IMG/VR virus record: IMGVR_UViG_3300039136_000145
Coordinates: 1 to 39,120 of that record
DNA: 39,120 nucleotides
Strand: one strand, 5' to 3'
Origin: a virus
The notes beneath the pieces are model-generated. The model worked only from the letters and a program-made list of their open reading frames with translations. It was not told the DNA's origin and searched no databases. Both the position numbers and the translations under genes were made by a program. Shown here piece after piece: positions 1-39,120 of the stretch (its first letter is position 1; every line of letters starts with the position of its first letter).

Positions 1-1768
1 CTGTATCTAGCCTACCCTCTACCGCTTGTACTCCTGTTTGTACATCCGAGGTAGCTGCATAGCTATCTACATACCTAACGTCATCTGCGTTCTGTTTAGA
101 ATAATCTGCATTTATCTGCAACGCTCCATTGATAGCGTTACTTCCCAATATATACGCAATCGGTTGAGCAAATCCAATCTGAGGCTCTACATTCGTAAGG
201 AATCCAGATCCATTCACATACAGAACGTCTCCTTCACTCCAGCTCTCAGCTCCACCTTGACTCAACCCACTCCCGGTTGTATCTACACCATTCAACACAC
301 CTGTTGAAATGATAGACCCAAACAGACCTACTCCGATGTCCTCTAAAGCTAAGCCTGTAGCTACTCCAGTAGTATGATCCGCTAAAGCCACATTCAGTGC
401 TGACTCGCCTACATTATACCCTGTAATAACTACAGGCTGCCCTTTCAAGACATTCTCTGTAGCTTTAGCCCTCTGATACACAACGTTGGCATGAACCGTA
501 TTTGATTTATCCGCTATAGTCTTATTCGTCAAACTCTGAGCTTCTACGGCACCTACGACCTCCGTCACTCCATGAACGCTCGTACTCGCTCTATGCGCCA
601 CTGCAGTTGCTACTTCTGCATCTAGCTCGCTATGGACCTCATTAATAGAGCTAGGTAACGTACTCGCTGTCGTATCTAGTGCTGTCGCTACATCAACACT
701 TGTCTTTTCCACATCTGTGAACGCATTAGTGTCTGCATTCGACTCGTAAGTACTTTTAATACCTGTGGCTGTATTCGCATTCAAATACGTATCTTTATCC
801 ATGACGACTTCAAATGTAGAACTAGCTCCGCCTCCATCTGTAACAGCAACGACCCAATACTGAGCCCACTTACCATCGCCATCATCCTGTACAAAAACCT
901 TATCTCCTACAGTCAGGTCAGTCAACGCATCTTTAGCCGCTAAATCCGCTACTGTATAGTTTGTACCTAAAGCTAGCTGTGCTGCCAATATAGCGGCATC
1001 TCGCTCACTTTCCACGGTAGCTAGGCTCTTCCCTCCTAACGCTTCAGAGTTATCTACAACACCTGAGCCATCTAGATCATACGTAGACTTATACATCAAC
1101 CCGACTTCATCACTAGCTAATCCATTAGTTACTACGAAATAACCTAGGTTTAATGTCTCGTCCGCATTACCATATATAGTGTAGGTATCTCTCTCGCCTG
1201 GGGTAGCAAAGTCACCTTCTAAATCTGTAGTACTCGTACCTTTGATGTGATGAACACTTACTCCGTGCTCTCCGTCTATTCCAGCCTCACCTGTCAAGCC
1301 CCTAGGTCCTACAGGTCCTTGGTCTCCTTGCAGCCCTTGAGGTCCGGTATCTCCTTTTAACCCTTGCTCACCTTGAATCCCTTGTATACCTCTAGTACCA
1401 GGAGCACCTTGGATACCCTGCTCACCTTGTACACCTTGGTCTCCCTTAACTCCTTTAGGTCCGGTAGGTCCAATAATCCCTTGTTCACCTTGGATACCTT
1501 GGATACCTTGATCACCTTTCAAGGTAGGTACTGTAAGAATCTTATTAACATCATCCCAGCTAGCACTAACACCAGCTACTACAGTGATACCTGTAAAATC
1601 CTTAGCTTGATCTAAAGAGGCTTTTAAAGCAACTAGGTCTTCAGTAGCGATACTCTCAATATCCGCCAAGTGAAGACTGACATTCTTGATAACATCGTAC
1701 TTGCTGTCTATCTCACGAGTAATACCGCTACCGGTCAAATTGTTCAGTGAACTGGAACGTCTTGGCAT
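1..1768 (-). CDS. Collagen-repeat tail fibre protein (3' end outside window)
   Basis: Reverse-strand reading frame open from an ATG at 1768 to the window edge (589 codons visible), so the C-terminus is missing. After an ~80-residue N-terminal part, residues ~85-169 are Gly-X-Y triplets (for example GDQGIQGIQGEQG and GPTGPKG), the collagen-like stalk typical of phage tail fibres. Around residues 230-246 is a YDLDGSGVVDNSEALGG segment, an EF-hand-like loop seen in many phage fibre or neck proteins. The rest is Ser/Thr/Ala-rich beta-type sequence. The start overlaps the stop of the upstream structural gene (TAATG), so translation is probably coupled. The role as a fibre is inferred from the repeat and its position downstream of terminase; a receptor-binding tip would lie beyond the window. 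Confidence 0.85.
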   Translation of the reverse strand, partial: MPRRSSSLNNLTGSGITREIDSKYDVIKNVSLHLADIESIATEDLVALKASLDQAKDFTGITVVAGVSASWDDVNKILTVPTLKGDQGIQGIQGEQGIIGPTGPKGVKGDQGVQGEQGIQGAPGTRGIQGIQGEQGLKGDTGPQGLQGDQGPVGPRGLTGEAGIDGEHGVSVHHIKGTSTTDLEGDFATPGERDTYTIYGNADETLNLGYFVVTNGLASDEVGLMYKSTYDLDGSGVVDNSEALGGKSLATVESERDAAILAAQLALGTNYTVADLAAKDALTDLTVGDKVFVQDDGDGKWAQYWVVAVTDGGGASSTFEVVMDKDTYLNANTATGIKSTYESNADTNAFTDVEKTSVDVATALDTTASTLPSSINEVHSELDAEVATAVAHRASTSVHGVTEVVGAVEAQSLTNKTIADKSNTVHANVVYQRAKATENVLKGQPVVITGYNVGESALNVALADHTTGVATGLALEDIGVGLFGSIISTGVLNGVDTTGSGLSQGGAESWSEGDVLYVNGSGFLTNVEPQIGFAQPIAYILGSNAINGALQINADYSKQNADDVRYVDSYAATSDVQTGVQAVEGRLDT

Positions 1769-2382
1769 TATACAAATCCTTTTTGGTCTAATCTATTCTT
1801 CATAGACAAATCATCTGAGGTGTACATACCCATATCTTCGATACGTCTACAGCTCAACTCAAATCTCTGGTAATGTGTGTTACTTTCTGCTTGTACCTCA
1901 CCGTTCATAGCTCCGTGAGCCCTATACCCGATATAGTGAAGTAAAGGCTCCACCATTTGTACAGGAAGAGGTAATAACTCCGCGACATCCTCCGAATGAT
2001 AGACTTTAGGCGAAGCCACGTAAATAAGTGAGATATAAGAACCGGTAACGGTAATAGGTACCTGAACCTGATTCCAGTTAATGGTGTTAATCCCCATAGG
2101 GTTATCTTCTTCGTTAACTGGGATCGGCATAGTAGCAACAGAACTAGTTTCAGGTACTTCGTCATAAGCCGCTACTAACCACATAAAGTCATTAGGCATA
2201 GTGTATATATCTACGCCATCCTGTAACATGATAAGGTGTTCTTTTGTATCGATCGGGAATCTTTTGTAAAGTTCAATCATCCCTAAATTCATATACCCTA
2301 GTACAGACTCCAGGTTGTCTTTTATGGATAGATTACTAAGCTCCCCATTTTTAGCTAAATCTATAACATCTTGAATAGTCAT
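1768..2382 (-). CDS. Putative head-tail adaptor/connector-like structural protein
   Basis: A 204-aa protein starting at the ATG at 2382, which has an AGGG ribosome-binding site 5 nt upstream; an in-frame GTG at 2388 is less likely. It resembles phage adaptor or neck proteins of ~200 aa: an N-terminal helical part (TIQDVIDLAKNGELSNLSI), a YKRFP..TKEH segment with IYTMPNDFMWLVAAYDEVP, then a helical C-terminus (VEPLLHYIGYRAHGAMNGE). It sits between small structural genes and the tail fibre and ends in a TAATG overlap with the fibre gene. The family assignment comes from the pattern and location only; a tail completion protein is an alternative. Confidence 0.55.
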   Translation of the reverse strand: MTIQDVIDLAKNGELSNLSIKDNLESVLGYMNLGMIELYKRFPIDTKEHLIMLQDGVDIYTMPNDFMWLVAAYDEVPETSSVATMPIPVNEEDNPMGINTINWNQVQVPITVTGSYISLIYVASPKVYHSEDVAELLPLPVQMVEPLLHYIGYRAHGAMNGEVQAESNTHYQRFELSCRRIEDMGMYTSDDLSMKNRLDQKGFV

Positions 2383-2389
2383 AAGCACC

Positions 2390-2713
2390 CTAGTTATTTA
2401 ATAGTGATTCTGTAATCTGTAAAGGCCAAGTAAGTTCTCTACGAAATTCTACCACAGTTGCTACCTCTTTAATAACTTCAAACACAACCGTATAGTCCCC
2501 TACAACTAAAGAAGCGGTCTGGACAGGAGCAAAAGCAACAGTAAAACCATCAGCTAGGTTTGGGGATACCACAAGCTTACCGATTAGCACAGAGTTATCG
2601 CTAGGATTTAGTACTGCTAGTTCGCCTCTATAATCAGTATAATCAGTAATACCTTCTACCGTAAGCTTAAAGGTATTAGAGCTATCACCTTTCTTACAAC
2701 GCATTTTATTCAT
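2390..2713 (-). CDS. Small beta-rich structural protein, unknown
   Basis: A 107-aa protein with alternating hydrophobic beta strands (FKLTVEGITDYTDYRGEL, VLIGKLVVSP, DYTVVFEVI, RRELTWPLQITESL), which suggests an Ig-like or BppU-type beta sandwich as found in small fibre- or baseplate-associated phage proteins. Its ATG lies inside the last codons of the upstream gene, an 8-nt overlap, so the two are probably translationally coupled. A second ATG three codons in is possible. No catalytic motif is visible. It belongs to the leftward structural run between terminase and fibre. Confidence 0.6.
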   Translation of the reverse strand: MNKMRCKKGDSSNTFKLTVEGITDYTDYRGELAVLNPSDNSVLIGKLVVSPNLADGFTVAFAPVQTASLVVGDYTVVFEVIKEVATVVEFRRELTWPLQITESLLNN

Positions 2714-2978
2714 TGTTAATTACTGTCTCTTCTGTTATTTCTTCAATAGTTACGTTAGTTTTAGTACCCGTAATAGTGGTTTCTATTATATCGGATTTAA
2801 CCTCGATTGTCACTACATTTTCTTTGACAGAAACGTTTATTACTTCAGGCTCTGTAATGACCTCTCCCACACAAACTCCCGTGATAGGCATATCCATAGC
2901 TTGAAGGTGTTCAAGTAAAGTATAAGTGCCGTTTTGAGGCAGGTAGCTCCTAGATAAAATAAACTCTTCTAACGTCAT
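2706..2978 (-). CDS. Small Thr/Val/Glu-rich structural protein, unknown
   Basis: A 90-aa acidic protein. The first ~40 residues look globular (MTLEEFILSRSYLPQNGTYT), followed by a strand-rich Val/Thr/Ile/Glu tail (VSVKENVVTIEVKSDIIET) with the look of a repetitive beta structure. It overlaps the upstream gene by 4 nt (ATGA) and the downstream gene by 8 nt. No family is recognised; the context suggests a virion or fibre-attachment component. Confidence 0.55.
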   Translation of the reverse strand: MTLEEFILSRSYLPQNGTYTLLEHLQAMDMPITGVCVGEVITEPEVINVSVKENVVTIEVKSDIIETTITGTKTNVTIEEITEETVINNE

Positions 2979-3163
2979 ACTACCTTACTCAATACAGCAT
3001 CTCGAATCTCAATAGGGTCATTAGCCCATTGATTCTTATTAGCATAACTGTCTAACCACGCATGAATCTCAGCCTCGGTATTCTTATCCTTAAAGTCCGC
3101 AGCGTTAAACGCAGCCCTAACCTCAGCCGGTGTAACGTCATTCAACGCATTCACAGCAGCCAA
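2975..3163 (-). CDS. Small helical protein, unknown
   Basis: A 62-aa helical protein (VTPAEVRAAFNAADFKDKNT, EIHAWLDSYANKNQWANDP). The frame opens at a TTG immediately after the upstream stop (TAATTG), with AGAGA upstream; an in-frame GTG at 3154 is the alternative start. The end overlaps the next ATG by 4 nt. It is part of the terminase-to-fibre operon. Function unknown. Confidence 0.5.
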   Translation of the reverse strand: MAAVNALNDVTPAEVRAAFNAADFKDKNTEAEIHAWLDSYANKNQWANDPIEIRDAVLSKVV

Positions 3164-3256
3164 TTACACGTCTCTAACATTATTAGCAAGCTCTTGTCCT
3201 GCTACCTCTACCCTTTTAACCTCGGCAAAGGTACTTTCAATCTCATCTATTTTCAT
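3164..3256 (-). CDS. 30-aa peptide downstream of TerL
   Basis: A short reading frame of 30 codons (MKIDEIESTFAEVKRVEVAG...) fills the only gap between terL and the 62-aa gene. It has a good ribosome-binding site (AGGGG, 6 nt before the ATG), and the next frame starts right after its stop. It looks like an amphipathic helix. It is short, so it is supported mainly by the tight packing and the RBS. Confidence 0.5.
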   Translation of the reverse strand: MKIDEIESTFAEVKRVEVAGQELANNVRDV

Positions 3257-3265
3257 GCCTTACCC

Positions 3266-4846
3266 CTAAAATACTGTACTGCCGCCATTATACACCTCTT
3301 TATCGTCTTCGTCATCCCATACGGAAGTCCACATCTCACCATCCTCTCCTATCACAGTACTTTCTACCATAACGTCTTCAGAAGGTTCATAAAGCTCCAT
3401 CTCACTCAACTGGTTAAGTAGATCTAGGGCATCATCATGGTGCAGAGCCGCTACACCTCCAGCTAAAGTAAACTTACCTAGCTCATGGGTCAATTCCTCT
3501 ACTAATGTAAACAAGCCTCTATTCTTAACTTCAACCAATTCAGGCTTCGGTAGCCATACTTTACCTTGCTTAAACTTAGGTTGTACCCCTGTAACAAACC
3601 TATGTACTTTATCCTTAACAGGTCTAATCCCCGGTTCTTTACTACCAGGCTTCTTAGCAAATTGGAACCAAATATTCCTTTGTAACATCATATCCTGCAT
3701 AATACTAAGAAAACCACCTTGCTGACCACTAGACTCTATACCAACACTCAAAGGCTTCCACTTATGGACATACTTAAATAAGTCATCAATATTCTCTTGC
3801 ATAGTCTGCCTAACACACTGACCATCTACTAACAACCAATCACCATTACTTGATATAGCCCAAACCCCTATAGTACTAAAATCTGCACTCTTCTTAGTAC
3901 TTGTAGCAAAGTCAGTAGAGATATAAAAATTATACGCTCCTTTCTTCTTAGCCACCTGCTCAGGATCAAACCAGTTAATATCTTCCTCATCAACAAGCAA
4001 TGTACTTAGATCTGTAACCTCAAGCATATACTCTTGATAAAACAACTGTGCAGTACCTGCAGACTTAAACTGGTTATACATATCTAGGGTGTAGGTATAA
4101 CTGAACCTATCAGGCCATATACTGTCGTACTCCTCTTCAGGTACAGGGAATTTACTACATATAGGAAAGCGTATGACAGAGTAAGCACCGCTATTCTTTA
4201 GTTTATGAAGCAAATCATCTTCACTAATAGGTGTACCTATATAAATAATCTTATGTTTAGGAGCCAAAGCAGGTAAGGCAGAAGCAAACCAATTAGTCTC
4301 AATAGTCTTACGTATAGTCTCTGACGTAGCAGAGTCATTGTGTAAAATATCATCTGCTAATAAAATACTAGGTCGATGACCAGAAGGACTCCTTGCCCCC
4401 CTCCAGTTAACATTCATGCCTTTTCCGGCTACAAACATTTCCACACCGTCAGAGTTAACTAGCTCTATCTCCTTGTCCGTCTGTCTCTTAACCGAAACCA
4501 CACTAGACAGAAAAGTGGAGTTACTAATCTTACTAGCCACGTTCTTAAAAAACTGTTTAACATTACCTTCTGCACTAGCCCCTAAAAATATAACAAAAGG
4601 ACACTTACCGAATCCAGGCCACTCCCCTAAGGCTGCAGCATAGATAACGGCATACTCCGCAATAGTACTCTTACCTACACCACGGCAACACTCTTCCAAT
4701 ACATTCTTATCCTCCTTCTCAGGACTAAACAACTTATCCGCCATCTTATAGTGAATCTCCGGACTACTGAACTCTTCATTTCCAGTAGCCCTAATAAAAG
4801 CTATAAACTTAAGGGCTTCATCACTAGGTACGTATAGGTTATCCAT
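3266..4846 (-). CDS. terL: Terminase large subunit
   Basis: A 526-aa packaging motor (ATPase plus nuclease) that pumps and cuts concatemeric DNA at the portal. Visible motifs: Walker A CCRGVGKST (residues 53-61), Walker B ILLADD (161-166; Asp where Glu is usual), coupling motif IGTP (203-206), and the RNase H-fold nuclease acidic residues in STDFA (D312), VGIESSG (E371) and the late HHDDALD. Length is normal for the family. The ATG overlaps the end of the TerS-like gene by 8 nt with a GGTGAGGTGG ribosome-binding site. The gene order matches N4 gp69-gp68 on the late strand. Confidence 0.93.
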   Translation of the reverse strand: MDNLYVPSDEALKFIAFIRATGNEEFSSPEIHYKMADKLFSPEKEDKNVLEECCRGVGKSTIAEYAVIYAAALGEWPGFGKCPFVIFLGASAEGNVKQFFKNVASKISNSTFLSSVVSVKRQTDKEIELVNSDGVEMFVAGKGMNVNWRGARSPSGHRPSILLADDILHNDSATSETIRKTIETNWFASALPALAPKHKIIYIGTPISEDDLLHKLKNSGAYSVIRFPICSKFPVPEEEYDSIWPDRFSYTYTLDMYNQFKSAGTAQLFYQEYMLEVTDLSTLLVDEEDINWFDPEQVAKKKGAYNFYISTDFATSTKKSADFSTIGVWAISSNGDWLLVDGQCVRQTMQENIDDLFKYVHKWKPLSVGIESSGQQGGFLSIMQDMMLQRNIWFQFAKKPGSKEPGIRPVKDKVHRFVTGVQPKFKQGKVWLPKPELVEVKNRGLFTLVEELTHELGKFTLAGGVAALHHDDALDLLNQLSEMELYEPSEDVMVESTVIGEDGEMWTSVWDDEDDKEVYNGGSTVF

Positions 4847-5564
4847 TTACCACCTCACCATCAATGACATCATCTTCTTTAGGTTTCATATTACCAAAGT
4901 CTTCTAGTTTACTGGCTCCGGCTTCCAACATATTCTTCTGCCTAGCTGCCATAACCGCAAGCTGCTCATTAAGCTGCTGTACAGCACTATCTTCCTTCAC
5001 ACCTACATCCAACTCAATCTTCACATTCTCAGGTCCGTTGGTAGCTGCTAGCAACTCCTTAGCTGCATTAATCCGATCTCTATCTAGCTTCCCTGTCTCC
5101 ATAACCTGAGCCAACACTCCAAGCGCTTTATACCTCTGCCCAGTAAACATCAGATCTAGGGGTACCTGACTCAGCGTAAGGATATCCACCACTAGCTTAC
5201 TCTTCCTATACCTAGATGCCGCTGCAGTTAGCTCCTTATACTTAGTGGTCCCTGTAGGTTGCTGCATCCTTTCCTGCACAAACTTACGATCCATAAAAAC
5301 CTTCTTATAAGCCTCGGTAAAGTTCTCATCATTCGTTGTCAAATAGGCACAAAATTTAATAGCATTCAAATACTCAGGTATACTAGCCTTATTCCTCTGC
5401 AGTACACTTTCGTAAGTAGTAGCTGTTTTAAGCAGACTCTCCCCCTGAAACTCAGGGTCATCTTTAGACTCATTAAGTAAATCTACAGCTTCTTGTGTAA
5501 TTAATCTTCTCTTAGAAGGCAACGCCTTTTGCAAATCTTCAATAGATAAATCCTTGTTTTCCAT
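4839..5564 (-). CDS. TerS-like / N4 gp69-like protein upstream of TerL
   Basis: A 241-aa, strongly helical protein. The frame is open from 5660, but ATG 5564 is chosen because it has a GAGAGAAAG ribosome-binding site and follows a promoter (5597-5605) and a terminator (5619-5649); the extra N-terminal 32 codons would be read through the terminator hairpin. The C-terminal half has a coiled-coil-like stretch (VQQLNEQLAVMAARQKN) and an acidic end. The position directly upstream of terL and the helix-rich composition suggest a small terminase subunit or its N4 counterpart; no HTH is certain. Confidence 0.6.
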   Translation of the reverse strand: MENKDLSIEDLQKALPSKRRLITQEAVDLLNESKDDPEFQGESLLKTATTYESVLQRNKASIPEYLNAIKFCAYLTTNDENFTEAYKKVFMDRKFVQERMQQPTGTTKYKELTAAASRYRKSKLVVDILTLSQVPLDLMFTGQRYKALGVLAQVMETGKLDRDRINAAKELLAATNGPENVKIELDVGVKEDSAVQQLNEQLAVMAARQKNMLEAGASKLEDFGNMKPKEDDVIDGEVVNG

Positions 5565-5596
5565 CTTTCTCTCTACGTCTATGTATGTAAAATTCG

Positions 5597-5605
5597 AGTA
5601 TAGCA
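5597..5605 (-). promoter_or_regulatory. Extended -10 promoter of the terminase operon
   Basis: On the reverse strand the sequence reads TGC-TATACT, an extended -10 element (TGn) with 5/6 match to TATAAT. The region 17 bp upstream is a T-run, not a recognisable -35. Transcription would begin about 25 nt before the TerS-like ATG and just downstream of the terminator, which is the expected start of a late host-RNAP operon. In N4 the late genes use host sigma70 RNAP activated by phage SSB; that this applies here is inference. Confidence 0.5.
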
Positions 5606-5618
5606 TAATTTTAGACAT

Positions 5619-5649
5619 AAAAAAAGCCCGATATATCTCTATACCAGGC
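5619..5649 (-). terminator. Rho-independent terminator (leftward)
   Basis: Reverse-strand hairpin with a 10-bp stem (GCCTGGTATA / TATATCGGGC, two G-T wobbles), GAGA loop and a run of seven T. It separates the ParB/GIY-YIG group from the terminase operon. Confidence 0.85.
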
Positions 5650-5680
5650 CCGGAAAACACAATGTAAATAAATTATGACA

Positions 5681-5872
5681 TCACCATCTCATCTTGTCAA
5701 CAACTAATCTAATCTTTTTTAAAGTAGCCACCTTATATATAATCAACTGGTTAATATCTGCCTTTGTATTCTCCCAACCAGGCAGGTTTAAACAATCTTC
5801 TATATAATCTAGGTGTCTATCTAGTTCATCCCATTCTTTCGTGTCTACTTTGTCAAATCTTACTTTAAACAT
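5681..5872 (-). CDS. Small protein, unknown
   Basis: A 63-aa protein starting with MFKVRFDKVDTKEWDELD. The frame extends upstream to 5923, but the ATG at 5872 sits in the overlap with the GIY-YIG stop (ATGTTTAA), a common coupling arrangement, so it is preferred; starts at 5923 or 5890 are possible. Acidic N-terminal half, basic C-terminus (KKIRLVVDKMRW). It is the last gene before the terminator at 5619-5649. No family recognised. Confidence 0.55.
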   Translation of the reverse strand: MFKVRFDKVDTKEWDELDRHLDYIEDCLNLPGWENTKADINQLIIYKVATLKKIRLVVDKMRW

Positions 5873-6344
5873 CTTTACGTTCACAGTCATGCCCACAAGA
5901 TAACCTAATACTACGATCTTCATCTCTTACAGTAAACTTTTTAGCTTTACCACAAATAGGACATTCCTCAATCTCGTCTTCTTTACCTTCAGCGACTAGC
6001 GTACCTTTAACCATAGCCTCGTACGTATTAACAATATGTTCTGGATTCACTTTAAAAAACTCCGTACCACCAGACACCTTCTCTAAAGGGTATCTATACT
6101 CTTCAAAAATCTTATGTAGCCTAGCTTCTTTATCTAGGTGTCCTCCCACTTTCTTATATCTTTTTATGTAACACCAAGGGAAGTACCTATACTTCTTCCA
6201 AATACTAACCAGTATTTCCTGCACCCTATCCTCCACCTTCCTAGAAGTAACCCCTATCTTAACTAAGGTATCACCCTCTACCTCCATAATCAATATATAG
6301 AGAATGCCTTCTTTCTTAGGTTTTGGTTTAGAGACCTTAAACAT
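5865..6344 (-). CDS. GIY-YIG (T5orf172-type) nuclease with C-terminal zinc ribbon
   Basis: A 159-aa protein. Residues ~13-105 match the T5orf172/MUG113 branch of the GIY-YIG fold: ILYILIMEVEGDTLVKIGVT with GVTSR, then ARLHKIFEEYRYPLEKVSGG and TEFFKVNPEHIV. The C-terminus carries ECPICGKAKKF...LSCGHDCE, a probable zinc ribbon. Such proteins act as homing or DNA-processing nucleases, and here it may act in host DNA degradation or exclusion. The start overlaps the upstream stop (TAATG). Confidence 0.75.
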   Translation of the reverse strand: MFKVSKPKPKKEGILYILIMEVEGDTLVKIGVTSRKVEDRVQEILVSIWKKYRYFPWCYIKRYKKVGGHLDKEARLHKIFEEYRYPLEKVSGGTEFFKVNPEHIVNTYEAMVKGTLVAEGKEDEIEECPICGKAKKFTVRDEDRSIRLSCGHDCERKDV

Positions 6345-6493
6345 TAATCATTAAAATCTAATTCGGCTAACGTATCTTCATCCCTATCCATCAGTTGCTC
6401 CTCTAATATCTCAAGTATTTCTTGAAAGGTTAGGTCATCACAACTAGGGTGCTCCATATCATAATCCATTATTTCTTCTTCACGTATAAACAT
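6344..6493 (-). CDS. Acidic 49-aa protein
   Basis: Short frame MFIREEEIMDYDMEHPSCDD... ending LAELDFND; about 40% Asp/Glu, so a possible DNA mimic or adaptor, though this is only suggested by charge. A single Cys is present. It ends in a TAATG overlap with the GIY-YIG gene. The ribosome-binding region is weak (GTGGGATAATGGCGTT). Confidence 0.6.
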   Translation of the reverse strand: MFIREEEIMDYDMEHPSCDDLTFQEILEILEEQLMDRDEDTLAELDFND

Positions 6494-6516
6494 AACGCCA
6501 TTATCCCACACCTTTC

Positions 6517-6690
6517 TTAAATATACAATTCCGGATACTCATCTCTACTTAAAATCTTAGCAGCTCTTTTAGGTACCACGGCACTGCCCTCACATATCAA
6601 CACCTTAATCACCTTCCTATCCCTAACTATCTCTGCCTCAAGCTCCACCACATGCCTAACACCTAGGTACTCAATAACCAACCCCTCCAT
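6517..6690 (-). CDS. Tagged small protein (C-terminus EYPELYI)
   Basis: A 57-aa protein on the leftward strand: MEGLVIEYLGVRHVVELE... ending LSRDEYPELYI-stop. It shares the C-terminal signature with the rightward accessory genes 12-38 kb away. Its coding style is different (GTG, GAG, AGG-rich), which argues that the peptide, not the DNA, is conserved. The ATG overlaps the previous stop (TGATG), making a two-gene tagged pair with the neighbour. Body is beta-strand-like; function unknown. Confidence 0.7.
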   Translation of the reverse strand: MEGLVIEYLGVRHVVELEAEIVRDRKVIKVLICEGSAVVPKRAAKILSRDEYPELYI

Positions 6691-6902
6691 CACACATACT
6701 CCTCTGGATATTCTTCGGGATCTAGGTATAGCACTTTATCAGCAGCAACGATCCCTCCAGTACCTCCACTCAGATACTGCAAAAAGAGCAAAATCTCTGT
6801 ACTTTCGGAAGTCTTCATCAACCCCCCTACCCTACATCTAACATCTTTATGCAAAACCACATCCCCCTCTCCAAACTCTACTCCAGCCATATCTTTACAC
6901 AT
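6690..6902 (-). CDS. Tagged small protein (C-terminus EYPEEYV)
   Basis: A 70-aa protein with a small beta-barrel look (VEFGEGDVVLHKDVRCRVGG, then ILLFLQYLSGGTGGIVAADK) and C-terminal DPEEYPEEYV. The ending fits the family pattern loosely (Glu at the variable site, Tyr-Val at the end). It starts inside the last codons of the ParB-like gene (overlap 8 nt), so it is probably coupled to it. A KOW/SH3-like fold is a guess from the strand pattern. Confidence 0.65.
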   Translation of the reverse strand: MCKDMAGVEFGEGDVVLHKDVRCRVGGLMKTSESTEILLFLQYLSGGTGGIVAADKVLYLDPEEYPEEYV

Positions 6903-7605
6903 CAGCTGCTTCCTTATACCGAGCCAACTCAGTCAACACAGCCTTAAACATCATCTCTTTCCCCTCGACAGTAAGCCCTTTATACTCCCCATATCTAGCT
7001 CCGTACCAAGCATACAACGCACTACTCATCGGTAACTCCTCAACACTATACTTAATCCTCTCCTCAAAACTCGAATCCAAAACCACTCCGCTATCTAGGT
7101 TATCTCTAACCACCTTAGCCACAGTATTCACCTTATTAGTAACAATCTCTACACCTTTAGTCACACTAAACAGCCTAACACTATCCCCCTCAAACAGCAC
7201 ACTCACCAAATCCGGCCTATGCTTAGCTACATAATTCGCATTAGCCAACGTCCTCCTAGATACAGCCCAAGCCTTACTCACCTCATCTAGCGTCCCTCTC
7301 CCTCTAACATACTCATAATGAGCACTAATAGCCTTCTGGGTACCTGTCAAATTCCGCCTAGTATTCAAGCTTTTAACGATCATCCTAACCGCCTCCTTAT
7401 CTAGGTCCTCACTCAAATGCAAAACATTTAGTTCTCGCCCTAACTCCTTACAAGCTATCTGCCTGCACCTCCCATCCACAATCTTCCCTCTCCAAAGCAC
7501 TGCAGGCTCTCTCTGCCCATTAACCCTAATATCCTCTGTCAAAGCAATCTGCTCTGCCTCCACCGCTAAAGGAACAATCCCTGCCAACTCATCTATCTCA
7601 TACAT
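6895..7605 (-). CDS. ParB/Srx-fold DNA-binding protein
   Basis: A 236-aa protein. Residues ~20-60 match the ParB nuclease-like/sulfiredoxin fold: IRVNGQREPAVLWRGKIVDG with DGRCRQIACKELG. Residues ~88-130 form an HTH region (TGTQKAISAHYEYV, LDEVSKAWAVSRRTLANANY) as in ParB-like regulators. The C-terminal ~100 residues are unassigned. It is the first gene leftward from the divergent region, directly downstream of the 7629-7657 promoter and the TGCACTAT repeats, so it may bind them and regulate itself. There is no ParA neighbour, so partitioning is unlikely; transcription or packaging control is more plausible. Confidence 0.8.
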   Translation of the reverse strand: MYEIDELAGIVPLAVEAEQIALTEDIRVNGQREPAVLWRGKIVDGRCRQIACKELGRELNVLHLSEDLDKEAVRMIVKSLNTRRNLTGTQKAISAHYEYVRGRGTLDEVSKAWAVSRRTLANANYVAKHRPDLVSVLFEGDSVRLFSVTKGVEIVTNKVNTVAKVVRDNLDSGVVLDSSFEERIKYSVEELPMSSALYAWYGARYGEYKGLTVEGKEMMFKAVLTELARYKEAADV

Positions 7606-7628
7606 ACCAATACTCCAAATAAAAACCC

Positions 7629-7657
7629 ATTATACATAGAAATGCACTATTTGTACA
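7629..7657 (-). promoter_or_regulatory. Promoter for the ParB-like gene
   Basis: Reverse strand TGTACA - 17 bp - TATAAT (perfect -10; -35 matches 4 of 6 bases of TTGACA). It lies 24 bp upstream of the ParB-like ATG. One copy of the TGCACTAT repeat (7643-7650) lies in the spacer, so a bound protein would block RNA polymerase. Confidence 0.65.
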
Positions 7658-7736
7658 CTAATCAGGCAAAAATGCACTATATAATTTAGTAGTATGTTTT
7701 GCACTATCACTCAAAATAGTGCAACGGTGCACTCCT
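7641..7736. repeat. Iteron-like TGCACTAT array in divergent region
   Basis: Direct copies at 7643-7650, 7673-7680 and 7700-7707, and a partial copy (TGCACT) at 7729-7734, spaced 30, 27 and 29 bp, close to three helical turns. One inverted copy (ATAGTGCA, 7716-7723) pairs with the 7700 copy to make a TTGCACTAT / ATAGTGCAA inverted repeat with an 8-bp gap. The array is next to a ParB-like gene and looks like an operator or binding array. Confidence 0.7.
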
Positions 7737-7909
7737 AAATAAGAACCATTCTCAACAAAACCGTGTGGGGGGTGATAATATTTATTAGAGGGGTAGTTCT
7801 CTCCCCTCCTTTGGAATCTTGAAAAGGTACCCCCCCTCACTTCGTTTCTGGGTCCCTTTTTGCTCTGCATCGGTGGCAATCATGCCTAAACTGTATTGGA
7901 GATTATGTC
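7737..7909. other. Rest of divergent intergenic region: G/C tracts and hairpins
   Basis: No gene is seen between 7606 and 7909. This part is unlike the AT-rich genome: a G6 tract (7767-7772), a C7 tract (7830-7836), and a hairpin GAGGGG/CCCCTC (7788-7808). A longer hairpin-like element at 7822-7861 (AAAAGG...CCTTTT with inner CCC/GGG) ends in T5 and could terminate rightward transcription. A 73-codon reverse frame here is rejected. In N4-type genomes the terminase end and the early end are the physical termini, so this junction might contain them. Confidence 0.45.
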
Positions 7910-8113
7910 ATGAAACTAACAAAGAAAGATTACAATAAAATTGTAAAGGCTTTAACTAAGGCAGGATACAAAGCTGAAGATGTGTACCCAGCACTAGAAC
8001 AGTCTGGATTTGCTGTAAGCATCAAAGGCAAAGTATACGAAGGTATCTATGCCAGCAGAGTCATCGCAATGATGCATCAGCAACAAGAGAAAGCTATAGC
8101 ATTAGAACTATAG
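7910..8113 (+). CDS. First rightward early gene, 67 aa, unknown
   Basis: MKLTKKDYNKIVKALTKAGY... is a basic, helical protein with GFAVSIKGKVYEGIYA in the middle and a charged helix at the end. The ATG follows a TGGAGATTATGTC leader. It is the first gene on the early strand and is followed at once by a strong terminator hairpin, so it is a monocistronic early unit. Basic charge and small size fit a nucleic-acid or host-factor binder, but nothing more can be said. Confidence 0.7.
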   Translation: MKLTKKDYNKIVKALTKAGYKAEDVYPALEQSGFAVSIKGKVYEGIYASRVIAMMHQQQEKAIALEL

Positions 8114-8117
8114 CCTT

Positions 8118-8155
8118 AAGCTGGACCAACGAAGTGTTGGTCCTAAAGCTTTTTC
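8118..8155 (+). terminator. Terminator after first early gene
   Basis: Stem GGACCAAC/GTTGGTCC (8 bp, GAAGT loop, 8123-8143), extended by AAGCT/AGCTT outside a TAA bulge, followed by T4-C-T4. Confidence 0.8.
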
Positions 8156-8168
8156 TTTTCCACCTTGC

Positions 8169-8214
8169 GAAGATAGAATCCCTCTTCCCACCCTTCGGGA
8201 GGGACCCTATCTTC
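8169..8214 (+). other. Long stable hairpin in leader of 8279 gene
   Basis: Stem GAAGATAG (8169-8176) with CTATCTTC (8207-8214), a 2x2 internal loop AA/CC, then TCCCTC (8179-8184) with GAGGGA (8199-8204). The 14 bp make it one of the most stable folds in the window. A pyrimidine-rich stretch follows. It may be a second terminator or an mRNA-stabilising leader. Confidence 0.6.
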
Positions 8215-8278
8215 TTCCTCTTCATTTGTGATATTGTCAGCTAGGTAGTTGGCAAAGCTTAATAATAAGGAGAAAGAT

Positions 8279-8482
8279 ATGGAATTAGTAGCATTAGTAG
8301 CGTTAGTAGCAGTAATTTTCTGGTGGGTCGGGTTTTTCAAATCTACTAGAAGATTAGCAAACATCGCCAATCGTGGGGCAACAAGCCTAGAGTTAGAGCA
8401 GCTGAAGTCGTTAAAAACTAAACACGACCCAGCTATAGTCAAAGAGCTTAAAACATACGCAGAAGAGTTCGACGCTCTGTAG
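8279..8482 (+). CDS. Small membrane protein, 67 aa
   Basis: The frame is open from 8249 but the ATG at 8279 has the AAGGAGAAAG leader and removes a hydrophilic extension. The protein begins MELVALVALVAVIFWWVGFF, a single N-terminal membrane segment, followed by a basic stretch (KSTRRLANIANRG) and a charged helical tail. Likely inner-membrane with a cytoplasmic tail; candidate host-takeover or superinfection-exclusion peptide, by analogy only. Confidence 0.7.
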   Translation: MELVALVALVAVIFWWVGFFKSTRRLANIANRGATSLELEQLKSLKTKHDPAIVKELKTYAEEFDAL

Positions 8483-8539
8483 CGTACAAGGACCTAGGTA
8501 TGTCAGTAAAAGACCTAATAAATAACTAAGGAGAAAGGT

Positions 8540-8608
8540 ATGTATAGCGATACAGACAGCCCAATAGAACCGACGCTTGAGGAAGTGTTGGATCAACTGC
8601 AGGAATAG
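8540..8608 (+). CDS. 22-aa acidic peptide
   Basis: MYSDTDSPIEPTLEEVLDQL plus QE-stop. It has the same AAGGAGAAAGGT leader as 8279, 9818 and 10601, and a GAAA hairpin begins at the base after the stop. The leader is the main support for translation. Confidence 0.55.
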   Translation: MYSDTDSPIEPTLEEVLDQLQE

Positions 8609-8628
8609 ACTAAGTCGAAAGGCTTAGT
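8609..8628 (+). other. GAAA-tetraloop hairpin
   Basis: ACTAAGTC-GAAA-GGCTTAGT, 8 bp with one wobble, immediately after the stop of the 22-aa gene. Only TTT follows, so it may be an RNA stability or processing element and not a strong terminator. Confidence 0.6.
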
Positions 8629-8667
8629 TTGCTGGTAAGTAAAATAGGATAAGTAAGGAGCAGTAGT

Positions 8668-8847
8668 ATGACAAGATTAGCAGTAATCAAAGTGACAGAA
8701 GATGGTCTAGGGACGTTACTAGTGGAAGGTCTTAAGACCTACTTAGGTGAAGTAAACAATAGAACGTTAGCTGAAATACAGGACACTTATAAGCTTCATG
8801 GTTTTAAAGTACGTATTGAAAGCACAGATAGGAATAGCGGTATGTAA
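8668..8847 (+). CDS. 59-aa small protein, unknown
   Basis: MTRLAVIKVTEDGLGTLLVE... followed by a helix (NNRTLAEIQDTYKLHG) and FKVRIESTDR. The beta-beta-alpha-beta pattern suggests a compact alpha/beta fold. RBS AAGGAG 8 nt upstream. It lies in the series of short early genes each separated by an RNA hairpin. No family recognised. Confidence 0.65.
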   Translation: MTRLAVIKVTEDGLGTLLVEGLKTYLGEVNNRTLAEIQDTYKLHGFKVRIESTDRNSGM

Positions 8848-8853
8848 TGTATG

Positions 8854-8875
8854 AGCTTAGCTGAAAGGCTAGGCT
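8854..8875 (+). other. GAAA-tetraloop hairpin
   Basis: AGCTTAGCT-GAAA-GGCTAGGCT, 9 bp including G-T wobbles, 6 nt after the stop of the 59-aa gene. It mirrors the 8609-8628 element. Confidence 0.55.
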
Positions 8876-8900
8876 TAAAGGTAAAACAAGATAGGATAGT

Positions 8901-9020
8901 ATGAAAGGTGAGATAATCCAAAAGTGGGGATCTGTCCCTATTTCGTATGAAAAATTAGACAGAAGTGGGGATTACGTGACAGTTTTTAGCTATTTTACGT
9001 TTAAATTTGACAGTTTCTAA
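8901..9020 (+). CDS. 39-aa small protein, tentative
   Basis: MKGEIIQKWGSVPISYEKLD... ending YFTFKFDSF. A weak AGGA leader precedes the ATG. The AGTGGGGAT sequence occurs twice within it (8923 and 8953 area). Translation is uncertain. Confidence 0.4.
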   Translation: MKGEIIQKWGSVPISYEKLDRSGDYVTVFSYFTFKFDSF

Positions 9021-9091
9021 AAATTTGAAAAATCCAACCACCAAACTAGGCTTATCAGAATACATACACCAACGTACAGACATTAAACTAT

Positions 9092-9117
9092 AGCCTATGA
9101 CTTCGTAGGTTATGGCT
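9092..9117 (+). other. Bulged hairpin before 9158 gene
   Basis: AGCC-T-ATGAC / GTTAT-GGCT with loop TTCGTAG: 9 bp with one bulged T. It continues the pattern of a hairpin in each early intergenic gap. Positions 9021-9157 contain no gene. Confidence 0.45.
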
Positions 9118-9157
9118 TACTGTCTTAGTAAGATAACATTAATAACTGGAGATATAT

Positions 9158-9754
9158 ATGAACAACACATTAGCACAAAAACTACAAGCACGTAAAGAGA
9201 CACTAACTGCGGCAGCTGAATTCAGCGACTCTGCATTAGACCAACTAGCCCAGAACGAGCTAGGTCAAGATAGTATTGACAAGTTAACCGAACTTACAGA
9301 CCAAATGCATAAACTGGTCAAGGCAGGTAACAGCAACACTTGGGAAACACCACCGAAATGGGAGCATGGCCCAGTTAACGGTATGATTGGTAAGTTCCTA
9401 AGCCAATGGGTTTATCTACCTGATGCTCTTAAATCTCATATGGGGCTAACAATCCCAGCAACAGCATTTACAGCTGAAGACTTACAAGCTTGGGGTAAAC
9501 TAACCCGTTGTACTCCACTAGGTGAGCTACTACCATCAGAACAACCTGACCTAGATGCAGTTAAATTGCAAGTAGAACTAGTTAAAGCTTACTTGGGTCT
9601 ACCTTATGTACCTGAGGTTATGTCCCAAGAGCAATGGGATAAGAAAGAACAGCTAGCCGAGATTAAGGCTCAGACCAAAGAAGCAACCATCGCTAAAGCC
9701 TTATTAGAGGAAGAGGCAGCTAAAGAGGAAGGAATCGCTACCTTCACTGTATAA
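9158..9754 (+). CDS. 198-aa protein upstream of RNA polymerase, unknown
   Basis: Helical protein with an N-terminal coiled-coil-like region (LAQKLQARKETLTAAAEFSD), a central Trp/Pro-rich domain (TWETPPKWEHGPVNGMIGKF, LPDALKSHMGLTIPATAF) and a Lys/Glu/Ala helix near the C-terminus (AKALLEEEAAKEEG). RBS TGGAG. It directly precedes the two RNAP genes and may belong to the same middle-transcription unit, perhaps as an accessory factor like the N4 proteins that act with RNAPII; this is inferred from position only. Confidence 0.6.
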   Translation: MNNTLAQKLQARKETLTAAAEFSDSALDQLAQNELGQDSIDKLTELTDQMHKLVKAGNSNTWETPPKWEHGPVNGMIGKFLSQWVYLPDALKSHMGLTIPATAFTAEDLQAWGKLTRCTPLGELLPSEQPDLDAVKLQVELVKAYLGLPYVPEVMSQEQWDKKEQLAEIKAQTKEATIAKALLEEEAAKEEGIATFTV

Positions 9755-9760
9755 ATCTTA

Positions 9761-9777
9761 ACTGGAGCCTGACCAGT
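9761..9777 (+). other. Intergenic hairpin before RNAP genes
   Basis: ACTGG-AGCCTGA-CCAGT, 5 bp. An alternative pairing CCTG (9768-9771) with CAGG (9784-9787) is mutually exclusive with it. Confidence 0.35.
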
Positions 9778-9817
9778 ATAAAACAGGTTAACCAAACAAT
9801 TTACTAAGGAGAAAGTT

Positions 9818-10573
9818 ATGCGAAAACAATTACTTATGGGAAAGTTACCACTACCAAGTAAGGATAAGTTTGAATTGCATGTCGGTAGTATAGTTACCGA
9901 TATAATAGAGCAAATGTGGAACTCTCTGTGGTTCAACTATTGTGCCAACTTAGGGACAACCTCGTCTATTTACTGGATGGAAAAGTTAGGTCCTGAGAAC
10001 ACTAAGAGTTACCTAAGTGCCTTAGCTAGTTTACAAGCTTCTGGTTGGATAGTAATGGACACTCGTTCTAATTTCTCCAGTATCGCCTTAAATACGGAAA
10101 AACTGCTAGAGTACATTACAGAGGAAGAACTGAGCGAGATTCGTTATTTAAAACGCTTTGATAAATACTTGCCACATGTAGATGAGTCTGTTCAACATGG
10201 CTTAGCAGAAGTCTACGTTAAAGGCAAACCAACAGGTCGTAAGCTATCTAGGTCTGGTATGGAAGTAGGGGCTAAGTCTCAATTTACTTTTGATAGAGCA
10301 GCCTTAACCAAGCACTTTGATGTAGTAAGAGCAGATGTAAGAAAGGGTATCGAAAACACCTTAGAAAAGCATCCTCAAATGGCAGATGATGGAGCAAACT
10401 ATGCTGAAATATTAGACGGAGTACTAGAGCACCTAGCTAATGAAACAGTAGTGTGTAACATGGGTGTAAACAAGGTTGATAGCCGTGGAAGAGCTATTAA
10501 ATCACACCTAGATAAGATAATGAACCCTGTAGGGTTTAAGATGGCAAGAGCCTTATTGGTTATACCAGAATAA
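9818..10573 (+). CDS. N4-like RNA polymerase II small subunit (RNAP1)
   Basis: A 251-aa protein that matches the N-terminal part of a T7-type polymerase. Its C-terminus carries the T/DxxGR motif as DSRGR (residues 221-225) followed by MNPVGFKMARALLVI, which aligns with the T7 RNAP segment DWRGR...FNPQGNDMTKGLL. The chain then stops, and the palm motifs are on the next gene. N4 RNAPII is a heterodimer of ~30 and ~46 kDa subunits (gp15, gp16) with this organisation. It would transcribe middle genes. SD AAGGAGAAAG; 27 nt before the next ORF. Confidence 0.85.
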   Translation: MRKQLLMGKLPLPSKDKFELHVGSIVTDIIEQMWNSLWFNYCANLGTTSSIYWMEKLGPENTKSYLSALASLQASGWIVMDTRSNFSSIALNTEKLLEYITEEELSEIRYLKRFDKYLPHVDESVQHGLAEVYVKGKPTGRKLSRSGMEVGAKSQFTFDRAALTKHFDVVRADVRKGIENTLEKHPQMADDGANYAEILDGVLEHLANETVVCNMGVNKVDSRGRAIKSHLDKIMNPVGFKMARALLVIPE

Positions 10574-10600
10574 GTAATAACAACGCAAAAGGAGAAAACT

Positions 10601-11641
10601 ATGCGTAAAATAGCGACTAAAATAGGTCAGGAAGCTATATTCCTGTTCATAGCCGAACTAAACGGGTACAAAGTAGGTACTACAGACGGCAAGTTAGAGT
10701 TTGGTAAAAAGTGTTGGGTTGCAGGTGCTAGACCTCATGATCCACAAGAATTAATATGGGCTGAACGTCTGTATAAGGAGCTGTATGGTTATGAGATAGC
10801 TCTATTGGAAGGTAAAGACTACTACTGGTCAGTACCAATCGAACTAGATGTAGCTGCATCAATGTTACAAATCATCGGAGCTTTGTTAGGAGATAAGCAG
10901 CTTCTAACTATTACAAATGTGCTTACAGATGGTGAGTTAAACGACCCTTGGGGACAGATTAACAATGTAGTACGTAGTAAGTCCAAAATGGTGTTAATGC
11001 GTCAACTGTATGGCTCAGGTCAATCAGCTGCAGACATCTTAGATGCGTTTGAAGAAGACTACACAGCTCAAGATATTATTAATCTAGAGCAAGGTCTTAG
11101 TACAGGTGCTTATGGTGTAGCTAACGCATTCAAAACGTTCATTATTAAGAACTGTAATCTAGCTCCGGTAATCTACCCTAAAGTGTGGAATGACCAGCTA
11201 GAGGTACCTTGTAATAGACATCACGTACATGGTGAGAAGCCTATAGTGTACTCAATGCTTAATAGTAAAGGATCAGTACAAAAGCTAGTGCACTGGCAGA
11301 CAGAATCTACTCCTGATACAAAAGCATTCAAAAGATGGACTGTAACAGGTCTAATCCATGGTATTGATGCTCAAATAGTTAATAATATCATGGATAAGTT
11401 AGATTGGGCCTTTGATGTACATGATGCAGTTATTTGTAACCCAGAAGACGCTTTAAAGGTTAGAAAACTCTACGCTAAAGAGCTTAAAGCTGTATATGAC
11501 AATAGAGAAACAATCCTAAACAACTACTTCCGCTCTGTGGGCATCAAAGCTACACCGGACGTTAAAGCTGAATGGAAAGCACTCAAAGAACGTATTGAAT
11601 CAGTAGAACACTTTGAATGCTCTATGTGGGCTATGAAGTAA
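10601..11641 (+). CDS. N4-like RNA polymerase II large subunit (RNAP2)
   Basis: A 346-aa palm/fingers subunit. Motif A is ELDVAASMLQ with catalytic D83. Motif B is R125-SKSK129...Y137-G138, with the same +4 and +12 spacing as T7 R627/K631/Y639. Motif C is DVHDAVI with H274-D275 (T7 H811-D812). So both catalytic aspartates are kept, and the subunit is expected to be active only together with RNAP1, which supplies the DxxGR motif. Preceded by the AAAGGAGAAAACT leader. Confidence 0.9.
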   Translation: MRKIATKIGQEAIFLFIAELNGYKVGTTDGKLEFGKKCWVAGARPHDPQELIWAERLYKELYGYEIALLEGKDYYWSVPIELDVAASMLQIIGALLGDKQLLTITNVLTDGELNDPWGQINNVVRSKSKMVLMRQLYGSGQSAADILDAFEEDYTAQDIINLEQGLSTGAYGVANAFKTFIIKNCNLAPVIYPKVWNDQLEVPCNRHHVHGEKPIVYSMLNSKGSVQKLVHWQTESTPDTKAFKRWTVTGLIHGIDAQIVNNIMDKLDWAFDVHDAVICNPEDALKVRKLYAKELKAVYDNRETILNNYFRSVGIKATPDVKAEWKALKERIESVEHFECSMWAMK

Positions 11642-11647
11642 GATAAA

Positions 11648-11671
11648 GTAGCTAGGTAACTGCTTAGCTAC
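11648..11671 (+). other. Hairpin after RNAP2
   Basis: GTAGCTA (11648-11654) pairs perfectly with TAGCTAC (11665-11671), 10-nt loop, no T-run. Likely an RNA processing or pausing element between the RNAP pair and the 11695 gene. Confidence 0.45.
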
Positions 11672-11694
11672 AAACCAAATTAAGGAAAATAACT

Positions 11695-12009
11695 ATGAAA
11701 ATCATTAACTTAACACCACATACAATCAATGAAACTACTACTAGTTCTGAATACAAAGCTAGCGGTATAGTAGCTAGGCTGAACAGTCAGGTGAAAGCTG
11801 TAAAAGAGGTAAACGGTATACCTATCTACTCCAAACAATTTGGGGAGGTAGAAAACCTACCTGCTCCGGTTAAGGGTACTTATTACATCGTAAGCGGGTT
11901 GATGCTAGACCATGCTAAACGTATGGGTAGAGTAGACCTGCTAGCTCCAGGTGAGTTAGTAAGGAACGAACAAGGACAGCCAGTAGGTTGTAAAGGGTTC
12001 GTAATGTAA
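11695..12009 (+). CDS. Widespread phage 'NLTPH' protein, unknown function
   Basis: A 104-aa protein beginning MKIINLTPHTINE, with ASGIVARLNSQ, FGEVENLPAPVKGTYYIVSG and PGELVRNEQGQPVGCKGF. I recognise this arrangement from a small conserved family found in many phages and some bacteria; no biochemical function is known to me. The length is normal for the family. SD TAAGGAAAATAACT. It ends just before a T-tract region that probably stops transcription. Confidence 0.75.
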   Translation: MKIINLTPHTINETTTSSEYKASGIVARLNSQVKAVKEVNGIPIYSKQFGEVENLPAPVKGTYYIVSGLMLDHAKRMGRVDLLAPGELVRNEQGQPVGCKGFVM

Positions 12010-12030
12010 AAATAAGGTGGATTGGTGGCT

Positions 12031-12095
12031 ATTAGTTACTAATCTGCTTTTTTTTTATTAAGAGGATAGGACATTTTTTTTCTATTTTTTTTTTT
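12031..12095 (+). terminator. Weak hairpin followed by three poly-T tracts
   Basis: ATTAG-TTA-CTAAT (12031-12043) is followed by T9 (12048-12056), T8 (12074-12081) and T11 (12085-12095). The stem is short, but the T runs would favour transcript release. The tracts are also slippage-prone. Confidence 0.4.
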
Positions 12096-12108
12096 CTAGA
12101 AAAAGTAA

Positions 12109-12246
12109 AGAAAACATAAACTTACAGTAAGAGAAACACTAGATTGGTATGAAGTAATAAATATAGAGCACTCTCACGATCTAATAGAAGGTAAACCTCC
12201 TATTGAACAAAGGTATACTTTATTTAAACAACTCTACGAAAAATAA
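12109..12246 (+). pseudogene. Coding remnant without a start codon
   Basis: From a TAA at 12106 to a TAA at 12244 there is an open stretch reading ...TVRETLDWYEVINIEHSHDL... ending TLFKQLYEK. It looks protein-like, but has no ATG, GTG or TTG in frame. It begins right after the poly-T region, so the 5' part was probably lost by slippage or deletion. Nothing else is seen between 12010 and 12255. Confidence 0.45.
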
Positions 12247-12255
12247 GGAGATACT

Positions 12256-12462
12256 ATGCCTATTACTGATAAAAAGATAACAGCTGTATCTTTGGGTACT
12301 AATGATAGCCATGAGATTATTTTAATGGTTACAGAGTCTTTTACCTTAGCTGGTGAAGTCTCTTGTAATGGGGATTATTTCCCTGATAGAAATAATATAG
12401 TAACAAGACCTGCAAAGGTTAAAGATATCCCTGCTGTATCTAAAATACTTAATTTAACCTAG
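12256..12462 (+). CDS. 68-aa protein, unknown
   Basis: MPITDKKITAVSLGTNDSHE... is beta-rich at the start, with a single Cys (GEVSCNGDYFPDR) and a helical end. Strong SD AAGGAGATACT. The next gene begins within 10 nt, suggesting a two-gene unit. No family recognised. Confidence 0.65.
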   Translation: MPITDKKITAVSLGTNDSHEIILMVTESFTLAGEVSCNGDYFPDRNNIVTRPAKVKDIPAVSKILNLT

Positions 12463-12471
12463 GTGTCTATC

Positions 12472-12729
12472 ATGAGGTCAGAACTTTTAAAGCTTACACC
12501 AAAGCAACAAGAAATGATGCAAAATATCCCAGTAGCAATACATTACGAAGGGGTATTTGAACATATCACTATACTCTCTGTAGAAGATGATTTTAGTTGT
12601 ATTGGGTTAAGGTGCACTATATGTCCCTTCAACACTAGCTCAACCATTATAACATGTAAACCTGATAAAGAAATCTTAGAAACCCTACGTAATATTGCTA
12701 AAGAACAGCACCCACAACTCTTTATATAA
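12472..12729 (+). CDS. Tagged small protein (C-terminus QHPQLFI), four cysteines
   Basis: An 85-aa protein. ATG 12472 is chosen because it has AGG 8 nt upstream; a GTG at 12463 is also in frame. It has SCIGLRCTICPF in the middle, a possible metal- or disulfide-binding cluster, and ends NIAKEQHPQLFI, the only copy with Gln instead of Glu after the proline. It is isolated, ~5.5 kb from the next tagged gene on this strand. Confidence 0.65.
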   Translation: MRSELLKLTPKQQEMMQNIPVAIHYEGVFEHITILSVEDDFSCIGLRCTICPFNTSSTIITCKPDKEILETLRNIAKEQHPQLFI

Positions 12730-12809
12730 AAGTACCCAAAACATACACAGAACTTTTTAAAAAATCGTTATTTTTACATACACTAACCTACATATAAAAG
12801 GAGTGTTTT

Positions 12810-13151
12810 ATGGACCTTAAAGAATTGCTATCAGAAGATATGACAATTACGATAAAACGACTTAGAGTAGAGAAAGAACAAGATTGGGTTGCTTCAAACA
12901 ATAATGTTCCTATCCTAACTATTCCAGAGGGTGTCAAAATCCAAATCTTAATGCCTACTAATAATGCTACAGTCCGATTCTTTGCATTCCTCCCTGATGG
13001 AACTAGAAAGTCAATCTATTGGGACGATAAAGGAGCATTAGCTGCTATGGATAAACCTTATTGGGAAGTCTATCCTGTAAATGGTGACGTATCTAGGCAC
13101 TATGCAGATGATGAAGATGGTCTATGGGAAGCTATAAAAGCACCTATCTAA
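12810..13151 (+). CDS. 113-aa protein, unknown
   Basis: A mostly beta protein: DMTITIKRLRVEKEQDWV, VPILTIPEGVKIQILMPT, TVRFFAFLPDGTRKSIYWD. The pattern resembles a small jelly-roll or OB-like domain. Strong SD AAAGGAG. The ~80-nt gap upstream has only A/T tracts. No family recognised; no tag at its C-terminus (EAIKAPI). Confidence 0.65.
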   Translation: MDLKELLSEDMTITIKRLRVEKEQDWVASNNNVPILTIPEGVKIQILMPTNNATVRFFAFLPDGTRKSIYWDDKGALAAMDKPYWEVYPVNGDVSRHYADDEDGLWEAIKAPI

Positions 13152-13206
13152 ACTTAATAACTAAAAGGAATACACTTATTTCTATTCATGTACCTAGGAG
13201 GAAAAT

Positions 13207-13698
13207 ATGAGAAACCCACTTAGGACCTTCTTACATACCTTTTATAAGGCATTTACAGAACACCCATTCTATTCACTCCTATTTGTAGTAGGTATTCTTA
13301 TTTTTTTCTTAATGCCTATACTCTTCGTAATAGGAGTAATACTAGTTATTGTGTATGAATCTTGGAGTACTCGTACTACAAAGACAGACCACACTTATGT
13401 GCCTCACGATAACAGAGAAGTACCTATAACATCAGGTATCTATACACCTAGATCAGCAAAACAGGCTTACTTAAACTCCAAAGATTGGTGGAAAAAGAAG
13501 CAACTCATACTAGCTAGAGATAACTACAAATGTCAAATGTGTGGAGATACAGAAACCCAACTCAACATACATCATATCACTTATGAACGTTTAGGAAATG
13601 AAGACCTAGGTGATCTGGTATGTATATGTGAAACCTGCCATTCTGCTCTTCATGCAGAACTAGGTTACGCTCAAGACCAAACTTATCCTATCAAGTAG
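13207..13698 (+). CDS. Membrane-anchored HNH endonuclease
   Basis: A 163-aa protein with two parts. Residues ~18-58 are strongly hydrophobic (FYSLLFVVGILIFFLMPILF, VIGVILVIVYE), one long or two short membrane segments. Residues ~96-155 are an HNH domain: KKKQLILARDNYKCQMCG, NIHHITYERLGNEDLGDL, CICETCHSALH. The CxxC pairs would bind zinc and the HH is the catalytic start. Phage HNH enzymes are normally soluble (homing, packaging), so the anchor is unusual. SD TAGGAGGAAAAT. Confidence 0.8.
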   Translation: MRNPLRTFLHTFYKAFTEHPFYSLLFVVGILIFFLMPILFVIGVILVIVYESWSTRTTKTDHTYVPHDNREVPITSGIYTPRSAKQAYLNSKDWWKKKQLILARDNYKCQMCGDTETQLNIHHITYERLGNEDLGDLVCICETCHSALHAELGYAQDQTYPIK

Positions 13699-13706
13699 AG
13701 GTTACT

Positions 13707-13811
13707 ATGAAAGAGGGGTATCATGTAGTTGCAGGAAATTACGAAGATAATCCTATAAATATTAAATACACTAATACTTTTGATACTCTTGAAGAGGTTA
13801 TCAAGATGTAG
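13707..13811 (+). CDS. 34-aa peptide
   Basis: MKEGYHVVAGNYEDNPINIK... ending LEEVIKM. GAGGTTACT leader gives a reasonable ribosome-binding site, 8 nt after the HNH stop. It may be an intact small protein or a shortened one. Unknown. Confidence 0.5.
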   Translation: MKEGYHVVAGNYEDNPINIKYTNTFDTLEEVIKM

Positions 13812-13904
13812 ATAGTATTTTTAACTGTTCTGTTGTTTATATTATATATAAAGAGCGATTCTTAGATTTAATATATAAAGGATTTACTTTATAGGAGTAT
13901 ATTG

Positions 13905-13982
13905 ATGAGACCAGAAAACATATTAATGAATAGCTTAGCTATCCTTATCATAGGTTCTATTATACTTTATAACATACCTTAA
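13905..13982 (+). CDS. 25-aa transmembrane peptide
   Basis: MRPENILMNSLAILIIGSII plus LYNIP-stop: a polar start followed by one hydrophobic segment of ~17 residues. AGGAG 9 nt before the ATG. Single-span peptides of this size are common among host-modifying phage genes; function unknown. A hairpin starts at the base after its stop. Confidence 0.5.
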   Translation: MRPENILMNSLAILIIGSIILYNIP

Positions 13983-14076
13983 AATAGATTGTCTAAATCT
14001 ATTACACCTCTCTTCTCCCTATTCTCTATATATATAGAGACTTTGACTTAAACTATCTTTTGTAAAAGCTAGTTTA
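13983..14076 (+). other. Three consecutive AT-rich hairpins
   Basis: (1) AATAGATT-GTCTA-AATCTATT, 13983-14003, perfect 8 bp. (2) An 18-nt palindrome of TCTCTATA/TATAGAGA at 14023-14040. (3) TAAACTA/TAGTTTA plus inner CTTTT/AAAAG, 14049-14076. They occupy the gap between the 25-aa gene and the 14130 gene; 14077-14129 has nothing else apart from an AT-rich leader. Confidence 0.55.
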
Positions 14077-14129
14077 GCATATATTCAAAGAAAGTAAATA
14101 CAAATATAAAAATTATTTTAGGAGCCATT

Positions 14130-14426
14130 ATGGAAGATTTTAAATGGTTAAAGAGTAAATACGGTAGTGATGGATGGGAATGGTACTACAGACAATTAAA
14201 ATTCCGTACGGTAGTTCTTTACAGCATACCTCTCCTTATACTACTTGCAATAGTAGCAGTACCTGAGTTGAATATTCTTATAACACTACTATTACAAATA
14301 GTTTCTTTAATTATAGTACATCAAATAGTTAAAAAAGATATTAAAGAAACATCAAAGAAAGCAAATAGTTTTATACACTGGTACTTTAAAGACTTGGAAG
14401 AACGTATCAGAATACTATCTAAATAA
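14130..14426 (+). CDS. Two-span membrane protein, 98 aa
   Basis: Hydrophilic start (MEDFKWLKSKYGSDGWEWYY), two membrane segments (VVLYSIPLLILLAIVAV and ILITLLLQIVSLIIVHQIV) with a short loop, then a charged tail (KKDIKETSKKANSFIHWYFK). This hairpin topology fits a holin-like or exclusion protein, but the long charged tail and location in the early/middle region make lysis unlikely. SD AGGAGCC. It is directly upstream of the tRNA gene. Confidence 0.6.
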   Translation: MEDFKWLKSKYGSDGWEWYYRQLKFRTVVLYSIPLLILLAIVAVPELNILITLLLQIVSLIIVHQIVKKDIKETSKKANSFIHWYFKDLEERIRILSK

Positions 14427-14431
14427 ACAAT

Positions 14432-14508
14432 GCTTCGGTAGCTTAGCGGTCTAAAGCATCCGTCTCATAAACGGGAGAGCAAGGGTTCAAATCCCTTTCG
14501 AGGCACCA
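14432..14508 (+). tRNA. tRNA with CAT anticodon (Met or lysidine-type Ile)
   Basis: Complete cloverleaf of 77 nt: acceptor GCTTCGG/TCGAGGC, T8-A9, D stem GCTT/AAGC, anticodon stem TCCGT/ACGGG with loop CTCATAA (anticodon CAT, 14466-14468), T arm AAGGG-TTCAAAT-CCCTT, discriminator A and encoded CCA. The initiator features (C1-A72 mismatch, three G-C pairs in the anticodon stem) are absent, so it is elongator Met or an Ile(CAT) needing TilS; the sequence alone does not decide between them. Confidence 0.93.
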
Positions 14509-14525
14509 AACATAAAGGATTACTT

Positions 14526-14765
14526 ATGCCACATCTAAAAATATTCAATACCTTATATCACATAGATGAAATTAGAGTAGTCCATCCACCAACAAAAGAA
14601 ACCAGTAAGAGATATGCCAGTAACTTTAAAGTAGATTTTGAATTTAAAACTTTAGACTATCTGACAGGTAAACCACTAACTAGATCATATAGATTCGAAA
14701 ATAAAGCAGAAGCGGATACATTTTTTGATAAACTGGTAAAAGACCTAGGAGCTACTGATGTCTAG
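14526..14765 (+). CDS. 79-aa protein, unknown
   Basis: MPHLKIFNTLYHIDEIRVVH... with KVDFEFKTLDYLTGKPLTRS and a helical end (FENKAEADTFFDKLVKDL). A strand-strand-helix layout of a small alpha/beta protein. SD AAGGATTACTT. It overlaps the next ATG by 8 nt. Starts 18 nt after the tRNA. Confidence 0.65.
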   Translation: MPHLKIFNTLYHIDEIRVVHPPTKETSKRYASNFKVDFEFKTLDYLTGKPLTRSYRFENKAEADTFFDKLVKDLGATDV

Positions 14766-14964
14766 TTTATATATACGAACACTAAATATTATATATTCTT
14801 GTAAAACAGTACCTCAGTACGAGGTAGCTGCTTCTTATATAGAGCTGACAGACTTACCGGAAAGCTATAAACAAGGTTTACGTACCTTAGTGTATACCAG
14901 TATAGAGTCTTTAAGGAGCTACAATGATAAACTTAATACTAGCAAAAGAACGGAATATATCTGA
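14758..14964 (+). CDS. 68-aa helical protein, unknown
   Basis: MSSLYIRTLNIIYSCKTVPQ..., helical with YEVAASYIELTDLPESYKQG. It starts inside the end of the previous gene and its own last 41 nt overlap the next gene, whose ribosome-binding site (AAGGAGCTACA) lies inside it. Unusually long overlap for this genome; unknown function. Confidence 0.55.
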   Translation: MSSLYIRTLNIIYSCKTVPQYEVAASYIELTDLPESYKQGLRTLVYTSIESLRSYNDKLNTSKRTEYI

Positions 14965-15256
14965 ACATAATATACGTAAGATAGAAGTCGCACATGAGGC
15001 CATAGACGCTCTTTTTTCAACTCCTTTACATAATCCTACTAAAGAAGATATAGAACGTCTTAATACTATGCTAGAAGGCTTAGAATTCTACCTCCAATAT
15101 CTATGGGGTTTTGACCTAGATCCTACATACCATACATACAAATGGAAACACCCTTCCTGTACTTGTCCTACCCTAGATAATCTAGAACGTTTAGGCACTC
15201 CTTACCACATCATCAGTCAGGACTGTCCTTTACATCAGGAAACGTGTAATTTGTGA
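14924..15256 (+). CDS. Small Cys/His protein (probable zinc binder)
   Basis: A 110-aa protein: a helical N-terminal half (NIRKIEVAHEAIDALFSTP, DIERLNTMLEGLEFYLQYLW), then HPSCTCPTLDNLERLG and YHIISQDCPLHQETC. The spacing Cys-x-Cys-Pro-x-x-Asp-Asn ... Cys-Pro-x-His recurs in small phage proteins I recognise as a conserved unknown family, probably zinc-binding. SD AAGGAG; 41-nt overlap with the upstream gene. Confidence 0.65.
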   Translation: MINLILAKERNISEHNIRKIEVAHEAIDALFSTPLHNPTKEDIERLNTMLEGLEFYLQYLWGFDLDPTYHTYKWKHPSCTCPTLDNLERLGTPYHIISQDCPLHQETCNL

Positions 15257-15289
15257 AGTGTTTTTAATGATGGATACAGGAGAAGAATA

Positions 15290-15622
15290 ATGAGTGAAAA
15301 AGAAGTACAAGCACTAGACCGTTCAATGTCAGAAATGATAACTACAATAACAGAAGCTATTGAGCGTATTAAAGAACTTGAAGCCTATAGTGATAATTTA
15401 TTAAGCTATATCGTTAGACTTTCTAATACCTTCACAATTAGTCCAGGGTTACACTTTGAATTACAAGAGATTGCTAAACAATCTCCTCAATATTCAATTA
15501 AAAAAATAAAAGCTGATGCTATTCGTGAAACGGCTAGAGAACTAGACAAGCTATATACAGACTGCGATGTTGTAATTGAACTAATGACTAACTACGCAGA
15601 CGAATTAGAGGGTGATTTATGA
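15290..15622 (+). CDS. 110-aa coiled-coil protein, unknown
   Basis: MSEKEVQALDRSMSEMITTI... with IERIKELEAYSDNLLSYIVR and RETARELDKLYTDCDVVIEL: almost entirely helical with heptad-like spacing. It ends DELEGDL; just downstream a near-copy of the same 3' sequence (GAGTTAGAGGGTAAGTTATG) precedes the next start, the trace of a short tandem duplication. SD AGGAGAAGAATA. Confidence 0.65.
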   Translation: MSEKEVQALDRSMSEMITTITEAIERIKELEAYSDNLLSYIVRLSNTFTISPGLHFELQEIAKQSPQYSIKKIKADAIRETARELDKLYTDCDVVIELMTNYADELEGDL

Positions 15623-15650
15623 AAGATGAAAATGAGTTAGAGGGTAAGTT

Positions 15651-15722
15651 ATGCATAAACAAATCATAGATAAACAACTATATAACATAACCAAAGAAAA
15701 AAAAAATGATCAAGATAGATAA
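15651..15722 (+). CDS. Short ORF leading into an A10 tract before the STG-repeat gene
   Basis: MHKQIIDKQLYNITKEKKND plus QDR-stop (23 aa). It has a good ribosome-binding site (GAGGG, 6 nt spacing), whereas the repeat gene's own ATG (15706) lies inside the A10 tract (15697-15706) with no SD. Removal of one A (A9) joins this frame to the repeat frame. It may be the true 5' end of the repeat gene, reached by slippage, or a leader whose translation supplies ribosomes to 15706. Confidence 0.5.
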   Translation: MHKQIIDKQLYNITKEKKNDQDR

Positions 15723-16338
15723 GTACTCAACAGGTAAGTACTCAACAGGGAATCGCTCAACAGGGTATCATTCAACAGGGAATCGCTCAACAGGGTATCA
15801 TTCAACAGGGGATTGCTCAACAGGGTATCATTCAACAGGGGATTGCTCAACAGGGAATCGCTCAACAGGTAAGTACTCAACAGGGGATTGGTCAACAGGG
15901 AATCGCTCAACAGGAAATTGGTCAATTTCAAATTACTCAACAGGGCATTTTTCAACAGAAGATTATGCAGGTTTTGGGGCTTTTAATAAACCATGTACCC
16001 TAGAAGAGTGGGGTGAAGCTAAGAAACCTGATTTCATTTACTTTAAATTAACGCAATGGGTTCCTTCTGAGGGAATGACAACAAAAGAAAAAGAAGATAA
16101 CCCTACCCATAAAATAACAGGCGGGTATTTAAAAGTATATGAACATAAAGAAGCTTGGAGACAAGCATGGGAAAAAGCAACAGATGCCGACAAAGAATTA
16201 CTATATGCTCTACCTAACTTTGATGCAGAAGTGTTTAAAGAAATCTCAGGTATTGACGTAAACGAAGATAGTACTAAAGAATTGACTATCGCTGAGATTG
16301 AAAAACAACTTGGTTATAAAATTAAAGTGGTGAAATAA
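15706..16338 (+). CDS. STG pentapeptide-type repeat protein
   Basis: A 210-aa protein. Residues 5-~85 are sixteen five-residue units, consensus x-x-S-T-G (KYSTG, NRSTG, YHSTG, DCSTG, DWSTG), the last ones degenerate (NWSIS, HFSTE). They should form a right-handed beta helix. The C-terminal ~120 residues (FNKPCTLEEWGEAKKPDFIY, KLTQWVPSEGMT, GGYLKVYEHKEAWRQAWEKA, LPNFDAEVFKEISGI) form the conserved domain that goes with this repeat in many phage proteins. Function unknown. The start lacks a ribosome-binding site (see the 15651 ORF). Confidence 0.75.
   Translation: MIKIDKYSTGKYSTGNRSTGYHSTGNRSTGYHSTGDCSTGYHSTGDCSTGNRSTGKYSTGDWSTGNRSTGNWSISNYSTGHFSTEDYAGFGAFNKPCTLEEWGEAKKPDFIYFKLTQWVPSEGMTTKEKEDNPTHKITGGYLKVYEHKEAWRQAWEKATDADKELLYALPNFDAEVFKEISGIDVNEDSTKELTIAEIEKQLGYKIKVVK
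15718..15963 (+). repeat. 15-nt in-frame tandem repeat (xxSTG codons)
   Basis: About 16 units of 15 nt with core TCAACAGG(G/T); higher-order 30-nt units alternate (AATCGC TCAACAGGG / TATCAT TCAACAGGG). Near-identical units in the first half point to recent expansion, and repeat number is likely to vary between isolates. Confidence 0.9.
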
Positions 16339-16385
16339 TGACTGATTATATCAGTTGAAGCTTTTGAGAAATTGGAGGATTGATT

Positions 16386-16613
16386 ATGTTTAAAACTTAT
16401 GAGTACGCTAACAACAATGGCAGTTTTGTGGCTTTCTTGGTAATGCTTATTGGGATTATCAGCACAATAGTCGTCTTTACTCTGTTAACAGTGGCGTTTA
16501 TCGAGTGGAAGATTGATTACGCAACAATTAGGGCATTAATCGCTTTCTCTGTACTAACCCAAGCACCCACTGTATTTGTGTTCTTTCATAAAAGGATGAA
16601 CAAAGATGCCTAA
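16386..16613 (+). CDS. Two-span membrane protein, 75 aa
   Basis: ATG 16386 is preferred (GGAGG 7 nt upstream); a TTG at 16380 is in frame. Two hydrophobic segments (FVAFLVMLIGIISTIVVFTL and a second IRALIAFSVLTQAPTVFVFF) flank a short loop with KID. Both ends are polar. Unknown; holin-like topology but no lysis neighbours. Confidence 0.6.
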   Translation: MFKTYEYANNNGSFVAFLVMLIGIISTIVVFTLLTVAFIEWKIDYATIRALIAFSVLTQAPTVFVFFHKRMNKDA

Positions 16614-16693
16614 AAAAACTAGAAACAATTAACGAAGTCCTACACGCTTTAGCTAATGGACATGAAGTGGAAGCAGCAGATAGGAAGCTTTGA
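16606..16693 (+). pseudogene. Small gene interrupted at an A7 tract
   Basis: ATG 16606 reads MPKKTRNN-stop, but deleting one base of the A7 tract (16612-16618) gives a 28-aa frame MPKKLETINEVLHALANGHE... ending VEAADRKL-stop. This helical sequence looks like real protein. It is a frameshifted gene, a slippage site or a sequencing indel. The start overlaps the end of the 16386 gene. Confidence 0.45.
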
Positions 16694-16728
16694 CATCTAT
16701 CAATTTAAACTATAAGATAGTTTAATAC

Positions 16729-16881
16729 ATGAACTTAACTGAATCCAAAGCTGTGAATCAGCAGTTGATAGCTTACTATCCAGTGATACATTGTTGGTAT
16801 ACTGAGAATACCAGAAGTACTCCCTTGCTTGAAGATGGGAGCGTTTTATTGACTACGACATGTTCAAAGGTAAGAGCCTGA
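16729..16881 (+). CDS. Possible 50-aa ORF inside the hairpin block, weak
   Basis: ATG 16729 opens MNLTESKAVNQQLIAYYPVI... for 50 codons to TGA 16879. There is no ribosome-binding site and it overlaps several strong stems, so it may be chance. Listed because it is the only ATG frame of this length in the block. Confidence 0.2.
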   Translation: MNLTESKAVNQQLIAYYPVIHCWYTENTRSTPLLEDGSVLLTTTCSKVRA

Positions 16882-16979
16882 ACCACACACAGGCATATGG
16901 TGGTGACCATAGCTAAGCATCGACATAAAACCAGATAGTATAGGGATATACTATTGTTTAGGTTTAATCCTCGTTCGAG

Positions 16980-17087
16980 GTGGTCAAGCTTCGAACCCTT
17001 GACCTACATACAATTTTTACACCAGAAGAAGTAAACCTAGCTGCTCAAATCTCAAATACATTCACATTATGTGAAGTATTTTTATAA
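16980..17087 (+). pseudogene. Probable coding remnant or GTG-start peptide
   Basis: An open stretch reads VVKLRTLDLHTIFTPEEVNL... ending ISNTFTLCEVFL-stop. It looks protein-like, but the only start is a GTG (16980) without a spaced SD. Its last codons include a perfect 7-1-7 palindrome, TTCACAT-T-ATGTGAA (17061-17075), 31 nt before the next gene. Either a decayed small gene or a leader peptide. Confidence 0.3.
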
Positions 17088-17105
17088 CCTAAAAAGGATA
17101 ATATA

Positions 17106-17840
17106 ATGAAATTCCCAATTAAAATGACCTCAACAGTTTCAAATGCAGTAGTAGAATTTGATTCACCGACAGCAGGCATTATCTTAGATAAAGGAACTAA
17201 CGAATTCCTAGAAGAAGGCACCTACGTAAAAGGCTTAGTTGCTTGTACAAATACTTCTTTATGGAAAAAAGTAGGTTCCTCTAATGAAGATAAATACCCT
17301 CTAGTATTACGCCATAAAGCACGAACAGAAGTACATATAGTCATGTTAGATGAAGACACTATTATACCTATCAACGCCCCTACAGAGGATAACAGGAAAC
17401 AAATCAGCTTAGAAGGGACACACTATTCAGAACTAGGGTTAGAGATTATGCCTGATGATACTGTATACCCAGTAACTATCGTACATGATGGTAAAACATT
17501 TACATTCGATACCCTATATACAGGTACTACAGATGAAGGTGATAGTTTTGTAGGCAACAAAACACATATCGAGCTTCAAGAAGCTTTAGATAGCCAGGAA
17601 GAAGAAGGATCTCAAATGTTTGAAGGTGTCCAAGAAATGTTAAGCACCTTAAAAGGAAAAGTAGCAGACCTTGTAAACCCTGATAAAGACCATCACTACC
17701 TAGCTTTTAACGGAAGAACAGGTCAATACGAACGTATCTCTTTAGAAGGTACTCAAATCCTTTCTATTGAAACGCTAGACCTAGAAACAGTAGAAGGTAT
17801 GGCAGCAATGGCTAACGGAGAACTAAACAGTACTCACTAG
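17106..17840 (+). CDS. 244-aa beta-rich protein, unknown
   Basis: MKFPIKMTSTVSNAVVEFDS... The first ~150 residues are beta-rich (LVLRHKARTEVHIVMLDEDT, YPVTIVHDGKTFTFDTL), then an acidic helical part (ELQEALDSQEEEGSQMFEGV) and a C-terminal segment (YLAFNGRTGQYERISLEGT). The ISLEGT sequence occurs twice (about residues 100 and 218). The body could be a virion or regulatory protein; no family recognised. It begins the run of genes leading into the tagged region. Confidence 0.65.
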   Translation: MKFPIKMTSTVSNAVVEFDSPTAGIILDKGTNEFLEEGTYVKGLVACTNTSLWKKVGSSNEDKYPLVLRHKARTEVHIVMLDEDTIIPINAPTEDNRKQISLEGTHYSELGLEIMPDDTVYPVTIVHDGKTFTFDTLYTGTTDEGDSFVGNKTHIELQEALDSQEEEGSQMFEGVQEMLSTLKGKVADLVNPDKDHHYLAFNGRTGQYERISLEGTQILSIETLDLETVEGMAAMANGELNSTH

Positions 17841-17849
17841 GAGTAAGCT

Positions 17850-18044
17850 ATGTCTAAGAATAAATGGCAACATAAACTAGATGCTCACACAAAAAAGAAA
17901 CCTGGGAAACAAGATTCTTTTGTCTACATCACTATACCTCTTACATATACAGAAGATGATGAAGAAGACCTGGCTTACTACAGGTCTATGGCTAATGAGT
18001 GTGCTTTAGAGCATCAAATGGGGGGCACAAGTGAATTCTACTAA
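17850..18044 (+). CDS. 64-aa protein, unknown
   Basis: MSKNKWQHKLDAHTKKKPGK... basic start, then FVYITIPLTYTEDDEEDLAY and a short helix with one Cys. SD AGGAGTAAGCT. Its last 14 nt overlap the next frame. No tag. Confidence 0.6.
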   Translation: MSKNKWQHKLDAHTKKKPGKQDSFVYITIPLTYTEDDEEDLAYYRSMANECALEHQMGGTSEFY

Positions 18045-18270
18045 TCTATATAAGCTATACATGTATACAAAATATCGTTCATACTTTATAACTTATAAAG
18101 GTAAAAGAACCTACTGTCACCCCTCTATAAAAAAAGTTGTAACAATTACCGGTTTTCCTGTAAAGGAAGAAGATAGGCCTTTTTTTGACCATACAGAACT
18201 TATCCTAGAATCCACTAAACCAATAACCTTAAATAATATAAAAAAGCACTATCCAGAGCTACTTGTATGA
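18031..18270 (+). CDS. Tagged small protein (C-terminus HYPELLV)
   Basis: A 79-aa frame from a GTG at 18031; an ATG at 18061 (MYTKYRSYFITYKGKR...) would give 69 aa, and neither has a clear SD. It is beta-rich, with VTITGFPVKEEDRPFFDHTE. The end STKPITLNNIKKHYPELLV matches, over ~15 residues, the endings of 19184 and 19522 (PITLxxIE..xPELL), so these three share more than the terminal six residues. ATGA overlap with the next gene. Confidence 0.65.
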   Translation: MNSTNLYKLYMYTKYRSYFITYKGKRTYCHPSIKKVVTITGFPVKEEDRPFFDHTELILESTKPITLNNIKKHYPELLV

Positions 18271-18533
18271 AAACTATTATATTTTTACTATCTATACTAT
18301 ATACCTCTAGCTCTTATGCAGATTACCAAAATGAAGCATTAGAGCATGAATGCTTACACCAGCTATACCTAAAAAACGGTAAAGCTCCTTATAAAAAACT
18401 AGGGTCTAAATACACTGATTCTTATGGTATCGCTAAAGTAAGTTACGCAAACAAAACCTATAAATGCCATTTTAAAAAAGTAAGAAAACGTTACGAACTA
18501 AAGGAGGTGTTATATGGAATATCGGTTCTATAG
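18267..18533 (+). CDS. Secreted small protein with signal peptide
   Basis: An 88-aa protein beginning MKTIIFLLSILYTSSSYA, a classical Sec signal with probable cleavage after SYA, giving a ~70-aa periplasmic product. The mature part is basic and has two cysteines (HECLHQ and YKCHFKK) that could form a disulfide. Its start overlaps the tagged gene upstream (ATGA), and the strong SD AAAGGAGGTG for the next gene lies in its last codons. It could act in the envelope, for exclusion or lysis timing; unknown. Confidence 0.7.
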   Translation: MKTIIFLLSILYTSSSYADYQNEALEHECLHQLYLKNGKAPYKKLGSKYTDSYGIAKVSYANKTYKCHFKKVRKRYELKEVLYGISVL

Positions 18534-18732
18534 GTATGAAAATGCTATAGCAGTACTAACATACCACAAAGTACGTTATACAATGTATAGGAGCTACCAA
18601 AAAGCACTAGATTCCTTTCTAGATTACTCTTGGGAGTACAGAGAAGTAGATTGTGTAACTGCTATAAATACTTGGAATCAAGAACCTTTACTGAAGATAA
18701 CAGAAAAGTCTCATCCAGAATATTTTATCTAA
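18514..18732 (+). CDS. Tagged small protein (C-terminus SHPEYFI)
   Basis: A 72-aa Tyr/Arg-rich protein (MEYRFYRYENAIAVLTYHKV, YTMYRSYQKALDSFLDYSWE) ending LLKITEKSHPEYFI. It has the strongest SD in this region (AGGAGG) and overlaps the secreted-protein gene by 20 nt. Cytoplasmic by sequence. Confidence 0.7.
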   Translation: MEYRFYRYENAIAVLTYHKVRYTMYRSYQKALDSFLDYSWEYREVDCVTAINTWNQEPLLKITEKSHPEYFI

Positions 18733-18742
18733 GGGAATTAAT

Positions 18743-19174
18743 ATGAAACATTTAAAAGTAGCAAAACTAAACCAACTAATTACAACAAACCAAAACGAAT
18801 TTAGAGCCGGTTGCGTACTATCAGAAAAACGTCTATGTGAACTAGCATCGCTAGATATCCCAAAAACTTATAAGTCTCCTAAAGAAGTGCAACAATTCGC
18901 TCTTAAGAAGATGAGTTTCTACGTAACTTTAAATAAGCTATTAGCTAAACGTGGTTTATACATCACTGCTAAAGACTATTACACAGAGTTTAAGATTCTG
19001 CCTAAAACAAAAGTACAAGGTAAAGTAAAAAACCTAGACCACCGCTCTAAGAACTACACGACTTCTGCTCGTGTTTTGGCTCAAGGTGAGCGTCTATACC
19101 ACTCTACCTGGAAACCTTTGACTCCGGATGAAGAAATGGAAGTATCCTCTAGAGTACAGCAAGTGACTTTATAA
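18743..19174 (+). CDS. 143-aa basic helical protein, unknown
   Basis: MKHLKVAKLNQLITTNQNEF... Lys-rich with LPKTKVQGKVKNLDHRSKNY and a C-terminal acidic end (LTPDEEMEVSSRVQQVTL). It could bind nucleic acid by charge. No tag. SD AAGGG. Lies between tagged genes. Confidence 0.65.
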   Translation: MKHLKVAKLNQLITTNQNEFRAGCVLSEKRLCELASLDIPKTYKSPKEVQQFALKKMSFYVTLNKLLAKRGLYITAKDYYTEFKILPKTKVQGKVKNLDHRSKNYTTSARVLAQGERLYHSTWKPLTPDEEMEVSSRVQQVTL

Positions 19175-19183
19175 GTATTTACC

Positions 19184-19525
19184 ATGTATATACTTATTAA
19201 ATTAATGAACAGCCCTATATACAGTATTCCAGAAGGAACTTCTGATAATGTTAGATATACTTATTACGGCTGGTCAAAAGATATAAAAACTGCAATAAAC
19301 AATAAGTCTTTTACTACTATATCTTCTTTATACCTACTACATCCAAAAGAAGCAAAAGCATATATCGACCTAGGTCTTCCTACTACCGGAGAAGATTGTT
19401 ATATACCACTAGAAAACTGGATAAAATTCTTAGAGATGGTAGATAAGATTAAGGTAATTATAAAGCAAGAAACGCCTATCACATTAAGACAGATAGAAAC
19501 GTACTACCCGGAGTTATTATTATGA
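19184..19525 (+). CDS. Tagged protein (C-terminus YYPELLL), paralog of 19522
   Basis: A 113-aa protein: MYILIKLMNSPIYSIPEG..., YYGWSKDIKTAI, and an end VIIKQETPITLRQIETYYPE then LLL. The GW motif and the last ~25 residues match the next gene (WYGWASKIP; PITLTQIETDHPELLI), so the two are tandem duplicates. No clear SD. ATGA overlap with the next gene. Confidence 0.7.
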   Translation: MYILIKLMNSPIYSIPEGTSDNVRYTYYGWSKDIKTAINNKSFTTISSLYLLHPKEAKAYIDLGLPTTGEDCYIPLENWIKFLEMVDKIKVIIKQETPITLRQIETYYPELLL

Positions 19526-19869
19526 CAGAAGATAATGTATATTTAATATACGTAACTACTAACACTCCTGAACAAGAATACAACTATACTATGCTTAGCG
19601 GTAAGCTAGATAGTGAGAATATTATGTGGTATGGTTGGGCTTCTAAAATACCTGTATTACTACGTCGTGTAGGCGAGCCAGAAACACTCGTCTATGCTGA
19701 TATACCTGATAATAGGATTACTGAAAACATACCGCCAAACAAACCTATCCACTTATCTCAATGGTTATCAGAACTCGAACACTCTAAAGAACTAAAGCTA
19801 GTAATAATACAAGAAGAACCTATAACTTTAACCCAAATAGAAACAGATCATCCCGAACTATTAATATAG
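19522..19869 (+). CDS. Tagged protein (C-terminus DHPELLI), paralog of 19184
   Basis: A 115-aa protein: MTEDNVYLIYVTTNTPEQEY..., IMWYGWASKIPVLLRR, then KLVIIQEEPITLTQIETDHP-ELLI. Acidic overall. Translation is probably coupled to 19184 by the ATGA overlap. The body diverges strongly from its twin while the end is kept. Confidence 0.7.
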   Translation: MTEDNVYLIYVTTNTPEQEYNYTMLSGKLDSENIMWYGWASKIPVLLRRVGEPETLVYADIPDNRITENIPPNKPIHLSQWLSELEHSKELKLVIIQEEPITLTQIETDHPELLI

Positions 19870-19877
19870 AGGTCATT

Positions 19878-21104
19878 ATGACAGACGAAAAATTTGGATT
19901 TGAAGAAGCTTTAGCTAACATGGCTACTGCATCTAGTTCCTATCACAAAGAGTATGTATTTTATGCTCACCTTATTTCACAGTGTCGTGTAACATACGAT
20001 CCAAAACTAGGGGTGACTGAAGAGGACCCTGAAGGTACTCCATGTGATGTAAACTTTATGCATGACCATTACAATCTATTCATTAACCCTACCCTATTTA
20101 ATCAGATGCCTTTAACACATCGTATGGGTACTTTAAAACACAATATGTTACATATCCTATACGATCATGTAACTCGTTTAGAAGGACGTGATGTAAAGAA
20201 ATTCCAAAAAGCTACAGATTGCGCTATTAACCAGCATATCAATGCAGACCATCTACCTGATGATGCTGTCACACCTAAAAACCTACTAGGTAATTATCCA
20301 GTCTCTGAAAACAAGACAGCAGAACAATACTTTGAGATGCTTCCTGATGAAGACGATAATAATAATGATAATGATGATGATGGGGGTAGTGGTTCATCTA
20401 CAGGTGATCACCAACAATGGGCTGAATCGCAAGGTGAAGAAGTAATCCAACAAGATCTTACAAAGAAAATGATGGAACAAGCTAATGCTGAAACCCAAAA
20501 AGTACAAGGCAATACTCCTTCTCAATATACTGATTGGCTAGATATCTTTAACAATGATAAACAAGTCAATTGGAAACAAGTATTACGTCGTATTGTAGGT
20601 AACCGTAGAGCTAACCAACGTAAAACATTACTGCGTAGAGATAGACGTTCCCCTCACTTCGAACATATCAAAGGTCGTACAAAAGACCGTACTTTTGATT
20701 TATTAGTAGTAGGGGACGAATCTGGTTCAGTATCTGATACAGAACTAGTGCAAGCTATTTCAGAAACAATACAGCTATGTAAAGTAATGAATACAAGCAC
20801 TAGATATATCTCAGTAGATACTCAAGCTTACCCATCAGTAGAGTTAAAAGCTAATACCCGCTCTTTTGAACGTAATGCTCGTGGTGGTACATACATCTCA
20901 AAAGCCTTAAAACAAGCTTCTAAAGAACATCTATCTTATGATGCCTTACTAGTCATTACAGATGGATATTTACATACGTCTGATGTAGAAGCCTTTGCTG
21001 AAGCTAATCGCCCTACTATCTTCTTAATTACCTCAGAAGGACAAATCATGGACCAAATGCAAACAGGTCGTATGAGAGCTATCAAACTAGAGACAGGTGA
21101 TTAG
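19878..21104 (+). CDS. VWA-domain protein with metallopeptidase-like N-terminus (N4 gp25-like)
   Basis: A 408-aa protein. The N-terminal half has RMGTLKHNMLHILYDHVTR, containing HxxxH (H88, H92), as in the DUF2201 N-terminal putative metallopeptidase domain. An acidic Asp/Asn linker (~155-172) follows. The C-terminal VWA-like domain has a MIDAS, VVGDESGSVSD (D280, S282, S284), with AISETIQLCKVMN and LLVITDGYLHTSD. Such proteins pair with MoxR-type ATPases as chaperones; the ATPase is two genes downstream. The N4 homologues are gp24/gp25, with the order reversed here. Confidence 0.82.
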   Translation: MTDEKFGFEEALANMATASSSYHKEYVFYAHLISQCRVTYDPKLGVTEEDPEGTPCDVNFMHDHYNLFINPTLFNQMPLTHRMGTLKHNMLHILYDHVTRLEGRDVKKFQKATDCAINQHINADHLPDDAVTPKNLLGNYPVSENKTAEQYFEMLPDEDDNNNDNDDDGGSGSSTGDHQQWAESQGEEVIQQDLTKKMMEQANAETQKVQGNTPSQYTDWLDIFNNDKQVNWKQVLRRIVGNRRANQRKTLLRRDRRSPHFEHIKGRTKDRTFDLLVVGDESGSVSDTELVQAISETIQLCKVMNTSTRYISVDTQAYPSVELKANTRSFERNARGGTYISKALKQASKEHLSYDALLVITDGYLHTSDVEAFAEANRPTIFLITSEGQIMDQMQTGRMRAIKLETGD

Positions 21105-21105
21105 T

Positions 21106-21394
21106 ATGATAGTAGATATACATTTGACAAAGAGTGGAGAGCACTTACATTTACGTGTAGTAGCACAACCTCCTTATGACGGTCTAGCTAATAAAAATAA
21201 CCCTTACCGACAATTACTAGATAGTAAAAAAAGGTATATATAAAAACTTAATAGAAAAATTAAAACCTCTAATACTAGAACAGGAAAGAGGTATCAAACA
21301 TCCTTACGTACAATCCCTATTAGCAAAAAATAGCCTAGAAACACTTCAACTATTTAAACAGGCTAGAAAAACAAATCCGGAATATTTTATATGA
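21106..21394 (+). pseudogene. Tagged gene interrupted by frameshift at A7 (C-terminus TNPEYFI)
   Basis: ATG 21106 opens a 45-aa frame (MIVDIHLTKSGEHLHLRVVA...) that stops at 21241. Removing one A from the A7 tract (21226-21232) joins it to a frame running ...KNLIEKLKPLILEQERG... and ending RKTNPEYFI-stop at 21394, making a ~95-aa tagged protein. The end overlaps the next ATG (ATGA), as in intact tagged genes. Mutation, slippage-controlled expression or a sequencing indel are all possible. Confidence 0.7.
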
Positions 21395-21648
21395 AACTTA
21401 TAACTAGGTTACACACTCCTGATGGTACGATCAATGAAAACCCATTAACATTAGTAGACTTTACAGAGTTTTCTGAAGATATACAGGAAACTATAATAAC
21501 TCTACTAACACCTGAAGACCAAAAAGCGGTAAGAGACGTATACAAACAAGAACGAGAGCTTATTACTTCAAGACAACAACTTATTGGAAACATTTACAGC
21601 AGAATAACAAACGAAATTAAGATTAAACACCCAGAACACTTTATCTAA
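21391..21648 (+). CDS. Tagged small protein (C-terminus KHPEHFI)
   Basis: An 85-aa protein MKLITRLHTPDGTINENPLT... with a helical middle (FSEDIQETIITLLTPEDQKA) and the end RITNEIKIKHPEHFI. His at the variable position of the tag. It lies directly before the MoxR-like ATPase. Confidence 0.7.
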   Translation: MKLITRLHTPDGTINENPLTLVDFTEFSEDIQETIITLLTPEDQKAVRDVYKQERELITSRQQLIGNIYSRITNEIKIKHPEHFI

Positions 21649-21661
21649 TTGGAGAACATAT

Positions 21662-22951
21662 ATGAACATTAAACAAGTATTTAACTTAATTCAAGAAGCG
21701 GATGCGGTAGATCACGTACCTCTAATTGAATCATTACACGGTATTGGTAAATCAACAATTTGTGAAACCTACGCTCGTGAAAAAAACCTTCATTTTGAAC
21801 CGTTAATCCTATCCTTAATGGATATTGGAGATCTTATCGGTATTCCTCGTACTACTCAAGTAGGCGGACAAACAACAACTGTATGGGCAGCGCCAGATTG
21901 GTATTCACGTATCGTAAACGCAGCTTGGCCTACAGAAATGCCTATTGACCGTTTAAAGTTTGTAGACACAGGTTTATACGATCTAGTAAAAAATCTAGCT
22001 ACAGAAATGATTAAACGTGAGAAACTAAACGAGCTATATTGCCAATTCTACAAGCTACCATCTGACGAACTACAATTACTCCGTCAAGAAAATGTAGTAT
22101 ACCTAGATGCAAAACGTTCTGTACTATTCCTAGATGAATTTAACCGTTCACCTAGTGATGTATTAAACGCCTCGTTACAGCTAATCCTAGAAAAACGTTT
22201 GCATACACATATCTTACCTAGAGTCGGTGGTAAAGATACATTCATCGTATCAGCAATCAACCCTTCTGACGGTGATTATACAGTAGTAGACTTTGATCCA
22301 GCCTTATTAGACCGTTTTGTACAATGCAACCTAGATCCAGATACAAATGCCTGGTTATCATGGGCTAACGACAACAACGTAAATGAAGTAGTACGTGACT
22401 ACTTAACAGAGAACCCATCAAAACTACACTTTGTACCTAAAGATGGTAAGAAAGGCTCTTCACCACGTTCATGGACTAGATTAGCCTCATACCTAGACAG
22501 TATTAATAACAAACCTACTGAGACCACTTCATACTACTTAAAAGGTATTATCGGTGAATCACTAGCAGCAGAATTCTTACTATTCTTACAAGGTTATGCT
22601 CGTTCTATGTCAGTAGAAGAGATTCAAGAAATTGTAGAGAAGAAAGCAAAACGTGTTAAAGACATCGAAAAACTAGGTGCTCATGTAGGTAAAGCTATCG
22701 ACAAGGTAGAGGCTATTAAAAAAATGGAGTTAGCCCACAACCTGCAAAAGGCTTATACCGATGTAAAAGATGCTTCAGAAGCATTACCATACCTAGCTTA
22801 CTTATACGGGTTGCCTCTAGAAAACTTAACAGCCTTCTTAACAAATCTAAAATCAGACAATCAAACTGCGTTCCAGCAACTAGTGGCTTTTGATGGAGAA
22901 TTGAATAGTAAAGGTTTATTCCGAAAAATTGTAACTAAGGTAGCAAGCTAA
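21662..22951 (+). CDS. MoxR-type AAA+ ATPase (N4 gp24-like)
   Basis: A 429-aa AAA+ protein with Walker A LHGIGKST (residues 25-32), Walker B VLFLDEFNRS (D158-E159), a following LNASLQLILEKR and a FIVSAINPSDGDY sensor-like segment with ALLDRFVQCNL. A C-terminal helical region follows. MoxR ATPases work with VWA proteins to remodel or insert cofactors into targets; the VWA partner is the 19878 gene. The tagged genes 21106/21391 have been placed between the pair. SD TGGAG. Confidence 0.85.
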   Translation: MNIKQVFNLIQEADAVDHVPLIESLHGIGKSTICETYAREKNLHFEPLILSLMDIGDLIGIPRTTQVGGQTTTVWAAPDWYSRIVNAAWPTEMPIDRLKFVDTGLYDLVKNLATEMIKREKLNELYCQFYKLPSDELQLLRQENVVYLDAKRSVLFLDEFNRSPSDVLNASLQLILEKRLHTHILPRVGGKDTFIVSAINPSDGDYTVVDFDPALLDRFVQCNLDPDTNAWLSWANDNNVNEVVRDYLTENPSKLHFVPKDGKKGSSPRSWTRLASYLDSINNKPTETTSYYLKGIIGESLAAEFLLFLQGYARSMSVEEIQEIVEKKAKRVKDIEKLGAHVGKAIDKVEAIKKMELAHNLQKAYTDVKDASEALPYLAYLYGLPLENLTAFLTNLKSDNQTAFQQLVAFDGELNSKGLFRKIVTKVAS

Positions 22952-22953
22952 TT

Positions 22954-23364
22954 ATGTTACGTATTCTACTATTAGAGACTCTAATATGGAGTCTCATTTA
23001 TTTCGGTTTGTACGTAACTAACTATCCTATATTTACAGGTATAGCCTACTTCGTACTTATAACCATAACCTTAGCAACAGGTATCTTTGCTATAGCATCA
23101 CTTGGAATACAGGCAGCAATAAAAAGAAAAGGTACTTTACCTAAAGAGGTGGTACCTGAAGCAATAAACTTCTTACTCAAATCTTCACCTCTGTATGCGG
23201 GTATCGTCTTCCTATTAATTCTAGCTAAAACATATGTAATATACTATTCAGGGCATATGGAATTAGCTGTGTTCTATGGAGGTACCTTACTCTTATCTAG
23301 TGCATACATTAACCTAGTATTTAGCCCTTTCCTTAAAAAACAAATATTAAACTATAAGCTATAA
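22954..23364 (+). CDS. Polytopic membrane protein, 136 aa
   Basis: Four hydrophobic segments are visible: LLLETLIWSLIYFGLYV, GIAYFVLITITLATGIFAIA, LYAGIVFLLILAKTYVIYY and LAVFYGGTLLLSSAYINLVF, with a basic loop (IKRKGTLPKEVVPE) between the second and third. The start is 2 nt after the ATPase stop. It closes the operon before the 23365-23506 gap. Inner-membrane location expected; function unknown. Confidence 0.65.
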   Translation: MLRILLLETLIWSLIYFGLYVTNYPIFTGIAYFVLITITLATGIFAIASLGIQAAIKRKGTLPKEVVPEAINFLLKSSPLYAGIVFLLILAKTYVIYYSGHMELAVFYGGTLLLSSAYINLVFSPFLKKQILNYKL

Positions 23365-23374
23365 GGATATTTAA

Positions 23375-23417
23375 ACCTTCTCCAAGGTAACCTATCCCTG
23401 TGATGGTTAATCAGGGA
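23375..23417 (+). other. Two hairpins in the gap before phoH
   Basis: ACCTT-CTCC-AAGGT (23375-23388) and TCCCTG/CAGGGA (23395-23417, 11-nt loop). No T-run follows, so they are not classical terminators, but they sit between the operon end and a new promoter. Confidence 0.35.
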
Positions 23418-23465
23418 CCTATTAAAATACGTATTCTTTAAGTACTTATCTTAGTAGGTCAAACC

Positions 23466-23474
23466 TGCTATAAT
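23466..23474 (+). promoter_or_regulatory. Extended -10 promoter before phoH
   Basis: TGC-TATAAT: perfect -10 with the TG extension and no good -35 (TTATCT at 17 bp). It has the same TGC-TATA-T form as the terminase-operon promoter at 5597-5605. It lies 32 nt upstream of the phoH-like ATG and would restart transcription of the replication block. Confidence 0.6.
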
Positions 23475-23506
23475 AGAGTTTCTATCAACTAGATAAAGGC
23501 TACTAA

Positions 23507-24208
23507 ATGGCTCGTAAGAAACCGCATAACGCTAAACCCCTAGAAAAAGACAACCTAAAAGTCTCTGATGTCCAACCTTTTAATGACAGACAAGCAGACA
23601 TTCTCCACACACTCCAAGCAACAGATAAACACATATCCCTACTAGGTTATGCCGGGGTAGGTAAGTCCTATCTAGCTTTAGCAGGTGCATCTCTTCTCCT
23701 TGAACGAGGTGACTACAACAAAATAGTAATTATCCGCTCAGCAGTTCAAACTCGTGATATAGGGCATCTTCCTGGTTCGCTTGAGGAAAAAGGCCTAGTT
23801 TACGAACTTCCGTATAGAAAGATATTTTCAGACATTTTTAAACGTGACGACGCTTATGACATACTTAAAAAGAAAGACATTGTACGCTTTATGCTTACTA
23901 GTTATGTTCGAGGTCTTACTATGGATAATGCAATTATCGTAGTAGAGGAAGCTCAAAATTTTACAGCTCATGAACTAGCTAGTGTAATCACTCGTGCAGG
24001 ACAGAATAGTCGTATTATAATCACAGGAGACATCCTACAACGAGACTTAACACGAGAGAAAGAGAAAGATGTGGAAAAAGTATTTAAAGTCCTGGAAGAG
24101 CTACCACAGTTCGCTAGATTTGACTTTGAAGCAGATGACATAGTACGATCCGGTCTAGTTAAAGACTTCATTATCAAATCAACTGAAATGTACCCTGAAG
24201 GGTTATAG
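23507..24208 (+). CDS. PhoH-like ATPase
   Basis: A 233-aa P-loop protein of the PhoH family: Walker A GYAGVGKS (residues 47-54), IIRSAVQTRDIGHLPGSLEE (the family signature), Walker B IIVVEEAQNFTAHELASVI, and ITGDILQRD. PhoH-like proteins are common in marine and lytic phages; an RNA helicase or phosphate-stress role is proposed but unproved. It ends STEMYPEGL, close to the tag but without the final hydrophobic pair pattern. Own promoter upstream. Confidence 0.85.
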   Translation: MARKKPHNAKPLEKDNLKVSDVQPFNDRQADILHTLQATDKHISLLGYAGVGKSYLALAGASLLLERGDYNKIVIIRSAVQTRDIGHLPGSLEEKGLVYELPYRKIFSDIFKRDDAYDILKKKDIVRFMLTSYVRGLTMDNAIIVVEEAQNFTAHELASVITRAGQNSRIIITGDILQRDLTREKEKDVEKVFKVLEELPQFARFDFEADDIVRSGLVKDFIIKSTEMYPEGL

Positions 24209-24234
24209 ACTAATCTAAATATAAGGAGCTCTAT

Positions 24235-24474
24235 ATGGCAGCTCCTTACTTACTTACAACCTTCATATACCCTAACGAAACTTGTCTTTACCGAGTGGTA
24301 GATCACACTAATCCAAAAAATCCTATATTCTACCCAAGTCATAAAACTATCTCAGGAGCTATCCGTAACTTTAAAACAAAACCTCCTATCCCTTTTCCTA
24401 AACCGTACACTATAGCTCTACCTTTCTATACTATAGAATCCCTACAAGAAGGGTATCCGGAGTTCTTTATATGA
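24235..24474 (+). CDS. Tagged small protein (C-terminus GYPEFFI)
   Basis: A 79-aa protein MAAPYLLTTFIYPNETCLYR... with a Pro/Lys/Phe-rich middle (NFKTKPPIPFPKPYTIALPF) and the end YTIESLQEGYPEFFI. SD AAGGAGCTCTAT. Its stop overlaps an ATG that now leads only to the fossil tag at 24485. Confidence 0.7.
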   Translation: MAAPYLLTTFIYPNETCLYRVVDHTNPKNPIFYPSHKTISGAIRNFKTKPPIPFPKPYTIALPFYTIESLQEGYPEFFI

Positions 24475-24511
24475 ATATACTAACTACAATCACCCCGAAT
24501 TTTTTATCTAG
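24471..24511 (+). pseudogene. Fossil of a deleted tagged gene
   Basis: ATG 24471 forms the usual ATGA overlap with the previous stop. Only 14 nt later, in another frame, TAC AAT CAC CCC GAA TTT TTT ATC TAG (24485-24511) encodes YNHPEFFI-stop. The start junction and the tag remain but the body is gone and the two are out of frame. It is best read as an internal deletion of a tagged gene. Confidence 0.6.
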
Positions 24512-24519
24512 GAACTATT

Positions 24520-25431
24520 ATGAACCAAATTAAAGCAACAATCATCTCAGACTCTATCACTCCTGCAGGTAAACGTATTACCTCATTTGAACTGGAGTAT
24601 CCAAGATTCATCCACGCAGAGCTTATGACCCATCGTCAGTTTAGTCGTAATGCAGCTAGTTCTCGTGCTATCCCGGTATCTACTACTTCTGCTCAAATTA
24701 AAGCTAACCCCGCTGTACCTTTTTATTTTGGTTCTAATCAAAAAGGTATGCAAGCAGGTGCAGAGCTTACAGGTAAACGCTTAGACCTAACCCAATCAAT
24801 CTGGAAAGAAGCTGCTACTTCAGCTGCAGAGTATGCATCTATCCTATCAGACCTAGGTCTCCACAAACAACACGCTAACAGGGTATCGGAAGTATTCCAA
24901 ACTTACAAAGTAGTACTAACAACCACAGAAATCGCAAACTTCTTACACTTACGTGATCATCCCGATGCTCAACCTGAAATACGTCTCCTAGCTTCATATA
25001 TGAATACTGCTATGGAAGCGTCTACCCCTAAGCATTTAAACCCAGGTGAATGGCATTTACCTTACACCACTACAGTAAAAAGCACAGAAGGCAAAGTAAC
25101 ATATCTAGATGCTGACGGCACTGTACTAACAGAGGAAGAAGCCATCAAAGTATCTGCTAGTTGCTGTGCTCAAGTTAGCTATCGTGTACTAGACCATTCC
25201 TTACCTAAAGCATTAGCTATCTATGACCAACTAGTATCTTCGGAACCTGTCCATGCTTCACCTTTCGAACATCAAGCTACTCCAATGAAAGTAGAAAACC
25301 ACCTAGATTCTACCTTATTTGAATGGCAAGAAGGTGTAACACATGTAGACAAGAACGGTTATTTTTGGTCAGGAAACTTCCAAGGTTGGATTCAAAATCG
25401 TCAATTAATCCCTAACCATGTAATTTCTTAA
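24520..25431 (+). CDS. thyX: FAD-dependent thymidylate synthase ThyX
   Basis: A 303-aa enzyme converting dUMP to dTMP with FAD and methylene-THF. The ThyX signature appears as THRQFSRNAASSRAIP, with Thr in place of the first Arg of RHRxxS, followed by QIKANPAVPFYFGSNQKGM. Near residues 140-160 are NFLHLRDHPDAQPEIRLLAS, and near the C-terminus ASPFEHQATPM and FWSGNFQGWIQNRQLIP. Length is within the range of phage ThyX. It supplies nucleotides for replication. No tag. Confidence 0.92.
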   Translation: MNQIKATIISDSITPAGKRITSFELEYPRFIHAELMTHRQFSRNAASSRAIPVSTTSAQIKANPAVPFYFGSNQKGMQAGAELTGKRLDLTQSIWKEAATSAAEYASILSDLGLHKQHANRVSEVFQTYKVVLTTTEIANFLHLRDHPDAQPEIRLLASYMNTAMEASTPKHLNPGEWHLPYTTTVKSTEGKVTYLDADGTVLTEEEAIKVSASCCAQVSYRVLDHSLPKALAIYDQLVSSEPVHASPFEHQATPMKVENHLDSTLFEWQEGVTHVDKNGYFWSGNFQGWIQNRQLIPNHVIS

Positions 25432-25440
25432 GGACTCTTT

Positions 25441-25650
25441 ATGTATTTCGATAATCTTAATATTCACCAAACGGTAGACACAGAATGTAAAGGATTATTT
25501 GATTATTATACAGATATGACTGCAAAAGCTTTTGAAGACGCTATATACAAGCAATCCCTGGAAAAGGTTCTAGAAAAAGAATTTAAGGGACTTACCTTAA
25601 AACAAGTACAAAAAGCTGCTAAAGAGTTATACCCAGAAAAATTTATATAG
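25441..25650 (+). CDS. Tagged small protein (C-terminus LYPEKFI)
   Basis: A 69-aa protein, MYFDNLNIHQTVDTECKGLF..., helical toward the end (LEKVLEKEFKGLTLKQVQKA, AKELYPEKFI). Lys at the variable tag position. SD AAGGACTCTTT. Begins a run of five consecutive tagged genes (25441-26864). Confidence 0.7.
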   Translation: MYFDNLNIHQTVDTECKGLFDYYTDMTAKAFEDAIYKQSLEKVLEKEFKGLTLKQVQKAAKELYPEKFI

Positions 25651-25658
25651 AGACCATT

Positions 25659-25979
25659 ATGCGAGTAAATATCTACCTAGTAGGAACATCTATCGGTTGT
25701 GCTTTAGAGATAGAAGTAGCAAGATATACAGGATGGAGTCACATACAACTAACAGATGACAAAAGCTCTAGACGTAAAGATTTATGCTTTTTACTCACTG
25801 ACCCGTTGTTAGATTTGTCTTCCTCCCCAGACCGGATGTACCAAGACAAGCTAGATGAAGAAGACTACACCAACGTAAGATTACTAGAATCCTTTACTGT
25901 ACAAGAGAAAGACCTAGAAACCAGACTAGTTTATTGGATGTCTGTCGTAGAAGAAAAATACCCGGAGTACTTTATATGA
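25659..25979 (+). CDS. Tagged protein (C-terminus KYPEYFI), paralog of 26293
   Basis: A 106-aa protein: MRVNIYLVGTSIGCALEIEV, RKDLCFLLTDPLLDL, SFTVQEKDLETRLVYWMSVV, ending EEKYPEYFI. The 26293 product is a clear homologue along its whole length (IYLV, DLC..LTDP, SFTVxExDLET). It looks like a small alpha/beta protein. ATGA overlap with the next gene. Confidence 0.72.
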   Translation: MRVNIYLVGTSIGCALEIEVARYTGWSHIQLTDDKSSRRKDLCFLLTDPLLDLSSSPDRMYQDKLDEEDYTNVRLLESFTVQEKDLETRLVYWMSVVEEKYPEYFI

Positions 25980-26284
25980 AACTAGACATATATAAATATG
26001 CAACTATACCTATACTAGAATATGAGATAGACGGAGTAATGGGTATTGCTCATGTAGAAATTAGTATAGAGGACAGTAATATAGATACAGAAAAAGCACT
26101 TAAAAAAGCTCATCAAAGAAACTATCCTACAGACCCATCTATGTTATCACTAAAAGAGTGGGCTCCTAATACAGAATTTATTCATATGGTCACAGCAGAA
26201 GTAAATAATGTTTCGGAAATTCGTGAAGTATTTACTAATACTTTAAAAAACCTAAAAACAACAAACCCCGAACTTTACCTATAG
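25976..26284 (+). CDS. Tagged protein (C-terminus TNPELYL)
   Basis: A 102-aa protein starting at ATG 25976 (in the ATGA junction); an upstream in-frame ATG at 25934 would lie inside the previous gene and is rejected. MKLDIYKYATIPILEYEIDG, SMLSLKEWAPNTEFIH and the end FTNTLKNLKTTNPELYL. Inserted between the 25659/26293 paralogs. Confidence 0.7.
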   Translation: MKLDIYKYATIPILEYEIDGVMGIAHVEISIEDSNIDTEKALKKAHQRNYPTDPSMLSLKEWAPNTEFIHMVTAEVNNVSEIREVFTNTLKNLKTTNPELYL

Positions 26285-26292
26285 GAAAATGT

Positions 26293-26625
26293 ATGCGTAT
26301 ATGTATATACTTAGTGGAAACTCATGACAGAAATTACGGTTTAGATATAGAAGTTGCTGGGTACTCTCCTTACACTTTTGCATGTGTAAACACCCACACA
26401 CCACGATCACATGCTGATCGTGCTAATCTATGTGATGTACTTACCGACCCTTTTTTACGTTACAATACACCTCTCGAATCTTTATACAGTTATAAAGTAA
26501 AAGATGAAGAGTACGTTAACGTAACATTAATAGACTCTTTTACAGTACATGAAACAGATCTAGAAACTAAGTTACTGTACTGGCTAGACAACGTTACTTC
26601 TATATACCCTGAGTTATTCCTATGA
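26293..26625 (+). CDS. Tagged protein (C-terminus IYPELFL), paralog of 25659
   Basis: A 110-aa protein: MRICIYLVETHDRNYGLDIE, RANLCDVLTDPFLRY, DSFTVHETDLETKLLYWLDN, ending TSIYPELFL. Duplicate of 25659. A perfect 8-bp inverted repeat (CACGATCA/TGATCGTG, 26402-26422) lies in the coding sequence and may be incidental. ATGA overlap with the next gene. Confidence 0.72.
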   Translation: MRICIYLVETHDRNYGLDIEVAGYSPYTFACVNTHTPRSHADRANLCDVLTDPFLRYNTPLESLYSYKVKDEEYVNVTLIDSFTVHETDLETKLLYWLDNVTSIYPELFL

Positions 26626-26864
26626 ATATATATACACTTTACGATAGCTATGACGTATCACGCCTGCCTTTTATATGTTCAGGCAATAACTGTCTATTTA
26701 TACCTTACTTGTTGTATGGACGTATAGAAGAAACAATAAATCAGCTTGATGCTGGCTGGTCTAAGGAAATTCTACCTACATATGCACCTATAGCTACAAT
26801 TCAATCTACATCAGAAAACTTCCTCCAAACACTCCAACAAGAATACCCAGAACTATTCCTATAA
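26622..26864 (+). CDS. Tagged small protein (C-terminus EYPELFL)
   Basis: An 80-aa protein: MNIYTLYDSYDVSRLPFICS, GWSKEILPTYAPIATI, ending NFLQTLQQEYPELFL. Shares the Gly-Trp-Ser-Lys element with 19184. Last of the five-gene tagged run before the primase/ATPase gene. Confidence 0.7.
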   Translation: MNIYTLYDSYDVSRLPFICSGNNCLFIPYLLYGRIEETINQLDAGWSKEILPTYAPIATIQSTSENFLQTLQQEYPELFL

Positions 26865-26877
26865 TAACGAGAATACT

Positions 26878-29130
26878 ATGTACGAACTAACTAAAATGGA
26901 ACTTGAGAACCGAGATGCTCTTACACCTAAACTAAACCCAATTACAGAATGTGTTATTAATGCTATGCCTTTCCCTACAGTACCTGACAAAATGAAAGCA
27001 GTAATAGCAATCTCCCAATTAATTACTTTTGCATCTCAATTCAAACGTAATATCCTACTATGGGATCAATCGACTTCTGTACCAATCAACAGCATCTCAT
27101 TCGTAGTAGCCGGTTCAGGAGCAGGTAAAGACTCTTCAGTAAAGAATGCTCGTAAATGTTTTCAACCAGGCTACAACATCGTAGAAAAAGAACGAGAGCA
27201 TCTAGTTATCCAAGAAGCTATTGGACGAGCTAAACATGCTGGTGAAGAGTTACCAGAAGACCCAGACGTATATAGAGACTATATGCGTAGTATCCCACCA
27301 ATCGACATTATGCCTACTACTGAACCTGGTCTAATCCAGCATATCAACGATATCGGAAACTTAGGTATCTCAAGTGGTTACTTATATAGTGGTGAGTTTG
27401 CAGATGAATTAGCTTATAACCAGGATATGCTATCAAATATCAAGGTACTATCAGAAACATTCGATCTAGGTGACAAAGAAGCTAAATACACAAAAGGAGC
27501 AGAATTCCGCTCTAACGCTATCTCAGGTCAGCCTGTATCAGCCTTATTCGTAGGTTCTCCTGGACACCTACTATACGATGAACCTACAAAGAAAAAATTC
27601 AATGTAGCGTTCATGTCAAAACTAGCTAGACGTTCATTCTTCTGCTATACTCCAGAAGTACTACCAGAACCTAGCTTTGACTCTATCTCGGAAATGTTAG
27701 ATTACCAGAAAGGTATCCAAAATACTGCTTACGAAGCCCGTGGAGCAATGGAAGATGCTGTCACAGCAATAGCAAATTACGGTATCAAAACTCTAGGTAT
27801 GGACATCGAAACCTCACCAGAAGTATTCGAGTTATTTGAGATTTACAAACGCTATAATAGCGAAGTAGTAACGAGACTATCTAACCAGGAATCAACCTAC
27901 GCCCTAATCCGCCGACACCTACAATGGAAAGCACTAAAACTAGCGGGTGCATTTGCCCTACTAGATCAAAAAGATGTAATCTTAGAAGACCACTACATCC
28001 AAGCAATTCAATTCTGTGAACTACTAGATGAGGATATGGAACTCTTCGAGAAAGACCTAAATAAATCTAGTCATGAGCTATTCTCAGACTATATCCGCAC
28101 CCAGTTAGTAGAAGACGGTAAAGCAGAAGTTACAGTACACGACATTAAAAAACTAGGGTTTGTACCATCAGTATCCAAACCTAAACTACAAGAACTAGTT
28201 CAATTATGTGCCGGCTACGATCCTAACGGAATCTACTCTGTAATTAATGACGGTGGTGCTATCGAATACGAACCTGTAATTAAGACAGAAGTATTAGGTA
28301 TCTCATTCAAACCTATCAACATCACTGCCTTAGACAGAGCTATTGAAAATAACGATGCTAACGCCATTAGAGACGCTAAATACAATATTGCTGCTACAGC
28401 CTTATACGGATTTGAAGTAGAGGATACTACATTCGCAGAACTAGGTGACTTACTACAAGGAAGCTATGCCTACTCTCCATTCAAATACGCTGATGGAAAA
28501 CGAGGTAAAGCAAACATTCTAGGAGGTACTAAATGGTTAGTACTAGATGTAGATGAGGCTCCTATGTCTGCAGAAGAAGCTCATTTCATGCTAAACGATG
28601 TAAATCACCATATTGCCTTATCTAGTGATCCGTCAAATGAGTACAAGTATAGAATCCTAATTGAACTAGATTCTGTAGTAGACATTAACGCTGTTGAATG
28701 GAAGCACTTTTACCTAGGTATTGCGGAAGAATTAGCCTTAAAGGTAGATATCCTACCCCAATCACAAATCTTCTTCTCTTATGAAGGACGTAAAGTATAC
28801 TCTCAACTAGAAGCAGAACCTTTGACCACTCGTGATTTCGTAATGCAGGCTAAAGAAAAAGCTATTACTAAAGAGCAAAATAATAAAACAACCAATGCTC
28901 AGAAGAAAGCACTATTAAACGATCCACTAGAGACATTTAACTTTGCTTACGAAGCTCCAATGGGACAAGGTTCTCGATCCTTAATCAGAGCGGCTTATTA
29001 TGCAATCGACCTAGGTGCCACTAAAGAAGAGACACTAAACCTTATGGAAGCTATCAACAACTATTGGCAACTACCAATGGAAGCTTCTCGTTTTGAGAAA
29101 ATTCTAACCCAAGTAACTAGTATGTATTAA
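26878..29130 (+). CDS. Primase/ATPase fusion (N4 gp42-like replication protein)
   Basis: A 750-aa protein. The N-terminal ATPase has Walker A AGSGAGKDSS (residues 78-87) and a Walker-B-like region in LYSGEFADELAY, as in DUF3987-type replication ATPases. The C-terminal part shows archaeo-eukaryotic primase features: KWLVLDVDEAPMS (D557, D559), HHIALSSDPSNEYKYRILIE (577-596) and VDILPQSQIFFSYEG (D624). This gives a helicase/translocase-like module joined to a primase module in one chain. The N4 counterpart gp42 is in the same gene set with gp43-45. The AEP assignment rests on pattern only. Confidence 0.75.
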   Translation: MYELTKMELENRDALTPKLNPITECVINAMPFPTVPDKMKAVIAISQLITFASQFKRNILLWDQSTSVPINSISFVVAGSGAGKDSSVKNARKCFQPGYNIVEKEREHLVIQEAIGRAKHAGEELPEDPDVYRDYMRSIPPIDIMPTTEPGLIQHINDIGNLGISSGYLYSGEFADELAYNQDMLSNIKVLSETFDLGDKEAKYTKGAEFRSNAISGQPVSALFVGSPGHLLYDEPTKKKFNVAFMSKLARRSFFCYTPEVLPEPSFDSISEMLDYQKGIQNTAYEARGAMEDAVTAIANYGIKTLGMDIETSPEVFELFEIYKRYNSEVVTRLSNQESTYALIRRHLQWKALKLAGAFALLDQKDVILEDHYIQAIQFCELLDEDMELFEKDLNKSSHELFSDYIRTQLVEDGKAEVTVHDIKKLGFVPSVSKPKLQELVQLCAGYDPNGIYSVINDGGAIEYEPVIKTEVLGISFKPINITALDRAIENNDANAIRDAKYNIAATALYGFEVEDTTFAELGDLLQGSYAYSPFKYADGKRGKANILGGTKWLVLDVDEAPMSAEEAHFMLNDVNHHIALSSDPSNEYKYRILIELDSVVDINAVEWKHFYLGIAEELALKVDILPQSQIFFSYEGRKVYSQLEAEPLTTRDFVMQAKEKAITKEQNNKTTNAQKKALLNDPLETFNFAYEAPMGQGSRSLIRAAYYAIDLGATKEETLNLMEAINNYWQLPMEASRFEKILTQVTSMY

Positions 29131-29139
29131 GGAGCCGTA

Positions 29140-29430
29140 ATGAATGATGGCGCAACAATATACTTAATACAAAGACTTGACACCAACTCTTTTGCATTTT
29201 TTTACACTGGTCTTGATCATTGTTGTTGGTTTTTAGGAGGCTCTATCTACGAAAGTCTTGAGTATATAGACGATACTCAAGAAGATTTTAAAGATCGAGT
29301 ATCCTACAAAATTAAAAGCCTGCAAGACTATATGAACATTTCAAATATACCTCTACAGGTGTTAAAAACCTTTAATGAAATACCTACTATAGAGTACTTA
29401 GAGGATAACTACCCAGAGGTACTCTTATGA
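29140..29430 (+). CDS. Tagged protein (C-terminus NYPEVLL), paralog of 29427
   Basis: A 96-aa protein: MNDGATIYLIQRLDTNSFAF..., a Cys pair HCCWFLGG, and the end PLQVLKTFNEIPTIEYLEDN-YPEVLL. The last ~26 residues align with the next gene (PLKILATFDQLPPVEEIKST). ATGA overlap. Lies between the primase/ATPase and the nuclease. Confidence 0.7.
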   Translation: MNDGATIYLIQRLDTNSFAFFYTGLDHCCWFLGGSIYESLEYIDDTQEDFKDRVSYKIKSLQDYMNISNIPLQVLKTFNEIPTIEYLEDNYPEVLL

Positions 29431-29711
29431 AAACATATATAGTAAAAGTAGAGGAATGGAATAAAACAGGTCTTCTTATAATTATAGGTGAAAGGGAAGG
29501 AAGCAGGTGGGAATTTACTTTTAAGAATTTTAAAGATAATTTACAAAAAATAAAGAAAAGACTAGAAGACAAAGCTTACACATCAAATAATATACGATCT
29601 ATAAGTGATTTTAGAAATCGCTTAGGCAAGCCATTAAAAATTTTAGCCACTTTTGATCAATTACCCCCAGTAGAAGAAATAAAATCAACCTATCCGGAGC
29701 TATTTATATGA
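29427..29711 (+). CDS. Tagged protein (C-terminus TYPELFI), paralog of 29140
   Basis: A 94-aa basic protein: MKTYIVKVEEWNKTGLLIII, FTFKNFKDNLQKIKKRLEDK, PLKILATFDQLPPVEEI ending KSTYPELFI. Lysine-rich body, unlike its acidic paralog 29140, although the ends match. ATGA overlap with the nuclease gene. Confidence 0.7.
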   Translation: MKTYIVKVEEWNKTGLLIIIGEREGSRWEFTFKNFKDNLQKIKKRLEDKAYTSNNIRSISDFRNRLGKPLKILATFDQLPPVEEIKSTYPELFI

Positions 29712-30535
29712 GCAAAGACTACTTCTCTTATAACTCAGGTACTGGAATCATCCCAAAAGATGATTTTCGTATCAGTCCTTCCCAACTAAGTAAATTCTTT
29801 GACTCCACCTCTCAGTGGTACAGAGAACATTTACTAGGTGAAGAAGGTTTTACAGGAAATACAGCAACATATCTAGGGACGTGTGTCCACGCAGCAGCAG
29901 AGATGTACACAGACTCTGGAAAAGTAGACCATTCAGCTATACTATCCTACATCGACTCTATAAAAGACCCTGAAGTAGATAAGCAAGAGATACGTTCTCA
30001 ATACCCTGTAATGGTAAATACTCTTATAGCTAAATACTTATCTCTATATAACCATCCAGTAGAGACAGAAATATTTGTACATGAAGAACTACTACCTAAA
30101 GTCCATGCTGCTGGTTCCATTGACCGATATGATGAAACACGTAGAAGGATCATAGACTACAAATCCATCGGATCACTAGATAAAGCCCGTGTACCTACAA
30201 AATTTCCACGAAACTACTGGTTCCAGCAAATGACTTATGCCTGGATCCTAAAAAAACAAGGTAAGCCAGTAGACTTCGTAGATCTAGTGTACATCAGCCG
30301 CTCAAATACAGGTCGTATAAGCGAGAAAACAGGTAAACCTATGAAAGACTACCCTTCTGAAGTAAACATCCTTACACATCAAATTACACAAGATGATATG
30401 GACGCTATCGAGGGTATCCTTCAACTAGTATCTGAATCTGTAGACACTTGGAATAGCCACCCAGAGCTACGTCATATCCTAGCTCAAGACCAACGCTTAA
30501 AGGCTAAAAAACCTCCTAGACTATTCAAGAATTAG
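29708..30535 (+). CDS. PD-(D/E)XK nuclease (RecB/Cas4-like; N4 gp43-like)
   Basis: A 275-aa nuclease-fold protein: FRISPSQLSKFFDSTSQWY, GTCVHAAAEMY (helix with the conserved His), HAAGSIDRYDETRRRIIDYK with D139, D150 and K152 as the PD-(D/E)XK core, and the downstream WFQQMTYAWIL helix with the Gln-Tyr motif. RecB-type nucleases process DNA ends in replication and recombination. It is followed by a Sak4-like ATPase and SSB, as in N4. Its ATG overlaps the stop of a tagged gene. Confidence 0.82.
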   Translation: MSKDYFSYNSGTGIIPKDDFRISPSQLSKFFDSTSQWYREHLLGEEGFTGNTATYLGTCVHAAAEMYTDSGKVDHSAILSYIDSIKDPEVDKQEIRSQYPVMVNTLIAKYLSLYNHPVETEIFVHEELLPKVHAAGSIDRYDETRRRIIDYKSIGSLDKARVPTKFPRNYWFQQMTYAWILKKQGKPVDFVDLVYISRSNTGRISEKTGKPMKDYPSEVNILTHQITQDDMDAIEGILQLVSESVDTWNSHPELRHILAQDQRLKAKKPPRLFKN

Positions 30536-30536
30536 T

Positions 30537-30836
30537 ATGAAATACCTAGATAGACACGTATACCAAACCCAATGGGACGAACAGGGCTATACCTACTTTA
30601 ACTACGTATCCTACAGAGGATCTGAGTTTTACCACATAGCTATCGCCACTGACGACCCTCATTTTGGTAGGCCAGATACGCCAGAAGAGGTGGACAGCTT
30701 CACAGAAGACGACGCTGGTACGTATACCGAAAAGATGTCTCCTTGTAATTATGAACCTCACTTCGTAAAAGACTTGGGCCATGTAGGCGATGTCTACCCT
30801 TACCTGCGTACTACTCACCCTGAATATTTCATTTAA
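30537..30836 (+). CDS. Tagged protein (C-terminus THPEYFI)
   Basis: A 99-aa aromatic- and acidic-rich protein: MKYLDRHVYQTQWDEQGYTY, SYRGSEFYHIAIATDDPHFG, GDVYPYLRTTHPEYFI. Single Cys. It starts 1 nt after the nuclease stop and opens a run of four tagged genes (30537-31974). Composition is slightly more GC-rich than neighbours. Confidence 0.7.
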   Translation: MKYLDRHVYQTQWDEQGYTYFNYVSYRGSEFYHIAIATDDPHFGRPDTPEEVDSFTEDDAGTYTEKMSPCNYEPHFVKDLGHVGDVYPYLRTTHPEYFI

Positions 30837-30847
30837 AGGAGTTACTT

Positions 30848-31234
30848 ATGGGCTATTGCTCTACTGTTCACCTTACCTTTCCGACAGAAAAGCTTCCAGA
30901 AGTCTATAGCTTACTTCAAGAAAATAACCTAATCTATTGGATTTCTTCTGACGTACTTACCCTAAACTCCGTCACTACCTTCGTTATCGAAGACATAAAG
31001 TGGTACTCATCTTACGATGAAATAGCCGCAGTAGAAAACTATGCAGCAGACAATAGTACTTGGTTCTCCCTCTTACGTGTAGGAGAGGATGCAGCGGATA
31101 TAGAACACCTAGGTTTAGATCCTTGTGAATATGATATCTATGCTTACACAGAAATAAATAACCCTGGATCTCCAGAGTCTCTATCCACTGTAAAGGCACA
31201 ACTCCAAACCACCAACCCCGAACTTTTCTTATAG
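30848..31234 (+). CDS. Tagged protein (C-terminus TNPELFL), MGYC family
   Basis: A 128-aa protein beginning MGYCSTVHLTFPTEKLPEVY, with FVIEDIKWYSSYDEIAAVEN and the end KAQLQTTNPELFL. The MGYC start and IKWYS element are shared with the next gene, so they are divergent paralogs. SD AAAGGAGTTACTT. Confidence 0.7.
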   Translation: MGYCSTVHLTFPTEKLPEVYSLLQENNLIYWISSDVLTLNSVTTFVIEDIKWYSSYDEIAAVENYAADNSTWFSLLRVGEDAADIEHLGLDPCEYDIYAYTEINNPGSPESLSTVKAQLQTTNPELFL

Positions 31235-31243
31235 GAGCTACAA

Positions 31244-31591
31244 ATGGGATACTGTACAGACTTTACCCTAGAAGTGGTAAATGGCCCTTCAATAATAGAA
31301 TCACCCTCATCAGAGTTCAGAGACAGATTCTATAATCTAACAGGTTATAATGTACACAATCTAGACTATATAAAGTGGTACTCTGCAGAGAGTGATATGA
31401 AAAAACTATCTCTTCACTACCCTGACGTAGTATTCTGCTTAGAAGGTCAAGGAGAGAACCATGACGACTTTTGGGTTATATATATATGCAACGGTCACAT
31501 ACAAAATGCAAATAGAAGAATAGTAGAGGATCCAATAGACTTCTCTCAACTAGATAATTACGATAAAAAGTATCCAGAGTATTTATTATGA
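31244..31591 (+). CDS. Tagged protein (C-terminus KYPEYLL), MGYC family
   Basis: A 115-aa protein: MGYCTDFTLEVVNGPSIIES, YIKWYSAESDMKKLSLHYPD, VVFCLEGQGENHDDFWVIYI, CNGHIQNANRRI. I recognise this WY...DMxxLSxxYPDVxFxLxGxGE pattern from a small conserved family in phages and bacteria with unknown function, in which the C-terminal tag is not part of the usual domain. So an ordinary domain seems to have gained the tag (DNYDKKYPEYLL) here. Confidence 0.72.
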   Translation: MGYCTDFTLEVVNGPSIIESPSSEFRDRFYNLTGYNVHNLDYIKWYSAESDMKKLSLHYPDVVFCLEGQGENHDDFWVIYICNGHIQNANRRIVEDPIDFSQLDNYDKKYPEYLL

Positions 31592-31974
31592 ACCTGTCTA
31601 GCATGACCCATAAGTTACACTTACAAGGTATTCAAACCGATATGTCAGGTACTCTTATTAAAGTAGGGGATACCGTACTCTGTAAAGGTTACTATTCTTT
31701 AGATAAAGATACATTAGGTACTGTTCTAAAAATAAATAAAAAGTCCATTATAGTAAGTATAAAAACTAAAGTATTGAAATACGGAGAGTACCACCCAAAA
31801 CCTCTTGGGTATGTAGGTTATTGGGATTGTTACCCTGATAAACATCCAGTAGAGCGTATACAAAAATTAAAACGTTGCGGTATGGACGTTCTTATAGTAC
31901 CTCCAAATTTAAAACAAACCTTAGAGACGGCAGAGGAAAGGATAGCAGTAAGTTATCCAGAAATCTTTATTTAA
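31588..31974 (+). CDS. Tagged protein (C-terminus SYPEIFI) with SH3/KOW-like barrel
   Basis: A 128-aa protein: IKVGDTVLCKGYYSLDKDTL, GTVLKINKKSIIVSIKTKVL (a small beta-barrel pattern), then a helical end LKQTLETAEERIAVSYPEIF-I. ATGA overlap with the preceding tagged gene. The barrel might bind nucleic acid or protein; unproved. Confidence 0.7.
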   Translation: MNLSSMTHKLHLQGIQTDMSGTLIKVGDTVLCKGYYSLDKDTLGTVLKINKKSIIVSIKTKVLKYGEYHPKPLGYVGYWDCYPDKHPVERIQKLKRCGMDVLIVPPNLKQTLETAEERIAVSYPEIFI

Positions 31975-31999
31975 ACAATCAACAAAAAAAGGAACCACT

Positions 32000-32662
32000 A
32001 TGTCAGTAAAACTACTAGTATCTGGCTTATCAGGGGCAGGTAAAACCTCCCTTACAAAATGCTTAAAAGATACAATGGTAATCTACCATGACGGGAAAAA
32101 GTACCCTTACTCAATCCCTCACGTTACTGTAAATGACTTCGAAGATGTAAATCAATTTACAGACCTAGTCTCAGAAAAAATCGAAGCTTACAAAGAGAAA
32201 ATGGGTTCTTACCCTAGATCAATCGTATTCGACTCTGTATCTAAGATATTCGATACTATCTCAGATAACTGTAACCGTAAATATAATAACTATGATATCT
32301 ACACAAACCTAAACCGTGAAATCAACCTATTTACGTCTTTTATCGAAGATTCTTTAGTCGCATCCGGCATGAACGTAATCTTAATCAGCCACGCATTATA
32401 TGACTCAGATAACGCTCGTTACTCTCTTGTAGCTGGTGGTGCTTTCGCCAAACGTGGTGGATTTTACGCTGAAGTAGATGAAGCTATCTTTGTAGAGGCT
32501 AAATCAAACAAACGTCTTATCCACTTCCGTTCAACGAAATTCCCCGCTCGTACCTTATACGATGAGAATGAAGACCTAACGGACGTAAAAGACTTTAATC
32601 TCCAAGAGTATGTAGAAACTCTGGAAGATATCCAACAAAACGTAGATAACTACGAATTGTAA
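32000..32662 (+). CDS. RecA-like / Sak4-type ATPase (N4 gp44-like)
   Basis: A 220-aa P-loop ATPase with Walker A GLSGAGKTS (residues 9-17), Walker B SIVFDSVSKIFD and a later MNVILISHALYDSDNARYS sensor segment. The short RecA core without DNA-binding extensions and the neighbouring SSB fit Sak4-like annealing ATPases. It probably acts in recombination-dependent replication. No tag. Confidence 0.78.
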   Translation: MSVKLLVSGLSGAGKTSLTKCLKDTMVIYHDGKKYPYSIPHVTVNDFEDVNQFTDLVSEKIEAYKEKMGSYPRSIVFDSVSKIFDTISDNCNRKYNNYDIYTNLNREINLFTSFIEDSLVASGMNVILISHALYDSDNARYSLVAGGAFAKRGGFYAEVDEAIFVEAKSNKRLIHFRSTKFPARTLYDENEDLTDVKDFNLQEYVETLEDIQQNVDNYEL

Positions 32663-32692
32663 CACCTATAAAAACCAAAAAAGGAAAATACC

Positions 32693-33355
32693 ATGTTTAA
32701 AGTATCAACAAGTAAAGAAGCCACTCAAGAATCATCTGGTGGTAAGTTCATTGGAAAAAGTGGTATCTATGATATTACTATCCTATTCGCATCAGTAGAC
32801 ACAACTAAAAACGGTGCTACTCAAGTAAACTTCAACATCGAATATAACGGTAATACTCAAACTCTTTGGGGACCTATCGTACAAAATAAAGATGGTTCAG
32901 ATAACACTATCGGTATGACTCTAATCAACAAGCTAGCTATTATTGCTGGTTTAGGTGATGGTGATGAGCCTACAATCGAAGAAGAAACACACCCAGTAGG
33001 TAAAGATAACACAGAACGTGATTTCGCAGTTATCACAGACTTCTCTGACTTAGAATGTAAAATCCGAGTTCAAGAAGAATATTCTACCTACAACGGTAAT
33101 ATCAGCGACAAACTGAATATTAAAGCTTTCTACTCTGCAGATGGTGCTGTAGCTGACGAAATCGTCAACGAAACAGAAATCGGTGTGCAGTTAGAAAAAG
33201 ACCAAGCTTATGCTTCAAACGTAACCTATCGTGATGGGCTTACTGCTGAAGACGTAGACGCTTGGATCGCAGGCGGACGCAAAAATGGTGGTGGAAACCA
33301 GCCTAAAGCTAAAGCCAAACCTAGTGCCAAAAAAGGCCCTTTATTTAAACGATAA
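32693..33355 (+). CDS. Single-stranded DNA-binding protein (N4 gp45-like)
   Basis: A 220-aa protein: an OB-fold-like beta region (GKSGIYDITILFASVDTTKN, QVNFNIEYNGNTQTLWGPIV), a variable middle and a low-complexity basic tail (NQPKAKAKPSAKKGPLFKR) instead of the acidic tip of bacterial SSB. N4 SSB also has a basic C-terminus that contacts host RNAP beta-prime to activate late promoters; the same is plausible here, and the late promoter at 5597 lacks a -35. Position directly after the Sak4-like gene supports the call. Confidence 0.75.
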   Translation: MFKVSTSKEATQESSGGKFIGKSGIYDITILFASVDTTKNGATQVNFNIEYNGNTQTLWGPIVQNKDGSDNTIGMTLINKLAIIAGLGDGDEPTIEEETHPVGKDNTERDFAVITDFSDLECKIRVQEEYSTYNGNISDKLNIKAFYSADGAVADEIVNETEIGVQLEKDQAYASNVTYRDGLTAEDVDAWIAGGRKNGGGNQPKAKAKPSAKKGPLFKR

Positions 33356-33363
33356 GGTGATTT

Positions 33364-34518
33364 ATGGCTAAGCATAAAATATCCGCTAAAGCTTTCGTAA
33401 AACTTTGCGAAACCTCTAACATGAATGTTGGAGAAATCCAAAAAAGGATAAAACGAAAGTATCCCGGCTATTGTGCTAGACCTAGCCGTATCTTAAAACG
33501 AATAGAGAACTACCGTCGTAAAGGACTCCTACCCCTAGATTCAGGCAACTACGTAAGTACTGGCGAAATCTTAACAGGTACGACTACCCTGTATGACGAA
33601 GATGGTTCAATAAAACACCAATATGTAAAAACATCAGTACCAAAAGAGAACCTCCTCTACGCAATGGAGGAAGCAATCGCATCTATGGTTACAGAATACG
33701 TCACCCCGGCAGATCCTGTAGGCGGTCCAACCACCCCCTTAAACGAGGAGTTGGCTACTGTCTATATCTCAAACGATCTACACCTAGGTTTACGCAATGC
33801 TGGAAACGAAGTAGAAAAAGATTGGAATCTTGACAGTGCTGTACAGACTACGTACAAAGCATACGACTACCTAATGGATTGCTCACCAAAAGCATCCGTA
33901 GGTATAGTAGTAGACTTAGGTGACTTAACAGAGAACAATGACGGTTCTAACATGACACCTAAATCAAAGCATGTACTAGATGTAGATGGACGTTTCCACC
34001 AAGTTCTTAAAGCAGCTTACGAAACCTTAATATATGGTATCAAATCAGCTTTAGAACGGCATGAAACAGTTTATTTCTACTCCATACCTGGTAATCACGA
34101 TCCATCAGTTAATCTCTCTATCAATGCTATCATAGAAGCCTATTTCAAAGATGAACCTCGTGTCATCGTTGATTCTGAACCTCGCTCAATCAAATATCAT
34201 CAACACGGCAAAACCCTCCTTCAATTTGCTCACGGTGATATGATGAAAATGCAGCATACAGGGGAAGTAATGGCACATGATTGTCTAGATATATTTAGCG
34301 AAACATTACATCGTTATTCTCATCTAGGTCACATTCATTCTATGAAAGCTATGGATACACGGCTATGTTCAGCTGAAAGCCATCGTAATCTACCACCACT
34401 AAATGCCTGGGCCTATAGCATGGGTTTTAGAGGACCGTTAGGTACGATGAAGTCTATTACTTACTCCTCACAAGATGGCGAGCTTTCTCGTCAAACATTT
34501 AACGTAAACATGAAATAG
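33364..34518 (+). CDS. Calcineurin-like metallophosphoesterase with N-terminal HTH-like region
   Basis: A 384-aa protein. Metal-binding motifs in order: SNDLHLG (D138, H140), VVDLGDLTEN (D184-G186-D187 area), IPGNHDP (N244, H245), FAHGDMMK and SHLGHIHS. The N-terminal ~60 residues (AKAFVKLCETSNMNVGEIQK, RPSRILKRIENYRRKGL) resemble a winged-HTH or DNA-binding region, and LTGTTTLYDEDGSIKHQYVK is typical of phage relatives. Likely a DNA-directed phosphodiesterase in replication or repair. A terminator follows. Confidence 0.82.
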   Translation: MAKHKISAKAFVKLCETSNMNVGEIQKRIKRKYPGYCARPSRILKRIENYRRKGLLPLDSGNYVSTGEILTGTTTLYDEDGSIKHQYVKTSVPKENLLYAMEEAIASMVTEYVTPADPVGGPTTPLNEELATVYISNDLHLGLRNAGNEVEKDWNLDSAVQTTYKAYDYLMDCSPKASVGIVVDLGDLTENNDGSNMTPKSKHVLDVDGRFHQVLKAAYETLIYGIKSALERHETVYFYSIPGNHDPSVNLSINAIIEAYFKDEPRVIVDSEPRSIKYHQHGKTLLQFAHGDMMKMQHTGEVMAHDCLDIFSETLHRYSHLGHIHSMKAMDTRLCSAESHRNLPPLNAWAYSMGFRGPLGTMKSITYSSQDGELSRQTFNVNMK

Positions 34519-34520
34519 TA

Positions 34521-34557
34521 AGTATATAGAGCCCTCTTAGGAGGGTTTTATTATACT
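34521..34557 (+). terminator. Terminator after metallophosphoesterase
   Basis: CCCTC-TTAG-GAGGG (34532-34545) followed by TTTTATT; outer AGTATA (34521-34526) can pair with TATACT (34552-34557). Confidence 0.75.
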
Positions 34558-34572
34558 TATTAAAGGCATCTT

Positions 34573-34857
34573 ATGAAAATTACCTTACCCCTATCTACTA
34601 ATAATGATCCTCAGTATATGTACTATCTTCGAGATAACAACATGGGTTACTACCTACGAAAAAATAATGATACATGGCACAACCGAATACCTCGTTACTC
34701 TATAGATAACTATATAGAAGAACTTCACGATCAGCTGTCTGAAAGATGGTGGGAACCTAAGTACTCACGGTGGATTGATGCTAATGTCGTAAAGGTTTTC
34801 GGTACCCATGAAGAAGTACTTAAATGGGAACAGGAACATCCAGGATATTTTATTTAG
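34573..34857 (+). CDS. Tagged protein (C-terminus EHPGYFI)
   Basis: A 94-aa protein: MKITLPLSTNNDPQYMYYLR, DNMGYYLRKNNDTWHNRIPR and EEVLKWEQEHPGYFI. It is the only copy with Gly in place of the Glu of the tag. First gene after the terminator at 34521-34557; no promoter is obvious. Confidence 0.68.
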   Translation: MKITLPLSTNNDPQYMYYLRDNNMGYYLRKNNDTWHNRIPRYSIDNYIEELHDQLSERWWEPKYSRWIDANVVKVFGTHEEVLKWEQEHPGYFI

Positions 34858-34866
34858 GAACCTCTA

Positions 34867-35061
34867 ATGGAAATATGCAACGAATCTCACCCAGAAATCG
34901 TATACACAAGCTTTTGTTGTCCGTTATGTGAATCATTAGAAAAGTACGACGAACTATCCTCAGAGCTTGAAGAAACTCAATACAACTATGAAACAACTTT
35001 AGACACTTACGCAGAGCTACGCCAAAAAGTAAATAAAGTTAATCCGGAACTCCTATTATAA
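34867..35061 (+). CDS. Tagged small protein (C-terminus VNPELLL), CxxC plus coiled coil
   Basis: A 64-aa protein: MEICNESHPEIVYTSFCCPL, with CCPLCE as a half zinc knuckle, then a coiled coil (LEKYDELSSELEETQYNYET) running to VNKVNPELLL. Its final A is the first base of the helicase ATG (stop/start TAATG). Confidence 0.68.
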   Translation: MEICNESHPEIVYTSFCCPLCESLEKYDELSSELEETQYNYETTLDTYAELRQKVNKVNPELLL

Positions 35062-36533
35062 TGAACCTTACCTCACACCAACAAGACGTAGTAAATTACG
35101 TAACAAGTAACGATGACCTAGTCCTAGTAGAAGCTGTAGCTGGAGCAGGTAAAACAACCCTACTTACAGCTATTGCAGACGCAGTACCTCATAAGAATAG
35201 TGCTTACCTAGCCTACAACAAATCTATAGCCGTAAACTCAAAAAAGAAGTTCCCTTCTACGACGCACTGCATGACGACCCATTCTATGGCTTACCAAGCT
35301 ATCGTGATCCCAAACAAACTTAAAGTAGGTTTCTTTAACTACAAATCTATCAAAGAGCGCATTCCTTACCTAGATAAATGTACAGTCATCGATCTAATGA
35401 AAGAGTTCTGTCTATCTAGGTACGTAACTTACGAAGAGTTCGTAGAAGCTCAAGAAGAGGACATTAGTAAGTACACAAAACATGTAGTCAAATACCTAGA
35501 TCTGATGGACAATGGTAAAATCGAAGTATCTCATGAATTCTACTTAAAAAGATTCCATCTAGCCCTAGCTCATGATGAAATAGAGTACGAACCATTTGAC
35601 TTTTTAATGTTAGACGAAGCTGGAGATTTAAATGAAGTCACTTTAGAAATCTTCCTATTACTACCATCAAAAAAGAAAATTGCTGTAGGAGATCCTCACC
35701 AAAACATCTACTCGTTTAATCATACAATTAACTGTTTTGACGTACTAGAAGGTAAAGGTAAAAAATTCAATCTACCACAATCTTTCCGTGTACCTAGTAA
35801 TATCGCTCCTAAAATCGAATGCTTCTGTAATACCTACCTAGATCCACATATGGATTTTGAAGGTACCTTCACCTCAGACAAAACAATCGAATCTGAAGGC
35901 TACATCACTCGTACTAACGGAGCTTTAATCGGTAAGATGGTAACATTAAATGCTCAGGGAACCTCTTACGGATTAACACGTAAAGCATCAGAAATCTTCA
36001 AATTACCTTTAATGTTAGCAAGTATGAAGTACCAAGGTTTTGTACCAGATCCTTCATATCAACATATCCAAACAGACTTTAACACTTGGACAGAGAAACC
36101 TGATCTTAAAATGGCTCATAAAAGTCCATTTAGTTACATCGCATCATTATACGATGATGACATCCAGTTAGTAAATGCGTGTAAGCTCTTAAACCGCTAC
36201 GGTAAAGGTACTATCTACGATACTTACAAAGAAGCTAAAAACCATGAAGGTAAAAAGCATCCTCTAACCCTAGCCACAGCCCACTCCAGTAAAGGCCTTG
36301 AATTCGACAAAGTTACTATTGGTGACGATCTGAACATGTCTATAGCAGATGTAGTAAACTACGTATCCTCTACTGACAACCCTATCATCACCTCAGAGCA
36401 ACGTGAGTCTCTAAACCTATACTACGTAGCTTGTACAAGAGCCTTAAAACATATTGAGAATGCTACTCACTTAAAACAAACAGCAAAATGTGCAATGAAA
36501 CGTAAACTAATCTGTCCAGAAGAGTTCATATGA
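35061..36533 (+). CDS. UvrD-type SF1 DNA helicase with tag-like C-terminus (N4 gp37-like)
   Basis: A 490-aa 3'-5' helicase-type protein. Motif I VAGAGKTTL (residues 26-34), motif II LMLDEAGDL (182-190), motif III VGDPHQNIYSF (209-219), motif V LATAHSSKGLEFDKVTIGDD, motif VI LNLYYVACTRALKH. It is smaller than UvrD, as the N4 gp37 class is. It ends RKLICPEEFI-stop, the same Pro-Glu-x-Phe-Ile ending as the small accessory proteins, and so is the one core enzyme with the tag. Its stop overlaps the next tagged gene. Confidence 0.88.
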   Translation: MNLTSHQQDVVNYVTSNDDLVLVEAVAGAGKTTLLTAIADAVPHKNSAYLAYNKSIAVNSKKKFPSTTHCMTTHSMAYQAIVIPNKLKVGFFNYKSIKERIPYLDKCTVIDLMKEFCLSRYVTYEEFVEAQEEDISKYTKHVVKYLDLMDNGKIEVSHEFYLKRFHLALAHDEIEYEPFDFLMLDEAGDLNEVTLEIFLLLPSKKKIAVGDPHQNIYSFNHTINCFDVLEGKGKKFNLPQSFRVPSNIAPKIECFCNTYLDPHMDFEGTFTSDKTIESEGYITRTNGALIGKMVTLNAQGTSYGLTRKASEIFKLPLMLASMKYQGFVPDPSYQHIQTDFNTWTEKPDLKMAHKSPFSYIASLYDDDIQLVNACKLLNRYGKGTIYDTYKEAKNHEGKKHPLTLATAHSSKGLEFDKVTIGDDLNMSIADVVNYVSSTDNPIITSEQRESLNLYYVACTRALKHIENATHLKQTAKCAMKRKLICPEEFI

Positions 36534-36832
36534 TATATATAATAGAACTAAAAGGTTTAGAAGATCCGCTCCCTAAATTTTTTGAAGCTGTAGATATTGC
36601 TAGCTACAAAGCTTTCGATACAAATATAAATAAAATATCGTACTGGGAAGATTCTGTAGAAGAAGCACTAAAATATTTAGAAGATACGACCTCTAGATTT
36701 TTTCAAGAAGATATAAAAGAGGTACTTGCTGACGTAGAGTATAAGCCTAAAAATTATAAAATTTATGATATAGACTCTAATTATTTCTCTATATCAGACA
36801 TAAAGTATAAATATCCTGAGCTATTCTTATGA
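36530..36832 (+). CDS. Tagged protein (C-terminus KYPELFL)
   Basis: A 100-aa acidic protein: MIYIIELKGLEDPLPKFFEA, YWEDSVEEALKYLEDTTSRF, ending FSISDIKYKYPELFL. ATGA overlaps on both sides link the helicase and exonuclease genes through it, so all three are probably translated in series. Confidence 0.7.
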   Translation: MIYIIELKGLEDPLPKFFEAVDIASYKAFDTNINKISYWEDSVEEALKYLEDTTSRFFQEDIKEVLADVEYKPKNYKIYDIDSNYFSISDIKYKYPELFL

Positions 36833-37482
36833 TACAATCAACTATTAAAGTTACACACAAATCTACATCTAATGCCTTTATAGCAAAGCAATGGCTAGAT
36901 TCTTTACCAGACTTATTTGCCGCAGATTTCGAGACTGCTGTACGCTATAGACCAGAAGAACAAACAGCTTATCTAGAGCAATCAAAAGACCTTACACTCC
37001 CTATTCAGCAAAGAGCAGAGCTAATCTCAAAAGGAGAGGCTACAGCACTAGATCACCCAAGCCACTGTACGATTACCCATTTTTCGGCAGCTTGGTCAGA
37101 TCACGAAGGATTTGTAATAGTAATGGATAATGATGCAGTAGCTCGTGTGGTACTACGTTTCTTAGTAACCACTAAAAAAACACAAATATGGCACAACCTA
37201 AGTTACGATGCTAAGCACATAATGTACCATACAGGACAATTTCCACTGGTTTACGAAGATACACAAATCCTATCTAAAACTCTACTAAACCATGTAGATG
37301 TGCATAAAGCCTCTACAGGTCTAAAAGAACTAGCAGGCCACAAATACGGAGAATGGGCTGTAAGCTCAGATTACTTCACATTAGATAATATCCACAACCC
37401 CAAACTAATTAAGTATGCTGCCATAGATGCTTGTGCTACTTACTGGTTATGGAACGAAATACAATCTCAAATAGAGGGATAG
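36829..37482 (+). CDS. DEDDy 3'-5' exonuclease (detached proofreading domain)
   Basis: A 217-aa stand-alone exonuclease domain of the DNA polymerase I/DnaQ fold: ExoI AADFETA (D33, E35), ExoII WHNLSYDAKH (N123, D127), ExoIII KYAAIDA (Y196, D200), the DEDDy type. It ends ATYWLWNEIQSQIEG. The polymerase gene that should follow it in one chain starts at 38134, after two tagged genes, so proofreading and synthesis are on separate proteins. An intact A7 tract (37174-37180) lies in it. Confidence 0.85.
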   Translation: MIQSTIKVTHKSTSNAFIAKQWLDSLPDLFAADFETAVRYRPEEQTAYLEQSKDLTLPIQQRAELISKGEATALDHPSHCTITHFSAAWSDHEGFVIVMDNDAVARVVLRFLVTTKKTQIWHNLSYDAKHIMYHTGQFPLVYEDTQILSKTLLNHVDVHKASTGLKELAGHKYGEWAVSSDYFTLDNIHNPKLIKYAAIDACATYWLWNEIQSQIEG

Positions 37483-37484
37483 AA

Positions 37485-37955
37485 ATGACAATACAAGAAG
37501 CCTATGAAGCACAAACAAAACTCTATCTATTAGAGCCTAGTGATATAACATCTACAGGAAAACTGACAGGTGTATCTCTAAGAGCTTACGAGATAGTACT
37601 AGATGAACAAAAGTCTAAATACAGCAGTTACATGGACTATACTCCTAAACCTACAGGCAAACTGTTTACCTTCAAAAACGGTAAAATAGTAGAGACTAAA
37701 ACTTGTGCAAAGCTGAACAATAAACATATTAACCATACTATAGTTACTACTCTAGGAGAATACACACCTAGCTGGTCTGCTTCCTGTTTTACTGATCCTG
37801 TTACAGCCATTGCTGCAAAACAGATGCTTCAAAAGGACCTAATCAACGGGTACAGAAGAGCAGCAGAAAAAACATTAGCTAGATTAGACGCACTAGATAA
37901 AGCCATTCCTTCTATTAGCAATATTGTAGAAGAAAATCCAGAATTGTTCCTGTAA
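37485..37955 (+). CDS. Tagged protein (C-terminus ENPELFL) inside split polymerase locus
   Basis: A 156-aa protein, the largest small tagged one. ATG 37485 follows a GAGGG site; the frame is open upstream to 37431 but that would overlap the exonuclease. MTIQEAYEAQTKLYLLEPSD, KPTGKLFTFKNGKIVETKT, TDPVTAIAAKQMLQKDLING and end ISNIVEENPELFL. Mixed fold, helical C-terminal half. Stop overlaps the next start (TAATG). Confidence 0.7.
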   Translation: MTIQEAYEAQTKLYLLEPSDITSTGKLTGVSLRAYEIVLDEQKSKYSSYMDYTPKPTGKLFTFKNGKIVETKTCAKLNNKHINHTIVTTLGEYTPSWSASCFTDPVTAIAAKQMLQKDLINGYRRAAEKTLARLDALDKAIPSISNIVEENPELFL

Positions 37956-38137
37956 TGAACCAATATAACTTTGAAAGAACTATAGCAAGGCTAAAAGCAG
38001 ACATACTATACCTAAAGAAAGTGTGTATTATGCAAAAAAGCTATAACTTAGACGTTATAAATACACAAGCTTTATTAGAAGATAAAAAACGTACCTTACA
38101 AACTCTCAAAGAAACCTATCCGGAATATTTAATATGA
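37955..38137 (+). CDS. Tagged small coiled-coil protein (C-terminus TYPEYLI)
   Basis: A 60-aa, almost entirely helical protein: MNQYNFERTIARLKADILYL, then LEDKKRTLQTLKETYPEYLI. ATGA overlap with the DNA polymerase ATG, so polymerase translation may depend on it. A minimal example: one helix plus tag. Confidence 0.7.
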   Translation: MNQYNFERTIARLKADILYLKKVCIMQKSYNLDVINTQALLEDKKRTLQTLKETYPEYLI

Positions 38138-39120
38138 CTTACTCCCCACACGATCTATTACCGGCTCCAGAACCTAAGTATACAGATTACGGACCTACCT
38201 ACTTCTATGACAATGTAGCCAAATACTTAATAAAAGATACTGTACGTATCATGCATAACGGACTTCATGTTGACCTAGATAAAGTAGAGCAGTTACAGGT
38301 AACTTTAGACAACCAGCTAGAAAGTGTAAGCAACCGATTAGCGAGTAATCCACATATTAAAGGGTACTTAGATATACGTCATTCAGTACTAATAGTAAAA
38401 TACCAAGAAGAACGTAAAACAAGACTACGAGACGCATCTTACTATCTAAAACCATTTAAACCTGGTGATATGACACATCGTAGCTACTTTATGCATATCT
38501 ACGCTACAAAGTATGGTAAAACAGAGCCTACGGAGCTATTACCGACAGGTATTCCAAAATGGCCTGCTAATCTAGTGAAGAAGTTATCTAAAACAAAGCC
38601 AATGCTCAAAAAACTATTAGCTAAAGAGATTACAGACTCTCACCCTATAGCTAAAGAAGCAATGGAGTTACTAGCAACCCATAAAGCAGAGCTACACAAC
38701 CGTAAATACCTAGATCAGATAGCTTCTCCAGATATCGAGTTACCTCCTTTTAACCCAAACTCGTCAGAACAGAAAAGAGAACTATTCGAGTCTTTAGGGG
38801 TCCAGTCAGACGTGGTATCTAAAACAACAGGACTACCTAGTTATGGGAGGGATGTCATTGAAGGTATCGGAAAAATGACAGCAGACCCTGACGTCAAAGC
38901 TTTAGTAGATGCTTTAATCGACCAATCCTATGCCGCTATAGTAAGAAACAACTTCATCAACGCTTTCTATCGCTACACTGTAGATGATCGTCTTTACGGT
39001 CAATACAAACTCCTAGGGGCCAAATCAGCAAGATATACCAGTAGTAATCCTAACATGCTCAACATGCCTTCTACAGGCTCCATCTTTGCTAAACCTATAA
39101 AAAAATGTTTCACAGCTCCT
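38134..39120 (+). CDS. Family A DNA polymerase (3' end outside window)
   Basis: The first 329 codons of the replicative polymerase, cut by the window edge. The start MTYSPHDLLPAPEPKYTDYG... continues with RIMHNGLHVDLDKVEQLQVT, the thumb-side region after an exonuclease domain, and reaches the palm: YKLLGAKSARYTSSNPNMLN-MPS, the equivalent of the pol I segment with PNLQNIP. No exonuclease motifs are present; these are in the 36829 gene. Expected total ~650 aa. Confidence 0.88.
   Translation, partial: MTYSPHDLLPAPEPKYTDYGPTYFYDNVAKYLIKDTVRIMHNGLHVDLDKVEQLQVTLDNQLESVSNRLASNPHIKGYLDIRHSVLIVKYQEERKTRLRDASYYLKPFKPGDMTHRSYFMHIYATKYGKTEPTELLPTGIPKWPANLVKKLSKTKPMLKKLLAKEITDSHPIAKEAMELLATHKAELHNRKYLDQIASPDIELPPFNPNSSEQKRELFESLGVQSDVVSKTTGLPSYGRDVIEGIGKMTADPDVKALVDALIDQSYAAIVRNNFINAFYRYTVDDRLYGQYKLLGAKSARYTSSNPNMLNMPSTGSIFAKPIKKCFTAP

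Follow-up and report, generated by a model that had tools for sequence, protein, structure and literature searches.

Many phage proteins almost certainly have one signal in common, a short peptide at their extreme C-terminus, and the selection that maintains this tag acts on the protein, on either strand of the DNA. In the window, by which we mean the whole 39,120-base IMG/VR virus contig analysed here, about 26 of the 75 called genes end in the tag. An internal-motif control predicts 0.04 such endings from the frequency of the motif inside proteins, so the tag is not a product of chance.

The C-terminal peptide in the window and in other phages

Judged from its genes, the phage of the window is N4-like (Schitoviridae), with an N4-type terminase, primase and replication gene set. 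The assignment rests on 58.5% identity between the terminases of the window and of Alteromonas phage AD45-P1 and on a common replication gene plan: the primase is 56.5% identical to the AD45 primase, and the primase, helicase, SSB, nuclease and Sak4-like genes of the window match the AD45 gene plan. The AD45 terminase and primase are annotated as N4 gp68-like and gp43-like. One contig, G001 (IMGVR_UViG_3300039037_000119), is 99.96% identical to the window over the common part and extends it. Another relative, G002, encodes a helicase 57% identical to that of the window, has no DNA similarity to it and carries 17 tagged genes. AD45-P1 (L002/L003) encodes a ClpP-like protease (gp065), an SPFH protein and a RIIA-like protein, and the ClpP-like gene is also present in G001, G002, G003 and G006 and, weakly, in pv27. 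In the window, the gene at 15706-16338 begins with an N-terminal run of five-residue repeats (STGNR/STGYH/STGDC).

The consensus derived from 178 tagged proteins consists of Y (.57), H (.15) or F (.12), then P (1.00), E (.99), L or Y, F (.72) or L (.21), and finally I (.74), L (.15) or V (.11) at the C-terminus, and a weak L/I..L/I-K stretch precedes it. The tagged genes of the window are listed in Table 1 together with the other features discussed below. Two tags lie outside complete genes, and the HPEFFI copy is probably the leftover of a deleted tagged gene.

Table 1. Tagged genes and associated features of the window, with positions, strands and the peptides in which the genes end.
Feature	Position	Strand	Remarks
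Tagged gene	6517..6693	-	57-58 aa, ends in RDEYPELYI
Tagged gene	6690..6902	-	70 aa, ends in LDPEEYPEEYV; directly 3' of the ParB-like gene
AGAGGAG in tag codons CCA GAG GAG	6698..6707	-	about 8 nt before ATG 6690
ParB-like gene (annotation)	6895..7605	-	matches AD45 gp028 (E 4e-6) and G009 (E 5e-60)
Tagged gene	12463..12729	+	HPQLFI
Tagged gene	18031..18270	+	YPELLV
Tagged gene	18514..18732	+	HPEYFI
Tagged gene	19184..19525	+	YPELLL; paralogue of 19522..19869
Tagged gene	19522..19869	+	HPELLI; paralogue of 19184..19525
VWA protein with N-terminal zincin-like domain (DUF2201_N + VWA), candidate tag receptor	19878..21104	+	MIDAS DxSxS/T/D intact
Tag at end of 57-codon open frame	21368..21394	+	NPEYFI; no start codon giving at least 40 aa
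Tagged gene	21391..21648	+	HPEHFI
MoxR-type AAA+ ATPase (AAA_5), VWA partner	21662..22951	+	Walker A/B intact
Tagged gene	24235..24474	+	YPEFFI
Orphan tag in 24-codon frame	24485..24511	+	HPEFFI; 37 nt after another tag (complete tagged gene)
Tagged gene	25441..25650	+	YPEKFI
Tagged gene	25659..25979	+	YPEYFI; paralogue of 26293..26625
Tagged gene	25976..26284	+	NPELYL
Tagged gene	26293..26625	+	YPELFL; paralogue of 25659..25979
Tagged gene	26622..26864	+	YPELFL
Tagged gene	29140..29430	+	YPEVLL
Tagged gene	29427..29711	+	YPELFI
Tagged gene	30537..30836	+	HPEYFI
Tagged gene	30848..31234	+	NPELFL
Tagged gene	31244..31591	+	YPEYLL; tagged homologues in G002, G003
Tagged gene	31588..31974	+	YPEIFI; tagged homologues in G002, G003
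Variant-tag gene	34573..34857	+	HPGYFI
Tagged gene	34867..35061	+	NPELLL
UvrD-like helicase	35061..36533	+	CPEEFI
Tagged gene	36530..36832	+	YPELFL
Tagged gene	37449..37955	+	NPELFL; tagged homologues in G002, G003, G006
Tagged gene	37955..38137	+	YPEYLI

IMG/VR was scanned without bias for YPEYFI followed by a stop codon and then for YPELFI followed by a stop codon, which yielded further tag-dense contigs. These fall into two unrelated groups, N4-like phages (the window, G002, G003 and G006) and T4-superfamily phages, the latter being close in capsid or DNA polymerase to the cultured Vibrio phages Va1, pv27 and phiKT1024. The whole genomes of Va1, pv27, TDDLMA and phiKT1024 each contain 46-50 pattern matches, and 0-2 matches were found in T4, KVP40, the Campylobacter phages F379 and CP21, N4, SBP1, PT11-V19, R22Y and SPO1. 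With a looser C-terminal count, 73 of about 336 genes of pv27 are tagged (about 20%), and in the tag-rich N4-like records the tag is found on 15-35% of genes. Pattern matches in bacterial and archaeal genomes are isolated and at chance level, apart from two contigs packed with tagged genes (MUGC01000118.1 and MUGC01000139.1, our L255 and L285) from the MAG 'Thermoplasmata archaeon M9B1D', which are probably misbinned phage DNA. A tblastn search with the short consensus peptide, too short as a query, gave no match, and literature searches with the tag strings returned acronym matches only. The open-access literature that was searched contained no description of the tag.

The leftward tagged genes and the level of selection

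The sequence-only reading had described two overlapping leftward genes ending in EYPEEYV and EYPELYI, and both open reading frames are present as described. The second of them more likely starts with ATG at 6690, giving a TGATG overlap and a product of 57 aa, than with GTG at 6693, and a homologue was found only in the near-identical contig G001 and none elsewhere. Its last codons are CCG GAA TTG TAT ATT TAA, and those of the gene at 6690-6902 are CCA GAG GAG TAT GTG TGA. The AGAGGAG formed by the tag codons of the latter gene is the probable Shine-Dalgarno sequence of the gene starting at 6690.

A G-rich coding style beside the ParB-like gene, also remarked on from the letters alone, is borne out by codon comparison with the rightward tagged genes. 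The genes in 6517-7605 have a GC skew of +0.57, a third-position G of 0.41 and a GAG/(GAG+GAA) of 0.85, with GTG making up 0.47 of the Val codons and AGG 0.54 of the Arg codons, versus -0.09, 0.10, 0.24, 0.05 and 0.15, respectively, in the rightward tagged genes. The leftward genes on the terminase side are also unlike this block in composition (GAG 0.52). The block resembles a leftward operon with the ParB-like gene at its head. In the interval from that gene to the first rightward one, the region 7640-7724 contains three TGCACTAT repeats (at 7643, 7673 and 7700) and an inverted copy, ATAGTGCA, at 7716, with a spacing of about 30 nt. This repeat region overlaps the single promoter-like match found by the operon, at 7657-7629, of a kind that occurs at chance frequency here. 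The ParB-like protein may use these repeats as operator or parS-like sites.

The position after the ParB-like gene is also occupied by a small tagged gene in AD45 (gp027, ending in HPEYFL) and in contig G009 (18587-18802, ending in YPEYFL), in both cases on the same relative strand as in the window. The body of the gene at 6690-6902 is 18-19% identical to these two proteins, for which homology is not significant, and we therefore limit the claim to the same slot and the same tag. The last codons are CCT GAA TAC TTT CTA TGA in gp027 and CCT GAG TAT TTC CTT TAG in the G009 gene. The nucleotides at the end of the tag are thus not conserved beyond what the amino acids need, five of five sense codons being different in AD45 and four of five in G009.

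From the opposite strand and the codon style, it had been argued that the peptide is selected and not a promoter or a recombination site, and our results uphold this on stronger grounds. The proposed dN/dS check was run on the close pair pv27 and Va1, in which 68 of 70 orthologues retain the tag. At tag positions -5, -4, -2 and -1, pN/pS amounts to 0.05, compared with 0.50 for untagged genes at these positions. Within the tagged genes, it is 0.23 at positions -7 to -16 and 0.29 further up, in the bodies, where indels may slightly inflate the values since the comparisons were right-justified and ungapped. Synonymous sites inside the tag still vary (pS 0.21), and it is because a low pN/pS goes together with synonymous change that we consider the tag to be selected as a peptide.

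Tags make use of all four Pro codons and of both Glu codons, which likewise favours selection on the peptide. The earlier argument needs one correction, in that the choice among synonymous codons is not free but follows the overlap with the next gene. The Glu codon is GAG where the tagged gene overlaps the next gene by 4 nt and GAA where it does not (odds ratio 41, p = 6e-22), an association that recurs in pv27 (p = 3e-6). At overlapping junctions, which are mostly ATGA, Pro tends to be encoded by CCG or CCA, with CCG enriched, and Pro-Glu codons of this type place GGAG or AGAG 8 nt before the next ATG. Synonymous choice is constrained because the tag codons at overlaps double as the Shine-Dalgarno sequence of the next gene, a second function that shapes the synonymous codons only. 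About half of the tagged genes have no overlap with the next gene, use GAA and end in TAA or TAG, and their tag residues are kept. Among untagged overlapping genes, PE is encoded at the tag site in only 3 of 31, so the ribosome-binding site is not the origin of the tag.

A candidate receptor and a proposed mechanism

The candidate receptor encoded in the window is a VWA protein whose MIDAS residues D280, S282, S284, T338 and D362 are invariant among 20 VWA relatives. Its AF2 model has a pLDDT of 81, and Foldseek matches it to VWA domains, including a NorQD chain. The zincin motif of the window protein reads HNMLH, and six other aligned relatives have HEM[LE]H; the catalytic Glu appears to have been lost from the window protein. 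Given HNMLH instead of HExxH, proteolysis by the zincin domain is unlikely to be the purpose of the machine in the window, and delivery, assembly or extraction would be more likely. In the MoxR-type partner, which matches AAA_5, GIGKS/GLGKS and LDE[FL]NR are conserved in five relatives. A sequence search against solved structures found no relative of the VWA or the MoxR protein. The two genes lie on the same strand with small genes only between them, are neighbours in the N4-like relatives, and lie apart in pv27 (46.5 and 92.4 kb). The annotation 'HNH endonuclease' given to the VWA/zincin protein in pv27, AD45 and many Vibrio phages (for example L090:46511-47845 and L002:45137-46459) looks like an error that has been propagated.

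Few families are found throughout the tag-rich genomes of the two lineages, namely the VWA/zincin protein, the MoxR ATPase, PhoH, a ClpP-like protease of weak similarity and one family of tagged proteins, and the VWA and MoxR families are the most conspicuous of these. A search of 50,697 phage records found close relatives of the pair (at least 256 bits for VWA and at least 211 bits for MoxR) only in the Va1/pv27 group and in AD45, and the next best relatives reach at most 109 and 81 bits, respectively. The close pair is absent from the genomes with 0-2 pattern matches named above. Phages with distant relatives only (AR9, D497 and Atu_ph07) have no tags beyond background. In IMG/VR, the 33 closest MoxR relatives include 23 with tags nearby, whereas of 47 more distant relatives a single one has them (p = 3e-11). 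Two scans for the tag pattern that were blind to MoxR gave seven multi-tag contigs of at least 50 kb. The pair, or its MoxR, is present on six of them, and the remaining one is a 52-kb fragment from a T4-like genome of probably about 190 kb. Of the two tag-dense contigs mentioned above, the only ones from a blind scan of bacterial genomes, one has the VWA gene amid eight tagged genes. Within each lineage, these co-occurrences are not phylogenetically independent.

The relation between tag and pair is loose in one direction. AD45 has a close pair but few tags, and the pair is likewise accompanied by few or no tags in G019, G020, G023 and G038, which could fit a machine with a variable number of clients and could equally fit an unrelated linked gene. 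Several tag-rich fragments, which are incomplete (10-52 kb), were seen without the pair. Tagged genes showed no significant enrichment near the VWA/MoxR pair, to which they are not significantly closer than to other genes.

We propose, as the best-supported mechanism and with about an even chance of being right, that the tag is a docking handle for the phage MoxR AAA+/VWA pair, a receptor suggested by co-occurrence. The peptide [YHF]-P-E-x-[FL]-[ILV]-COOH would be an encoded C-terminal docking tag, usually placed after an amphipathic stretch (L/I..L/I-K). The metal of the VWA MIDAS would take a carboxylate from the client, namely that of the 99% invariant Glu of the tag, and the hydrophobic C-terminus would make a second contact; remodelling, delivery or extraction of the tagged protein by the AAA+ ring would follow. 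The products of the two leftward genes would be clients expressed from an operon of their own. The placing of a client Glu at the MIDAS and the remodelling by ATP are inferred from CbbQ-CbbO, NorQ-NorD and midasin and would apply here by analogy. More tentatively, and with a chance a little below even, two unrelated phage lineages may run proteome-wide client tagging for an AAA+/VWA machine, with a logic like that of PTS1 or cargo-peptide sorting, new genes being recruited by acquiring the tag.

In CbbQO, the VWA MIDAS binds an Asp or Glu of the client, and a C-terminal peptide of the client stimulates the ATPase (PMC4660213); NorQD and midasin have been described in similar terms (PMC13036017, PMC8837202). 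RavA-ViaA, CbbQ-CbbO, NorQ-NorD and midasin/Rea1 resemble the system of the window in combining a MoxR-type AAA+ protein with a VWA protein with an intact MIDAS. They have one or few clients, whereas here one encoded C-terminal tag would serve dozens of unrelated clients, and, unlike their VWA partners, that of the window carries a zincin-like domain. A MoxR-vWA-metallopeptidase pair has been described in jumbo phages, with a tentative link to virion assembly and no tag mentioned (PMC7824862). The Atu_ph07 pair and the homologue in Bacillus phage AR9 have the same architecture as the window pair, MoxR plus vWA with an N-terminal metallopeptidase domain, but are distant from it (about 60-110 bits), and pattern matches to the tag number 0 and 1, respectively.

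Short C-terminal peptides that occur on unrelated proteins and are read by one receptor are known as PTS1, encapsulin cargo and microcompartment peptides. These do not resemble the tag in sequence, and the tag differs from them in being phage-borne, in its presence on 15-35% of genes in the tag-rich N4-like records and in having a putative receptor. The ssrA degron and the sliding-clamp motif (QLxLF) are also short motifs read at the C-terminus or by a replication hub, and -ELF is similar to -DLF, but the invariant P-E of the tag is absent from both. An ssrA-like ClpX degron was rejected, as the LAA-like end is absent and I/L/V follows F/L instead, and so was the clamp motif, the tag having Y/H/F at the Q position and then the invariant P-E. 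The C-termini of the polymerase, clamp loader, sigma factor and SSB of pv27 were checked and carry no tag.

Other explanations and biological meaning

A docking tag for another partner, such as a host factor, a ClpP-like protease, for which the tag would be a degron, or PhoH, is a serious possibility, although in our estimate it falls clearly short of even. The evidence for selection on the protein suits any receptor, the ClpP-like and PhoH families are common to the tag-rich genomes, and the hydrophobic C-terminus fits recognition by a protease or of the PDZ type. A host factor alone is difficult to reconcile with untagged relatives on the same host genera (KVP40 and SBP1 on Vibrio, PT11-V19 and R22Y on Alteromonas). 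A degron is hard to rationalise on about 20-35% of the proteome, and the ClpP-like proteins of the two lineages are only weakly similar (about 24% identity). PhoH is widespread among phages, which counts against it as the receptor.

The T4 capsid targeting sequence is N-terminal and is cut by the prohead protease. Like the tag, it is one short peptide on several phage proteins, and a tag that sends proteins to the capsid or to a replication compartment would be its counterpart. A single short peptide found on numerous small proteins of diverse kinds does resemble a sorting signal, and a role in virion assembly has been suggested for the jumbo-phage MoxR-vWA pair (PMC7824862), but such targeting is very improbable here, the tag being C-terminal and located on small non-structural genes and a helicase and on no structural gene.

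Equally improbable is descent of the tagged genes from one ancient paralogous family in which only the C-terminus is still recognisable and which would need no single receptor. A few true paralogues are present in the window (Table 1), but clustering of 233 tagged proteins with the tag removed (E 1e-3) gave 195 clusters, 167 of them singletons, and the tagged bodies include small ORFans, BspA-like LRR proteins (L024), nucleotidyltransferase-like proteins (G002, G006, pv27 and AD45) and a helicase. Among homologue pairs across phages, the tag is retained in 35 of 41, and the UvrD-like helicase accounts for four of the six exceptions. It is tagged only in the phage of the window, and its homologues in AD45, G002, G003 and G006 have no tag, which indicates a gain and makes this helicase a candidate for recent tag acquisition.

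In a scan of 10 tagged proteins against Pfam and PHROGs, none exceeded the Pfam cut-off, and the best PHROG match had an E value of 0.008. AF2 modelling of one tagged protein with four homologues was of low confidence (pLDDT 51, and below 50 for the last 32 residues), and in this model the tail is possibly non-rigid. On the T4-like contig L024, three consecutive BspA-like LRR genes (283-2277) are all tag-ended.

That the tag is a DNA or RNA element, a by-product of ribosome-binding sites in overlapping junctions (GGAG, 8 nt, ATGA), would agree with the dependence of GAG, GAA and CCG on overlap and with AGAGGAG lying inside the EYPEEYV tag, but as the main cause it is already refuted by the non-overlapping, GAA-coded half of the tagged genes, the rarity of PE in untagged overlapping genes and the low pN/pS alongside synonymous change, and it remains a secondary constraint.

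Most genes of large phages are small ORFans that offer no functional clue, and the tag marks a large share of them here. Since many ORFans carry one readable signal, they can be grouped and tested together, and the tag system is accessible in the cultured Vibrio phages pv27, Va1 and phiKT1024 and with purified proteins. Should the MoxR/VWA pair prove to be the receptor, a widespread and unexplained phage AAA+ system would gain a function and a list of clients, and our findings would offer a model for how MoxR/VWA machines choose their clients.
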